Positions 1 to 40,318 of a stretch of DNA of 40,318 bases are shown one piece after another. Made by a program: the position numbers and the translations under genes. Within the stretch, counting starts at the first letter, position 1, and each line of letters opens with the position of its first letter. The stretch lies in the IMG/VR virus record IMGVR_UViG_3300042503_001061, positions 1 to 40,318 of that record; one strand, written 5' to 3'. Origin of the DNA: a virus. Below the pieces are notes generated by a model. That model made no database searches. It was not told the origin of the DNA and saw nothing but the letters and a program-made list of their open reading frames with translations.

Positions 1-990
1 GGGGTTCCTATTGAGGTTGAGCCATCACCAACACCATCAAGCTTTACAGAGCCTCCAGTTGTTCCTAGTGAAACTCCAAGCCCAACACCTGAGCCAACAC
101 CTGAGCCAACACCTGAGCCAACACCTGAGCCAACACCTACTGCCAGCCCTGAGCCACAGCCGTCAGAATCACCAACGCCAACAATAGAACCGTCACCCCA
201 GCCAATAGAGCCAAGCCCACTACCGTCAGAACCTGTTGTGCTGCCTTCAGAAACTTCTTCACCTATTCCAGTCCCTTCCTTTTCAAGTCCCTCAGAATAT
301 CCGTGGCAGCCTGAAGGACCTGTTGCAGTTCCATCCCTAGATCCTGAGCCAGAGATTTCATATCCAGAACCATTAATTCCAGATCCAATTGAGAGTTCAT
401 TTCCTGATCTAGATCTTCCATCCATTGATCTTCCATCTGATAATACTATCACAGAAATAACTGACACTGAAATAGATACATTTATTGAATCCTTTACTGA
501 AAGTGGTGTTATCTCAGACATTGAGACAGAACAACTAATTAATACCTTCTTGGGAGATGGATTTATCTCTGAAGATGAAGTATCTGGTCTTTCAGACTCT
601 TTAACTGAAGATGGAATTTTGACGGAAGATGAAAAAGAATTGCTTGTAGATGTTATCTTAGAACAAGCAGATGGTAACGCAATCTCAACTGAATTAATTG
701 ATGAGCTTGGTCTTGACTATGAAGACTTGCCAGATGATCAGCCAGTTATGTTAGACAATGGCGTAGTTCTTTTTGCAGAGGTAGCAGATGCTTTGGAAAT
801 ATTTGAGAATCCATCAGAAATTTTAGCTGCAGTATTTACAGATCCTGGTAAGGCTCTTACTGCTGTGGCTAATATTGGTGCAGACATGACACCAGAACAA
901 CGTGAAGAATCACAAACCGTGGTTGTTGCGTCCATTATTGTTGGACAGGTAATAGCATCAACTAATTTAATAACAGGGAGGATAAGATAA
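1..990 (+). CDS. Proline-rich protein with acidic EF-hand-like repeats, 5' partial
   Basis: The reading frame is open from the first base of the window, so the true start lies outside it. The visible part opens with a Pro/Glu/Thr/Ser-rich stretch of about 110 residues containing PEPT repeats, typical of an extended linker. An acidic region follows in which short segments such as DGFISEDEVSGL and DGILTEDEKELL recur about every 18 residues and resemble calcium-binding EF-hand or dockerin-like loops. The C-terminus has a hydrophobic helix (VVVASIIVGQVIAS). It overlaps the next gene by one base (TAATG), so the two are probably translationally coupled. A surface, virion or lysis role is possible given the neighbouring membrane and cell-wall genes, but I do not recognise the family. 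Confidence 0.75.
   Translation, partial: GVPIEVEPSPTPSSFTEPPVVPSETPSPTPEPTPEPTPEPTPEPTPTASPEPQPSESPTPTIEPSPQPIEPSPLPSEPVVLPSETSSPIPVPSFSSPSEYPWQPEGPVAVPSLDPEPEISYPEPLIPDPIESSFPDLDLPSIDLPSDNTITEITDTEIDTFIESFTESGVISDIETEQLINTFLGDGFISEDEVSGLSDSLTEDGILTEDEKELLVDVILEQADGNAISTELIDELGLDYEDLPDDQPVMLDNGVVLFAEVADALEIFENPSEILAAVFTDPGKALTAVANIGADMTPEQREESQTVVVASIIVGQVIASTNLITGRIR
82..138 (+). repeat. 12-bp tandem repeat coding for PTPE
   Basis: Four exact copies of CCAACACCTGAG plus a partial fifth copy. The unit is a multiple of three, so copy number can change without breaking the frame of the proline-rich linker. Confidence 0.9.
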
Positions 991-1181
991 TGAAAAAATG
1001 GTTAAAGGATAAGTTCCGTGAAACATTGAACCAGACATTCACCCTTCTTGGTATGTTCGTAGCATGGGCAGTCCTAGATGGGTCTGCTAAGACAGTAGTT
1101 GGGTGGGCGATTATGCTATGCGTAGTTGTGTGGTTATTTTCAATGAAATTTAGGGAAGGAGAAAAAGATGGTAAAGAATAA
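990..1181 (+). CDS. Small membrane protein, holin-like
   Basis: 63 residues with a basic, amphipathic N-terminus (MKKWLKDKFRE) and two hydrophobic segments, around residues 16-30 and 35-50, ending in a charged tail. Its ATG overlaps the stop of the preceding gene and its end overlaps the next gene by 14 bases. Size, topology and position next to a second small membrane protein and two cell-wall enzymes suggest a holin or antiholin; no specific motif proves it. Confidence 0.7.
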   Translation: MKKWLKDKFRETLNQTFTLLGMFVAWAVLDGSAKTVVGWAIMLCVVVWLFSMKFREGEKDGKE

Positions 1182-1452
1182 AACAGAAGAAGATGTAATT
1201 GGCTCAACAGCCGTAACAAACATCTGGAATATCTTTTTCAGAATCGTTGCAGTATTTGCAGCGTCTGGACTTTCAATCATTGGTGCAGGTTCCCTTGTGG
1301 GAATTGACACTCTAACAGCCGTAATTATGGCTGGAACACTTGGAGTTGCAACAGTTGTAGAAAAGCTCGCTAGAGCCTTCCTCGATGACGGTAAGCTAAG
1401 TGCTAAAGAGATCAATGCAGCATTTGCCCCAGTAGATAAAAAGGCTGGATAG
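1168..1452 (+). CDS. Small membrane protein, holin-like
   Basis: 94 residues: a polar N-terminus, a hydrophobic segment at about residues 20-45 (FFRIVAVFAASGLSIIGAGS), a second weaker one at about 48-65, and a charged C-terminus (ARAFLDDGKLSAKEINAAF). The start lies inside the previous gene behind GGGAAGGAGAAAAAG, a good ribosome site. With the upstream 63-residue protein it could form a holin pair. A strong terminator follows directly, so this is the last gene of its unit. Confidence 0.75.
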   Translation: MVKNKTEEDVIGSTAVTNIWNIFFRIVAVFAASGLSIIGAGSLVGIDTLTAVIMAGTLGVATVVEKLARAFLDDGKLSAKEINAAFAPVDKKAG

Positions 1453-1471
1453 TATATAATAAAACTAAGTT

Positions 1472-1512
1472 AGACCAGGGTGATTCTCACGACCACCCTG
1501 GTCTTTCTTTTT
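1472..1512 (+). terminator. Rho-independent terminator
   Basis: A perfect 11-bp stem (AGACCAGGGTG with CACCCTGGTCT), an 11-base loop and a T-rich tail (TTCTTTTT). It ends the holin-like unit, and the next promoter begins within the tail. Confidence 0.92.
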
Positions 1513-1520
1513 GGTATAAT
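1512..1520 (+). promoter_or_regulatory. Extended -10 promoter for a leaderless gene
   Basis: TGGTATAAT followed by exactly six bases and then the ATG at 1527. This spacing places the transcription start on the A of the start codon. Confidence 0.7.
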
Positions 1521-1526
1521 AGTTAC

Positions 1527-1685
1527 ATGAACAATCAAGAACTTATTGCTGTTATTTATAGGGCAATTGTTACAATAACTGAGGAAAATAAAAGTGAGGA
1601 TAAAGTCCCATCACATGTGGAAATGGCTGAAAAGATTGCCAGCGATGTATTATTATACCTCGAAAATAGTTCTAATATAAGATAA
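1527..1685 (+). CDS. Small hypothetical protein, leaderless
   Basis: 52 residues, mostly helical and acidic (begins MNNQELIAVIYRAIVTITEE). There is no ribosome-binding site, but the ATG sits six bases after a perfect TATAAT with an upstream TG, which supports leaderless translation and fixes the start. Function unknown. Confidence 0.65.
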   Translation: MNNQELIAVIYRAIVTITEENKSEDKVPSHVEMAEKIASDVLLYLENSSNIR

Positions 1686-1741
1686 AACTAACTTAAATAA
1701 CTATCCCTGTTAGGCTAGATATATAACATTGGGAGGTTATG

Positions 1742-2245
1742 ATGAAATTAAAAGCAATATTATCTATTGTTTTGTCTTTTACTTTATTATCATTTGCAAT
1801 TCCTGCACAAGCAGGAGAAAGCATTAGATATAAATCAGACTCTATTCAGACAATTAAAAAGAATAAATGGACAACTCTAGACTTTAATGGAAAGAAAACT
1901 ATTAAAGGTAATGGAGATAGGTCTTTGTTTTGCTATATGGTAGCAGTTAAGATGAAAGGCAAGAAGAAGCCTGACTACATTAAACTTAGATTAGTTAGAG
2001 ATAAGGCTAAGGGAGCAGATTCTACAGCCACAAATATTTATCCAGTAGAGGCAAAGCCTGGTTCAACATGGGTTGGATCTAATTGCTGGGTTATTAAAAC
2101 TAATTCACCAGTAAAGGTACAAATTAGAATTACTGGAGGAAGTAAGACTTACCAGTCAGACATGAGGCAGTTCAAGATGTGGACACCTGGTGCAGACTAC
2201 CCAGCTGATTTTTCAGACTTTATACCAGAGGGGGCTATTGGTTAG
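1742..2245 (+). CDS. Secreted hypothetical protein
   Basis: 167 residues with a classical Sec signal peptide: basic start, hydrophobic core (AILSIVLSFTLLSFAI) and a probable cleavage after AQA at about residue 24. The mature part is basic and beta-rich with two cysteines (SLFCYM and SNCWVI) that could form a disulfide. Of the two adjacent ATGs, the second is preferred because GGGAGG lies five bases before it. It precedes two secreted cell-wall enzymes and may act at the host envelope; the family is not recognised. Confidence 0.8.
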   Translation: MKLKAILSIVLSFTLLSFAIPAQAGESIRYKSDSIQTIKKNKWTTLDFNGKKTIKGNGDRSLFCYMVAVKMKGKKKPDYIKLRLVRDKAKGADSTATNIYPVEAKPGSTWVGSNCWVIKTNSPVKVQIRITGGSKTYQSDMRQFKMWTPGADYPADFSDFIPEGAIG

Positions 2246-2247
2246 AA

Positions 2248-2332
2248 GTAGGACCTGCCAAGTTTAGATCATGCCCATTGAGATGGGTATGGGAGCCGAT
2301 TGGGAGAGTTGGCAAAACTTGACAAGACCTAC
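2248..2332 (+). ncRNA. Candidate structured RNA (branched fold)
   Basis: The non-coding gap folds into a junction. GTAGG at 2248 pairs with CCTAC at 2328. CAAGTTT at 2259 pairs with AAACTTG at 2315. Inside lie two hairpins, ATGCCCAT/ATGGGTAT (loop TGAG) and GCCGA/TTGGC. It may be a 3' structure of the secreted-protein mRNA, a terminator-like fold or a small RNA. The -35 box of the next promoter overlaps its 3' side. Confidence 0.4.
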
Positions 2333-2348
2333 CTGTAACTGATAGTAT
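2319..2348 (+). promoter_or_regulatory. Sigma70-type promoter for the transglycosylase gene
   Basis: TTGACA, an 18-base spacer, then TAGTAT preceded by TGA (extended -10), then six bases to the ATG at 2355, which would therefore be leaderless. Confidence 0.65.
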
Positions 2349-2354
2349 AGTGCA

Positions 2355-2825
2355 ATGCGTTTCTCAACTCTAATTATCATTCCCCTAGTAGCAATGCTCT
2401 TGGGCTCAAGCAATCAGAAAAAACCAGTATTTATTGATGCGGTACAGATAAAACAAACAAGCATAGAAGAAGCATCAGACAGACAGGAAGCAGCCTCAAG
2501 GTCCTCTAAGAGGCTTAAATTCGCCTCTCCTGCCTATAATAAAGCTTATGCCAAGAAAACTATGGCAGAAGAATATAAATGGGGCTCTAAGCAATATGAT
2601 TGTTTAGTTAGACTCTGGAATAAAGAGAGTAATTGGAAAGTCAACGCAGACAATCCAAACTCTAGTGCATATGGTATCCCCCAAGCTCTTCCTGGAAGCA
2701 AGATGGGCAAAGGTTGGAAAACTGACCCACATGTACAAATAAACTGGGGGCTGGAATATATTGAAAACAGATATAAAAATCCATGTGGTGCATGGTCAGC
2801 CTTCAGGAGCAAAGGATGGTACTAA
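2355..2825 (+). CDS. Secreted transglycosylase-like lysozyme-fold protein
   Basis: 156 residues. An N-terminal hydrophobic segment (FSTLIIIPLVAMLLGSS) is a signal peptide or anchor, followed by a charged linker. From about residue 70 there is a lysozyme-like SLT domain: WNKESNW carries the presumed catalytic Glu, followed by SSAYGIPQALPGSKM and the closing NWGLEYIENRY and PCGAW. Such domains cleave the glycan strands of peptidoglycan. It abuts the NlpC/P60 gene, so glycan and peptide cleavage are encoded together. Endolysin or virion-associated lysin are both possible. Confidence 0.85.
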   Translation: MRFSTLIIIPLVAMLLGSSNQKKPVFIDAVQIKQTSIEEASDRQEAASRSSKRLKFASPAYNKAYAKKTMAEEYKWGSKQYDCLVRLWNKESNWKVNADNPNSSAYGIPQALPGSKMGKGWKTDPHVQINWGLEYIENRYKNPCGAWSAFRSKGWY

Positions 2826-3296
2826 ATGAAAACAATAATTATTCTAATAACCTCTATTGTGTTTTGGAATACAGGAGTTGCTCCGTCACAAGCATCAACT
2901 GATAGGGGCAATGAAACTGTCTCAAGAAGTGGCACTAGAACAATGGTTGGTCTGAACGCTTTAACTTTGGCTAAAGATTATGTTGGAACTAGGTATTGTA
3001 GGGGTGGAGTAAGTCCTAGATGTTTTGACTGTTCAGGTTTAATCAAATATGTATATTCAAAACAAGGTGTTAAGCTTCCTGGATTTGTAAGTGGTCAAAT
3101 GAAGGCAGCAACCATAATCTCAAAAAGCTCAGCCCAGCCTGGAGACCTTGTATTTTTTGTTACCAAAAGTGGATACCCATATCATGTTGGTATTTACATG
3201 GGTAACAACCAAATACTACACTCACCTAAGCCAAACAGGAAAGTAAGAGTAGAAAATATCTGGAGTTCTAGGGTTAAGTTTGGAACAATATCTTAA
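2826..3296 (+). CDS. Secreted NlpC/P60-family peptidoglycan peptidase
   Basis: 156 residues. The signal peptide probably ends at SQA (about residue 23). The catalytic domain shows RCFDCSGL with nucleophile Cys69, the QPGDLVFF segment, YHVGIYMG with His120, and ILHSPK with a third polar residue, His132. The family hydrolyses peptide bonds in cell-wall stem peptides. The ATG follows the previous stop without a gap, so translation is probably coupled to the transglycosylase-like gene. Confidence 0.9.
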   Translation: MKTIIILITSIVFWNTGVAPSQASTDRGNETVSRSGTRTMVGLNALTLAKDYVGTRYCRGGVSPRCFDCSGLIKYVYSKQGVKLPGFVSGQMKAATIISKSSAQPGDLVFFVTKSGYPYHVGIYMGNNQILHSPKPNRKVRVENIWSSRVKFGTIS

Positions 3297-3302
3297 TATA
3301 AT
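3297..3302 (+). promoter_or_regulatory. -10 box (TATAAT) for a leaderless gene
   Basis: TATAAT, six bases (AGAGTT), then the ATG at 3309. It lies directly after the stop codon of the NlpC/P60 gene. Confidence 0.65.
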
Positions 3303-3308
3303 AGAGTT

Positions 3309-4178
3309 ATGGCTCTAGAAGATTTATTAACACCTGACGAAAAAGCACTACATGATGCACTGGTATCAATTGCTGAACAGTATGGAAAGTTTGACGAAGA
3401 CGGATCTGGCATCTGGGCAGGTTATGAATCTGCAGAAGAAAATGAAGAAAAGATAATTGGAGTTAAATGCTCTAACTGTGCCTTGTACTCAGGTGGTAAT
3501 GTCTGCGAAGTAATTGCATTCGATGTAGAGCCTGACGGTAAGTGCAGGTTTGCAGTAATTCCTGATGGATATGTAGATGTGTCTGGTGATATGCAAGACA
3601 ATTCCGATAGCATGGATGACATGTATAAGTCTAACAATGAAGATGAAGATAAGTGGGACAATGTAGCACAAAAATGTTGGACTGGATATACACAAAGAGG
3701 TATGAAAGAAAAAGATGGACGTATGGTTCCTAACTGCGTACCAGTATCTAAAGCAGACCAAGAAGATGATATTGAAAAGGCAGACATAAACCTTACACCA
3801 ACATCTGGAATGAAGTCTGCTGCTGCTAGAGCGTTAGCTTGGAAAAAAGAAGGCAAGCGTGGTGGCACAAGAGTTGGTCTTGCTAGAGCAAATCAAATTG
3901 TAAACGGTACAGAACTATCTGAATCAACAGTTGCTCGCATGTACTCATTCTTTTCTCGTCACGAAGTAGATAAAAAGGCTACTGGATTTAGTGCAGGTGA
4001 AGAAGGATATCCATCTCCAGGCAGAGTTGCTTGGGATCTTTGGGGTGGAGACGCAGGGTACTCATGGTCTAAAGCTAAGTGGGCTAGTATCCAAAGACAA
4101 AGAGAAAACAAATCTTATGGAAAAGAAGAAGTTAAAAAAAGTTTTTGGTCTGACACACCATTTAGTGGGCTAAGATAG
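3309..4178 (+). CDS. Capsid-associated module protein (detached from the head cluster)
   Basis: 289 residues. The N-terminal half has a four-cysteine metal-binding look (KCSNCALYSGGNVCEVIAF followed by GKCRF). The middle carries KCWTGYTQRGMKEKDGRMVP, then NCVP, a segment that in many phages is attached to portal or prohead-protease genes. The C-terminal half, SAAARALAWKKEGKRGGTRV through SRHEVDKKATGFSAGEEGYP and WDLWGGDAGYSW, is another module commonly found at the end of such head proteins. Here the modules form a stand-alone gene about 28 kb from the protease gene. The start is leaderless and the stop overlaps the nuclease start. Role in the virion inferred, mechanism unknown. Confidence 0.75.
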   Translation: MALEDLLTPDEKALHDALVSIAEQYGKFDEDGSGIWAGYESAEENEEKIIGVKCSNCALYSGGNVCEVIAFDVEPDGKCRFAVIPDGYVDVSGDMQDNSDSMDDMYKSNNEDEDKWDNVAQKCWTGYTQRGMKEKDGRMVPNCVPVSKADQEDDIEKADINLTPTSGMKSAAARALAWKKEGKRGGTRVGLARANQIVNGTELSESTVARMYSFFSRHEVDKKATGFSAGEEGYPSPGRVAWDLWGGDAGYSWSKAKWASIQRQRENKSYGKEEVKKSFWSDTPFSGLR

Positions 4179-4576
4179 TGTACGAATATCGTGTAAAAAA
4201 AGTATTGAAGGTGGTTGACGGTGACACTATTGATGTTGATATTGATCTTGGCTTTAATGTTTCGTATACACAGAGGGTAAGATTAGCTGGTATTGATACC
4301 CCTGAGTCTAGAACAAAAGATATTAAAGAAAAAGCACTTGGCTTAGAGGTAAAAGATTACCTTAGTGGAAGACTTAAAGATGCCAAAGTTATTGTAATTA
4401 AGACGGAGCTTCCAGATAGCACAGAGAAGTATGGTCGTATCCTTGGTTGGATATATGTAGATGGTGAAAAACTATCCGTAAATGAATCTATGATTAAAGA
4501 AGGATATGCCTGGACCTACGATGGTGGTACAAAGAAGAAAGACTTTGACGTACTAATTGCTAAAAGAAAAAAGTAA
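4178..4576 (+). CDS. Thermonuclease (micrococcal nuclease-like, SNase family)
   Basis: 132 residues. Key residues fall at the same numbers as in mature staphylococcal nuclease: Asp21, Arg35, Asp40, Thr41, Glu43 and Arg87 (VRLAGIDTPES and KYGRILGW). A calcium-dependent phosphodiesterase on DNA or RNA is therefore expected. No signal peptide is seen, so it probably acts inside the cell. It starts with GTG overlapping the stop of the gene before (TAGTG) and ends base-to-base against the convergent carbamoyltransferase gene. Host DNA breakdown is a plausible role. Confidence 0.9.
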   Translation: MYEYRVKKVLKVVDGDTIDVDIDLGFNVSYTQRVRLAGIDTPESRTKDIKEKALGLEVKDYLSGRLKDAKVIVIKTELPDSTEKYGRILGWIYVDGEKLSVNESMIKEGYAWTYDGGTKKKDFDVLIAKRKK

Positions 4577-6289
4577 CTACTTAGCAATAATCTTTCCATC
4601 AAGCACCAGAATATCTATTCCACTATTTGTATGAAATGCGTTTAAAGCCTGTTGCTTGCTATGAACTATTGGTTTTCCATTTGCATTGTAGCTGGTATTA
4701 ATTAACATTGGTATTCCAGTAATCTTAAAAAATTCCTGAATTAATTTGTAATATGGCTTGTTATCTTCCTCATTAATAGTCTGCATTCTAGCAGTATTAT
4801 CAACATGCGTTACGGCAGGAATCTTTTCAGGCTGTAGTACCCTTTGTGTAAACAACATATACTTACTAGGATCACTAGGTTCAAACCAATTATGTGCCTC
4901 TTCTTCAAGTACTACTGGAGCAAATGGTCTAAACCATTCCCTCTTTTTAACTAAAAAGTTTAAGATTTCTCTGTTATGAAAGTTTCGTGGGTCTGCTAAA
5001 ATACTTCTGTGACCAAGAGCTCTAGGTCCATATTCAGAATCACCAGATACCCAAGCAATAATTTTACCATTAGCAATTTCATTTGCTAAGTAGGCATATT
5101 CTTCTTCCTTTAACTCAACACTTTCACTTCCCATGTAGGCTAAGTCTGAAAAGCTATATGTTTCTCTTGGGTAGTCAAGGACATGGTGGGCATAGTAAAG
5201 TGCAGACCCAACACAAATACCATCATCTCCAGCACCAGGAAATAGGTGTACATTATCAAAATATCCAGTTGCTTTTATGGCAGAGTTTGCATTGCAGTTT
5301 AAGAAAGATCCTCCAGCAAGACATATATTATTTACGTTTTTAGTTTGCTCATTAACTCTAATATTTTTATCAACTGTGTCTAGAATTTGTTTTTCAAATA
5401 GGTACTGTATATTTGCAGCCTGTGTCATTCCAGATTTAGTTTCAAATGGATATATATCTTTTGATCCCTTTCCTCCATGTGGCTCAAGGTTACACTCACA
5501 TGTTTCCATTAATTGCTCATAATATGTTGCTCCATTGTCAGTATCGTATTGTATATGCTTTACTTCAACTTGTTCTTCTTCCCATATTGCATGAAATATA
5601 GGTCCAGCCTCAGACCAGTGATAATTTTTAGCATAAAGTTTTTCTATCCATTTATCACTATTGTAAACAACACTTTCCGATGGCTTTCCATAAGAGGCAA
5701 GACCCATTGTGCTACCAGCCTTGTACACTGAAGGTCCTAATCCAAGTAAAACTGTAAAATCTCCGTAAAGCTCACCAACTCTCATTCCTGGATAGTCTAC
5801 ATGATTTAACTTATTTCCTTTTCCAACAGCTAACCAACTGCTAGATCTTAAATCTCCTCCACAGCCGTCCATAGTTAAAACTACAGACTCATCTAAATTG
5901 CTTGTATAAAAAGCAGATGCAGCATGGCAGGTATGATGAGGTAAAGCAATTACAGGAATTTTAAAACCATTAAGCTCTCCGACCAACTCAATCATCTCAT
6001 TACCAAAAACATTTTGAGAACAGAGCTCTATTCTTGTACCACTTTTATCAAAAAGCTTTAAGGTGTCATGAGAGTTACTTCCAATATAATCAGCCAAAGT
6101 AATCACGTCAATGTCTTCGTATCCAAGACCAGCCTTTTTAAGAACATAATCTATAGTGGATGGAATAACCCCATAAAACTTCTTAATACCATTTAGCCTC
6201 TCTGTACTAATTGCAGAGACCAACCTCCCATCTTTAACAATACAGGCTGAGCCATCGTGTCCAAAGTGTAGTCCTAATATATTAACCAT
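4577..6289 (-). CDS. NodU/CmcH-family carbamoyltransferase
   Basis: 570 residues, full length for the family. The N-terminal Kae1-like ASKHA domain begins ILGLHFGHDGSACIVKDGR and contains the metal site PHHTCHAASAFY. A central LAGGSFLNCNANS and FPGAGDDGICVGSA region follows, and the C-terminal domain has SGDSEYGPRALGHRSILADP and REWFRPFAPVV. Relatives move a carbamoyl group from carbamoyl phosphate to a hydroxyl on Nod factors, cephems or aminoglycosides, and phage members have been linked to modified DNA bases. The substrate here is unknown; modified DNA or a sugar-decorated surface are both possible. The start appears leaderless. Confidence 0.92.
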   Translation of the reverse strand: MVNILGLHFGHDGSACIVKDGRLVSAISTERLNGIKKFYGVIPSTIDYVLKKAGLGYEDIDVITLADYIGSNSHDTLKLFDKSGTRIELCSQNVFGNEMIELVGELNGFKIPVIALPHHTCHAASAFYTSNLDESVVLTMDGCGGDLRSSSWLAVGKGNKLNHVDYPGMRVGELYGDFTVLLGLGPSVYKAGSTMGLASYGKPSESVVYNSDKWIEKLYAKNYHWSEAGPIFHAIWEEEQVEVKHIQYDTDNGATYYEQLMETCECNLEPHGGKGSKDIYPFETKSGMTQAANIQYLFEKQILDTVDKNIRVNEQTKNVNNICLAGGSFLNCNANSAIKATGYFDNVHLFPGAGDDGICVGSALYYAHHVLDYPRETYSFSDLAYMGSESVELKEEEYAYLANEIANGKIIAWVSGDSEYGPRALGHRSILADPRNFHNREILNFLVKKREWFRPFAPVVLEEEAHNWFEPSDPSKYMLFTQRVLQPEKIPAVTHVDNTARMQTINEEDNKPYYKLIQEFFKITGIPMLINTSYNANGKPIVHSKQQALNAFHTNSGIDILVLDGKIIAK

Positions 6290-6296
6290 GTTTAAC

Positions 6297-6302
6297 AGTA
6301 TA
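6297..6302 (-). promoter_or_regulatory. -10 box (TATACT) for the carbamoyltransferase
   Basis: On the minus strand TATACT is followed by seven bases (GTTAAAC) and the ATG at 6289; no Shine-Dalgarno sequence fits in between. Confidence 0.55.
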
Positions 6303-6354
6303 CCTTTTCTTTAATAAATAACGGCGAAATTCGGCGGCGAGAAAGAACAAACCC

Positions 6355-6369
6355 AGCATGAAACATGCT
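6355..6369 (-). terminator. Weak terminator-like hairpin
   Basis: A perfect 6-bp stem (AGCATG/CATGCT) overlaps the stop codon of the Ntn hydrolase gene and is followed on the minus strand by GGGTTTGTTC. It could limit read-through into the carbamoyltransferase gene. Confidence 0.45.
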
Positions 6370-6886
6370 AGATACTTAATGTGTCTACTGGACCCATGCA
6401 AGAAGGTGAGAGCTCGATAGCAGCAGAGACTGCTGTATATGCTCTCTTTTCTGCAGACTTCCAGGTTTGGGTGGTGTAGAGAGAACCCATAGCAATTGAA
6501 GCACCTGATCCAATAGCCATATACTCTACCTTAGTTACTTGCCAGTCTGTGGTATCCACATAAAACAACTCCCCAGATACTCCAATTAGAAAGGAAGCAT
6601 GGGCATTTTCTTTTAGGTCTACACCAGAATCATTTAGTTGCTTTCGTACAGATCCTACAAAGGTAGTACGCATAAACTTCTCCAGATTATTTCTGGGTGG
6701 GGTAGGCAAAGTAATCCAATGAAGCAACTGACCAGTACCAACAGAGTCTGCGTATCCAATTAGATACCTATCATTTAGCTTAATCTTAGGGTTAGACATA
6801 GCAGTAATTAGATCGTCATCTGATAGACCACGATCAGAAGATAATACTACTTTACCCTCATGTGCAATACCTACAATACAAGTCAT
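6368..6886 (-). CDS. Proteasome-like Ntn hydrolase (HslV/proteasome beta-type)
   Basis: 172 residues. The N-terminus MTCIVGIAHEGKVVLSSDRG fits the 20S proteasome beta/HslV fold: removing Met exposes a Thr nucleophile, and on that numbering Asp17 (SSDRG) and Lys33 (NPKIKL) fall exactly where the catalytic triad of proteasome beta subunits lies. GSGASIAMGSLY matches the later conserved GSG segment. A threonine peptidase is expected; no ATPase partner is seen in the window. It is the last gene of a minus-strand chain joined by one-base TAATG overlaps. Possible targets are host regulators or phage assembly proteins. Confidence 0.88.
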   Translation of the reverse strand: MTCIVGIAHEGKVVLSSDRGLSDDDLITAMSNPKIKLNDRYLIGYADSVGTGQLLHWITLPTPPRNNLEKFMRTTFVGSVRKQLNDSGVDLKENAHASFLIGVSGELFYVDTTDWQVTKVEYMAIGSGASIAMGSLYTTQTWKSAEKRAYTAVSAAIELSPSCMGPVDTLSI

Positions 6887-7020
6887 TAGGCATCCCTATG
6901 ACGATTGTGATAGTAGTCATGGATAATATCTAAAACCTCTTGCTTACCAAACTCTTCAAAGATTGGATCCAATGCCAACATAACATCATTTACAATACTT
7001 GTATCACAATTAGCACACAT
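6886..7020 (-). CDS. Small CxxC protein
   Basis: 44 residues starting MCANCDTSIVND, with one CxxC near the N-terminus and an acidic helix. It overlaps both neighbours by one base in TAATG junctions, strong evidence that it is a real, coupled gene. Possible partner of the Ntn hydrolase; function unknown. Confidence 0.7.
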   Translation of the reverse strand: MCANCDTSIVNDVMLALDPIFEEFGKQEVLDIIHDYYHNRHRDA

Positions 7021-7235
7021 TATTTAGGTATCCATTTCAGATTCTCAGGGGACCAAATAGACTTAGACTGCTTCTTCTTAGAAGAGGTGGGGTGATTAGA
7101 AATTATAGTAGAGAAATGTAGATAGTACTTAACAAACCATTGTTCATATTCTTTATCATCAGCAAATGGACCAATATCTTTTTCATGATCAATCATAGCT
7201 TGCTTAACTAAGGGGATTACACTATTTGTCTGCAT
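7020..7235 (-). CDS. Small hypothetical protein
   Basis: 71 residues, helical N-terminal half rich in charged and aromatic residues (DDKEYEQWFVKYYLHF) and a basic, serine-rich tail ending in WSPENLKWIPK. Coupled by TAATG to the next gene and overlapping the end of the preceding small membrane protein by 14 bases. Confidence 0.7.
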   Translation of the reverse strand: MQTNSVIPLVKQAMIDHEKDIGPFADDKEYEQWFVKYYLHFSTIISNHPTSSKKKQSKSIWSPENLKWIPK

Positions 7236-7353
7236 ATATAGTCCATTCTAAATTTTCGGGGGTTTGTGAAGAGAAATGCTTTGATAAGTATATAGTCAAT
7301 AAGGATACACATAACCATAATACAAATGCAATGAGGTATTTCTTCACATACAC
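7222..7353 (-). CDS. Small single-pass membrane protein
   Basis: 43 residues from a GTG start: a basic N-terminus (MYVKKY), one hydrophobic helix (LIAFVLWLCVSLLTIYL) and a polar tail. GTG at 7347 is an alternative start two codons downstream. It overlaps the next gene by 14 bases. No clear ribosome site, so the exact start is uncertain. Confidence 0.55.
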   Translation of the reverse strand: MYVKKYLIAFVLWLCVSLLTIYLSKHFSSQTPENLEWTIYADK

Positions 7354-7369
7354 AATAATACCAGATACT

Positions 7370-7444
7370 TTAGCGATTGTCAAGAATATCAGAGAGTTGT
7401 CCTGATGTTAAATACTTTAAAGGACATGTTTTACATTCAATCAT
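7370..7444 (-). CDS. Tiny CxxC peptide, leaderless
   Basis: 24 residues (MIECKTCPLKYLTSGQLSDI and four more) with a CxxC pair. Its ATG lies exactly six bases after a TATAAT on the minus strand, the same leaderless geometry as several other genes here, which is the main argument that it is expressed. Confidence 0.5.
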   Translation of the reverse strand: MIECKTCPLKYLTSGQLSDILDNR

Positions 7445-7623
7445 ATGAACATTATATAGGGTTATGTCCCCCCATTTTGCTCCACTTTACTCCATATCAT
7501 ACCTATAATAAATTAGTTAAACACTTACGTCTCATATATTGAGATTTATATGTGTAATGGAACGATATGAAAGATGGCTTCGTAATGTATATATCCTACA
7601 AAGGCATGTATGCCTATCTTATC
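7445..7623. other. Short non-coding gap
   Basis: AT-rich gap upstream of the 7444 start. Apart from the -10 box, only a small GGCATGTATGCC palindrome (7602-7613) stands out. No convincing gene on either strand. Confidence 0.5.
7451..7456 (-). promoter_or_regulatory. -10 box (TATAAT) opening the Ntn hydrolase unit
   Basis: On the minus strand TATAAT, six bases (GTTCAT), then the ATG at 7444. No good -35 box is visible upstream. Confidence 0.6.
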
Positions 7624-7794
7624 TTATCTTATATATCCCATACTTTCCAGTGATTTTTTTGGTTCGTTCGTAATACTTTTTGTATATTTCCTACAAATAA
7701 TGTATGTTAAAACTGGTATAAACATGATCAAACTGTATAGAAAGTATATAAAAATTGCAGCAAACTTACCTAAAATCAGAAGATATTTATTCAT
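7624..7794 (-). CDS. Small membrane protein
   Basis: 56 residues starting MNKYLLILGKFAAIFIYFLY, probably two membrane segments (about residues 4-20 and 22-36), then a basic tail (RKYTKSITNEPKKS). Its ATG follows the stop of the next gene upstream after one base (TAAAATG), which supports a coupled pair. The AT-rich setting makes chance hydrophobic ORFs likely, so confidence is moderate. Confidence 0.45.
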   Translation of the reverse strand: MNKYLLILGKFAAIFIYFLYSLIMFIPVLTYIICRKYTKSITNEPKKSLESMGYIR

Positions 7795-7795
7795 T

Positions 7796-7957
7796 TTATT
7801 TAGCTGCATAATCGGAGGGGATGTACTTATATATTTCATTACATCTGATACAGTATGTATATGTATATAGGGTAAATGGACATGATGATTGCACACCCTC
7901 CAGGTGTCCAAACATAAAACAAACAAACTTGTCATATATTCCAGTGATTATTTTCAT
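7796..7957 (-). CDS. Small cysteine-containing protein
   Basis: 53 residues with CPFTLYTYTYCIRCNEIY, three cysteines including a CxxC that could bind zinc. AAAGGA lies ten bases before the ATG. It is the first ORF after a degenerate copy of the recurrent promoter at 8040-8061 and is followed closely by the 56-residue membrane protein. Confidence 0.5.
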   Translation of the reverse strand: MKIITGIYDKFVCFMFGHLEGVQSSCPFTLYTYTYCIRCNEIYKYIPSDYAAK

Positions 7958-8039
7958 GTGTTCGTAATCCTTTATTTATTTTAAGATAACTATTTTGTCG
8001 GAGTGTAGATGGTATATCCATATACTTATAGGGAATACT

Positions 8040-8061
8040 ATCATAGCATATAGAGCTGACA
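8040..8061 (-). promoter_or_regulatory. Degenerate copy of the recurrent promoter
   Basis: Minus strand: TGTCAGCTC (two mismatches to TGTCAGACC), four bases, then TGCTATGAT, in the exact spacing of the other copies. The conserved upstream region (AATCACGGGAA, TTACGA, TGTCAA, then GCCGACA near 8138) is also present. Confidence 0.6.
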
Positions 8062-8141
8062 TTTGTCAAATATTCCCGTGATTTTTTATATTGGTTCGTA
8101 ATACTTGACATATATTATTTTATATGATATTGTCGGCACAT

Positions 8142-8167
8142 CTTGGAGGCTTTGTCAAGCCCCCAAG
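8142..8167 (-). terminator. Hairpin after the 8179 gene
   Basis: CTTGG/CCAAG and GGCTT/AAGCC form an 11-bp stem with one mismatch, placed just past the stop codon. There is no T-run, so it may be an attenuating or RNA-protecting hairpin rather than a classical terminator. Confidence 0.5.
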
Positions 8168-8178
8168 GGTGTGTTGTA

Positions 8179-8376
8179 TTACTTTAATTCAGTTGTGCCG
8201 TCTTGGATAAATTCAATTCTAGTAATAGCAAATTTCAAACCTGCTACATAGCCAGAATCAAACTCATCTCTGTCCTCACCATACTCTGTTTCTTGTTCCT
8301 CAAGGTCTTGAATCAAGGTATCAAGATTTAATTGTAGGTGTGCGTGTAGTTTCTGTAATAGTTCATCATTTGTCAT
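8179..8376 (-). CDS. Small acidic hypothetical protein
   Basis: 65 residues, mostly helical and acidic (LIQDLEEQETEYGEDRDEF), then GYVAGLKFAITRIEFI. AAGGT precedes the ATG by eight bases, and the gap to the gene upstream is 12 bases, so the two are co-transcribed. Function unknown. Confidence 0.75.
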   Translation of the reverse strand: MTNDELLQKLHAHLQLNLDTLIQDLEEQETEYGEDRDEFDSGYVAGLKFAITRIEFIQDGTTELK

Positions 8377-8388
8377 AGTAATACCTTA

Positions 8389-8604
8389 TCAGTTTTCATC
8401 ATAGTTGTCAAGTTGGATTGGTTCAGGCACTTCCGCCTTGTATCCCTCTGTCATTTTGTAGTGCCACCTCAACCAGTTATGCAAACGCACTTCTGAATTG
8501 GGTGTAAGCAGATTTGCGGTCTGGTGTGCTAGGTCAATAACATTAGTCCTTTCATCTGAAAAAATGTCTGCTATCTTTTTGGCTTTAGTTCTGTGTTCGC
8601 TCAT
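8389..8604 (-). CDS. Small hypothetical protein, leaderless
   Basis: 71 residues, helical, with a basic N-terminus (MSEHRTKAKKIADIF) and a tryptophan-rich middle (LHNWLRWHYKMTEGY). The start codon lies six bases after TAGGAT of the recurrent promoter, so no leader is made. Function unknown. Confidence 0.75.
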   Translation of the reverse strand: MSEHRTKAKKIADIFSDERTNVIDLAHQTANLLTPNSEVRLHNWLRWHYKMTEGYKAEVPEPIQLDNYDEN

Positions 8605-8610
8605 TGTTCA

Positions 8611-8632
8611 ATCCTATCATAGAGGTCTGACA
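8611..8632 (-). promoter_or_regulatory. Recurrent promoter, copy 1
   Basis: TGTCAGACC, four bases, TGATAGGAT on the minus strand, then six bases to the ATG at 8604. It begins two bases past the preceding stop codon, with no room for a conventional -35 outside the coding region. Confidence 0.75.
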
Positions 8633-8634
8633 CT

Positions 8635-8841
8635 TTACCACTTGGCAAGGTCGTTTCCGTATTCATCTGTTAAGTTTAAGTTATCTGGTGTGGAGAATAC
8701 TTCAAGGACGTGTTCCTTAATGTACTCCAGGATAGATTCAACTGTGGCTGGCTGTCCAGTAGAATCCTGGACCACTGCTACAAGTTCATCATTAACTGTA
8801 TAGATATGCTTCTTCATGATCTCAATTGTTTGTGGTAACAT
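8635..8841 (-). CDS. Small acidic hypothetical protein
   Basis: 68 residues with a mixed beta start (KHIYTVNDELVAVVQDS) and an acidic C-terminal half. GGGAGGT sits at good distance from the ATG. Coupled by TAATG to the gene before it. The recurrent promoter of the next gene begins right after its stop. Confidence 0.75.
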   Translation of the reverse strand: MLPQTIEIMKKHIYTVNDELVAVVQDSTGQPATVESILEYIKEHVLEVFSTPDNLNLTDEYGNDLAKW

Positions 8842-9011
8842 TATTTACCTCCCAACCTATCAAGACTATCTTCAAGTGCTTCTATGTATGTGTCTATGAC
8901 ACCCTCTAGATTAACTAAGACTGCTAAGGTTAATTGGTCCTCATCTTGCATTAAGGCACCTTGCAGATTAGTAATGGTATGTTTAATAAACTTGTTAATC
9001 TCTTTATCCAT
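8841..9011 (-). CDS. Small acidic helical protein
   Basis: 56 residues (begins MDKEINKFIKHTITNLQGAL), acidic and probably a single helical unit. Both ends join neighbours through one-base TAATG overlaps, which makes the call reliable despite its size. Its 3' end supplies the GGGAGGT ribosome site of the next gene. Confidence 0.75.
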   Translation of the reverse strand: MDKEINKFIKHTITNLQGALMQDEDQLTLAVLVNLEGVIDTYIEALEDSLDRLGGK

Positions 9012-9445
9012 TACCAGTTCCTGTCATCTAGAATGTGATCAATGCCAGCATCTACGGCTTCATAGAATGTGTCATAGATTTCTCCCATATCTTCATTGTG
9101 TGCAAACACTTCCCACCAAGGATTCATACGATAGATTTCAAATCCACTATTACTAATAGTTTTAATAAACTGCAGCAACTGAATATCGTCATTGATACCC
9201 TCTGCCTCTAGATCATCTGAATATCTAACAATTGTTGCACACTCATCAGTTAGTTCACCATTAACTAATTCTGGTAGTGTTAAGTGCATCTCACCACCAC
9301 GCTCAACCTCAACCACACGGTCCAAGTATGTGATAGTTGCATAAGACTCATAGCCCTCCTGCCAAACATAAAACTCTGGCATCTGCTTGGAGGTAGGAAT
9401 AGTCTGTGTGTATTCTACTGTTACGCCTTCTAAGTTCATACCCAT
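9011..9445 (-). CDS. Acidic hypothetical protein
   Basis: 144 residues, strongly acidic, beta-rich N-terminal half (GVTVEYTQTIPTSKQMPEFY) and an alpha/beta C-terminal half (FIKTISNSGFEIYRMNPWWE). Two in-frame ATGs lie six bases apart; the second (9439) is also possible because AGGA precedes it. Stops in a TAATG junction. No recognised domain. Confidence 0.75.
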   Translation of the reverse strand: MGMNLEGVTVEYTQTIPTSKQMPEFYVWQEGYESYATITYLDRVVEVERGGEMHLTLPELVNGELTDECATIVRYSDDLEAEGINDDIQLLQFIKTISNSGFEIYRMNPWWEVFAHNEDMGEIYDTFYEAVDAGIDHILDDRNW

Positions 9446-9448
9446 ATC

Positions 9449-9685
9449 CTATACTGTTTTCTTAGATAAGTCAAGTCTTGTCAGGTTCCAGGCTAAAAGT
9501 TCTTCTAGCCTCAAATATTCTGTCTCTACACCAAGATCATCTTTAACATCTTCCCAACGTCCACTAGTTTTATTGTATGCAGCACCGTGAACTTCTCCAA
9601 AGTTTAATTCAGTAGTTTCTGCATCAACCATAAAAGCTCCCCAATCCTCATCATAAACTACTACCCAATGATATTCGTAACTCAT
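9449..9685 (-). CDS. Small acidic hypothetical protein
   Basis: 78 residues, acidic and aromatic (MSYEYHWVVVYDEDWGAFMV), ending in a leucine-rich helix (YLRLEELLAWNLTRLDL). Starts inside the stop of the upstream gene (ATGA overlap). Function unknown. Confidence 0.75.
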   Translation of the reverse strand: MSYEYHWVVVYDEDWGAFMVDAETTELNFGEVHGAAYNKTSGRWEDVKDDLGVETEYLRLEELLAWNLTRLDLSKKTV

Positions 9686-9870
9686 ACTCCCACTTCCTTA
9701 AATGTATCTACTACTACTTGACATACTCCGTCTAGCACTTCATCACTCATTCCGTCAAGGAAAGTCATTAGATTTTCCTGCAACTGTTCTACAACTAATT
9801 TCATTCTTTCCAACTCTTCTTTATCTAATTTCAGCACATCAAAGTGCACTTCATCTTGCCAGGTATTCAT
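9682..9870 (-). CDS. Small helical hypothetical protein
   Basis: 62 residues, acidic and almost entirely helical with a heptad-like stretch (LDKEELERMKLVVEQLQENL), so a short coiled coil is likely. Four-base ATGA overlap with the following gene. Confidence 0.7.
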   Translation of the reverse strand: MNTWQDEVHFDVLKLDKEELERMKLVVEQLQENLMTFLDGMSDEVLDGVCQVVVDTFKEVGV

Positions 9871-9871
9871 A

Positions 9872-10054
9872 CTAATCCCTCTCGTGTACGATTACGTCTT
9901 GTAGGTACATAACTTCTGGGTCAATCTTGTAACTATTAATTAGGTGTTGTCTTGCTTGTTCAATAACAAACTCATCAGTTGGTCTTTCATCAAAAGAAAC
10001 ACTTGTGATCATTACCATAGACTCTAATACAAACTCTACGTTGTATTCATACAT
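9872..10054 (-). CDS. Small hypothetical protein
   Basis: 60 residues, beta-rich start (MYEYNVEFVLESMVMITSVS), then a helix and a short strand. Tightly packed: one base separates it from the next gene, and TAATG joins it to the one before. Confidence 0.7.
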   Translation of the reverse strand: MYEYNVEFVLESMVMITSVSFDERPTDEFVIEQARQHLINSYKIDPEVMYLQDVIVHERD

Positions 10055-10281
10055 TAGTTAATCTCCACTTCTAATCCGTGATACTCTAAAGAAATCATTG
10101 TCTGTTCTAAGTCAGCAGAGTCGTCACACTCATCATAGTAGCCAAGGTTCTTAAAATGATTCCAAGCATCATCATTATCAAAATCAGGATTGTCTGCTAG
10201 ATAAGATTCCCAATCTTTCTGATCTATCTTCATTGACCATTGTGATTCAAAAGTTCCCTGAAAGGTTGCTGTCAAATACAT
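10054..10281 (-). CDS. Small acidic hypothetical protein
   Basis: 75 residues rich in Asp and Glu with several aromatics (WESYLADNPDFDNDDAWNHF). Such acidic small proteins are common in phage early regions and some mimic DNA; that role is only a possibility here. Confidence 0.72.
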   Translation of the reverse strand: MYLTATFQGTFESQWSMKIDQKDWESYLADNPDFDNDDAWNHFKNLGYYDECDDSADLEQTMISLEYHGLEVEIN

Positions 10282-10538
10282 TACACTATCTCCAGTCTGT
10301 TCTTGGCAAAGAATAGGTCTGTGCCGTCCTCATCTTTAATACTAATCTGTGCAGGTACATCAAACTTATCAAGGAAAAGGTGGTGTTCAATCTGCCATTC
10401 TTGATCTTTAACAAACTCAATCATAGCCTCATGTGAAATAGGGTGTCCATGAATACCATACTCACCTGTTGCCAACATCATCTTAATTAATGCTTCCTCT
10501 GAATAAATAACTTCTGTGGTTGCTACTAAATACGTCAT
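10281..10538 (-). CDS. Small hypothetical protein
   Basis: 85 residues, mildly acidic, alpha/beta (MTYLVATTEVIYSEEALIKM). One-base overlaps with both neighbours place it in the middle of a coupled operon running from 10705 to about 8635. Confidence 0.72.
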   Translation of the reverse strand: MTYLVATTEVIYSEEALIKMMLATGEYGIHGHPISHEAMIEFVKDQEWQIEHHLFLDKFDVPAQISIKDEDGTDLFFAKNRLEIV

Positions 10539-10705
10539 TACTTTTTACCTCTGATAATAATTTGTACCATTTCTTCTGTGTGATAAAAATGCTTTACAAA
10601 CTTGTAAGCAGTTTCCCATTGTTCTAATTCGATACCACCAACATTATGCAGTTCAACAAAATCATCTGCTAGTGTTTGTAGTAATGGATTGTCTGTGTCA
10701 ATCAT
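10538..10705 (-). CDS. Small helical hypothetical protein, first gene of its operon
   Basis: 55 residues (starts MIDTDNPLLQTLADDFVELH). A longer frame reaches back to 10849, but that extension runs through the recurrent promoter and its upstream region. The start at 10705 has AAAGGAC at proper distance and a leader of about 30 bases, so it is preferred. Confidence 0.68.
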   Translation of the reverse strand: MIDTDNPLLQTLADDFVELHNVGGIELEQWETAYKFVKHFYHTEEMVQIIIRGKK

Positions 10706-10734
10706 TTCTGTCCTTTTGTAGGTTGATACTGTGT

Positions 10735-10756
10735 ATCCTACCACATAGGTCTGACA
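10735..10756 (-). promoter_or_regulatory. Recurrent promoter, copy 2
   Basis: TGTCAGACC, four bases, TGGTAGGAT. A long conserved upstream region follows out to GGTCGGC (about 10830-10836), with two TTTACGA repeats and TTGTCAA. It drives the operon starting at 10705. Confidence 0.75.
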
Positions 10757-10851
10757 TTTTATGCAAGTCCCCATGATTTCCGTGAAAATTTCGTAAAGAT
10801 CGTAAAGGTTGACAACTACATTGTTTTGTGGTCGGCAAGCTTTGGGCATAG

Positions 10852-10880
10852 AAAAACCCCCTGAAGGGAAAACAGGGGGT
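10852..10880 (-). terminator. Rho-independent terminator
   Basis: Minus-strand stem CCCCCTG/CAGGGGG with a nine-base loop, followed by TTTTTCT. It closes the unit ending with the gene at 10895. Confidence 0.9.
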
Positions 10881-10894
10881 GTCTCTATTTATTA

Positions 10895-11056
10895 CTAGCG
10901 AACTGCTACATAAGGTAGTTCACGCTCACCGTTTTTCATCTGACGCTTAGACACGTTATCCACAAAGTGTCCGTTAGCATCTCGCACAACTACACGCTGG
11001 CTCTTACCAAAACGTGTGTTCCACTTTTCTTCTGCAATGAATAGTTTCTTTGCCAT
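10895..11056 (-). CDS. Small basic hypothetical protein
   Basis: 53 residues, basic and beta-rich (MAKKLFIAEEKWNTRFGKSQ, then RVVVRDANG), with the look of a small SH3- or OB-like nucleic-acid-binding protein, though no family is recognised. The leader has AACCTAATAGAAAAGAGA, related to leaders of neighbouring genes. A strong terminator follows its stop. Confidence 0.7.
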   Translation of the reverse strand: MAKKLFIAEEKWNTRFGKSQRVVVRDANGHFVDNVSKRQMKNGERELPYVAVR

Positions 11057-11128
11057 TTCATTTCTCTTTTCTATTAGGTTGGTGGACAGTTTAGTGTGGT
11101 GTCCAGCACTTCCTACCTACTAGGAAAT

Positions 11129-11620
11129 CTAGTATCGTTCGTCTATTGAATCAATGTCTGCATCAAATTCTTGAATCTCATACTTAGATTCATTTGATTC
11201 GATTGTAATGTCAAAGTCATAGACACTTAAATCAGAAGCATCTTCATTGACAGGAATAGAAACTGTTGCCTTGATTGTTACATTGAATTCAACTTCAACT
11301 TCCTTGGACAAGTCAATACCAAAGATGTTTGCAATTTCAGTTGCGTGTTCTTCGCCAATCTCATCAAAGTTCTCAACAAGATAATCTTTTAACTTGTCTT
11401 GTGCTCTTGAGTTACGGTTGTTAGTTTCTTGTACTGCCTCTAGTCTCCAGTAAGTTCTAGAAATGTCGTCTGCATTTTCTGTTTCAAACTTTGAGTCTGA
11501 CGGTGTACCGTAGTAGTAACCCTTTCGGACAACAATAGTTGCCTTTGGGTCATACTCTGGCTTGTATTCTGTTATGGTTGCTGGTATGCCAAATGTTGGC
11601 TCTCCTGTGGTAAACTCCAC
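11129..11620 (-). CDS. Acidic hypothetical protein
   Basis: 163 residues, acidic, with beta-rich halves; the C-terminal part alternates hydrophobic and charged residues (EVEFNVTIKATVSIPV). The start is GTG with GGAG eight bases upstream (CCTACAAGGAGAATAACGTG). The preceding DUF1281-like ORF ends two bases before it. Function unknown. Confidence 0.75.
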   Translation of the reverse strand: MEFTTGEPTFGIPATITEYKPEYDPKATIVVRKGYYYGTPSDSKFETENADDISRTYWRLEAVQETNNRNSRAQDKLKDYLVENFDEIGEEHATEIANIFGIDLSKEVEVEFNVTIKATVSIPVNEDASDLSVYDFDITIESNESKYEIQEFDADIDSIDERY

Positions 11621-11621
11621 G

Positions 11622-12389
11622 TTATTCTCCTTGTAGGTTGTTTGTTGATACTAGTGTATCAGAGAGGTCTGACATTTCTTGCCATTCCTCCAGTTCGTTA
11701 TCCCACCTGTATTTTGTAGTATCTACAGGGCAATCTTCATAGCCGTTCTCTGGGTCTCCATACTCACAGATGCATTCCTTATCTCTATCTTTGTAGTCAG
11801 CGTGGGACATTGGGAAATCATACTCATCACAGGCAATGTCTTCTCCAGCCTTGAATGTGCAAGAACCACCCCAACCAGTCTCCTCCTCATACTCATAGTC
11901 AAACTCAAGAGTTGGGTATTGTTCTGATAGTTTTAGTAGAGCCTCTCCAACAGGACTCCAAGCGGTTTCAAAGTGATACATAACAGAACCATCATCATTA
12001 ACAGTTTTAATAGTATTAGGATACTCATTGTCATCAGATACACATACGTCCCATTTAGTTCCCCAGTTACGGCAGTTCCAATGATACCAGTCTTGGTCTT
12101 CACGCATAGAGCGAACAAACTCTGCCATAAATTCTTCACCATCAAGTTGCTTCTTAGTAAAGACTTCTTTTTCATAGTATGATTCAAGGTCTGTTGGTTT
12201 TACAATGTTCCAAAAAGCAAATACAGGATTGTTGTATTCTTCAAAGTCAGCAACCTTTGTGTACTTACCATCAACAAACTTATGAACAGGGTGGTGCATA
12301 GTGAATGGCTGGTTAAGTTGTTCAACCATCTTATCTAATTCTGATTGCTCACCTGATACAACAAGTGAATTAAATACCCAGTTTGGCAT
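11622..12389 (-). CDS. DUF1281 / Api92-like protein
   Basis: 255 residues. The start MPNWVFNSLVVSGEQSELDK and the later FAFWNIVKPTDLESYY and NWGTKWDVCVSDDN match the Api92-like ferredoxin-fold family found on plasmids and phages. The biochemical role is unknown. An acidic, cysteine-containing C-terminal extension (ECICEYGDPENGYEDC) may bind metal. The last 17 or so residues are encoded by the promoter and ribosome site of the next gene, so the C-terminal tail may be a by-product of that overlap. Confidence 0.85.
   Translation of the reverse strand: MPNWVFNSLVVSGEQSELDKMVEQLNQPFTMHHPVHKFVDGKYTKVADFEEYNNPVFAFWNIVKPTDLESYYEKEVFTKKQLDGEEFMAEFVRSMREDQDWYHWNCRNWGTKWDVCVSDDNEYPNTIKTVNDDGSVMYHFETAWSPVGEALLKLSEQYPTLEFDYEYEEETGWGGSCTFKAGEDIACDEYDFPMSHADYKDRDKECICEYGDPENGYEDCPVDTTKYRWDNELEEWQEMSDLSDTLVSTNNLQGE
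11653..11674 (-). promoter_or_regulatory. Recurrent promoter inside a coding end, copy 3
   Basis: TGTCAGACC, four bases, TGATACACT. It lies inside the last codons of the DUF1281-like ORF and would drive the GTG-started gene at 11620. Confidence 0.7.
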
Positions 12390-12419
12390 TTGTTCTTCTT
12401 TCTAGTAGGTTATGATTAC

Positions 12420-12441
12420 ATCATAGCAGATAGGTCTGACA
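12420..12441 (-). promoter_or_regulatory. Recurrent promoter, copy 4
   Basis: TGTCAGACC, four bases, TGCTATGAT, with the long upstream region out to GCCGACC (12504-12510). The leader carries AACCTACTAGAAAGAAG before the ATG at 12389. Confidence 0.75.
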
Positions 12442-12508
12442 TTTTCTGGTGATTCCCGTGAGTATTTCTTAAGTGTCGTAACAAGAGCTTTGGATCTTAA
12501 CGTGCCGA

Positions 12509-12544
12509 CCCAATTTCCCAACTTTGTCAAGTCAGGAAACTGGG
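12509..12544 (-). terminator. Hairpin after the DUF932-like gene
   Basis: CCCAGTTTCC can pair with GGAAATTGGG with one mismatch, directly past the stop at 12555. The loop contains TTGACAAAG. No T-run, so termination efficiency is uncertain. Confidence 0.5.
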
Positions 12545-12554
12545 TGTGTTGGAG

Positions 12555-13550
12555 TTAGACCTCAGCCAACTCACGCACAATGGATAGCAACTTATTCTTT
12601 TCTGCATTTACAACAGGGTCAAAGCCACTAGCACCCATTAGGATACTTTCCTTGTTTTCACTACGGGCAGAGCGATACCAGTCTAAGCGTTCTGTTAGTG
12701 CATTGTAAGCACCCCAAGCATTACCAGCAATCATTCCGTTAGTGTCACCACCATAGATTTCATCTAGCAATTCAATCTTGTTTTCCCACTTAGTCATAGC
12801 ACCTCTAGTGTCCTTGTCTGGCATTGGGTAAGCGGTTGCAACAATTTCAGCAAACTTAGACTTAGTGATTTCCTTTTCAATCATAGCCTTAGCCATAACT
12901 TCAAACTCATCAATGTAAGTGTTAGCAAGACCAAGTGCTTGACGAGCCTGTGCAACACGTCCGTCTAATGACTGTGTGTGACGTAACTTGAAAGACTGCT
13001 TAGCACCCTTGCGGAATACTGCGGTGTGAGTATTCATACAGGTCATACGGATTGGAGTAACAGTTGCTTGAACAGCACTAGAACCATCGTGGCTTGTAGA
13101 GATAGCAAGGTAATTCTTAACTACGTCTGCAACACCTGTTGGGTCAAGTATGGTTTCACGCTCAAGTGCTAATGCACCAAAGACAAGTCTACCTTGCTTT
13201 AGAGAACCAGCAACTTCCCAACGTCCACCGTCAAGCAAGTTATCACCAAATGCAAATAGTTCTTCATTCTGCAATACCTTGTAACGCTCACCTACAACAG
13301 ATAAAACATCTGGATGCTTGTCTGCTGGATGATTACGAACAACAAGAAAGTTAGACTTTACTGATGTGTAGTTTTCAGGTAGTGCAACATCTTCAAGACG
13401 TACATCCCAGTTATCAAGGTTTGCTAGTTCTAGCATTTCTGATGTGGTCACTTCATTTTGGAATACAGTTCCAAGTTGGTGGTAGGCAGGTACACGCAAG
13501 GAAGCATAAGAAGCCTTGCCGTTTACAATTTCAATTTGGTCAATAGACAC
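12555..13550 (-). CDS. DUF932 / TIGR03299-like phage-plasmid protein
   Basis: 331 residues from a GTG with AAAGGA seven bases upstream. A longer frame starting at 13604 (MSDP...) is rejected because that ATG lies within the promoter motif. Recognisable family features are PAYHQLGTVFQNEVT near the start, VVGERYKVLQNEELF, ISTSHDGSSAVQATVTPIRM and CMNTHTAV. These proteins are common in phages and plasmids and abundant in early regions; their function is not established. It has its own promoter and a hairpin at its end. Confidence 0.88.
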   Translation of the reverse strand: MSIDQIEIVNGKASYASLRVPAYHQLGTVFQNEVTTSEMLELANLDNWDVRLEDVALPENYTSVKSNFLVVRNHPADKHPDVLSVVGERYKVLQNEELFAFGDNLLDGGRWEVAGSLKQGRLVFGALALERETILDPTGVADVVKNYLAISTSHDGSSAVQATVTPIRMTCMNTHTAVFRKGAKQSFKLRHTQSLDGRVAQARQALGLANTYIDEFEVMAKAMIEKEITKSKFAEIVATAYPMPDKDTRGAMTKWENKIELLDEIYGGDTNGMIAGNAWGAYNALTERLDWYRSARSENKESILMGASGFDPVVNAEKNKLLSIVRELAEV

Positions 13551-13581
13551 GTTTTTTCCTTTGTTAGTGTTTGATAAGATT

Positions 13582-13603
13582 ATCATAGCATAGGGGTCTG
13601 ACA
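13582..13603 (-). promoter_or_regulatory. Recurrent promoter, copy 5
   Basis: TGTCAGACC, four bases, TGCTATGAT. Upstream conservation extends to GCCGACC (13680-13686), next to the tRNA 3' end. Drives the DUF932-like gene. Confidence 0.75.
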
Positions 13604-13694
13604 TTTACCAAACTTATTTAGTGTAATTTCCTGTGAATTCGTAAGCATTTCGTAATTGTTATATTGCTGTTATAAAGCTGCCGACCCGATTTTG

Positions 13695-13768
13695 CGATCT
13701 GTATGGGACTTGAACCCACAACCTCTACCGTGACAGGGTAGTGCTCTAACCAATTGAGCTAACAGACC
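13695..13768 (-). tRNA. tRNA-Asp (GTC)
   Basis: Full cloverleaf: acceptor GGTCTGT/ACAGATC with one G-T pair, D arm GCTC/GAGC, anticodon stem CTACC/GGTAG with loop CTGTCAC (anticodon GTC), and T arm GTGGG-TTCAAGT-CCCAT. The discriminator is G and CCA is not encoded. It lies alone between protein genes. It may supplement Asp decoding for the many Asp-rich small proteins; that is inference. Confidence 0.95.
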
Positions 13769-13866
13769 TTATGGTAAGCAGTTTATAGTCTGAGTATGGT
13801 GCTTAGGACTGTCCCCTTTATTTTACCTGCGTGGCTGTGGCAGGTTTTGGTTTCGGATGTAACCTA

Positions 13867-14352
13867 CTACCAAGATGATTGGTATTCAAAGCCATCAAAT
13901 CTACTTTCAAGACAACGATTAATAATCTCAATGGTTTCATTCAAACCAGCATAGTAGTATTCATCATAAGTAGTTGAACCAAAAAAGAATCCTGCACCTG
14001 TTGGCAATAAATCTTCTGCCAATTCTTTATGTGCAAGAACTTCAATGCAGGTTGCTTTTAATTCTTCTAACTGTTGACGGGTTACATAGTATGAACCACA
14101 GTTATCTTCACCGTCTTGAACATTATCAACAAACCATTGATGAATCTGATTAGCCTTACGCCAGTAACCCATTGGGAAATCAATAGAGATGCCAGCAAAG
14201 CCTTGCTTGTCAATAACATCTTCCATTTCAAATGCTTCAACAATTTTCTTAAATGTTTCATTAGGTGTGTCAAGAATGTCACCATTCTCATCACGACCCC
14301 AATCGGTGCGTGAAATGTATTCACTTGCACGAAGATACATATCTAGTCCCAT
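13867..14352 (-). CDS. MGLDMYL-type phage protein
   Basis: 161 residues. The start MGLDMYLRASEYISRTDWGR is typical of a widespread, uncharacterised phage and bacterial family that also has a GYWRKANQIHQWFV segment and a closing TYDEYYYAGLNETIEI segment. The frame extends four codons further, but GGAG stands eight bases before the ATG at 14352. The leader carries TACCTACTAAAG. The tRNA-Asp lies downstream. Function unknown. Confidence 0.82.
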   Translation of the reverse strand: MGLDMYLRASEYISRTDWGRDENGDILDTPNETFKKIVEAFEMEDVIDKQGFAGISIDFPMGYWRKANQIHQWFVDNVQDGEDNCGSYYVTRQQLEELKATCIEVLAHKELAEDLLPTGAGFFFGSTTYDEYYYAGLNETIEIINRCLESRFDGFEYQSSW

Positions 14353-14382
14353 TGTGGACTCCATTCTTTAGTAGGTAAGTTT

Positions 14383-14404
14383 ATCTTATCAGATAGGTCT
14401 GACA
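14383..14404 (-). promoter_or_regulatory. Recurrent promoter, copy 6
   Basis: TGTCAGACC, four bases, TGATAAGAT; drives the gene at 14352. It follows the terminator of the 14456 gene with no long upstream region. Confidence 0.75.
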
Positions 14405-14412
14405 ATTTGTGT

Positions 14413-14444
14413 GGGTGGGGTGCAAGGGTAAAAACACCCCACCC
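14413..14444 (-). terminator. GC-rich hairpin terminator
   Basis: Perfect 10-bp stem GGGTGGGGTG/CACCCCACCC with a 12-base loop, just past the stop at 14456. No T-run, but the stem is strong. Confidence 0.7.
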
Positions 14445-14455
14445 AAGTCAATTAA

Positions 14456-14614
14456 CTACTTAACAGTAGTCCAACGGTCTTGACCGTTCACATCAAGTTT
14501 GATACGCAAAGTACCATTCTTGTTTTCCTTAACTTCTGTTACGGTTCCAGTTACAGCAGACTTCTGCGTGGTGAACTGTGAGCCAACAGTTGGGGCTTGG
14601 ATTGTGTTTTCCAT
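14456..14614 (-). CDS. Small beta-rich protein
   Basis: 52 residues (begins MENTIQAPTVGSQFTTQKSA), predicted as a small beta barrel with VTGTVTEVKENKNGTLRIKL strands; an SH3/OB-type fold is plausible. The longer frame from 14671 starts inside the promoter motif and is rejected. GAGAAG precedes the ATG, and a strong hairpin follows the gene. Confidence 0.72.
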   Translation of the reverse strand: MENTIQAPTVGSQFTTQKSAVTGTVTEVKENKNGTLRIKLDVNGQDRWTTVK

Positions 14615-14648
14615 TTGCTTCTCTTTTCTATTTGTTGTTGATGTTATC

Positions 14649-14670
14649 ATCATACCAGAGGGGTCTGACA
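14649..14670 (-). promoter_or_regulatory. Recurrent promoter, copy 7
   Basis: TGTCAGACC, four bases, TGGTATGAT, with upstream conservation to GTCGGC (14747-14752), including TTGTCAA 15 bases from it. Confidence 0.75.
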
Positions 14671-14761
14671 TTTTTGCAGGATTCTGGTGATCTTTTCCAT
14701 GTGACCTTAATCACTCTCGTAAAGGTTGACAAACCAATACTTTTGTGTCGGCGGTCTTGCC

Positions 14762-14977
14762 TCAGTCAAACTGAAGCAAAGACACACTTTCATTATCTAG
14801 TAGGGAATAGCATAACTCTTCATCTTCAAAGATATCTAAGAAGAATAAATCATATCCTTCAGGAGTTGGCTCTGTGCGAGTAATGCAAACAATATGATTG
14901 TCTGGAAGCTTTACTATGTCGCCAGGCTCAATAGTCATTCCAACTAATTTATCTATTTCTTTATATTCGGTAATCAT
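14762..14977 (-). CDS. Small acidic hypothetical protein
   Basis: 71 residues from the ATG at 14977 (MITEYKEIDKLVGMTIEPGD). The pattern MTIEPGDIVKLPDNHIVCIT suggests a small beta-barrel domain. It overlaps the small membrane protein upstream by four bases (ATGA). A TTG at 14986 is a less likely start. Confidence 0.68.
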   Translation of the reverse strand: MITEYKEIDKLVGMTIEPGDIVKLPDNHIVCITRTEPTPEGYDLFFLDIFEDEELCYSLLDNESVSLLQFD

Positions 14978-15129
14978 AGTTTCCAATCATAGGTTTTGTA
15001 TTTGTCAAGTTCTGATGCTTCGTTTATGTCACTATCTATTTTATCTTCAAGCCAACTAAGTTTAGAAATTAAACCTATCACGAAACCAAAAGCAAATAAC
15101 ATAGCAAGTATACCAAAAAATAATTTCAA
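14974..15129 (-). CDS. Small single-pass membrane protein
   Basis: 51 residues from a TTG start next to the preceding stop (TAGTTG): a hydrophobic helix (LFFGILAMLFAFGFVIGLI) then an acidic cytoplasmic-looking tail (LEDKIDSDINEASELD). The four-base overlap with the following gene supports translation. Confidence 0.6.
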   Translation of the reverse strand: MKLFFGILAMLFAFGFVIGLISKLSWLEDKIDSDINEASELDKYKTYDWKL

Positions 15130-15192
15130 CTATACACTTTCTCTCAATCGTAGATACTCAATGTAAATCTTATCTGATGCCATTTCTGACAT
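15130..15192 (-). CDS. Possible 20-residue leader peptide
   Basis: MSEMASDKIYIEYLRLRESV starts ten bases after the -10 box of promoter copy 8 and stops directly against the TTG of the membrane gene, so it could couple its translation. Too short to be certain. Confidence 0.35.
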   Translation of the reverse strand: MSEMASDKIYIEYLRLRESV

Positions 15193-15202
15193 TAGTTTGT
15201 CT

Positions 15203-15224
15203 AGTATAACATAAGGGTCTGACA
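15203..15224 (-). promoter_or_regulatory. Recurrent promoter, copy 8
   Basis: TGTCAGACC, four bases, TGTTATACT, in the gap after the 15249 stop. Confidence 0.72.
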
Positions 15225-15248
15225 TTTCTTGCTTACGATTAAATAGTC

Positions 15249-15431
15249 TTATAGCCATTCTGCTAAATCTCCATCTGCAATTTCTGAATAGTCCATACCA
15301 TTTGCTTCTGCAATGGCATCCCATACATCTGATTCGGTGTAGTTTCCATTTGGATACCAACGATTAAGAATTTCTTGTGCTGTCATATTTTTATCTTGTA
15401 AATCTTCTAAATACCTTTTACTATTACTCAT
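15249..15431 (-). CDS. Small hypothetical protein
   Basis: 60 residues with a basic N-terminus (MSNSKRYLEDLQDKNMTAQE) and an acidic C-terminus. TAATG overlap with the preceding gene. The repeated 'alternation of helix and short loop' around WYPNGNYTESDVWDAIAEA may be a small helical domain; family unknown. Confidence 0.72.
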   Translation of the reverse strand: MSNSKRYLEDLQDKNMTAQEILNRWYPNGNYTESDVWDAIAEANGMDYSEIADGDLAEWL

Positions 15432-15769
15432 TACGCAAATACCTTTCCATACAACTCAACTGAATTACCATTATCTAAATCAGTAAGTAGATTGTTTACT
15501 AAATCTAATACAACTGTCTTATCAAAATTGTTAGCAATTTCTGAACGGCTAATTGCATAGATACCAAAACCAGTTTCATCTAATACATAGTCTTTCATTA
15601 AGTGTGAGATAACCATACGAGTAAAGTATGAGGTATCACCCTTGCGTGGTTGTGCGTGTATCAATGCACCAACCAAATCATCTTGCCAATTAGATTCACC
15701 CCAATGTGAATAAAGATTAACTAGACTGTCTGTTCCGTCATCAAATACGAAATTAATTCTTGCACCCAT
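15431..15769 (-). CDS. Hypothetical protein
   Basis: 112 residues, alpha/beta (MGARINFVFDDGTDSLVNLY, then SHWGESNWQDDLVGALIHAQ). Proteins of this kind with a beta start and the SHWGG-like segment are common in actinophages but uncharacterised, as far as I recall. AGGT lies before the ATG and the gene upstream ends one base before it. Confidence 0.75.
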   Translation of the reverse strand: MGARINFVFDDGTDSLVNLYSHWGESNWQDDLVGALIHAQPRKGDTSYFTRMVISHLMKDYVLDETGFGIYAISRSEIANNFDKTVVLDLVNNLLTDLDNGNSVELYGKVFA

Positions 15770-15770
15770 T

Positions 15771-15887
15771 TTAGTAACCTGCTTCCGTTAGCATTTTGTT
15801 AATTGCTTCTAGTTCTTCTGTTGATAATTTTGCGATGGCTTCATCATCAATGACACCCTCAAACAAATCTTTAATTAGTTCTGACAC
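15771..15887 (-). CDS. Small acidic helical protein
   Basis: 38 residues (MSELIKDLFEGVIDDEAIAK plus a second helix) from a GTG with AAGGAGAG in front. First gene behind promoter copy 9, followed after one base by the 112-residue gene. Confidence 0.65.
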   Translation of the reverse strand: MSELIKDLFEGVIDDEAIAKLSTEELEAINKMLTEAGY

Positions 15888-15913
15888 TTCTCTCCTTAGT
15901 AGGTTATGCTGAA

Positions 15914-15935
15914 AGCATACCACAAAGGTCTGACA
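15914..15935 (-). promoter_or_regulatory. Recurrent promoter, copy 9
   Basis: TGTCAGACC, four bases, TGGTATGCT; the upstream region reaches GCCGACC (15998-16004) with TTGTCAAG in between. Its leader has AACCTACTAAGGAGA (15891-15905), which contains the ribosome site. Confidence 0.75.
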
Positions 15936-16028
15936 ATTTCTAGTGCTTTCCGTGATTTTTTCTTAAGTTTCTTAACTTGACAAATAGCTTTAACTGTGCC
16001 GACCACCTTTCGGTGGGTCTGTCAAGTT

Positions 16029-16313
16029 TTACTCGTCATCCCAATCTAATTCTATTAGCCAAGCATCTAAACGATGGTTATCTGCAATTGCTTGAGCAGG
16101 TGCAAAATTACTACCACGATACTCAATACCTTGTGGTAATTCAATTTCAGCAAAGTAATCTTCGTTCTGAATTGCATTAATAGCATCTATGCAAGGCTGT
16201 ACCATTGACGATGGAACGGGTGGATAGAAATTGTATTGTAGGTGCAAATTGATCTGTTGCTCAATTGGCATAGTATCCATAGCGGATAACTCTGTAGCAA
16301 AGTTTAATCCCAT
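16029..16313 (-). CDS. Hypothetical protein
   Basis: 94 residues (MGLNFATELSAMDTMPIEQQ), acidic at the end (LIELDWDDE), alpha-helical with a proline-rich middle. CCTACTAGGAGA, shared with the end of the upstream ORF, provides its ribosome site. Function unknown. Confidence 0.75.
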   Translation of the reverse strand: MGLNFATELSAMDTMPIEQQINLHLQYNFYPPVPSSMVQPCIDAINAIQNEDYFAEIELPQGIEYRGSNFAPAQAIADNHRLDAWLIELDWDDE

Positions 16314-16314
16314 T

Positions 16315-16449
16315 TTATTCTCCTAGTAGGTTTTTGTATTTTGACTTACGGGTGTATTTCTTTTTGTTACGGTGCTTAGCGGATGCATTACTCCTACGCA
16401 ATTCTAGTCTTGCCCTAAGTTGCTCAGGGCTTGCAGGTAATTTCATCAT
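16315..16449 (-). CDS. Small, very basic protein, leaderless
   Basis: 44 residues, about one third Lys/Arg (PEQLRARLELRRSNASAKHR then KKKYTRKSKYK). It could bind nucleic acid. The first ATG lies seven bases after TAAGAT of promoter copy 10, so it has essentially no leader; its stop is one base before the next ATG. Confidence 0.65.
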   Translation of the reverse strand: MMKLPASPEQLRARLELRRSNASAKHRNKKKYTRKSKYKNLLGE

Positions 16450-16456
16450 AGGATTA

Positions 16457-16478
16457 ATCTTAGCAGATAGGTCTGACA
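16457..16478 (-). promoter_or_regulatory. Recurrent promoter, copy 10
   Basis: TGTCAGACC, four bases, TGCTAAGAT. The motif starts at the base after the stop codon of the 16479 gene. Confidence 0.75.
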
Positions 16479-16715
16479 TTATTCCTCCCCAAACATTTCA
16501 TCCCAACAAGTACCACAGATACCTGTAATGAAACGCTCACGCACATCTGCATCATAAGAAGACAATACAGTTTGGGCTAATCCACCTTGGTGGTATGCAA
16601 ATAGTTCAGCGGAAGAAATTGAAACGGTTTTGGTTTCATTGCAAGTTGGGCAAGGGTGTGATGTAACAACGTAGCGTTCGTTCATCACTTTCATTGGGTT
16701 GTGTAAAGTGAACAT
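16479..16715 (-). CDS. Zinc-ribbon protein
   Basis: 78 residues with two CxxC knuckles, HPCPTCNETKTVSIS and ICGTCWDEMFG, separated by a helical region (SSAELFAYHQGGLAQTVL). This arrangement is common in actinophages and ends with the same CWDxMF element. A zinc-bound adaptor or nucleic-acid contact is likely; the target is unknown. Its leader carries TACCTAC and AAAGGGAC. Confidence 0.82.
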   Translation of the reverse strand: MFTLHNPMKVMNERYVVTSHPCPTCNETKTVSISSAELFAYHQGGLAQTVLSSYDADVRERFITGICGTCWDEMFGEE

Positions 16716-16745
16716 AGTGTCCCTTTCGTTTGTAGGTATGGTTAT

Positions 16746-16767
16746 ACCTTACCACAAGGGTCTGACA
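16746..16767 (-). promoter_or_regulatory. Recurrent promoter, copy 11
   Basis: TGTCAGACC, four bases, TGGTAAGGT, with conserved upstream region to GCCGACC (16840-16846). Confidence 0.75.
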
Positions 16768-16878
16768 ATTTCTAGGTTTTCAGTGAAATTCTCGTGGTTT
16801 TTTTAATAGTGTCGTAACTTGACTTTGATGGGAATTCGTGCCGACCAGATTTTATTAGCTTTGTCAAGCGGTGTGCCA

Positions 16879-17412
16879 CTATGAGGCACTACCCCTAAAC
16901 ACAATCCAGATCAGGGCTTGCATAACTCTAGGTGTCATTTTCATTTCGCTTGCAACTATTTCAACAGCCTTAGATAATTCTCGGTATTGTGTTTTGTTAG
17001 GTGCATTAGTTTCTAATCCTGCTGCATAACACATCCACACATCAATTGTTATTGCATTCTCATCACCTGCAATTGCTCTTGCGAATGCATTAGTTTTTTG
17101 ACCTTTAAGTGCATCGAATCCCATTGTTAAAGAATTTTCTGCCATTAGCAAATTATTTTTTAGTCCTGCAGGTTTTCCACCATGAGCAAATTCTAATGCT
17201 TGTGCCATGTTGCGTGACCAACGCTGACGAGGTGAGAATGCAGAAATTATGCTTGCAGTATTTTCTACTGTCACGTTTATGTTTCGTGATTGGTAAATTC
17301 TAATTAGATCATGAGCCAACAATTCTGCATCTGCATACCATTGGGTTGCCTGTTCAATTTGTGCAGGTGTTGCGGTAGTAGCAATGTTACGGTATAAGTC
17401 GGTTGCGTTCAT
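16879..17412 (-). CDS. Conserved actinophage protein, possible HhH-GPD-like fold
   Basis: 177 residues, helical. Family-like segments are IISAFSPRQRWSRNMAQALE, MGFDALKGQKTNAFARAI, TIDVWMCYAAG and ALIWIVFRG. The order 'GQK.. F.. I.G... TIDVW' resembles helix-hairpin-helix DNA glycosylase-type folds, but no catalytic Lys/Asp pair can be assigned by eye, so an enzymatic role is not claimed. Such proteins recur in actinophage early regions. Own promoter (copy 12) and a TACCTACTAAG leader. Confidence 0.75.
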   Translation of the reverse strand: MNATDLYRNIATTATPAQIEQATQWYADAELLAHDLIRIYQSRNINVTVENTASIISAFSPRQRWSRNMAQALEFAHGGKPAGLKNNLLMAENSLTMGFDALKGQKTNAFARAIAGDENAITIDVWMCYAAGLETNAPNKTQYRELSKAVEIVASEMKMTPRVMQALIWIVFRGSAS

Positions 17413-17442
17413 GTCGTTCTCATTTCTTAGTAGGTATCTCTG

Positions 17443-17464
17443 ATACTAGCATAAGGGTCTGACA
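17443..17464 (-). promoter_or_regulatory. Recurrent promoter, copy 12
   Basis: TGTCAGACC, four bases, TGCTAGTAT. Upstream: AATCACTGGAA, TTACGAC, TTGTCAA and GGTCGGC's complement at 17537-17543. Confidence 0.75.
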
Positions 17465-17543
17465 ATTTTATTAAATTCCAGTGATTTTCTGGTGTTGTTT
17501 TAATCGTGTCGTAACTTGACAAAAGCTGAAAAATCGGGTCGGC

Positions 17544-17579
17544 AAAAAAATCTGGGAATGTCAAACGACACGCCCAGAA
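17544..17579 (-). terminator. Rho-independent terminator
   Basis: Minus-strand stem TCTGGG/CCCAGA, a 16-base loop, then seven T. It ends the operon that starts at 18222. GCCGACC of the next cassette follows the T-run at once. Confidence 0.85.
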
Positions 17580-17594
17580 ATTTTAGTTTAGTTT

Positions 17595-17663
17595 TTAATC
17601 AGTGAGTTTGAAAACCACATACAGAGTTAGCAAAAGAAAAGTGATGATCAAAAAATTTTTCAT
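17595..17663 (-). CDS. Tiny membrane peptide
   Basis: 22 residues, nearly all one hydrophobic helix (MKNFLIITFLLLTLYVVFKL). It starts in a TAATG overlap with the 50-residue gene and precedes the terminator, so it fits the operon despite its length. Confidence 0.5.
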   Translation of the reverse strand: MKNFLIITFLLLTLYVVFKLTD

Positions 17664-17815
17664 TAGTATTCACCACGCAACACAAACGCAAACGAATGCG
17701 AACCTAAATCAAAAATTAAAGATGTGTTTTTTCTGTTTAGTTTTTTACTGTAGTAATTTGAAAAACTAATTCCAATTACGAAAGTTCCGTCAATTTTATT
17801 GTGAACGAATCTCAT
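17663..17815 (-). CDS. Small basic hypothetical protein
   Basis: 50 residues (MRFVHNKIDGTFVIGISFSN), beta-rich and basic, with one-base TAATG overlaps on both sides. Function unknown. Confidence 0.62.
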   Translation of the reverse strand: MRFVHNKIDGTFVIGISFSNYYSKKLNRKNTSLIFDLGSHSFAFVLRGEY

Positions 17816-17997
17816 TACACACCTACCGCATCTAAAAACTTTTCTTCATCAAAGTTTGGATTATCGCTTGCAAATAAATCTGCAAAATCTTCTGCGATAC
17901 TTTTTACAAGTGAAGAAATCAAAATGTTGTCTTGTCCTGCTTCTGCATAAGAATTAAAAATCTTTGCAGTTGCTATGTAGTCTTTGCGTGTCATCAT
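17815..17997 (-). CDS. Small conserved phage protein
   Basis: 60 residues: TRKDYIATAKIFNSYAEAGQ followed by IAEDFADLFASDNPNFDEEK. This helical pattern, with a 'DYIATAKI' start and a 'FA..F..DNP.FD...F' end, is frequent among phages of many hosts. Function unknown. AGGA at the end of the previous gene serves as its ribosome site. Confidence 0.78.
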   Translation of the reverse strand: MMTRKDYIATAKIFNSYAEAGQDNILISSLVKSIAEDFADLFASDNPNFDEEKFLDAVGV

Positions 17998-18222
17998 TTA
18001 TTTTCCTGCCTTTGCATTTTGAAAGAATTGTAGTTCAAGATTTTGCTCTTGAGTTTTTTTGTCTAGTATTGCTTGCACATCTGCAAGTGGCTTTGCCCAT
18101 TCAATAGATACACTTAGAATAGTTGAAAGCACAAGATGCTCATTTGTTGGAAGTGTTGGATACTTTGCATTTTGCAAAGCCTTGTAAGACTCTAGAAAGT
18201 CTTTGGTGTTTAGTGTAGTCAT
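17998..18222 (-). CDS. Small helical hypothetical protein
   Basis: 74 residues from the ATG at 18222 (MTTLNTKDFLESYKALQNAK); a GTG at 18231 overlaps the ribosome site AAAGGTGG and is less likely. Rich in helix and ending in KAGK. First gene behind promoter copy 13. Confidence 0.72.
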   Translation of the reverse strand: MTTLNTKDFLESYKALQNAKYPTLPTNEHLVLSTILSVSIEWAKPLADVQAILDKKTQEQNLELQFFQNAKAGK

Positions 18223-18259
18223 TGTGACCACCTTTCGTTTTTGTTAGTTTGTTAAGTTG

Positions 18260-18281
18260 ATACTATCAGAGAGGTCTGACA
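18260..18281 (-). promoter_or_regulatory. Recurrent promoter, copy 13
   Basis: TGTCAGACC, four bases, TGATAGTAT, just after the stop of the 18286 gene. Confidence 0.75.
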
Positions 18282-18285
18282 GTTT

Positions 18286-18417
18286 TTAGTGACCTAATCT
18301 GTCGCAACTGGTTAGGTCTTGCTCTACATAGTAGACACAATAGCCACAGATAGATTCATCACAGGCAGGGCAGGATTTCCACTCTGACCACTCATCACAG
18401 TTTTCGCATCTATTCAT
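18286..18417 (-). CDS. Small zinc-finger protein
   Basis: 43 residues with three CxxC pairs: CENC, CPAC and CGYC, in RCENCDEWSEWKSCPACDES. Probably two zinc sites. TAATG overlap with the preceding gene. Function unknown. Confidence 0.72.
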   Translation of the reverse strand: MNRCENCDEWSEWKSCPACDESICGYCVYYVEQDLTSCDRLGH

Positions 18418-18626
18418 TAGTAGCAACTCCCTGCGGTACAATGTGCAAGTGAATGACCGATACTACGCTTACCCTTGTAAAGGCAGTTATCGTGAGAGAT
18501 GAAAGGCATCTCATTCTTTGCCAATGCATTTTGGCAAATCTCACATTCGTCATAGTAGCGAATGGTATGGGTGAAACTATTTCCTGCGGGAGTAGTTACG
18601 TTTTCAATTACATCTAAGTAAGTCAT
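18417..18626 (-). CDS. Small Cys/His-rich protein
   Basis: 69 residues; ECEIC, then HDNC, and a terminal HCTAGSCY could make one or two metal sites. AGAGGT lies seven bases before the ATG. Co-transcribed with the zinc-finger gene that follows it. Confidence 0.72.
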   Translation of the reverse strand: MTYLDVIENVTTPAGNSFTHTIRYYDECEICQNALAKNEMPFISHDNCLYKGKRSIGHSLAHCTAGSCY

Positions 18627-18658
18627 AGTGACCTCTTTCTTTTTTGTTTAGTAGTTTT

Positions 18659-18680
18659 ACTTTAGCATAAGGGTCTGACA
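18659..18680 (-). promoter_or_regulatory. Recurrent promoter, copy 14
   Basis: TGTCAGACC, four bases, TGCTAAAGT, shortly after the stop of the 18684 gene. Confidence 0.75.
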
Positions 18681-18683
18681 GTT

Positions 18684-18842
18684 TTACCCGTAGACACGCT
18701 TAGTCAATTCTTTAATTTTGATTTCCCAATAGTCCACCATTAGTTGGTGTGCAGGGAATTGCAGGGCGGTAGCCTTAGCATCTTCTAGTTGTGCCATAGC
18801 ATCTAGTAGTAGGGATAGATTCTTGATTTTAGTGTAAGCCAT
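18684..18842 (-). CDS. Small helical hypothetical protein
   Basis: 52 residues (MAYTKIKNLSLLLDAMAQLE), two helices joined by a short loop (QFPAHQ). AAAGGT precedes the ATG. Its mRNA would carry a leader of about 90 bases with a short ORF. Confidence 0.7.
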   Translation of the reverse strand: MAYTKIKNLSLLLDAMAQLEDAKATALQFPAHQLMVDYWEIKIKELTKRVYG

Positions 18843-18859
18843 TTTGAGACTACCTTTCT

Positions 18860-18916
18860 TTAGTGTTGAAACTTATTTGCTAGGCTCACCCTTTCGGGAT
18901 TATTTGCTAGGCTCAT
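18860..18916 (-). CDS. Possible leader peptide with an internal repeat
   Basis: An 18-residue ORF, MSLANNPERVSLANKFQH, in the leader of the 18842 gene. SLAN appears twice because a direct repeat (GAGCCTAGCAAATAA) is present twice, flanking CCCGAAAGGG. It may regulate the following gene or be a chance ORF. Confidence 0.35.
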   Translation of the reverse strand: MSLANNPERVSLANKFQH

Positions 18917-18937
18917 TCTCAACTGCTTTATGATTTC

Positions 18938-18959
18938 ATCTTAGCAGGGGGGTCTGACA
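18938..18959 (-). promoter_or_regulatory. Recurrent promoter, copy 15
   Basis: TGTCAGACC, four bases, TGCTAAGAT. First leftward promoter next to the DnaA-box cluster. Confidence 0.75.
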
Positions 18960-19017
18960 GTTTTGCCCATTTTAGGGTATGTCTTAGATGAACATTAGGT
19001 AAACAATAATTCACAAC

Positions 19018-19237
19018 TTATCAACAGCCTGTGTATAACTCTGTGGATAACATGTGTATAACCTGTGGATATCCTGTGAATTTTCACTGTGTTTTTAATC
19101 ATAATCGTAAGCCTGTGGATAACCTGTGGAAAACGGGTCGGCGGATTTTTTTATCCACAGCTTGGGGATAACTTGTGGATAAGTACCTGTGGATAACCTG
19201 TGGATTGTGGATAACGTGTGGATAAGGCTGTGGATTA
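19018..19237. other. DnaA-box cluster, putative replication origin
   Basis: Seven perfect DnaA boxes (TGTGGATAA at 19042, 19114, 19174, 19188, 19206 and 19217; TTATCCACA at 19151) and at least six near matches (TTATCAACA 19018, TGTGTATAA 19030 and 19053, TGTGGATAT 19064, TGTGGAAAA 19125, TGTGGATTA 19229). Many are spaced 11-12 bases apart, i.e. one helical turn. The cluster lies between leftward and rightward gene blocks and is flanked by imperfect inverted repeats (GGTAAACAATAAT near 18998 and ATTATTGTTCACC near 19235). Confidence 0.8.
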
Positions 19238-19283
19238 TTGTTCACCAAATGTTTACCTACAACACGCCCTATTTGGCAGAAAT

Positions 19284-19305
19284 TGTCGGTGGGGTGTGTT
19301 AGGTT
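19284..19305 (+). promoter_or_regulatory. Degenerate recurrent promoter facing right
   Basis: TGTCGGTGG, four bases, TGTTAGGTT: the same spacing as the other copies but a diverged nine-mer. It would drive the 28-residue gene at 19334. Confidence 0.5.
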
Positions 19306-19333
19306 TAGACTATTAGATAAGAGGAGGTAAGAA

Positions 19334-19420
19334 ATGGAAATTACAACATTAGATGCAATCGGACTAGCAATAGTTGCATTGTACAGCGTGTTTGTTGGTT
19401 GGTTCATCATCAACCAATAA
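19334..19420 (+). CDS. Tiny membrane protein
   Basis: 28 residues, MEITTLDAIGLAIVALYSVF then VGWFIINQ: one membrane helix. AGGAGG stands five bases before the ATG, a much better ribosome site than most here, which supports real translation. Confidence 0.65.
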   Translation: MEITTLDAIGLAIVALYSVFVGWFIINQ

Positions 19421-19436
19421 GCACCCACCCAAAAAT

Positions 19437-19458
19437 TGTCAGACCCCTATGGTAAGTT
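19437..19458 (+). promoter_or_regulatory. Recurrent promoter facing right, copy 16
   Basis: Perfect TGTCAGACC, four bases (CCTA), TGGTAAGTT on the plus strand, upstream of the rightward gene at 19491. Its orientation follows the gene, which argues that the motif is directional. Confidence 0.75.
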
Positions 19459-19490
19459 AAAACTAACAACAACAAGAAAGGCTAAATCAA

Positions 19491-19601
19491 ATGAATGAAT
19501 TAGCATTAGAACAAATCACTAAGGCAACCTGCCTAGTGTGCGGTGACAAGTTAGCACCGTTTGAAATTGAATCCTCTATCTGCATTATGTGTGAGGACTA
19601 A
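19491..19601 (+). CDS. Small zinc-ribbon protein
   Basis: 36 residues with CLVC and CIMC pairs about 20 residues apart, a minimal zinc ribbon. AAAGG lies upstream of the ATG. Followed after two bases by the next gene. Confidence 0.68.
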   Translation: MNELALEQITKATCLVCGDKLAPFEIESSICIMCED

Positions 19602-19603
19602 TT

Positions 19604-19792
19604 ATGTTTTTGTTTCACTTGCGTGATGTATTGCTAGGCGTTGCGGTATTCTCATTACCTGCCCTGCTACTTGAATTACAATTATTAGTCATTGGACTAA
19701 ATGGAATGTCTGTCAATGTAATGATAGTAACCGTTGCCATTGGTTTACTATCTGCCATTGGTGCAATAGTTATCGAAGCAATCGAGGGGTAG
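19604..19792 (+). CDS. Small membrane protein
   Basis: 62 residues with two predicted membrane helices (VLLGVAVFSLPALLLELQLL and MIVTVAIGLLSAIGAIVI). Coupled with the zinc-ribbon gene before and the 24-residue membrane peptide after. Confidence 0.65.
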   Translation: MFLFHLRDVLLGVAVFSLPALLLELQLLVIGLNGMSVNVMIVTVAIGLLSAIGAIVIEAIEG

Positions 19793-19795
19793 TCA

Positions 19796-19870
19796 ATGGA
19801 ATTACTATTTGGATTCATTATGGTACTAATTATGATTGGTGCATACCTAGCAAGCATAGATAATTTCTAA
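19796..19870 (+). CDS. Tiny membrane peptide
   Basis: 24 residues, a single hydrophobic helix (MELLFGFIMVLIMIGAYLAS). GAGGGG at the end of the previous gene is well placed as ribosome site. Confidence 0.55.
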   Translation: MELLFGFIMVLIMIGAYLASIDNF

Positions 19871-19918
19871 AACCGCATTATGCTTCAAAAATAATTAGGC
19901 ATTATGCTTAAAAAAATT

Positions 19919-19949
19919 TCACTAGATTAAATGTCTAGTGATTTTTTTT
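19919..19949 (+). terminator. Rho-independent terminator
   Basis: TCACTAGA/TCTAGTGA 8-bp stem, seven-base loop, then eight T. It ends the small rightward unit that began at 19334. Confidence 0.9.
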
Positions 19950-20099
19950 GTTCTCGTATGTGCTCACTATGTTTTTTGAAAGCTTTTTTGAAAATTCGGC
20001 ATCATACAAATAAAAATCTCATTCACATTTTGGTGAAAATGGGTCTAGCTGCAGATCTAAAATATAAAATTGCATTCACATTTTATAGGATTATATATA

Positions 20100-20115
20100 T
20101 GTGACCTACATCACA
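20100..20115. promoter_or_regulatory. Crp/GlxR-type binding site
   Basis: TGTGACCTACATCACA fits the CRP half-sites TGTGA-N6-TCACA perfectly and the actinobacterial GlxR form TGTGAnnTAnnTCACA at every fixed position. It lies about 70 bases upstream of the TATAAT serving hsp20. Confidence 0.7.
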
Positions 20116-20186
20116 TTAATATATAACAAAATGGTAACAAACAGATAACGTTTGTATAACAATAATATATTGGATACAATCTAGGG

Positions 20187-20192
20187 TATAAT
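20187..20192 (+). promoter_or_regulatory. -10 box (TATAAT) for hsp20
   Basis: TATAAT after GGG, with no clear -35, about 55 bases before the hsp20 ATG. An activator bound at the upstream site could compensate. Confidence 0.5.
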
Positions 20193-20248
20193 ATGTATAC
20201 ACATTGCCTTATGGGGTGTGAATTTAACTCGCTTAAAAGGAGCAAAAA

Positions 20249-20656
20249 ATGAAATATACAACAACGTGGGCAAATGACCCATACATGATCGGATGGGAAA
20301 GTTTTTTCCCAAAGCTAGAAACTTTAGCAAAAACAAATGCAGCTAGCTTTCCTCCATATAACGTTAAAAAAATCGGTGAAGACAACTTCGTTATTGAATT
20401 GGCAGTAGCTGGATACAACAAGTCAAATCTAACTATTACTGAAGAAGATTGCTGTGTGACGGTAGATGGAGAACTTCCAGAAACAAATGATGAATATATC
20501 CATAAAGGAATTGCAGGGCGTAAGTTCAAAAGAACATTTGCTTTAGCAGAATATATGGAAGTCTCGGATGCAAAACTAAATGATGGTATTTTATCCATTA
20601 TAATTACAAGGAATATCCCTGAAGAGAAAAAGCCAAAAGCTATCTCTATCAAGTAG
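20249..20656 (+). CDS. Hsp20 / alpha-crystallin-type small heat-shock protein
   Basis: 135 residues, close to IbpA-type length. The alpha-crystallin domain runs from about residue 30 (FPPYNVKKIGEDNFVIELAV) through AGYNKSNLTITEEDCCVTVD to FKRTFALAEYMEVSDAKLND and GILSIII. The C-terminal KPKAISIK has the I-x-I anchor (ISI). Such chaperones hold unfolded proteins and occur in several phage groups, probably aiding virion assembly under stress. AAAAGGAGC gives a good ribosome site. Regulation by host Crp/GlxR is suggested by the upstream site. Confidence 0.92.
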   Translation: MKYTTTWANDPYMIGWESFFPKLETLAKTNAASFPPYNVKKIGEDNFVIELAVAGYNKSNLTITEEDCCVTVDGELPETNDEYIHKGIAGRKFKRTFALAEYMEVSDAKLNDGILSIIITRNIPEEKKPKAISIK

Positions 20657-20735
20657 CTAAAAGCTATAGGTTTACCTTGGGATGGGTAAGTGTCCTGAGT
20701 AAAGACATAAAACTGCTCATTTTATTTTTACAATT

Positions 20736-20981
20736 TTATTTTTCGGGGGATGTGGAAGACTTTTCTTCTGATTCAAAATCTGGTACATTCAATGCAGGTA
20801 GAGGTGACATAATATTACCTTGACGATGTAATTCCATAAGCTTTAATACATCTTCACCTTTATCTTGACTATCAGCAATTAGTACCAGAAGATCATAAAT
20901 TCGACCTAACATGATATATAGGATAGTTCCTAGATTATCATTCATATTCTTTACTTCTGTGTCAATTTGTTCTTCTGACAT
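20736..20981 (-). CDS. Small acidic helical protein
   Basis: 81 residues, with a helix (NLGTILYIMLGRIYDLLVLI) and a polar, acidic tail rich in Ser, Glu and Lys. AAAGGA lies eight bases before the ATG and a good sigma70 promoter stands upstream. It converges on hsp20. Function unknown. Confidence 0.7.
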   Translation of the reverse strand: MSEEQIDTEVKNMNDNLGTILYIMLGRIYDLLVLIADSQDKGEDVLKLMELHRQGNIMSPLPALNVPDFESEEKSSTSPEK

Positions 20982-21007
20982 ATATAATCCTTTGTTCGTA
21001 GTTACCT

Positions 21008-21037
21008 ATTATAGCAACTCTTTTTATCTTGTGTCAA
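21008..21037 (-). promoter_or_regulatory. Sigma70 promoter
   Basis: TTGACA, 18 bases, TATAAT on the minus strand, both hexamers perfect. It serves the gene at 20981 and is one of few conventional promoters in the window. Confidence 0.8.
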
Positions 21038-21108
21038 GTTATATAGGGAGTTGGGTTTTGTTCTCTTTTCGCCGAACGCCACCGCCGAAATTTTATTTTT
21101 TTTTGCTG

Positions 21109-21114
21109 TATAAT
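21109..21114 (+). promoter_or_regulatory. -10 box (TATAAT)
   Basis: TATAAT behind a T-run and a GC-rich element (CGCCACCGCCGAAA), about 41 bases before the ATG at 21156; the leader can form a small TCCCAAACGGGA hairpin. Confidence 0.6.
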
Positions 21115-21155
21115 GATAAGTACAATCCCAAACGGGAATAACATTGGAGAAATAT

Positions 21156-21497
21156 ATGTCAAAGTCACAGATGGCAATGCTACAGTCATACGGAAGAGCA
21201 TTCCTGGCAGCAGCAATTGCATTGTACTTAGCAGGTGTTACTGAATGGCAGAGTTATTTATCTGCTCTAGTCGCAGCATTTGCACCAGTAGCAATTCGCT
21301 ACATGAATAAGAACGATATTGCATTCGGTAAGACTGCAACCCCAGAATCACTAGCCAAGCAAGCAGTTGATATTGCAGAAATGGTAGTAAAGCAAGCCCC
21401 AAAAGCAAAAACTGCAAGTGCACCAGCTGCACCTGCAAAAAAGGCAACTAAGGCACCTGCTAAAAAATCTACAGCAAAGAAGACTACTTCAAAGTAG
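21156..21497 (+). CDS. Small membrane protein with a Lys/Ala-rich tail
   Basis: 113 residues starting MSKSQMAMLQSYGRAFLAAA: an amphipathic start, a membrane segment (AAIALYLAGV), a second one (YLSALVAAFAPVAI), then a long Ala/Lys/Pro tail (KKATKAPAKKSTAKKTTSK) like those of histone-H1-type proteins. The upstream TTG at 21144 overlaps the GGAGA ribosome site, so the ATG is chosen. Holin-like topology; the basic tail could contact DNA or the envelope. Confidence 0.8.
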   Translation: MSKSQMAMLQSYGRAFLAAAIALYLAGVTEWQSYLSALVAAFAPVAIRYMNKNDIAFGKTATPESLAKQAVDIAEMVVKQAPKAKTASAPAAPAKKATKAPAKKSTAKKTTSK

Positions 21498-21519
21498 TCT
21501 TTGTGGAAGTGTATAGACG

Positions 21520-21819
21520 ATGACTCCAAATGAATGGTTGATGACCATTGCTGCAACAATAACTGCAATTGGAGTTATTGGTGTTGGACTATATAAAGTT
21601 ACAAAGCTTGTAAAAAGATTTATACACTTCCTAGATGATTACTTTGGTGAAGAGCCAAGACCAGGATTTGATGGTCGTCCTGGAATGCAAGAAAGACTAA
21701 GATTTATGGAAGAAGAAATTGCTTGCATATCTTTTGAAATGAGACCAAACCACGGTACATCCATTAAAGATGCCGTTGGTCGTATTGAAGAGCGTTTAGA
21801 TAAACTAGAACGCAACTAA
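21520..21819 (+). CDS. DUF2746-like actinophage membrane protein
   Basis: 99 residues: one N-terminal membrane helix (LMTIAATITAIGVIGVGLYK), then EEPRPGFDGRPGMQERLRFM and a C-terminal coiled region ending VGRIEERLDKLERN. The arrangement 'membrane anchor, RPG(V/M) segment, short coiled coil' is seen in mycobacteriophage DUF2746 proteins near lysis genes. Function unproven, lysis-related role possible. Confidence 0.7.
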   Translation: MTPNEWLMTIAATITAIGVIGVGLYKVTKLVKRFIHFLDDYFGEEPRPGFDGRPGMQERLRFMEEEIACISFEMRPNHGTSIKDAVGRIEERLDKLERN

Positions 21820-21833
21820 CAGAAAGTAAAGTC

Positions 21834-22775
21834 TTGAAGTTTGGTTTTAATAATTGCGATGGCAATATCAAGACTGGGTATGGCTATGCCACACATAAGA
21901 TAATTACCAATATTGGTAAGACAAGCCACAGTCTTTTAATTGAAAGAGAAAACCCAGTTGAGGTTACTTTTAGCCATCCCCAATTCTATAAGTTTCATGG
22001 AAAAGATTCCTACAAAATTGGATACACAGCCTGGGAGTCTACCGAGCTTCAGCCTATGTGGGAAGAGTACATTTCTCACCTTGATGAAATGTGGGTACCT
22101 AATCAATTCTGCAAAGAAATATTTAGTAAGTTTACAGACAAAGAAATTTATGTGTTTCCCCATGGCATTGATGATACCTGGGCTCCTATTGAAAGAAAAG
22201 TAGATGACAAAATAAAATTTCTTCATATGGGTCATCCCGCTTACAGAAAAAATTTACCAGAAACAATTAATACATTTCTTGAACTATACGCTGGAAGAAA
22301 AGATGTAGAGCTAACTGTTAAAGCTTACTCTGCATGTGAATTTGAAATTAATGAGCCAAACATTAATGTTGTTGTAGATACCGTTACCTATTCAGAACTT
22401 GCTAGCTTTGTTGGTCAGCACCACGCCCTACTTTATCCTTCTTGGGGAGAAGGCTTTGGTCTTATGCCACTACAAGCACTAGCCACAGGTATGCCAGTAG
22501 TTATGACAGATGGATGGTGCGACTATAAGCGTCACTGTCCAGAACTAATTATTAATTCTGAACTTGTATATAATCCTTGGCAACTAATACATCCTGGAAA
22601 AATGTTTAGACCTGACCTAAACCATTTTGCTACTCTTATGCAACACACTGAAAAAAATATCGAAAGCATATTAGAGCTTCAGTCTAAAAGAGCACTAGAT
22701 GTTCACAAAGAGTGGAAATGGGAAAAGGTAGTAAGGGACCATTTAGATTCTGTTGAAGCTCGTTTAATGCTATAA
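21834..22775 (+). CDS. Glycosyltransferase, GT4-like
   Basis: 313 residues from a TTG start (MKFGFNNCDGNIKTGYGYAT). The nucleotide-sugar-binding C-terminal half has LLYPSWGEGFGLMPLQALAT, the classic GT-B motif with the two acidic/glycine elements, followed by GMPVVMTDG. HMGHPAYRKNLPETI is the junction of the two Rossmann domains. It may decorate the virion, the host surface or modified DNA; a pairing with the carbamoyltransferase is conceivable. It ends within the -10 box of the next gene. Confidence 0.9.
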   Translation: MKFGFNNCDGNIKTGYGYATHKIITNIGKTSHSLLIERENPVEVTFSHPQFYKFHGKDSYKIGYTAWESTELQPMWEEYISHLDEMWVPNQFCKEIFSKFTDKEIYVFPHGIDDTWAPIERKVDDKIKFLHMGHPAYRKNLPETINTFLELYAGRKDVELTVKAYSACEFEINEPNINVVVDTVTYSELASFVGQHHALLYPSWGEGFGLMPLQALATGMPVVMTDGWCDYKRHCPELIINSELVYNPWQLIHPGKMFRPDLNHFATLMQHTEKNIESILELQSKRALDVHKEWKWEKVVRDHLDSVEARLML

Positions 22776-22776
22776 T
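22768..22776 (+). promoter_or_regulatory. Extended -10 promoter for a leaderless gene
   Basis: TGCTATAAT, six bases, then the ATG at 22783. The TATAAT overlaps the stop codon of the glycosyltransferase gene. Confidence 0.68.
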
Positions 22777-22782
22777 CGTGGT

Positions 22783-23244
22783 ATGTCTGATATTACATCC
22801 ATCATAGTAGAAGAAGATAATCTTCTTGCATCCCTAATTTTAGCTCCAGTAATTAATGATGGAATTAGTACTGTTGGATCAACCACCACATATGACTTTG
22901 AAACTGGTCAGGCTAATGTGGTTGCCTCACAAGAAAACTTTAATGTTGAGCTTTCCGTAGTTGAGGCTATTAGTGCAGTAACTTCAGTTAATGGAAAGAC
23001 TGGAGTGGTGGTAATTGACTATCCAGATATTGGCTCAAATCCAGTAAATCATGTTAGACATGTCCACACCCAAACCTCTATTTCTAATGAATGGACAATT
23101 AACCATAATTTAAACTTTTATCCAAATGTTACTGTCCTAGACAATGCAAGTAGAATTCTTGAAACTGACTTAGTGTATTTGAACAGTAATACTGTTAAAA
23201 TTGTAATGAACAGTGCTTCAAGCGGTACAGCGTATCTAACTTAG
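22783..23244 (+). CDS. Tail-fibre-like protein
   Basis: 153 residues. SVNGKTGVVVIDYPDIGS is the recurrent 'VNGKTG-V' element of phage fibres. The C-terminal 60 residues (ISNEWTINHNLNFYPNVTVL) match in pattern the end of the 516-residue protein that follows, a probable tip or trimerisation domain. Leaderless start. Confidence 0.8.
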   Translation: MSDITSIIVEEDNLLASLILAPVINDGISTVGSTTTYDFETGQANVVASQENFNVELSVVEAISAVTSVNGKTGVVVIDYPDIGSNPVNHVRHVHTQTSISNEWTINHNLNFYPNVTVLDNASRILETDLVYLNSNTVKIVMNSASSGTAYLT

Positions 23245-23276
23245 CCCTGTTACTTCAATAGGGAAAACTGATTATC

Positions 23277-24827
23277 ATGGCATCAAGACTGTTTACAGTT
23301 GATTTAGACCTTGGATTAAACAAGGCAAAAAGATTTATCTTTGAGGATTTTTCAACAAATCCAAGCTCCGACCTAACTTCTGGTCGTATTATTTACTTTA
23401 CTGGCTCAGGTGGTGATCAGAATCATCTAAGACTTTACAATGGAACTGCATGGAAGACAATCGCTTATACCGATGACGTTCCAACAATTTCTATCTCTCT
23501 AGATGCCCCAGACCTATTTACAGTATCAGGATCTCCTGCTAACGCTTCAGGAACACTAGCATTTGAATGGAACACAGCAGCAGTTAACACTGTTCTTGCT
23601 GGTCCAGGTTCTGGCTCAACAGCAGCTATTCCAACATTTAGATCACTTGTAGCTGCAGACATTCCTAGCCTTGAATCAACAAAAATTTCAGACTTTAATG
23701 AAGCAGTTGCTGACGCAGTTGGAGGAATGGTAACATCAAATACCGAAAGTGGAATTTCAGTATCCTATGATGATTCCGATAATACCCTTGACTTTGACGT
23801 AGCAGATTTCTCAATTACTCTTACTGGAGATGTAACTGGTAGCGGAACTGTAACAAATCTTGGAAACGTAAGTTTTGAAGCAACAGTTGGAAATGATACT
23901 CATACTCACGCTTCTACAACAATTTCAGATTTCCGTGAAGCCGTTGAAGATACTGCTGCAAATCTAATAACAACTGCAACACACTCTGGAATTTCTGTAG
24001 CCTATACAGATAATACAGGTGGTGCTGGAACACTAGCGTTTACTAACACTGGTGTAACAGAAATTGTTGCAGGAACAGGAATAACAATTGACCAGGCTAC
24101 TGGCGATGTAACAATTACAAACGCAGACAAGGGTTCTGATCAAAATATCTTTAAGACAATTGCTGTATCTGGTCAGGATAGCGTTGTCGCAGATTCTAAT
24201 ACTGACACATTAACAATTGCTGGAAGTACTGGATTAACAGTAACCACAAATGCAGGAACAGACACTATTACCCTAACTAACTCTGGTGTAACAAGTATTG
24301 CTGGAACTACAAATGAAATTGAAGTGTCAGCAGGTACTGGATCTGGTCCATACACAGGAGCTATCACAATTGGTCTCCCAAATGATGTAACAATTGGAGG
24401 AACTCTTACAGTAACTGGAGACCTTGACGTTACTGGTGCAATTAATTCAGTTTCAACTTCAACAATTAATGTTGAAGATAACTTGTTCTTACTTAATTCA
24501 AATGTAACTGGAACTCCTTCTTTGAATGCAGGTCTTGAAGTTGAGCGAGGAAATTCTACAAATGCATCACTTATTTGGAATGAAACAAGTGACAAGTGGA
24601 GTGCAGGTATTGCTGGTTCAGAAATTGCAATTGCTAGAAAGTATGTTACAACAACAACTGGAACAACACATACCATCACACATGGTCTTGCAACTTCAGA
24701 CGTAACAGTACAATGCTGGCTTGCAGGTGCTCAGGTAGATGCTGCAATCGTAGTTACAGATGCAAACACCGTAACCGTAACAACAAATAGTTCGATTACA
24801 GATCTTAAGACGGTAGTTGTTGGCTAA
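23277..24827 (+). CDS. Tail fibre / receptor-binding protein with beta repeats
   Basis: 516 residues, rich in Thr, Gly, Ala and Asn. It begins with an attachment-like region (RLFTVDLDLGLNKAKRFIFE), continues with repeats such as GISVSYDDSDNTLDFDVADF and GISVAYTDNTGGAGTLAFTN, and ends with the fibre-type segment INVEDNLFLLNSNV and a C-terminal domain like that of the previous gene. A trimeric beta-structured fibre is likely. One-base TAATG overlap with the next gene. Confidence 0.85.
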   Translation: MASRLFTVDLDLGLNKAKRFIFEDFSTNPSSDLTSGRIIYFTGSGGDQNHLRLYNGTAWKTIAYTDDVPTISISLDAPDLFTVSGSPANASGTLAFEWNTAAVNTVLAGPGSGSTAAIPTFRSLVAADIPSLESTKISDFNEAVADAVGGMVTSNTESGISVSYDDSDNTLDFDVADFSITLTGDVTGSGTVTNLGNVSFEATVGNDTHTHASTTISDFREAVEDTAANLITTATHSGISVAYTDNTGGAGTLAFTNTGVTEIVAGTGITIDQATGDVTITNADKGSDQNIFKTIAVSGQDSVVADSNTDTLTIAGSTGLTVTTNAGTDTITLTNSGVTSIAGTTNEIEVSAGTGSGPYTGAITIGLPNDVTIGGTLTVTGDLDVTGAINSVSTSTINVEDNLFLLNSNVTGTPSLNAGLEVERGNSTNASLIWNETSDKWSAGIAGSEIAIARKYVTTTTGTTHTITHGLATSDVTVQCWLAGAQVDAAIVVTDANTVTVTTNSSITDLKTVVVG

Positions 24828-25168
24828 TGCTTCCAGGCTTTAAATCATTTAAGATTTACCGTGGAGATACCTTTGCTTTTCAAATGACACTGAAAACTGG
24901 ATCGACAACTTTCTTAAATATTACTAGTTCAACTTTTATTGCTCAGATAAAAGAAAAAGGTAAGACTACAGTAGCTGCAACACTTACAGTTACAAAAGAA
25001 AGTTTGCTTGGTGGAGTTATCAAAGTTACTTTGCCTTCAACTGAATCTGCAAATCTAGTTCCAAATAAAAGTTATGTCTATGATGTTGAAATGACAAATG
25101 GAACTAATAAGACTACAATTTTAACTGGTCCAATTTTAGTTACTGCAGATGTTTCTTCTGCTTCCTAA
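24827..25168 (+). CDS. Baseplate/fibre-associated beta-sandwich protein
   Basis: 113 residues: FKIYRGDTFAFQMTLKTGST, TLTVTKESLLGGVIKVTLPS, YVYDVEMTNGTNKTTILTGP. The 'RGDTF.. .. Y.YDVE' pattern resembles N-terminal domains of BppU-like upper baseplate proteins. It is translationally coupled with the fibre gene and is probably an adaptor or fibre chaperone. Confidence 0.7.
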   Translation: MLPGFKSFKIYRGDTFAFQMTLKTGSTTFLNITSSTFIAQIKEKGKTTVAATLTVTKESLLGGVIKVTLPSTESANLVPNKSYVYDVEMTNGTNKTTILTGPILVTADVSSAS

Positions 25169-25215
25169 TATATAATTATATAATTAATATAAATTATATT
25201 ATTAATATAATAATA
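25166..25215. other. 50-base run of pure A/T
   Basis: Fifty consecutive A or T bases with several small palindromes between two convergent genes (stop of the 24827 gene and stop of the 25248 gene). A terminator zone or an easily melted site are both possible. Confidence 0.6.
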
Positions 25216-25247
25216 CTTTAAAACTATCTATATTATATAAATAACAA

Positions 25248-25475
25248 TTATACACTACTTCCTAGTTCACTGACTAGGAATTTAATCTTTTTTATTAAAT
25301 CGTTACCTAAATGTAATATTGTATTACAAGCTATGCACTTAAATACTGGTTCTTCTGATTCTGTAAACCAAGGAAGCATATACATATGATCTGGATTTCC
25401 TGGACATTTAATTTTTGCAACTACACCAGCTGATTGTAATTTATTGTAAATATGTAATTCTTGTATTGTTATCAT
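25248..25475 (-). CDS. Small zinc-ribbon-like protein, leaderless
   Basis: 75 residues. KCPGNPDHMYMLPW and FKCIACNT supply possible metal ligands (one Cys plus His, then a CxxC). The start lies six bases after TGATAAGAT on the minus strand, with no ribosome site. It is the only leftward gene in the right half and sits next to the NrdJ promoter in divergent orientation. Confidence 0.68.
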   Translation of the reverse strand: MITIQELHIYNKLQSAGVVAKIKCPGNPDHMYMLPWFTESEEPVFKCIACNTILHLGNDLIKKIKFLVSELGSSV

Positions 25476-25481
25476 GACTTA

Positions 25482-25490
25482 ATCTTATCA
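25482..25490 (-). promoter_or_regulatory. Extended -10 promoter for a leaderless gene
   Basis: TGATAAGAT, then six bases to the ATG at 25475 (minus strand). No TGTCAGACC upstream, so it does not belong to the recurrent set. Confidence 0.62.
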
Positions 25491-25502
25491 CACACCCCGA
25501 TT

Positions 25503-25531
25503 TTGGAACTGTGACCAATATGGTGTAGAAT
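25503..25531 (+). promoter_or_regulatory. Sigma70-like promoter for NrdJ
   Basis: TTGGAA, 17 bases, TAGAAT. The leader contains a TCGCT-ATTC-AGCGA hairpin (25540-25553) before the CGGAG ribosome site. Confidence 0.6.
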
Positions 25532-25584
25532 AGAGGTACTCGCTATTCAGCGAATCAAATATTTTTTAAACGGAGATGATTTTA

Positions 25585-27528
25585 ATGACTTATGTTTTAC
25601 CCACCGCTTATCAGCAGGTAATTCACAAAACACGATATGCACGATGGATGGAAGCAGAGAATCGTAGAGAGAACTGGGACGAAACAGTAAGTCGTTATAC
25701 CACATACATGTTCGAGGCATTGGAAAAGCACAATGGATATTCTATGTCTGACAAGATTAAGAAACAAATTTCAGAGGCTATTTTAACAACTAGGGTAATG
25801 CCATCCATGAGAGGCTTAATGACTGCAGGACCTGCCTTAGATCGTGATAGCACATGCCTCTACAACTGCTCTTATCTTCCAGTAGATTCTCTCCGATCTT
25901 TTGATGAAGCTATGTATATTCTTATGTGTGGAACTGGTGTTGGATACTCAGTAGAGTCACGTTATGTAAATCAGTTGCCAGAAATTTCCGAACATTTTGA
26001 AAAAACAGATACCACTATTGTTGTAGAAGATTCCAAAGCAGGATGGGCTAGATCATTAAAAGAACTTCTTGCACTTTTATGGCAGGGTCAAATTCCATCT
26101 TGGGACATGTCTCAGGTTCGTCCTGCAGGTGCTCGTCTTAAGACTTTTGGTGGTCGTGCATCTGGTCCAGATCCATTAGATCGTTTGTTTAAGTTTTCCA
26201 TTGCAATTGTTAAGGGTGCAGCAGGTAGAAAGCTTACACCACTAGAGGCACATGACTTAATGTGTAAGATTGCAGAAGTCGTAGTTGTTGGTGGAGTTCG
26301 TAGGTCAGCAATGATTTCACTTTCAGACCTAGAAGATAGAAATATGGCAGCAGCAAAGTCTGGTTCATGGTGGGAATATTCAGGTCAAAGAGCTCTTGCA
26401 AATAATTCTGCAGTTTATGGAACTCGTCCAACCATGGAAGTATTTATGGATGAGTGGAAAGCATTATATGACTCAAAGTCAGGAGAGCGTGGAATCTTTA
26501 GTCGTGCAGCAGCACAAAATGTTGCAGAAAAGAATGGTCGTAGAGATCATACTGTAGACTTTGGAACAAACCCATGTTCTGAGATTATTCTACGCCCTTA
26601 CCAGTTCTGTAACCTTACAGAAGTTATTGTTCGTGATACAGACACTCTTGAGGAACTAAAAGACAAGGTTGAATTGGCAACTATTCTTGGAACCGTTCAA
26701 TCCTCATTTACTAGATTTAAGTACCTAAGAAAAATCTGGCAGAAGAACTCAGAAGAAGAAAGTTTACTTGGTGTCTCACTAACAGGTCAGCTATCTCATC
26801 CTGTCCTGAATGGTTCTAGAGGCGTAGAAGAGCTTTCTAAGTGGCTTGATGAAATGCGTGAACATGCAGTTAAAGTTAATGCAAAGTGGGCTAAAGAAAT
26901 TGGAGTAAACCAGGCAGCAGCAATTACATGCGTTAAGCCATCTGGCACAGTTTCTCAATTAGTAAATGCATCTTCAGGTATGCATCCATGGCACTCTCAA
27001 TATTACACACGAACAATTCGTGGAGATATGAAAGACCCAATTACATCATTTTTAGTAGATATGGGAATTAAGCATGAGCCAGATGTAATGAAGCCAAACG
27101 ACACTATGGTATTTTCATTTCCTATTGCTGCACCAGAAGGTGCAACACTTCGTCAAGATTTAACTGCCGTACAGCATTTAGATATCTGGCTTACCTACCA
27201 AAGACATTGGGCAGAGCATAAGCCTTCTATTACTGTTTCTGTTAAAGAAAGTGAATGGATGGCAGTAGGTGCTTGGGTATATGACCATATTGATGAAATG
27301 TCTGGCGTATCTTTCTTACCTTATTCAGAGCATACTTATCAGCAAGCACCATATCAAGAATGCACAAAGGAAGAATATGAAGCACTAGTTTCTGAAACTC
27401 CTGCAGACCTTGATTGGAAGTGGCTTGAAATCTATGAAACATTTGACGGAACTACTAGTGTTCAGGATCTTGCATGTGTTGCAGGTGCTTGTGATATAAG
27501 TGATTTTGGTACCGCTAAAACTGTATAA
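25585..27528 (+). CDS. nrdJ: Adenosylcobalamin-dependent (class II) ribonucleotide reductase
   Basis: 647 residues, counting from the ATG with GGAG nine bases upstream; an in-frame ATG at 25576 touches the ribosome site. The monomeric class II layout is complete: Cys95 in LYNCSYLPV, the radical Cys331 and Glu333 in NPCSEII, the partner Cys342 in FCNLTE (11 residues apart, as in the Lactobacillus leichmannii enzyme), CVKPSGTVSQLVNASSGMHP, and a C-terminal shuttle pair Cys631/Cys636 (CVAGAC). It reduces ribonucleotides, probably triphosphates, using B12 and needs no oxygen or separate small subunit. No intein is present. It lies between fibre-like genes. Confidence 0.96.
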   Translation: MTYVLPTAYQQVIHKTRYARWMEAENRRENWDETVSRYTTYMFEALEKHNGYSMSDKIKKQISEAILTTRVMPSMRGLMTAGPALDRDSTCLYNCSYLPVDSLRSFDEAMYILMCGTGVGYSVESRYVNQLPEISEHFEKTDTTIVVEDSKAGWARSLKELLALLWQGQIPSWDMSQVRPAGARLKTFGGRASGPDPLDRLFKFSIAIVKGAAGRKLTPLEAHDLMCKIAEVVVVGGVRRSAMISLSDLEDRNMAAAKSGSWWEYSGQRALANNSAVYGTRPTMEVFMDEWKALYDSKSGERGIFSRAAAQNVAEKNGRRDHTVDFGTNPCSEIILRPYQFCNLTEVIVRDTDTLEELKDKVELATILGTVQSSFTRFKYLRKIWQKNSEEESLLGVSLTGQLSHPVLNGSRGVEELSKWLDEMREHAVKVNAKWAKEIGVNQAAAITCVKPSGTVSQLVNASSGMHPWHSQYYTRTIRGDMKDPITSFLVDMGIKHEPDVMKPNDTMVFSFPIAAPEGATLRQDLTAVQHLDIWLTYQRHWAEHKPSITVSVKESEWMAVGAWVYDHIDEMSGVSFLPYSEHTYQQAPYQECTKEEYEALVSETPADLDWKWLEIYETFDGTTSVQDLACVAGACDISDFGTAKTV

Positions 27529-27544
27529 TGTATAAGAGGTACCC

Positions 27545-30500
27545 ATGTCTTATTCCAGTCTTATTTTAGTAGATAATCCAAAAGTTGTTTGGGCTTTAGA
27601 TGAGCCAGATTCAACAAATTCTGTTCTTGCAGATTCTTTTTCTGGATCAGCCAATAATGGGTCATATAAAACTGGAAAGTTTTTTAAAGGCAAAATACCA
27701 ATTACTTATTCTGGTGTAACAAGCATTACAAATAATGGTCCTTGGAGCTCTGATTATGCTACAAGCAACACGTTATTTGACGTTCCATCTTTAGAGTTTT
27801 TTTCACCATCCTCACAATCAAAATCATGTTCATTGGAGTTTTGGATGAATTTAGAGTTGCCAAAAGATTTTGATAGATCAGATGAATCTATATTATTTGG
27901 AGAATCTACAGTAGTAAGACTTAAAGGAGAAAATACAAATTTTGGAAATTCTTCAACTGGGGTATATGTTAAAAACTTTGAATATTTAGTTTTTAGAGTT
28001 GGAGACTATGGAAAGCCTTATTATGATTCAGAAATACATATTGAAAACTTTAATACTCCTCTTCATGTTGTATGTTTGTACAGCCCAACATCAATTCAGA
28101 TTGTTGTAAATGGAAAACCTGGAAGAAAAGTTGTAATTGAAAAAGACTTGTTTTTGTCAAAACCATCTGGAGAGTCAGATAAAAAATTTGAATTTAAATT
28201 TCCAGCCCCACTAACTTCAACAGCACCAGCATTTCTATCTGTATCTTATGACACAGTAGCACTTTATGACTATCAATTATCCCTTGATGCATGTAAAAGA
28301 CATTATGTTTATGGTCTTGGTCATACAATAAATAAAACTCTTGCTTCAAATTTTGGTGGAACCGCTTACGACTTAGTTATGCAATCTACTATTCCATCAA
28401 AAAAATTAGACTATTTTTCTTCTACAACATGGAACCCATCAACAGTTTACGAAAGACTAGAGTTTTCAAATAACAATCTAGTTACAAAGCCTCAACCAAA
28501 AGTAGATATATATTTATCATCTACACAAAATGTAACAAAGTCAGATATGTTTGGAACAGAATCCTCTATTGATTTTATACAGTTTCCAAACAATGCCTAT
28601 TCTTATGTAGAAATACCAAACTATGAAAAAATAACAAACAGTAAAACTTCTGGAATATCTTTTAAATTTTCTATACCTTCTACTGGACATGGAAGCAATC
28701 AGCAGCAACTATTTTATATTGGGTCAAAATCTTCAAATAGCTCAATATCTGCAACAATAACTGGAAGCGTTATTAATCTAAAGCAGTCTATAAATGGAGC
28801 AGCAGAGACACAAATGATAGGAGGAGTTTCTGGTGGTAACTTTATTTTACAAGGAAACACTTTTACTATTTCCCTGTATGTTATTTCCGATGGAAAAATT
28901 AAGATTGGAATAAAAGATTCTTCTACTGGAATTAATACAACTACGTCTTCTTCTATAAGCATATTTCCACTTCAAGATGGATATATTAGAATTGGAACAG
29001 CACCAGTATTTTTCAATGAAACAGTTCCTCCAGGAATTTCTTTGTCTCAAACAAAAAGATTTGACGGAAAGCTTTGGCAAATAGATATTCATGAAGAAGA
29101 CTTAACTGGAATAACGGACATTGCTGACTATCCAGATAGATATAAGTCTTTGCTTTATCAAGCATATCCAATTAAATCAGAAGAAAGATTTGGTGTTGCA
29201 GTAAATGGAACTTTTGAATTTGGATTTTCTCTTGCAGATTTAGTTCCTACAGAATTTTTAAACTCTTCAGTAAACGATTTAAGATTTCCAATTGCAGCAG
29301 AGGTTGGATCTAATGTTGCAGAAGTTAAATACTCTGTTGAAAAAACAGTAAACGGTGTAACAACAGATGTTATTACAGAAGCAAATGCAATAGATATTAG
29401 ATATTTGCATGTTCCAGTATTTTCTTCCAGTCCACCAAAAGTTAGCGAATTATATTTTAATGTTAAAGGAACTCTAAGATCTTTTGATAATGAAAGATAT
29501 CCTGGAGTTTTAAATTATTTAAGAATATATTCTTACGAAACAAAAACAGACGGTTCTTTGAAATATTTAGAGATCAATACTGATAGTAGAGGTGCAAATC
29601 CAAGACTGTATTCTCAGGAAATATCATCTTCTCAATTGCCATTTAAAAGCATTCCTGAAATTAAAGGAAAAACAGATTTATACAGATCATTTACTACTGG
29701 AGTCATGGTTGGAAAAACTGGAACTGGTGTGCTTGAAAGATCAAACTATATAAGTTTACCACTAACCATAACCCCAACAAATGAGTCTGGCACAGTTTAT
29801 TCAATTATGTTTGCTGGAAGAGCAAGGTCTGAAGTAACTGATTTTAATTTATTAAAATACGGTACTACAGAAGTTAAATGGTCAACTAGAGCTAGTGGCA
29901 TACTAGATCCATCAACAGGAGTTGCAAAATTATATATTAATGGAGATCTTTACGACTCTGCAAAAACATATAATATTAATATTTGGAATCATTATGCAAT
30001 TGTATTTAATGATGGTCAATCTTTATCAAACACTAACCCTTTGTTATTTGGATTTGGTGGAAGTCCTTGGCAACTAGATAATCTTTTAATTACAAGCGGA
30101 AGACCAAATGCAAATAGTGTAAAAAGAATTTATAGCAATGCATTTAGTGTTTTTACAGAAAGAAGAGGGTATGGATCTGCATCTCAGGTTGCTATGTATA
30201 TTAATGATTCAGACTATAAATCTACACTAGGAACTTTTCAGCCCATAGGATCACAGTCTTCATTTTCTAATTTATTAATAAATGTTGCTTCGACTATGAT
30301 ATATTCAGTTGTTCCAGTTTCTGGATCAGCTTATAGAATATCTATTAATGGAATTGGAGATTTAAAAAGAATGGACGGATTTCAATTAATAGTAGGAACT
30401 GTAATTTTGCTTAAAAATCAAGGAACAAATAGTGCAGATAATGGAATATATACAGTAACGTCCATCACAGATGATTATATATATGTTACTAAATCAACAA

Positions 30501-30670
30501 ATCCTTCAAATAACCAGGTGGTATATGTGTCTGGAGGATCGGACAATAGGGGTTATTATTTTATGAGAGATAGTTTAAATAATTACACAACAACTATTGC
30601 TCAAAAAAAGGTAATTCATTATAAATCTTCCGCTGTACCATTTGCATCTACAAGAATGCCTCCATTCTAG
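27545..30670 (+). CDS. Large tail protein with LamG-like domains
   Basis: 1041 residues. At least three concanavalin/LamG-like segments are seen, one near residues 30-240 (begins VWALDEPDSTNSVLADSFSG, with KSCSLEFWMNL), one near 360-520 (ISFKFSIPSTGHGSNQQQLF) and one near 740-870 (YSIMFAGRARS, WNHYAIVFNDG). Near the C-terminus DGFQLIVGTVILLKNQGTNS and ADNGIYTV form a common fibre element. Carbohydrate binding and host adsorption are likely. A TATAAT/TATAAG pair and AGAGG precede the ATG. Confidence 0.85.
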   Translation: MSYSSLILVDNPKVVWALDEPDSTNSVLADSFSGSANNGSYKTGKFFKGKIPITYSGVTSITNNGPWSSDYATSNTLFDVPSLEFFSPSSQSKSCSLEFWMNLELPKDFDRSDESILFGESTVVRLKGENTNFGNSSTGVYVKNFEYLVFRVGDYGKPYYDSEIHIENFNTPLHVVCLYSPTSIQIVVNGKPGRKVVIEKDLFLSKPSGESDKKFEFKFPAPLTSTAPAFLSVSYDTVALYDYQLSLDACKRHYVYGLGHTINKTLASNFGGTAYDLVMQSTIPSKKLDYFSSTTWNPSTVYERLEFSNNNLVTKPQPKVDIYLSSTQNVTKSDMFGTESSIDFIQFPNNAYSYVEIPNYEKITNSKTSGISFKFSIPSTGHGSNQQQLFYIGSKSSNSSISATITGSVINLKQSINGAAETQMIGGVSGGNFILQGNTFTISLYVISDGKIKIGIKDSSTGINTTTSSSISIFPLQDGYIRIGTAPVFFNETVPPGISLSQTKRFDGKLWQIDIHEEDLTGITDIADYPDRYKSLLYQAYPIKSEERFGVAVNGTFEFGFSLADLVPTEFLNSSVNDLRFPIAAEVGSNVAEVKYSVEKTVNGVTTDVITEANAIDIRYLHVPVFSSSPPKVSELYFNVKGTLRSFDNERYPGVLNYLRIYSYETKTDGSLKYLEINTDSRGANPRLYSQEISSSQLPFKSIPEIKGKTDLYRSFTTGVMVGKTGTGVLERSNYISLPLTITPTNESGTVYSIMFAGRARSEVTDFNLLKYGTTEVKWSTRASGILDPSTGVAKLYINGDLYDSAKTYNINIWNHYAIVFNDGQSLSNTNPLLFGFGGSPWQLDNLLITSGRPNANSVKRIYSNAFSVFTERRGYGSASQVAMYINDSDYKSTLGTFQPIGSQSSFSNLLINVASTMIYSVVPVSGSAYRISINGIGDLKRMDGFQLIVGTVILLKNQGTNSADNGIYTVTSITDDYIYVTKSTNPSNNQVVYVSGGSDNRGYYFMRDSLNNYTTTIAQKKVIHYKSSAVPFASTRMPPF

Positions 30671-30679
30671 CTTTGATTA

Positions 30680-30688
30680 TGGTATCAT
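30680..30688 (+). promoter_or_regulatory. Extended -10 promoter for a leaderless gene
   Basis: TGGTATCAT, six bases (TGTGGT), then the ATG at 30695. Same geometry as at 22768. Confidence 0.65.
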
Positions 30689-30694
30689 TGTGGT

Positions 30695-31027
30695 ATGTCA
30701 AAATCAAATAACAAGCTAAGTGTTGTAGAAAGCAAGTCATCTCTTGGAATTTATGTATGGGTCCTGCCAAATGGAGAACCATTTATGGACAATGATGGCA
30801 ATACTCTAAATGTCCCATCCATCCAGTATGATATTTCAAAAATGAAAGCACTTGCAGATGCTGCAGCATATTGGGGTAAGCCAGAAGGAACTGCAAAATT
30901 TATGCCTGGAGTTGGCAGAGCAACAGATACACAGGCTAGAGAAGATATTGAAAGAATGGCTGAAGGATTGACACCTTATGGCGATACAGAAAACTGGAGA
31001 GAGTTGTTTAGCAATGGAAGAAAATAA
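30695..31027 (+). CDS. Small protein upstream of portal
   Basis: 110 residues (LGIYVWVLPNGEPFMDNDGN, then KALADAAAYWGKPEGTAKFM, and RATDTQAREDIERMAEGLTP). Proteins of this kind precede the portal gene in related phages, possibly a head-assembly or terminase-associated factor; function unknown. Overlaps the portal gene by 14 bases. Confidence 0.75.
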   Translation: MSKSNNKLSVVESKSSLGIYVWVLPNGEPFMDNDGNTLNVPSIQYDISKMKALADAAAYWGKPEGTAKFMPGVGRATDTQAREDIERMAEGLTPYGDTENWRELFSNGRK

Positions 31028-32576
31028 TAGAGAAGTAAGTGGAGTAAAGCTTTTTTCAACACCTAAGGCAGATTCCCCTTGGACTGGATCAGATGAATTT
31101 AAAAAGTCTGGGGATGAAATTCTTTCTCTTTCTGGTCTTAGTCACAATTTTCGCAGATCCGCAAAGCGTAGATTAGAAAAAGCAGACAACAATGAGTTAA
31201 GTGGTCAAGGTGCATCATCTAAGCAAATGATTCCAGACAAGTATGGATATGGTCTATTTGATGTAATTGAACCTCCATACAATTTGTCTTCGTTAGCAAA
31301 GATTTTTGAAGTATCTTCTGCAAACTATGCTGCTATTCAGGCAAAAGTTTCTAACATTGTTGGTCTTGGATACGAACTTCAAGAAACCTTGCAGGTTCAA
31401 CAAAGATTTGAAGAAATGACAGATATGGATCAACTTGCTCGTGCAAGAAGAAAAATGGAAAGAGTCAAGTTAGAGGTAACAGAATGGATTGAGTCTCGCA
31501 ATGATGATGATACATTTACTGCTACTTTGATGAAAGCATACATTGACAAAGAAGCTACTGGAAATGGATACCTAGAAATTGGTAGAACTTCTGCTGGAGA
31601 AATTGGATACATTGGTCACATTCCAGCAGCAACAATGCGTATTAGAAGACTTCGTGATGGATTTGTTCAGATCGTAAATGGTAAAGCAGTATTCTTTAGA
31701 AACTTTCAGGATGTAAGTCAGCCAAATCCAGTTGGTGCAGATCCTCGTCCAAACGAAATTATTCACCTGAAGGAATACACTCCAACCAATACTTATTACG
31801 GAATTCCACCAATTGTAACTGCTAAAAATGCAATGGCTGGAAACGAATTTGCATCAAAGTATAATTTAGAATACTTTGAAAACAAAGCAGTTCCTAGATA
31901 TATTTTCTGGCTAAAGGGTGCAAAGTTTACCCCAGAAGCAGAGCAAAAACTATTTGAATTTATGCAAAATAACATGCGTGGTCAAAACCACAGAACAGTG
32001 GTCGTACCGCTACCTGCTGACGATGGTGTAAATAAAGTAGAAATGAAAATGGAAGCAATTGAAAATGGCATCCAAGATTCTTCATTTAACAACTACAGAA
32101 GAGCAAATCGTGAAGAAATTCTTATGGCTCACAGAACTCCAATTTCTAAAATTGGATCAGCAGAAAACATTTCTCTTGCAAATGCCCGTGAATCAGATAG
32201 AACATTTAAAGAACAGGTGTGTAGACCACAGCAGGACATTCTAGAAAAGAAAATTAATAGAATTATTGCTGAAAAAACTGACATGTTTAAGCTTCATTTT
32301 AAGGAACTAACCCTTACTGACGAAGATACACAATCAAAGATTGACGAAAGATACCTTAGAATGCAGGTTGTAATGCCAAATGAAGTTAGACCAAGACTTG
32401 GACTTCCTCCAATTACTGGTGGAGATGAGCCAGTAGACTTAAAGCCACAACAAGCAGCAGATCAAACAGCAAGAGCAACTGGAAACAGAAGAAGAGATCA
32501 GGAAAGACAAAATAATGCTGCAGATTCTGGAACTGGTGCAAGAGCTACTCAAGGTGAAGGAAGACAGCAACAATAA
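31014..32576 (+). CDS. Portal protein
   Basis: 520 residues from the ATG at 31014 behind GGAGAG; a frame extension to 30978 lacks a ribosome site. The core region IFEVSSANYAAIQAKVSNIV, EATGNGYLEIGRT, EIIHLKEYTPTNTYYGIPPI and EYFENKAVPRYIFWLKG is typical of HK97/PBSX-type portals, and the Gln/Arg-rich C-terminus is disordered. The dodecameric portal forms the DNA entry vertex and nucleates head assembly. Confidence 0.93.
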   Translation: MEENNREVSGVKLFSTPKADSPWTGSDEFKKSGDEILSLSGLSHNFRRSAKRRLEKADNNELSGQGASSKQMIPDKYGYGLFDVIEPPYNLSSLAKIFEVSSANYAAIQAKVSNIVGLGYELQETLQVQQRFEEMTDMDQLARARRKMERVKLEVTEWIESRNDDDTFTATLMKAYIDKEATGNGYLEIGRTSAGEIGYIGHIPAATMRIRRLRDGFVQIVNGKAVFFRNFQDVSQPNPVGADPRPNEIIHLKEYTPTNTYYGIPPIVTAKNAMAGNEFASKYNLEYFENKAVPRYIFWLKGAKFTPEAEQKLFEFMQNNMRGQNHRTVVVPLPADDGVNKVEMKMEAIENGIQDSSFNNYRRANREEILMAHRTPISKIGSAENISLANARESDRTFKEQVCRPQQDILEKKINRIIAEKTDMFKLHFKELTLTDEDTQSKIDERYLRMQVVMPNEVRPRLGLPPITGGDEPVDLKPQQAADQTARATGNRRRDQERQNNAADSGTGARATQGEGRQQQ

Positions 32577-32617
32577 ATAACACTATAATAACAAAAGTGT
32601 TATATAATTAAAATGCT

Positions 32618-34384
32618 ATGGTAGATTTACAAAAGGCTTCATTATCTACTAATGGTCAGCAGATAACGCTGACAATGCCTATTTCAAAAGTTGATGTTGA
32701 GAAGAGAATAGTCTCTGGCTTTGCAACGCTTGATAATATTGACAGACAGGGTGATCGTGTCTCTGCTGAGGCATCCCAAAAAGCATTTGAAAATTTTAGA
32801 GGTAATGTTCGCCTTATGCACCAGCCAATTCCTGCTGGAAAAGTTGTAAACTTTAGAACAGAAACATTTTTTGATCAATTAACAAATAAGCAATATAGCG
32901 GAGTATTTGTAGACACTTATATTTCAAAAGGTGCATCAGATATTTGGGAAATGGTATTAGACGGAACTCTTACTGGATTTTCTATTGGCGGAGCAGTTAA
33001 TGATTCCGATAGTGTATATGATCCAGAAATGGAAGGAACCGTTAGAGTAATTAAAGACTATGATTTAGTAGAACTATCACTTGTAGATTCTCCAGCAAAT
33101 CAATTAGCAAATATTTTTTCGATTCAAAAAAACAATAGTGTTGCAGAGGGAATGTTTTCCAAATCACAAATTGATAACGTATTTTGGTGTGAAAATGATG
33201 GAGTTGCCTTTACAGGAGAAGCAGAATCTAAGGATTGTGCTTTGTGCAACAAGACATTAGAATCAATTGGATGGGTAGAAACAGTAGATGGAGAAGAACT
33301 ATCTGTTGCAATTTCAAAAGCATTAGATTTACACCTTAGTAAGGGAAATGTAATTACTAATGAAGAAACTGCAAATAAGTACCCAAATCAAAATAGAAAA
33401 TTTAAGTCAGACTTAGAAGACGATGAAGATGAAAAAAGCTACAAGGATAAGAAGAAAAAAGAAATGTCTAAGGCTTCATTTTCAACTGGAGATTTTGTTC
33501 AGTGGGGATCATCTGGCGGAACTGCTCGTGGTAAGGTAACAAGAGTAGTAACTAATGGTAAAATTAATGTACCTAACTCGTCTGTAACGGTAACTGGAAC
33601 TCCAGAAGATCCTGCAGTTGTTATTACTGTTTATAGAAAAGAAGGAAATTCGTGGAAACCAACGGAAACAAAGGTTGGACATAAAATGAAAACTTTAAGA
33701 GCTTGGAATGCAAAGGTAAAAAAATTCTTTGGAATTCCTACAAAAGAATTGCTGTCTGAAGAGACAGTAGATAAGGCAATTGGAACAGATAGCCAAATTG
33801 AGTCAGTTGCCACCAAAAATAATGAAGGAGGTGTTATCGTGGCTGAAAATGAAGAAGTAACAACTGAAGAAGTTGTTGAAGTAGACGAAGTAGTTGAAGG
33901 TGCAGAAGATGTTGTAGAAACTGAAGAAGCTCCTGCAATTGAAGAAACAGTAACTGAAGAAGCTCCTGTTGAAGAAGCTCCTGCAGAAGAATCTGTAGAA
34001 AAGTCAGATGAGGTTGCCTCTGACGCTTCCACCGAAAATAACGGTGAAGTGGTTGACTTGGTAAAAGCATTGGACGAAATCAAAGATTTTATTTCTGCGA
34101 CTGTATCGGAAGGTACAGCTAAAAGTGCAGAATCTGTAAATGCTGTTGCAAAGAGTGTTGCAGACGTAACAAGTTCTTTTGCAACAAAGCAAGAAGAGCT
34201 GTCAAAGACTCTAGCTGAGGTTCAAGAAACCATTTCACAGATTATTAATCGTGTGGACGCAGTTGAGTCAGACACAGCAGTAAAGAAGTCTGGAGAATTA
34301 GAAAATGCTCCAGAGAATAATTCCACATTGAAGAAATCAATGTGGGGCGGGCGTTTCCTCGGTTCCGCAGAATATATTAACTAA
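32618..34384 (+). CDS. Prohead protease fused to zinc-ribbon, Tudor-like and scaffold regions
   Basis: 588 residues. Residues 15-170 are an HK97-type (U35) prohead protease with His68 in RLMHQPIPAG and Ser122 in LTGFSIGG, closing with YDLVELSLVDSPANQ. A zinc-ribbon segment follows (FWCENDGVAF, CALCNKTLESIGW), then a Tudor-like domain of the DUF2945/HVA type (STGDFVQWGSSGGTARGKVT). From about residue 407 there is a Glu/Val-rich and coiled-coil scaffold region ending SMWGGRFLGSAEYIN. The protease matures the capsid and removes scaffold. Preceded by a TATAAT nine bases before the ATG. Confidence 0.92.
   Translation: MVDLQKASLSTNGQQITLTMPISKVDVEKRIVSGFATLDNIDRQGDRVSAEASQKAFENFRGNVRLMHQPIPAGKVVNFRTETFFDQLTNKQYSGVFVDTYISKGASDIWEMVLDGTLTGFSIGGAVNDSDSVYDPEMEGTVRVIKDYDLVELSLVDSPANQLANIFSIQKNNSVAEGMFSKSQIDNVFWCENDGVAFTGEAESKDCALCNKTLESIGWVETVDGEELSVAISKALDLHLSKGNVITNEETANKYPNQNRKFKSDLEDDEDEKSYKDKKKKEMSKASFSTGDFVQWGSSGGTARGKVTRVVTNGKINVPNSSVTVTGTPEDPAVVITVYRKEGNSWKPTETKVGHKMKTLRAWNAKVKKFFGIPTKELLSEETVDKAIGTDSQIESVATKNNEGGVIVAENEEVTTEEVVEVDEVVEGAEDVVETEEAPAIEETVTEEAPVEEAPAEESVEKSDEVASDASTENNGEVVDLVKALDEIKDFISATVSEGTAKSAESVNAVAKSVADVTSSFATKQEELSKTLAEVQETISQIINRVDAVESDTAVKKSGELENAPENNSTLKKSMWGGRFLGSAEYIN
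33839..34384 (+). CDS. Nested scaffold protein (internal start)
   Basis: An in-frame GTG at 33839 lies seven bases after a full AAGGAGGT Shine-Dalgarno, inside the protease gene and exactly at the protease/scaffold border. The product would be 181 residues: an acidic head (EEVTTEEVVEVDEVVEGAED) then a coiled coil (QEELSKTLAEVQETISQIIN). This is the arrangement of the lambda C/Nu3 pair, in which a scaffold is made separately from the protease's own C-terminal part. Confidence 0.7.
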   Translation: MAENEEVTTEEVVEVDEVVEGAEDVVETEEAPAIEETVTEEAPVEEAPAEESVEKSDEVASDASTENNGEVVDLVKALDEIKDFISATVSEGTAKSAESVNAVAKSVADVTSSFATKQEELSKTLAEVQETISQIINRVDAVESDTAVKKSGELENAPENNSTLKKSMWGGRFLGSAEYIN

Positions 34385-34407
34385 GAAAAGGTGGTGAAAA
34401 ATAAAAA

Positions 34408-35466
34408 ATGAGTGATAATATTTTAGAAAAGGCTGCTGCTAGCGGTACAGTTCTCTCCCCACTTGAATCTCCAGGTGCTATGACAGCACAGGGAAATACA
34501 GGTGACAATGGTGGTGTACTAAACCCAGCACAGTCAGCACAATTTATCGACTATATCTTTGACGAGATGGTTCTCGCCAATGATGGTCGTAGAGTAGTTA
34601 TGCGTGGTAATACAATGGAACTCGATAAGGTTCGTGTTGGTTCACGTCTTGTTGCTAAGGCAACACAAGCTGAGGATACAGGTTCAAACGCTGCCCCAGC
34701 ATTCACAAAGATTGAATTAACAACAACCAAGTTCCGTCTAGACTACGAACTTTCAACAGAATCCCTAGAGGATAACATTGAAGGTCAGCAGCTAGAAGAT
34801 CACGTTGTACGTTTGATGGCAACTCAGTTCGGTAACGATCTTGAGGATATTGCAATCAATGGTCGTCCAGGATCATCTGGCAATGGTACTTACAATAATA
34901 CCCTTGCAGGATTTATCCGTCAGACACTTGACACAAACTATGCAGGTGCCCACGAAGCTGCAGCAGCTGCTGCAACCATGACCAACATTTGGGAGACTTC
35001 TCCTGAAACTGATGATGGTGCTTCAACAAAGCTAACACTAGAAGCATTGGAGACTATCTACAATGCTTTGCCTCGTAAGTTCAAGGCTCGCCGTCAGGAT
35101 CTGAAGTTCTACATGAACAGCAAGCATCTTCAGGAACTAATCGCTGAACTCCGTCAAATCGGAGCAGGTGGTGTTCCAGAGGCTGTTGCACAGAGAGTGA
35201 TCGATGGTGTTCTACCACAGATTGGTGGACCAGCAGGTGCTCAGTATCTAATCTTCGGACTCCCAGTACTAGAAGTTCCTTTGTACCCAGACAACTATGT
35301 TGATCTAACCGTACCAAGCAACCGTATTTGGGGCTTCCAGAGAGATGTTACTGTACATCGTGAGTTCAAGCCAAAGAAGGATACTATGGAATACACAGTA
35401 TTCGTTCGTATGGGCGTTGCACTTGAAGAAAAATCAGCTATTGCAGTTGGTCAGCCTTCAGCTTAA
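34408..35466 (+). CDS. Major capsid protein (HK97 fold)
   Basis: 352 residues. FTKIELTTTKFRLDYELSTE, then EDNIEGQQLEDHVVRLMATQ and FGNDLEDIAINGRP are characteristic of actinophage HK97-fold capsids, as are KFYMNSKHLQELIAELRQIG and a C-terminal RDVTVHREFKPKKDTMEYTV. Codons are biased toward C-ending forms compared with neighbours, as expected for the most expressed gene. AAAGGTGG precedes the ATG and a strong terminator follows. Confidence 0.95.
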   Translation: MSDNILEKAAASGTVLSPLESPGAMTAQGNTGDNGGVLNPAQSAQFIDYIFDEMVLANDGRRVVMRGNTMELDKVRVGSRLVAKATQAEDTGSNAAPAFTKIELTTTKFRLDYELSTESLEDNIEGQQLEDHVVRLMATQFGNDLEDIAINGRPGSSGNGTYNNTLAGFIRQTLDTNYAGAHEAAAAAATMTNIWETSPETDDGASTKLTLEALETIYNALPRKFKARRQDLKFYMNSKHLQELIAELRQIGAGGVPEAVAQRVIDGVLPQIGGPAGAQYLIFGLPVLEVPLYPDNYVDLTVPSNRIWGFQRDVTVHREFKPKKDTMEYTVFVRMGVALEEKSAIAVGQPSA

Positions 35467-35481
35467 TAAGCTTAAGCACAA

Positions 35482-35523
35482 AGAAGAAGGGTTGCAGAAA
35501 TGTAGCCCTTCTTCTATTTTTTT
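35482..35523 (+). terminator. Rho-independent terminator after the capsid gene
   Basis: Perfect 10-bp stem AGAAGAAGGG/CCCTTCTTCT, 14-base loop, then ATTTTTTT. Confidence 0.92.
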
Positions 35524-35527
35524 GTAG

Positions 35528-35533
35528 TATAAT
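35528..35533 (+). promoter_or_regulatory. -10 box (TATAAT)
   Basis: TATAAT right behind the terminator, with GGAGG seven bases before the ATG at 35552, so the connector genes have their own promoter. Confidence 0.6.
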
Positions 35534-35551
35534 TAATGTGGAGGCAGACGC

Positions 35552-35974
35552 ATGTTTGAAAAGAAAACAGTTCTTGAGCTTAAAGCAATTTGTAAAGTAC
35601 TAGATATTGATGTTAAAGATTTAAAGAAAAAGGTTGATTACCTTGGTGCTATTGAGGAATCAGGATATACCTGGGAATCTTATCTAGAAAAAGTAGACAA
35701 AGACTTTACATTTGTTGAAGCGGAAATTAAAGAAGAAGCAGAAATTAAAGTAGAAACAAAAGAAAAAGTAGAAACATCCTCTCAAGGAGATGTTGTTTTA
35801 AAGATGGTTCACCCAAGAAGTGCTCTAAATGTTTCAAATATTGTGACATTTACATTTGAGCAGCCATTTCAGGTAATGTCAGCAAGCAGGGCAGAAGAGA
35901 TATTAAATTTAGCAAGAGGAGAAGTTAGAAAGGCTACAACTGAAGAGATTAAGTCTTTTTATGGTATTGATTAA
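35552..35974 (+). CDS. Head-associated protein with HeH/SAP-like start
   Basis: 140 residues. The N-terminus (KTVLELKAICKVLDIDVKDL) resembles a helix-extended-helix domain; a Glu/Lys linker follows and a conserved-looking C-terminal domain (VVLKMVHPRSALNVSNIVTF, FQVMSASRAEEILNLARGEV). Position between capsid and connector genes suggests a minor head or decoration role; family not certain. TAATG overlap with the connector gene. Confidence 0.7.
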   Translation: MFEKKTVLELKAICKVLDIDVKDLKKKVDYLGAIEESGYTWESYLEKVDKDFTFVEAEIKEEAEIKVETKEKVETSSQGDVVLKMVHPRSALNVSNIVTFTFEQPFQVMSASRAEEILNLARGEVRKATTEEIKSFYGID

Positions 35975-36891
35975 TGAAAGAATATTTAACTAGTGACGGA
36001 GACGCTTTAGTAATTGAATATAGAGCCCCTGCTGGAACAGATAGCTTAATTTATGATGTTTATGATACATCTCTTGGAGTTTATTTAATTGCGGATGAAG
36101 CAGAAAAGAAAACTGCTGTAACTACCCCAGTTGCCTACCAGCCATTCCATATCACACTACCATATGATGTTGTAAAATACAATAGAAAAATTCAACTTAA
36201 TCTTCAGGTGATTGACCAAGCTTCTTTTACAGAAGATACACTATATGCCTCTTTGGTGAGACCATACGCAACTGTAACAGACATTCAGGCTGCACTTGGT
36301 ATAACTGGTCAAGAAACACAATTAGAAGCCTTAGAGAGAAGAGCTAGATTTATCATTGACTCTAAAGTTAGTGATCAGTTTGGATTTACCTATGAATCAA
36401 TCCAGGCATATGGTCAAGGAAGTGATGTTCTAGATCTAAGAAAAAGAACTGAGTCGTTTGATAAGGTAGTAAAGGATGACCAAGTTGTTTTTGATTCCAC
36501 AGAAGATCCTGCAATTAATCTATTTTTTAGACCAGTTGCAATTGCAGAAAGCAAAACAAGACTAAAAGTCATTGAAGAAGGAGCCAACTTATTTGAGTGG
36601 GCAGAACCAACAGTTCTTGCTAATGAGCGTGGATTTGAAAAAAACAGTCTTTATACAGTTCGTGGAGAATATGGATGGAAATTTGTACCTCTTGCAATTA
36701 AAGAAGCAACCATTATGCTTGTAGAAGATATGCGTTGTGGAGACTGGAATTATAGAAATACGGGACTAAAGTCTGTAAAGAACGATGCATTTGATTTAGA
36801 GTACAATCCAAACATTTATTCTGGAACTGGAAACCTAGCAGTTGACTCATTAATTGCACCTTACAAGAACTTTAATATGCTGGTGATTTAA
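35974..36891 (+). CDS. Head-tail connector (adaptor) protein
   Basis: 305 residues. The C-terminal two-thirds (VTDIQAALGITGQETQLEAL, ERRARFIIDSKVSDQFG, VPLAIKEATIMLVEDMRCGD) looks like a gp6/gp15-type adaptor that docks under the portal. The N-terminal ~100 residues form a beta-rich extra domain not usual for small adaptors. Confidence 0.8.
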   Translation: MKEYLTSDGDALVIEYRAPAGTDSLIYDVYDTSLGVYLIADEAEKKTAVTTPVAYQPFHITLPYDVVKYNRKIQLNLQVIDQASFTEDTLYASLVRPYATVTDIQAALGITGQETQLEALERRARFIIDSKVSDQFGFTYESIQAYGQGSDVLDLRKRTESFDKVVKDDQVVFDSTEDPAINLFFRPVAIAESKTRLKVIEEGANLFEWAEPTVLANERGFEKNSLYTVRGEYGWKFVPLAIKEATIMLVEDMRCGDWNYRNTGLKSVKNDAFDLEYNPNIYSGTGNLAVDSLIAPYKNFNMLVI

Positions 36892-37326
36892 ATGACATGT
36901 GTCGCTAAATCAGCATATACAATGACCGCAGACATTTATGTAGCATCTATTTCACAAAACTCAACTACTGGATCTATTACAAGAACTTGGGTTTTTAATC
37001 AAACTATTCCGTGTCTTGCAAGAGGAATTGTTAGGGCTGGTCTTGGAGATAACTCAACCACAGTAAATATTGATGAGTTTTTAAAAGTAACAAATAGTTT
37101 AGTAAAAGTAAGGGCTGGAGTAACTTTAGACTCTACAGTAAAAGTAGCAAACATTAAAAACTCTGATGGTCTTGTTATTTGGAAAGAAAGTCCTTCAACT
37201 GGAGTTAATGGTTCAACCATATTTGAGCCTCGTGGAAGCACCCCAATAGCAGATCATCGTGGACACATTGTTGAATATGAAACAATTTTAATGAGACCAG
37301 AAGTTCAAAAGTTAAATGGAGTTTAA
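36892..37326 (+). CDS. Head closure / stopper-like protein
   Basis: 144 residues, beta-rich (TMTADIYVASISQNSTTGSI, TVNIDEFLKVTNSLVKVRAG), with the compact barrel and 'R..D.V....I.W..' pattern of head-closure proteins. Abuts the adaptor and tail-completion genes. Confidence 0.72.
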   Translation: MTCVAKSAYTMTADIYVASISQNSTTGSITRTWVFNQTIPCLARGIVRAGLGDNSTTVNIDEFLKVTNSLVKVRAGVTLDSTVKVANIKNSDGLVIWKESPSTGVNGSTIFEPRGSTPIADHRGHIVEYETILMRPEVQKLNGV

Positions 37327-38052
37327 ATGTCTAGAATTGATTCCACAAAAATTGCTTCATTAACAAAAAAAACAAAGTTTAAATCTATTAGAACTGGAGA
37401 GCTGCCTCAAAAAATTGCAGCAACTGCACACTTTCAAGCAGAGTTAATAAATAGACTTTCTAATGAAGAAAAGGTAAGAATACAAGAGTATGGGCTACGA
37501 CACATATCCAAGTATTTTGAGTCTTATATAGATCACTTAGCAAGAGTAAATCCAACTAAATATCATCACATATATGAGCCTGGTCAATCTGGAGATCCAA
37601 GAGCAAGACTATTTAAGTCAAACGTAACTTCTGATAAAAATAAAGCAGTTTTACAATATACTTTTTTGCCATCAAAAATTCCTGGTGAAAGCGGTCAAGT
37701 CTTTAAATCTAAAGCATTCATTATGGAGTCTGGAACTCCAGTAACAATTACTCCAAAAAGAGCAAAGTCCCTAGTATTTGAGGTTGACGGAGAGCTTGTG
37801 TTTTCAAAGCAAAGCTATGTTGCAAATCCTGGAGGCGTAGCAGTACAAAACTCCTTTACTGAAACCTTTAATCAATTTATGTCATCTAGGGCAAATGATG
37901 TGCTTATTGATCTTGGATTTTATGAAAGAATAGAAAGAGCAATATTATCAGAAACAAAACTAGTACTTCGTAAGATTTCTAGTGGTACAATTTCAGGTAT
38001 GGCTATGCAAGCAGCAGCATCTGCAGGAAAAATTTCTAAGAGGTCAAGGTAA
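37327..38052 (+). CDS. Neck / tail-completion protein
   Basis: 241 residues, basic at both ends. KSKAFIMESGTPVTITPKRA followed by LVFEVDGELVFSKQSYVANP is the pattern of HK97 gp10-like neck proteins. The helical C-terminus ends in KISKRSR. One-base overlap with the next gene. Confidence 0.75.
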   Translation: MSRIDSTKIASLTKKTKFKSIRTGELPQKIAATAHFQAELINRLSNEEKVRIQEYGLRHISKYFESYIDHLARVNPTKYHHIYEPGQSGDPRARLFKSNVTSDKNKAVLQYTFLPSKIPGESGQVFKSKAFIMESGTPVTITPKRAKSLVFEVDGELVFSKQSYVANPGGVAVQNSFTETFNQFMSSRANDVLIDLGFYERIERAILSETKLVLRKISSGTISGMAMQAAASAGKISKRSR

Positions 38053-38612
38053 TGGCATTAGAGCTTCCAATTCATATTATTAATAAATATCTTTACAACA
38101 AGGCAATTGCTGGAACCCAAGAAATACATGGTGTTTGGAACGTAAAAGCATTTAATACCTCACTTCCTAACGGGATTACTGACGGTTCAAGAATATTATT
38201 CTTAGAAGCTGGAAAAAGCATGGACCAAATGGTTGCTGACCTTAGAGTAGCAAATCCAAATACACTGTATCCATCTACCTACATCATTTACGACACAATT
38301 TATCCCCCAATAAAAGGAACAATGTGGGCACTTGAAAAAGCACAAACTATCTTCTATTTTGTAACAAGCTCCGAACAACAACAGGATATTGCCAATATTC
38401 AGTATGTAAAAAACTACATTTTTGACTTAGTAAAGAAATTTGACGAATCTGCCCAAGCAATTAACAATTCATCACAAGCTAGCAATAACATTAGATTTAA
38501 GTATATTAGAGCAGATCAGGAAAGTCCAGATTTAGACTTTCTTGGGGACAGAGCAGAAGATGACAGAAAAATTTCCAGCCTTATCCTTACATATGAGTAC
38601 ACTAAATCATAA
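38052..38612 (+). CDS. Tail terminator-like protein
   Basis: 186 residues, alpha/beta (MALELPIHIINKYLYNKAIA; TMWALEKAQTIFYFVTSSEQ; IRFKYIRADQESPDLDFLGD), in the position of the tail terminator between neck and tail-tube genes. Call rests on order and fold-like pattern. Confidence 0.72.
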   Translation: MALELPIHIINKYLYNKAIAGTQEIHGVWNVKAFNTSLPNGITDGSRILFLEAGKSMDQMVADLRVANPNTLYPSTYIIYDTIYPPIKGTMWALEKAQTIFYFVTSSEQQQDIANIQYVKNYIFDLVKKFDESAQAINNSSQASNNIRFKYIRADQESPDLDFLGDRAEDDRKISSLILTYEYTKS

Positions 38613-38692
38613 GTATGATCATGGTACTATTATCTTGAGGAAACGCTGAAAAGCTAAAAAAATTTATTTTGGCAGGAGGTGTAAATAAATAA

Positions 38693-39397
38693 ATGTCTTA
38701 TAGTGCAAAAAATATTATCGTAGGTGCTGGTGTCCTTTACATTGGTAAAGATGCTGGCGTAATCTATGACGAAACAGATATCGCAAAGTCACCAAACACA
38801 TTGGCTTCGGATGTAAATGGAAATACTTTCACAGATCCTTCCAAGGTTGATGATACAAAGTGGAGACACGTTGGCTATACTTCAGAAGGTGCAGAAATGT
38901 CCTTTGAACCAGATTACGGTGAAGTACAGGTAGATCAGCTTCTTGACGTAGCAAAGATCTTCAAGCAAGGTCAGCGTGTTATGTTGAACACAACATTCAC
39001 AGAAGCAACTCTAGAAAACTTTCTTGTTACCATTGGTGGCAAAGACGGTGATAAAACAGGTGGATCTGCTAACATAAACGGTGCTCAAGAAACAGTCTTC
39101 CTAAATGGTGGTGCTCTTGGATACTCCCCAGTAGAAAGATCAGTTCTTGTAGTTGGTCCTGGACCAGATTCAAAGGTCGCAGCAGGTGGTATTTCAGCTG
39201 GAAAGAAGGTAGAGCGTCTTTACGTTGGATACCGAGCCCTTTCCATGGAAACTGTTACAGTTGGTATTAGAAGAAATGAAGCTACAGTATTCCCTGTATC
39301 TTTCCGTCTTCTCCCTGCCTCTGAATCAGAGTACAATGCCCCTGATGGCAATCAGACTTATGGTAAGGTAATTGACCGTGTATACGGTCAGGTTTAA
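38693..39397 (+). CDS. Major tail (tube) protein
   Basis: 234 residues. KNIIVGAGVLYIGKDAGVIY and KWRHVGYTSEGAEMSFEPDY, followed by GEVQVDQLLDVAKIF, are typical of actinophage tail-tube subunits. AGGAGGT provides a strong ribosome site, codon choice is biased as in the capsid gene, and a terminator follows, all consistent with high expression. Confidence 0.92.
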   Translation: MSYSAKNIIVGAGVLYIGKDAGVIYDETDIAKSPNTLASDVNGNTFTDPSKVDDTKWRHVGYTSEGAEMSFEPDYGEVQVDQLLDVAKIFKQGQRVMLNTTFTEATLENFLVTIGGKDGDKTGGSANINGAQETVFLNGGALGYSPVERSVLVVGPGPDSKVAAGGISAGKKVERLYVGYRALSMETVTVGIRRNEATVFPVSFRLLPASESEYNAPDGNQTYGKVIDRVYGQV

Positions 39398-39420
39398 CCT
39401 AAGTTATAATTTAATAGGTT

Positions 39421-39446
39421 TAAGGTGGGTCTTAGGACCCACCTTA
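39421..39446 (+). terminator. Hairpin terminator after the tail-tube gene
   Basis: Perfect stem AAGGTGGGTC/GACCCACCTT extended by T-A, four-base loop TTAG; the tail ATTCCATTTG is only moderately T-rich. Confidence 0.8.
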
Positions 39447-39501
39447 TTCCATTTGTATGAGAAATACTATATAATTAAAAGGAATCACACAGGAGGAAAT
39501 T

Positions 39502-39837
39502 GTGGCAACAAAAATTTATGAAAGTATTGACCTAGAATTACTAGACGGTACCGAAGTAACAATCAAACCATTAAATATTAAAAACTTAAGAGAAGTAATG
39601 AAGGTATGGGCAACTGCAACTTCAGCAGAAACAGAAGATGAATTTCTTAGTGTTTTGCTAGAATGCACAAAGATTGCATTTAAGCAGTACCATCCAGTAT
39701 TGGCAGATGATCCAGAAAAGCTAGAAGATGCTTTGGACCTTCAGACAATGTATAAAATTCTAGAGGTAGCAGCAGACATTAGGTTGAACGACCCAAACCT
39801 GCTAGCAGCAGCTCAGGAACTAGTTGGTCAGAACTAG
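39502..39837 (+). CDS. Tail assembly chaperone, short form (gpG-like)
   Basis: 111 residues from a GTG behind AGGAGG (MATKIYESIDLELLDGTEVT). Position between tail tube and tape measure and the slippery site near its end identify it as the first tail chaperone. It coats the tape measure during tail assembly. Confidence 0.9.
   Translation: MATKIYESIDLELLDGTEVTIKPLNIKNLREVMKVWATATSAETEDEFLSVLLECTKIAFKQYHPVLADDPEKLEDALDLQTMYKILEVAADIRLNDPNLLAAAQELVGQN
39792..39798 (+). promoter_or_regulatory. -1 ribosomal frameshift site
   Basis: CCCAAAC in the canonical register (C CCA AAC in the zero frame, read CCC AAA after the slip). The -1 frame is open from here to 40172. Confidence 0.88.
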
Positions 39838-40172
39838 ACCTAGCTGCTCTAGAATCAGAAGTTTTCCTTTTAGGTCACTGGAAGGATTATGAAGAACTAG
39901 AAAGTTCTCTTTCTATGCCTGAACTTGTGGCAACACTTGAGGCTATTTATAAGAAAGACGAACGAAGTCAAAAGTTTTTTGCTGCATTGCAGGGAGTGAA
40001 ACTTGACGAAAGTTCTTCTGGAAGCTCTGGAAGTGATGCTCCAGTGTCTTACCAAGAAATTCAAGCGAGGGCAATGAAGAAATTGACAGGTAGTGATGAA
40101 GCAGCTAGAGCCATGGAATATGGCTTTACCTCAGACGTTGGAATGTCATACTCATTGATAGGTGAAAGTTAG
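39798..40172 (+). CDS. Tail assembly chaperone, frameshifted extension (gpGT-like)
   Basis: The -1 frame adds 124 residues (PASSSSGTSWSELDLAALES, ending SYSLIGES) to the first 99 residues of the short form, giving a fusion of about 223 residues. An internal ATG at 39915 lacks a ribosome site, so expression by frameshift is preferred. Ends in TAGTG overlapping the tape-measure start. Confidence 0.85.
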   Translation, partial: PASSSSGTSWSELDLAALESEVFLLGHWKDYEELESSLSMPELVATLEAIYKKDERSQKFFAALQGVKLDESSSGSSGSDAPVSYQEIQARAMKKLTGSDEAARAMEYGFTSDVGMSYSLIGES

Positions 40173-40318
40173 TGTCAGACGTTAGGTCTCAATTTAGTTA
40201 TGATGCAAATTTTGGTCCTGCCCAAACACAAATTAGATCTCTTGTAAAAGACATTACTGTACTTAATGCTGCCTTTAAATCCCTTGATGCCCAAGCTAAT
40301 AAGGTAAGAAATGCTCGT
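40172..40318 (+). CDS. Tape measure protein, 3' partial
   Basis: 49 codons from a GTG (MSDVRSQFSYDANFGPAQTQ, followed by IRSLVKDITVLNAAFKSLDA) running off the window. Helical, Gln/Ala-rich and directly after the tail chaperones, as expected for the tape measure that sets tail length. Confidence 0.85.
   Translation, partial: MSDVRSQFSYDANFGPAQTQIRSLVKDITVLNAAFKSLDAQANKVRNAR

Follow-up and report, generated by a model that had tools for sequence, protein, structure and literature searches.

Which factor recognises the nine-mer TGTCAGACC, which recurs in the small-gene block of this phage? An earlier note had described sixteen copies in the window, i.e., the whole analysed stretch of 40,318 nucleotides (IMG/VR virus record IMGVR_UViG_3300042503_001061), and had taken them for rigidly spaced promoters that control the block.

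An array of sixteen elements in the small-gene block

A scan of the window for TGTCAGACC-N4-TGnTAnnnT recovered all 16 copies exactly where they had been placed, 15 on the minus strand and one on the plus strand. In each copy exactly four bases separate the nine-mer from TGnTAnnnT, and the third of these bases is T at 15 of 16 sites, as had been claimed. When up to three mismatches were allowed, 21 matches were obtained in the window versus 3.98 +/- 1.99 in shuffles. The assertion that no copy exists elsewhere in the window was off by one, as a further nine-mer without a -10 is located at 4147-4155 on the minus strand; it is probably a chance occurrence. Moreover, an AAA directly 5' of the nine-mer is conserved as well (A at position -2 in 16 of 16, at -3 in 15 of 16 and at -4 in 13 of 16 sites), and we therefore define the box as AAAnTGTCAGACC. 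The box has a fixed length of 13 bases, and 7 bases separate it from a -10 of the standard bacterial type. The predicted promoter elements and the genes referred to below are as follows:

8040..8069, minus: degenerate copy TTGACAAATGTCAGCTCTATATGCTATGAT with nine-mer TGTCAGCTC, TATGAT and consensus -35 TTGACA (8069-8064); putative hybrid promoter
8611..8636, minus: promoter element (box and extended -10); predicted start ~8604 = ATG of 8389-8604, leaderless
10735..10760, minus: promoter element; predicted start ~10728, ATG 10705; orthologous sites in G009, G004 and G029
11653..11678, minus: promoter element within the end of the preceding gene; predicted start ~11646, GTG 11620
12420..12445, minus: promoter element; predicted start ~12413, ATG 12389
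12555..13550, minus: DUF932 gene; Streptomyces Stanwilliamsviridae have a homologue in their terminal-repeat block
13582..13607, minus: promoter element of the DUF932 gene; predicted start ~13575, GTG 13550
14383..14408, minus: promoter element; predicted start ~14376, ATG 14352
14456..14614, minus: gene for a 52-aa beta-rich protein (SH3/Tudor-like model)
14649..14674, minus: promoter element; predicted start ~14642, ATG 14614
14700..14715, minus: CRP/GlxR-like box AGTGATTAAGGTCACA, centred at -65.5 relative to the predicted start, a family-wide phased position
15203..15228, minus: promoter element overlapped by a small ORF
15914..15939, minus: promoter element, palindrome over -10 and start (TATGCT-TTC-AGCATA); GTG 15887
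16457..16482, minus: promoter element overlapping a small-gene start
16746..16771, minus: promoter element; predicted start ~16739, ATG 16715
17443..17468, minus: promoter element of the DUF7178 gene; predicted start ~17436, ATG 17412
17815..17997, minus: 60-aa block gene; homologue in the Coruscant terminal-repeat block
18260..18285, minus: promoter element; ATG 18222
18659..18684, minus: promoter element, AAA merged with the stop codon of the preceding gene; ATG 18626
18938..18963, minus: promoter element, first of the leftward block; ~117-nt leader
19433..19458, plus: divergent rightward promoter element; predicted start ~19465, ATG 19491

Eleven sites with a usable start codon lie 48-59 nt ahead of it, and at a twelfth (site 14404) the start codon is 40 or 52 nt away, in line with the claim that the orientation of the copies matches the downstream gene. 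At site 8632 the predicted transcription start coincides with the ATG itself and at site 18959 the leader is comparatively long, while very small ORFs begin at sites 15224 and 16478.

The element across the phage family

The search of related phages that the note had proposed revealed the same element in contigs of uncultured viruses, 118 stretches of which were analysed. Among the 411 nine-mers in these stretches, which were fetched with the pattern itself and thus hold at least one matching site each by construction, TAnnnT follows exactly 7 bp downstream in 402, and none of the other spacings from 3 to 11 bp occurs; several of the nine nine-mers without an exact TAnnnT are followed at this distance by an approximate -10. 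The claimed rigidity of the spacing thus extends to the family. An A is found 7 nt past the -10 in 84% of the sites, with a pyrimidine preceding it and an A/G-rich leader following. In five genomes the box is located approximately 52 nt, mostly 46-58 nt, upstream of the start codon, and of the 14 genes in the window that are preceded by a site, 11 have orthologues that are so preceded too, nearly always at a similar distance.

The combination of TGnTAnnnT with a predicted purine start approximately 7 nt downstream corresponds to an extended -10 promoter of the sigma-70/sigma-A type. Such promoters do not require a -35, and a consensus -35 at 16-18 bp is absent from the elements as a set. The earlier statement that no -35 is conserved thus holds for the consensus, with the qualification that approximately 10% of 306 non-redundant sites match TTGACA in at least five of six positions, with a spacing of 17 bp in 24 cases and of 18 bp in 6. 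The AAA of the box coincides with the place that the last three bases of a -35 hexamer would occupy.

In 30 large contigs the sites show near-single polarity and are restricted to one block, and the reversed control pattern gave no match in these contigs. This confinement is in agreement with the notion that the set controls the small-gene block. The Streptomyces Stanwilliamsviridae have a homologous block in their terminal repeat, with homologues of the DUF932 and the 60-aa gene. Besides DUF932, the most widespread gene of the block in the phage family encodes the 52-aa beta-rich protein, present in 11 of 13 genomes of the family. The block probably comprises early genes that serve host takeover, and the hosts of the family are probably actinobacteria.

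Outside the family, the genomes of 84,980 species of bacteria and archaea gave only four matches versus approximately 7 expected by chance, as estimated from 18 fixed bases; cellular genomes thus show no excess of the element. A search of isolated phages yielded no full match. Literature searches returned only chance text matches for the nine-mer and no paper on promoters in Stanwilliamsviridae. The element can serve as a searchable tag for the phage family.

CRP/GlxR boxes upstream of the predicted starts

Upstream of the 306 non-redundant sites we found 109 TGTGA-N6-TCACA boxes, the binding site of the cAMP-sensing host regulator CRP/GlxR, versus 1.8 expected. Their centres lie near -64, -75 and -85 and thus in helical phase with the predicted start; for a period of 10.5 bp the Rayleigh test gives p~1e-18, and p~1e-14 when each downstream gene family and position is counted once. 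Such a box is present at about a quarter of the family promoters, and in the window only one site has a good copy. In class I CRP/GlxR-dependent promoters TGTGA-N6-TCACA likewise occupies phased upstream positions; here the register is approximately 3 bp off that of classical E. coli class I promoters and the boxes are joined to a phage box. The phasing implies that a host-type RNA polymerase is positioned at the predicted start, and CRP/GlxR may act positively at these promoters. The array, its spacing, the start signature, the CRP phasing and the block restriction are features of the sequence, by which the 16 sites form a predicted promoter array. This provides a readable promoter code for the phage family, which is large and uncultured; the code indicates co-expressed genes, transcript starts and recruitment of host CRP/GlxR.

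The nine-mer itself could likewise be read by a host factor, such that the early promoters are fired by unmodified host machinery comprising sigma-A, CRP/GlxR and a spacer-binding factor of the host. In line with this, the CRP/GlxR boxes in the same promoters are of host type, a search for a phage CRP gene revealed none among 31 records, and the block is homologous to that of the Streptomyces relatives. However, given the chance-level occurrence of the full element in the 84,980 species, any host reader would need to act at it on phage DNA only, and we regard this explanation as rather unlikely.

Candidate readers of the box

We consider it probable that three components act jointly. Host RNA polymerase with the primary sigma factor (sigma-A) would read the extended -10 TGnTAnnnT and start at the A 7 nt downstream, so that the 16 sites would serve as promoters, mostly one per small gene. 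The consensus -35 would be replaced by AAAnTGTCAGACC at -32 to -20. The most likely reader of this box is an activator dedicated to it and specified by the phage; its contact with the holoenzyme from the spacer would explain why the distance to the -10 is fixed. Across the wider family, roughly a quarter of the promoters would be boosted by host CRP/GlxR bound in helical phase at class-I-like positions. We infer both the binding of an activator at the nine-mer and its phage origin. Should the block enter first, however, an activator made by the phage would need to be carried in the virion or expressed from canonical promoters, e.g., those predicted at 21037-21008 or 7383-7355.

The earlier note had left the choice between a dedicated activator, a repressor and an alternative sigma factor. 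An activator is favoured over a repressor by the rigidity of the spacing, by the single polarity and by the lack of a -35. If the nine-mer were an operator, a phage repressor would shut off strong extended -10 promoters later in infection; such promoters are able to function without a -35, the GTCAGAC within the nine-mer is near-palindromic (GTC-A-GAC), and a subset of sites has a second palindrome over the -10/start region. Yet repressor sites rarely need the one polarity and one spacing seen in 402 cases, and the conserved flanks are asymmetric (AAA on the left, YnT on the right), which makes an operator improbable.

The alternative sigma factor was not supported. The rigid two-part element could in principle be read, box and -10 together, by a phage sigma factor, but a search for one detected region 2 in none of 16 records, although the positive controls were found, and region 4 gave only five short sub-threshold matches in 31 records; moreover, the -10 is of the ordinary sigma-A type. 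We judge this very improbable. A contiguous and rigid element would also suit a single-subunit phage RNA polymerase reading all 26 bp, but the CRP-box phasing implies a polymerase of the sigma/alpha type and a search without positive control gave no PF00940 match, so that this reading is scarcely credible.

WhiB-like proteins are known to bind region 4 of sigma-A. WhiB-like genes are present in 21 of 31 records, and they co-occur perfectly with a small neighbour gene; missing copies may therefore merely reflect incomplete contigs. Coruscant also encodes a WhiB-like protein and is without the box, which rules out such a protein as the sole specificity factor and leaves it as a candidate partner only. 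A more specific form of the activator reading, actinophage sigma appropriation, is possible but tentative: the WhiB-like protein would hold sigma-A region 4 off the -35, a putative phage protein would read AAAnTGTCAGACC in the spacer, and CRP/GlxR would couple the early gene block to the cAMP state of the host.

Several other candidates were discarded. The conserved 174-aa HTH-like protein of G009 (77964-78488) was dropped as a regulator since its equivalent directly precedes the large terminase gene and several relatives are annotated as terminase small subunit, although one is annotated as putative sigma factor. As an RNA polymerase factor, the 52-aa beta protein was rejected as its model yields weak Tudor/SH3-like matches only. 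A coding role, with ATGTCAGACC as a shared start codon ('MSDP..'), is at odds with the A that precedes the nine-mer in just 59% of the sites.

Comparison with known systems

The WhiA motif is located in the promoter spacer. Actinobacterial promoters co-activated by WhiA and WhiB combine a DNA-binding factor with a Wbl protein, and the WhiA motif GACAC resembles GACCY of the present box (PMC6282962); they differ in sequence, and the phage element is not seen in host genomes. At T4 middle promoters (MotA box, AsiA; sigma appropriation) a phage box likewise takes the place of the -35, the sigma-70 -10 that follows often carries TGn, and the start of the MotA box, WWWTG, resembles AAAnTG (PMC2988021). 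However, the MotA box WWWTGCTTtA is mismatch-tolerant and its distance to the -10 is 12 +/- 1 bp (PMC2988021), whereas the present box has another sequence and lies at exactly 7 bp. The SAS/ESAS repeats of Cluster K mycobacteriophages are likewise short, asymmetric, in one orientation before small non-structural genes, and absent from hosts (PMC3203893). SAS is placed at the ribosome-binding position, with 3-7 bp between it and the start codon, whereas this element lies approximately 52 nt upstream with a -10, a position that rules out a comparable translation element.

In the Stanwilliamsviridae Coruscant and Angela the homologous block is under a different promoter array. In their arrays, too, most small genes have an extended -10 promoter of their own and a divergent gene lies at the end, but these promoters keep a TTG-type -35 at ~17 bp, contain neither TGTCAGACC nor CRP boxes, and have other upstream elements, such as a GGCGCC palindrome in Coruscant. 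As these Streptomyces phages are easily grown, the swap of a promoter code between relatives is open to study.

Spacing and start signature of the promoter element

All 16 sites claimed for the window fit TGTCAGACC-N4-TGnTAnnnT with zero mismatches. Aligning them extends the nine-mer to AAAnTGTCAGACC, with A at the three added positions in 13-16 of 16, and the alignment contains no other upstream conservation of this strength. The statement of the earlier note that no copy exists elsewhere in this 40-kb fragment holds except for one extra nine-mer at 4147-4155 (minus strand), which lacks a -10 and is probably a chance occurrence. In addition, we observed one degenerate site:

8040-8069, minus strand: consensus TTGACA -35 and TGTCAGCTC at the right place

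Among the matches listed from the uncultured viral collection, the full extended -10 is present at 368 of 411 nine-mers, a count that includes duplicate copies. A further 34 retain TAnnnT at the exact 7-bp distance with TG moved or lost, and TAnnnT occurs at other distances (3 to 11 bp) in 0/411. The pattern itself was used to retrieve the stretches, so each of them necessarily contains one or more conforming sites; roughly 290 sites are free of this constraint. In the aligned sites, an A follows the -10 by 7 nt in 84%, directly preceded by a pyrimidine, and an A/G-rich leader lies downstream of this predicted start. The box-to-start-codon distance is mostly 46-58 nt (window and four related genomes), and 11 of the 14 window genes with a site have an orthologue that also carries one, nearly all at a similar distance. 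As previously claimed, sites generally lack a consensus -35: of 306 non-redundant sites, 24 match TTGACA at ≥5/6 with a 17-bp spacer and six do so with an 18-bp spacer.

Distribution and relatives of the block

The promoter element is widespread and viral. Pattern AAANTGTCAGACCNNTNTGNTANNNT matched at least 118 stretches of the viral collection; among cellular genomes, covering 84,980 species of bacteria and archaea, it had only 4 scattered matches, with ~7 expected by chance (18 fixed bases, 257 Gb; our own estimate). When 50,697 records of isolated phages were searched at motif length, no more than partial matches emerged, and these were in unrelated phages. In 30 large viral contigs (55-113 kb) the number of sites ranges from 1 to 12. 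Within a contig, every site or almost every site points the same way and most are clustered; the reversed control pattern had 0 matches there.

Contig proteins are related to Streptomyces Stanwilliamsviridae and WhiB-like genes, which occur in 21/31 records, point to actinobacterial hosts. The terminal-repeat small-gene block of the Streptomyces phage Coruscant contains homologues of two block genes, those encoding DUF932 and a 60-aa protein, and several Streptomyces relatives carry DUF932 near the left end, in two copies per genome. Direct terminal repeats of ~11 kb that contain 20-25 small genes are reported for cluster BE1 phages (PMC5764925). From this homology we infer that the block is transcribed early. 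As in the window, an extended -10 promoter precedes most small genes of the block in the Streptomyces phages Coruscant and Angela; however, their promoters have a TTG -35 and lack both TGTCAGACC and CRP boxes. Thus, the array organisation is common and the promoter code different.

The block also contains a tRNA-Asp (GTC) gene at 13694-13768 (minus strand). A three-gene unit in the related sequence G009 (85038-85787), with equivalents elsewhere, encodes a 75-aa protein, a WhiB-like protein and an 84-aa protein; the first two co-occur in exactly the same 21/31 records, and Coruscant has a similar unit.

Phased CRP/GlxR boxes

CRP/GlxR-type boxes (TGTGA-N6-TCACA; GlxR consensus quoted in PMC3972247) lie upstream of many sites in the phage family. 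Allowing up to one mismatch within ≤200 bp upstream, we counted 109 at the 306 non-redundant sites vs 1.8 in shuffled sequence. Measured from the predicted start, boxes at -130 to -45 cluster at ~-53, -64, -75 and -85 with a period of 10.5 bp (Rayleigh p ~1e-18; p ~1e-14, 62 votes, when each downstream gene family counts once per position), a phasing that independently supports the predicted polymerase position. One window site has such a box:

14700-14715: CRP/GlxR box for site 14649-14674, phased position -65.5

In whole genomes, strict boxes are mainly inside the motif block (7/7 in the related sequence G001). A CRP-family HTH gene was not found in the 31 records, and the protein reading the boxes is therefore presumably the host's. 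A consensus box, TGTGACCTACATCACA, also lies at 20100-20115, upstream of a candidate gene (20249-20656) that, from its sequence, we take to be small heat-shock-like.

A candidate mechanism

The earlier note had considered an alternative sigma factor. This idea loses ground, as phage sigma genes were not detectable in the records searched (region 2 in 0 of 16, region 4 as weak short matches in five of 31) and the -10 is of sigma-A type; together with the CRP phasing, this indicates that host RNA polymerase would be the transcribing enzyme. Gene absences are weak evidence because some viral contigs are incomplete, and the PF00940 search for a single-subunit phage RNA polymerase, which gave no match, lacked a positive control. 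The fixed distance and polarity of the nine-mer, its position at -28 to -20 relative to the predicted start and the missing -35 suggest that it is read by a factor contacting the holoenzyme, as MotA does at T4 middle promoters (PMC2988021). Since the element is not above chance in cellular genomes, this factor is probably phage-specified. Mycobacterial WhiB-like proteins bind sigma-A region 4 (PMC6282962), and the WhiB-like protein is a plausible candidate partner.

Two near-perfect sigma-A promoters with TG, possible first-wave promoters, lie outside the motif set:

21037-21008, minus strand: 12/12
7383-7355, minus strand: 11/12

Other elements near the promoters

A covarying palindrome, TATnnT-N3-AnnATA, spans the -10 and start in a subset of promoters (window 15914-15939, 12420-12445 and many relatives); among the 72 sites that have a T at that position, 27 carry it, vs 6.2 in shuffles (maximum 15). 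Direct repeats like TTACGA/TCACGGGAA/TCACCAGAA recur about every 10 bp upstream of the long-intergenic sites 12441, 16767 and 17464 (minus strand), a possible array for another regulator.

Between the divergent promoters 18959 (minus) and 19437 (plus), seven exact and additional relaxed copies of the DnaA box TTATCCACA occupy 19038-19233; the whole window has 8 exact copies vs 0 in shuffles. This region is likely a phage replication origin using host DnaA, and several relatives have similar clusters near the block.

At 18873-18915 (minus strand), a short hairpin lies between two copies of TGAGCCTAGCAAATAA; this leader element recurs in the related sequences L100, L105, L107, G009 (9493-9538) and others. 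Rfam gave no match at gathering score. Across 23 variants the stem sequence varies with complementarity kept (mean stem 3.6 vs 1.7 in shuffles), and it is possibly an undescribed RNA element.
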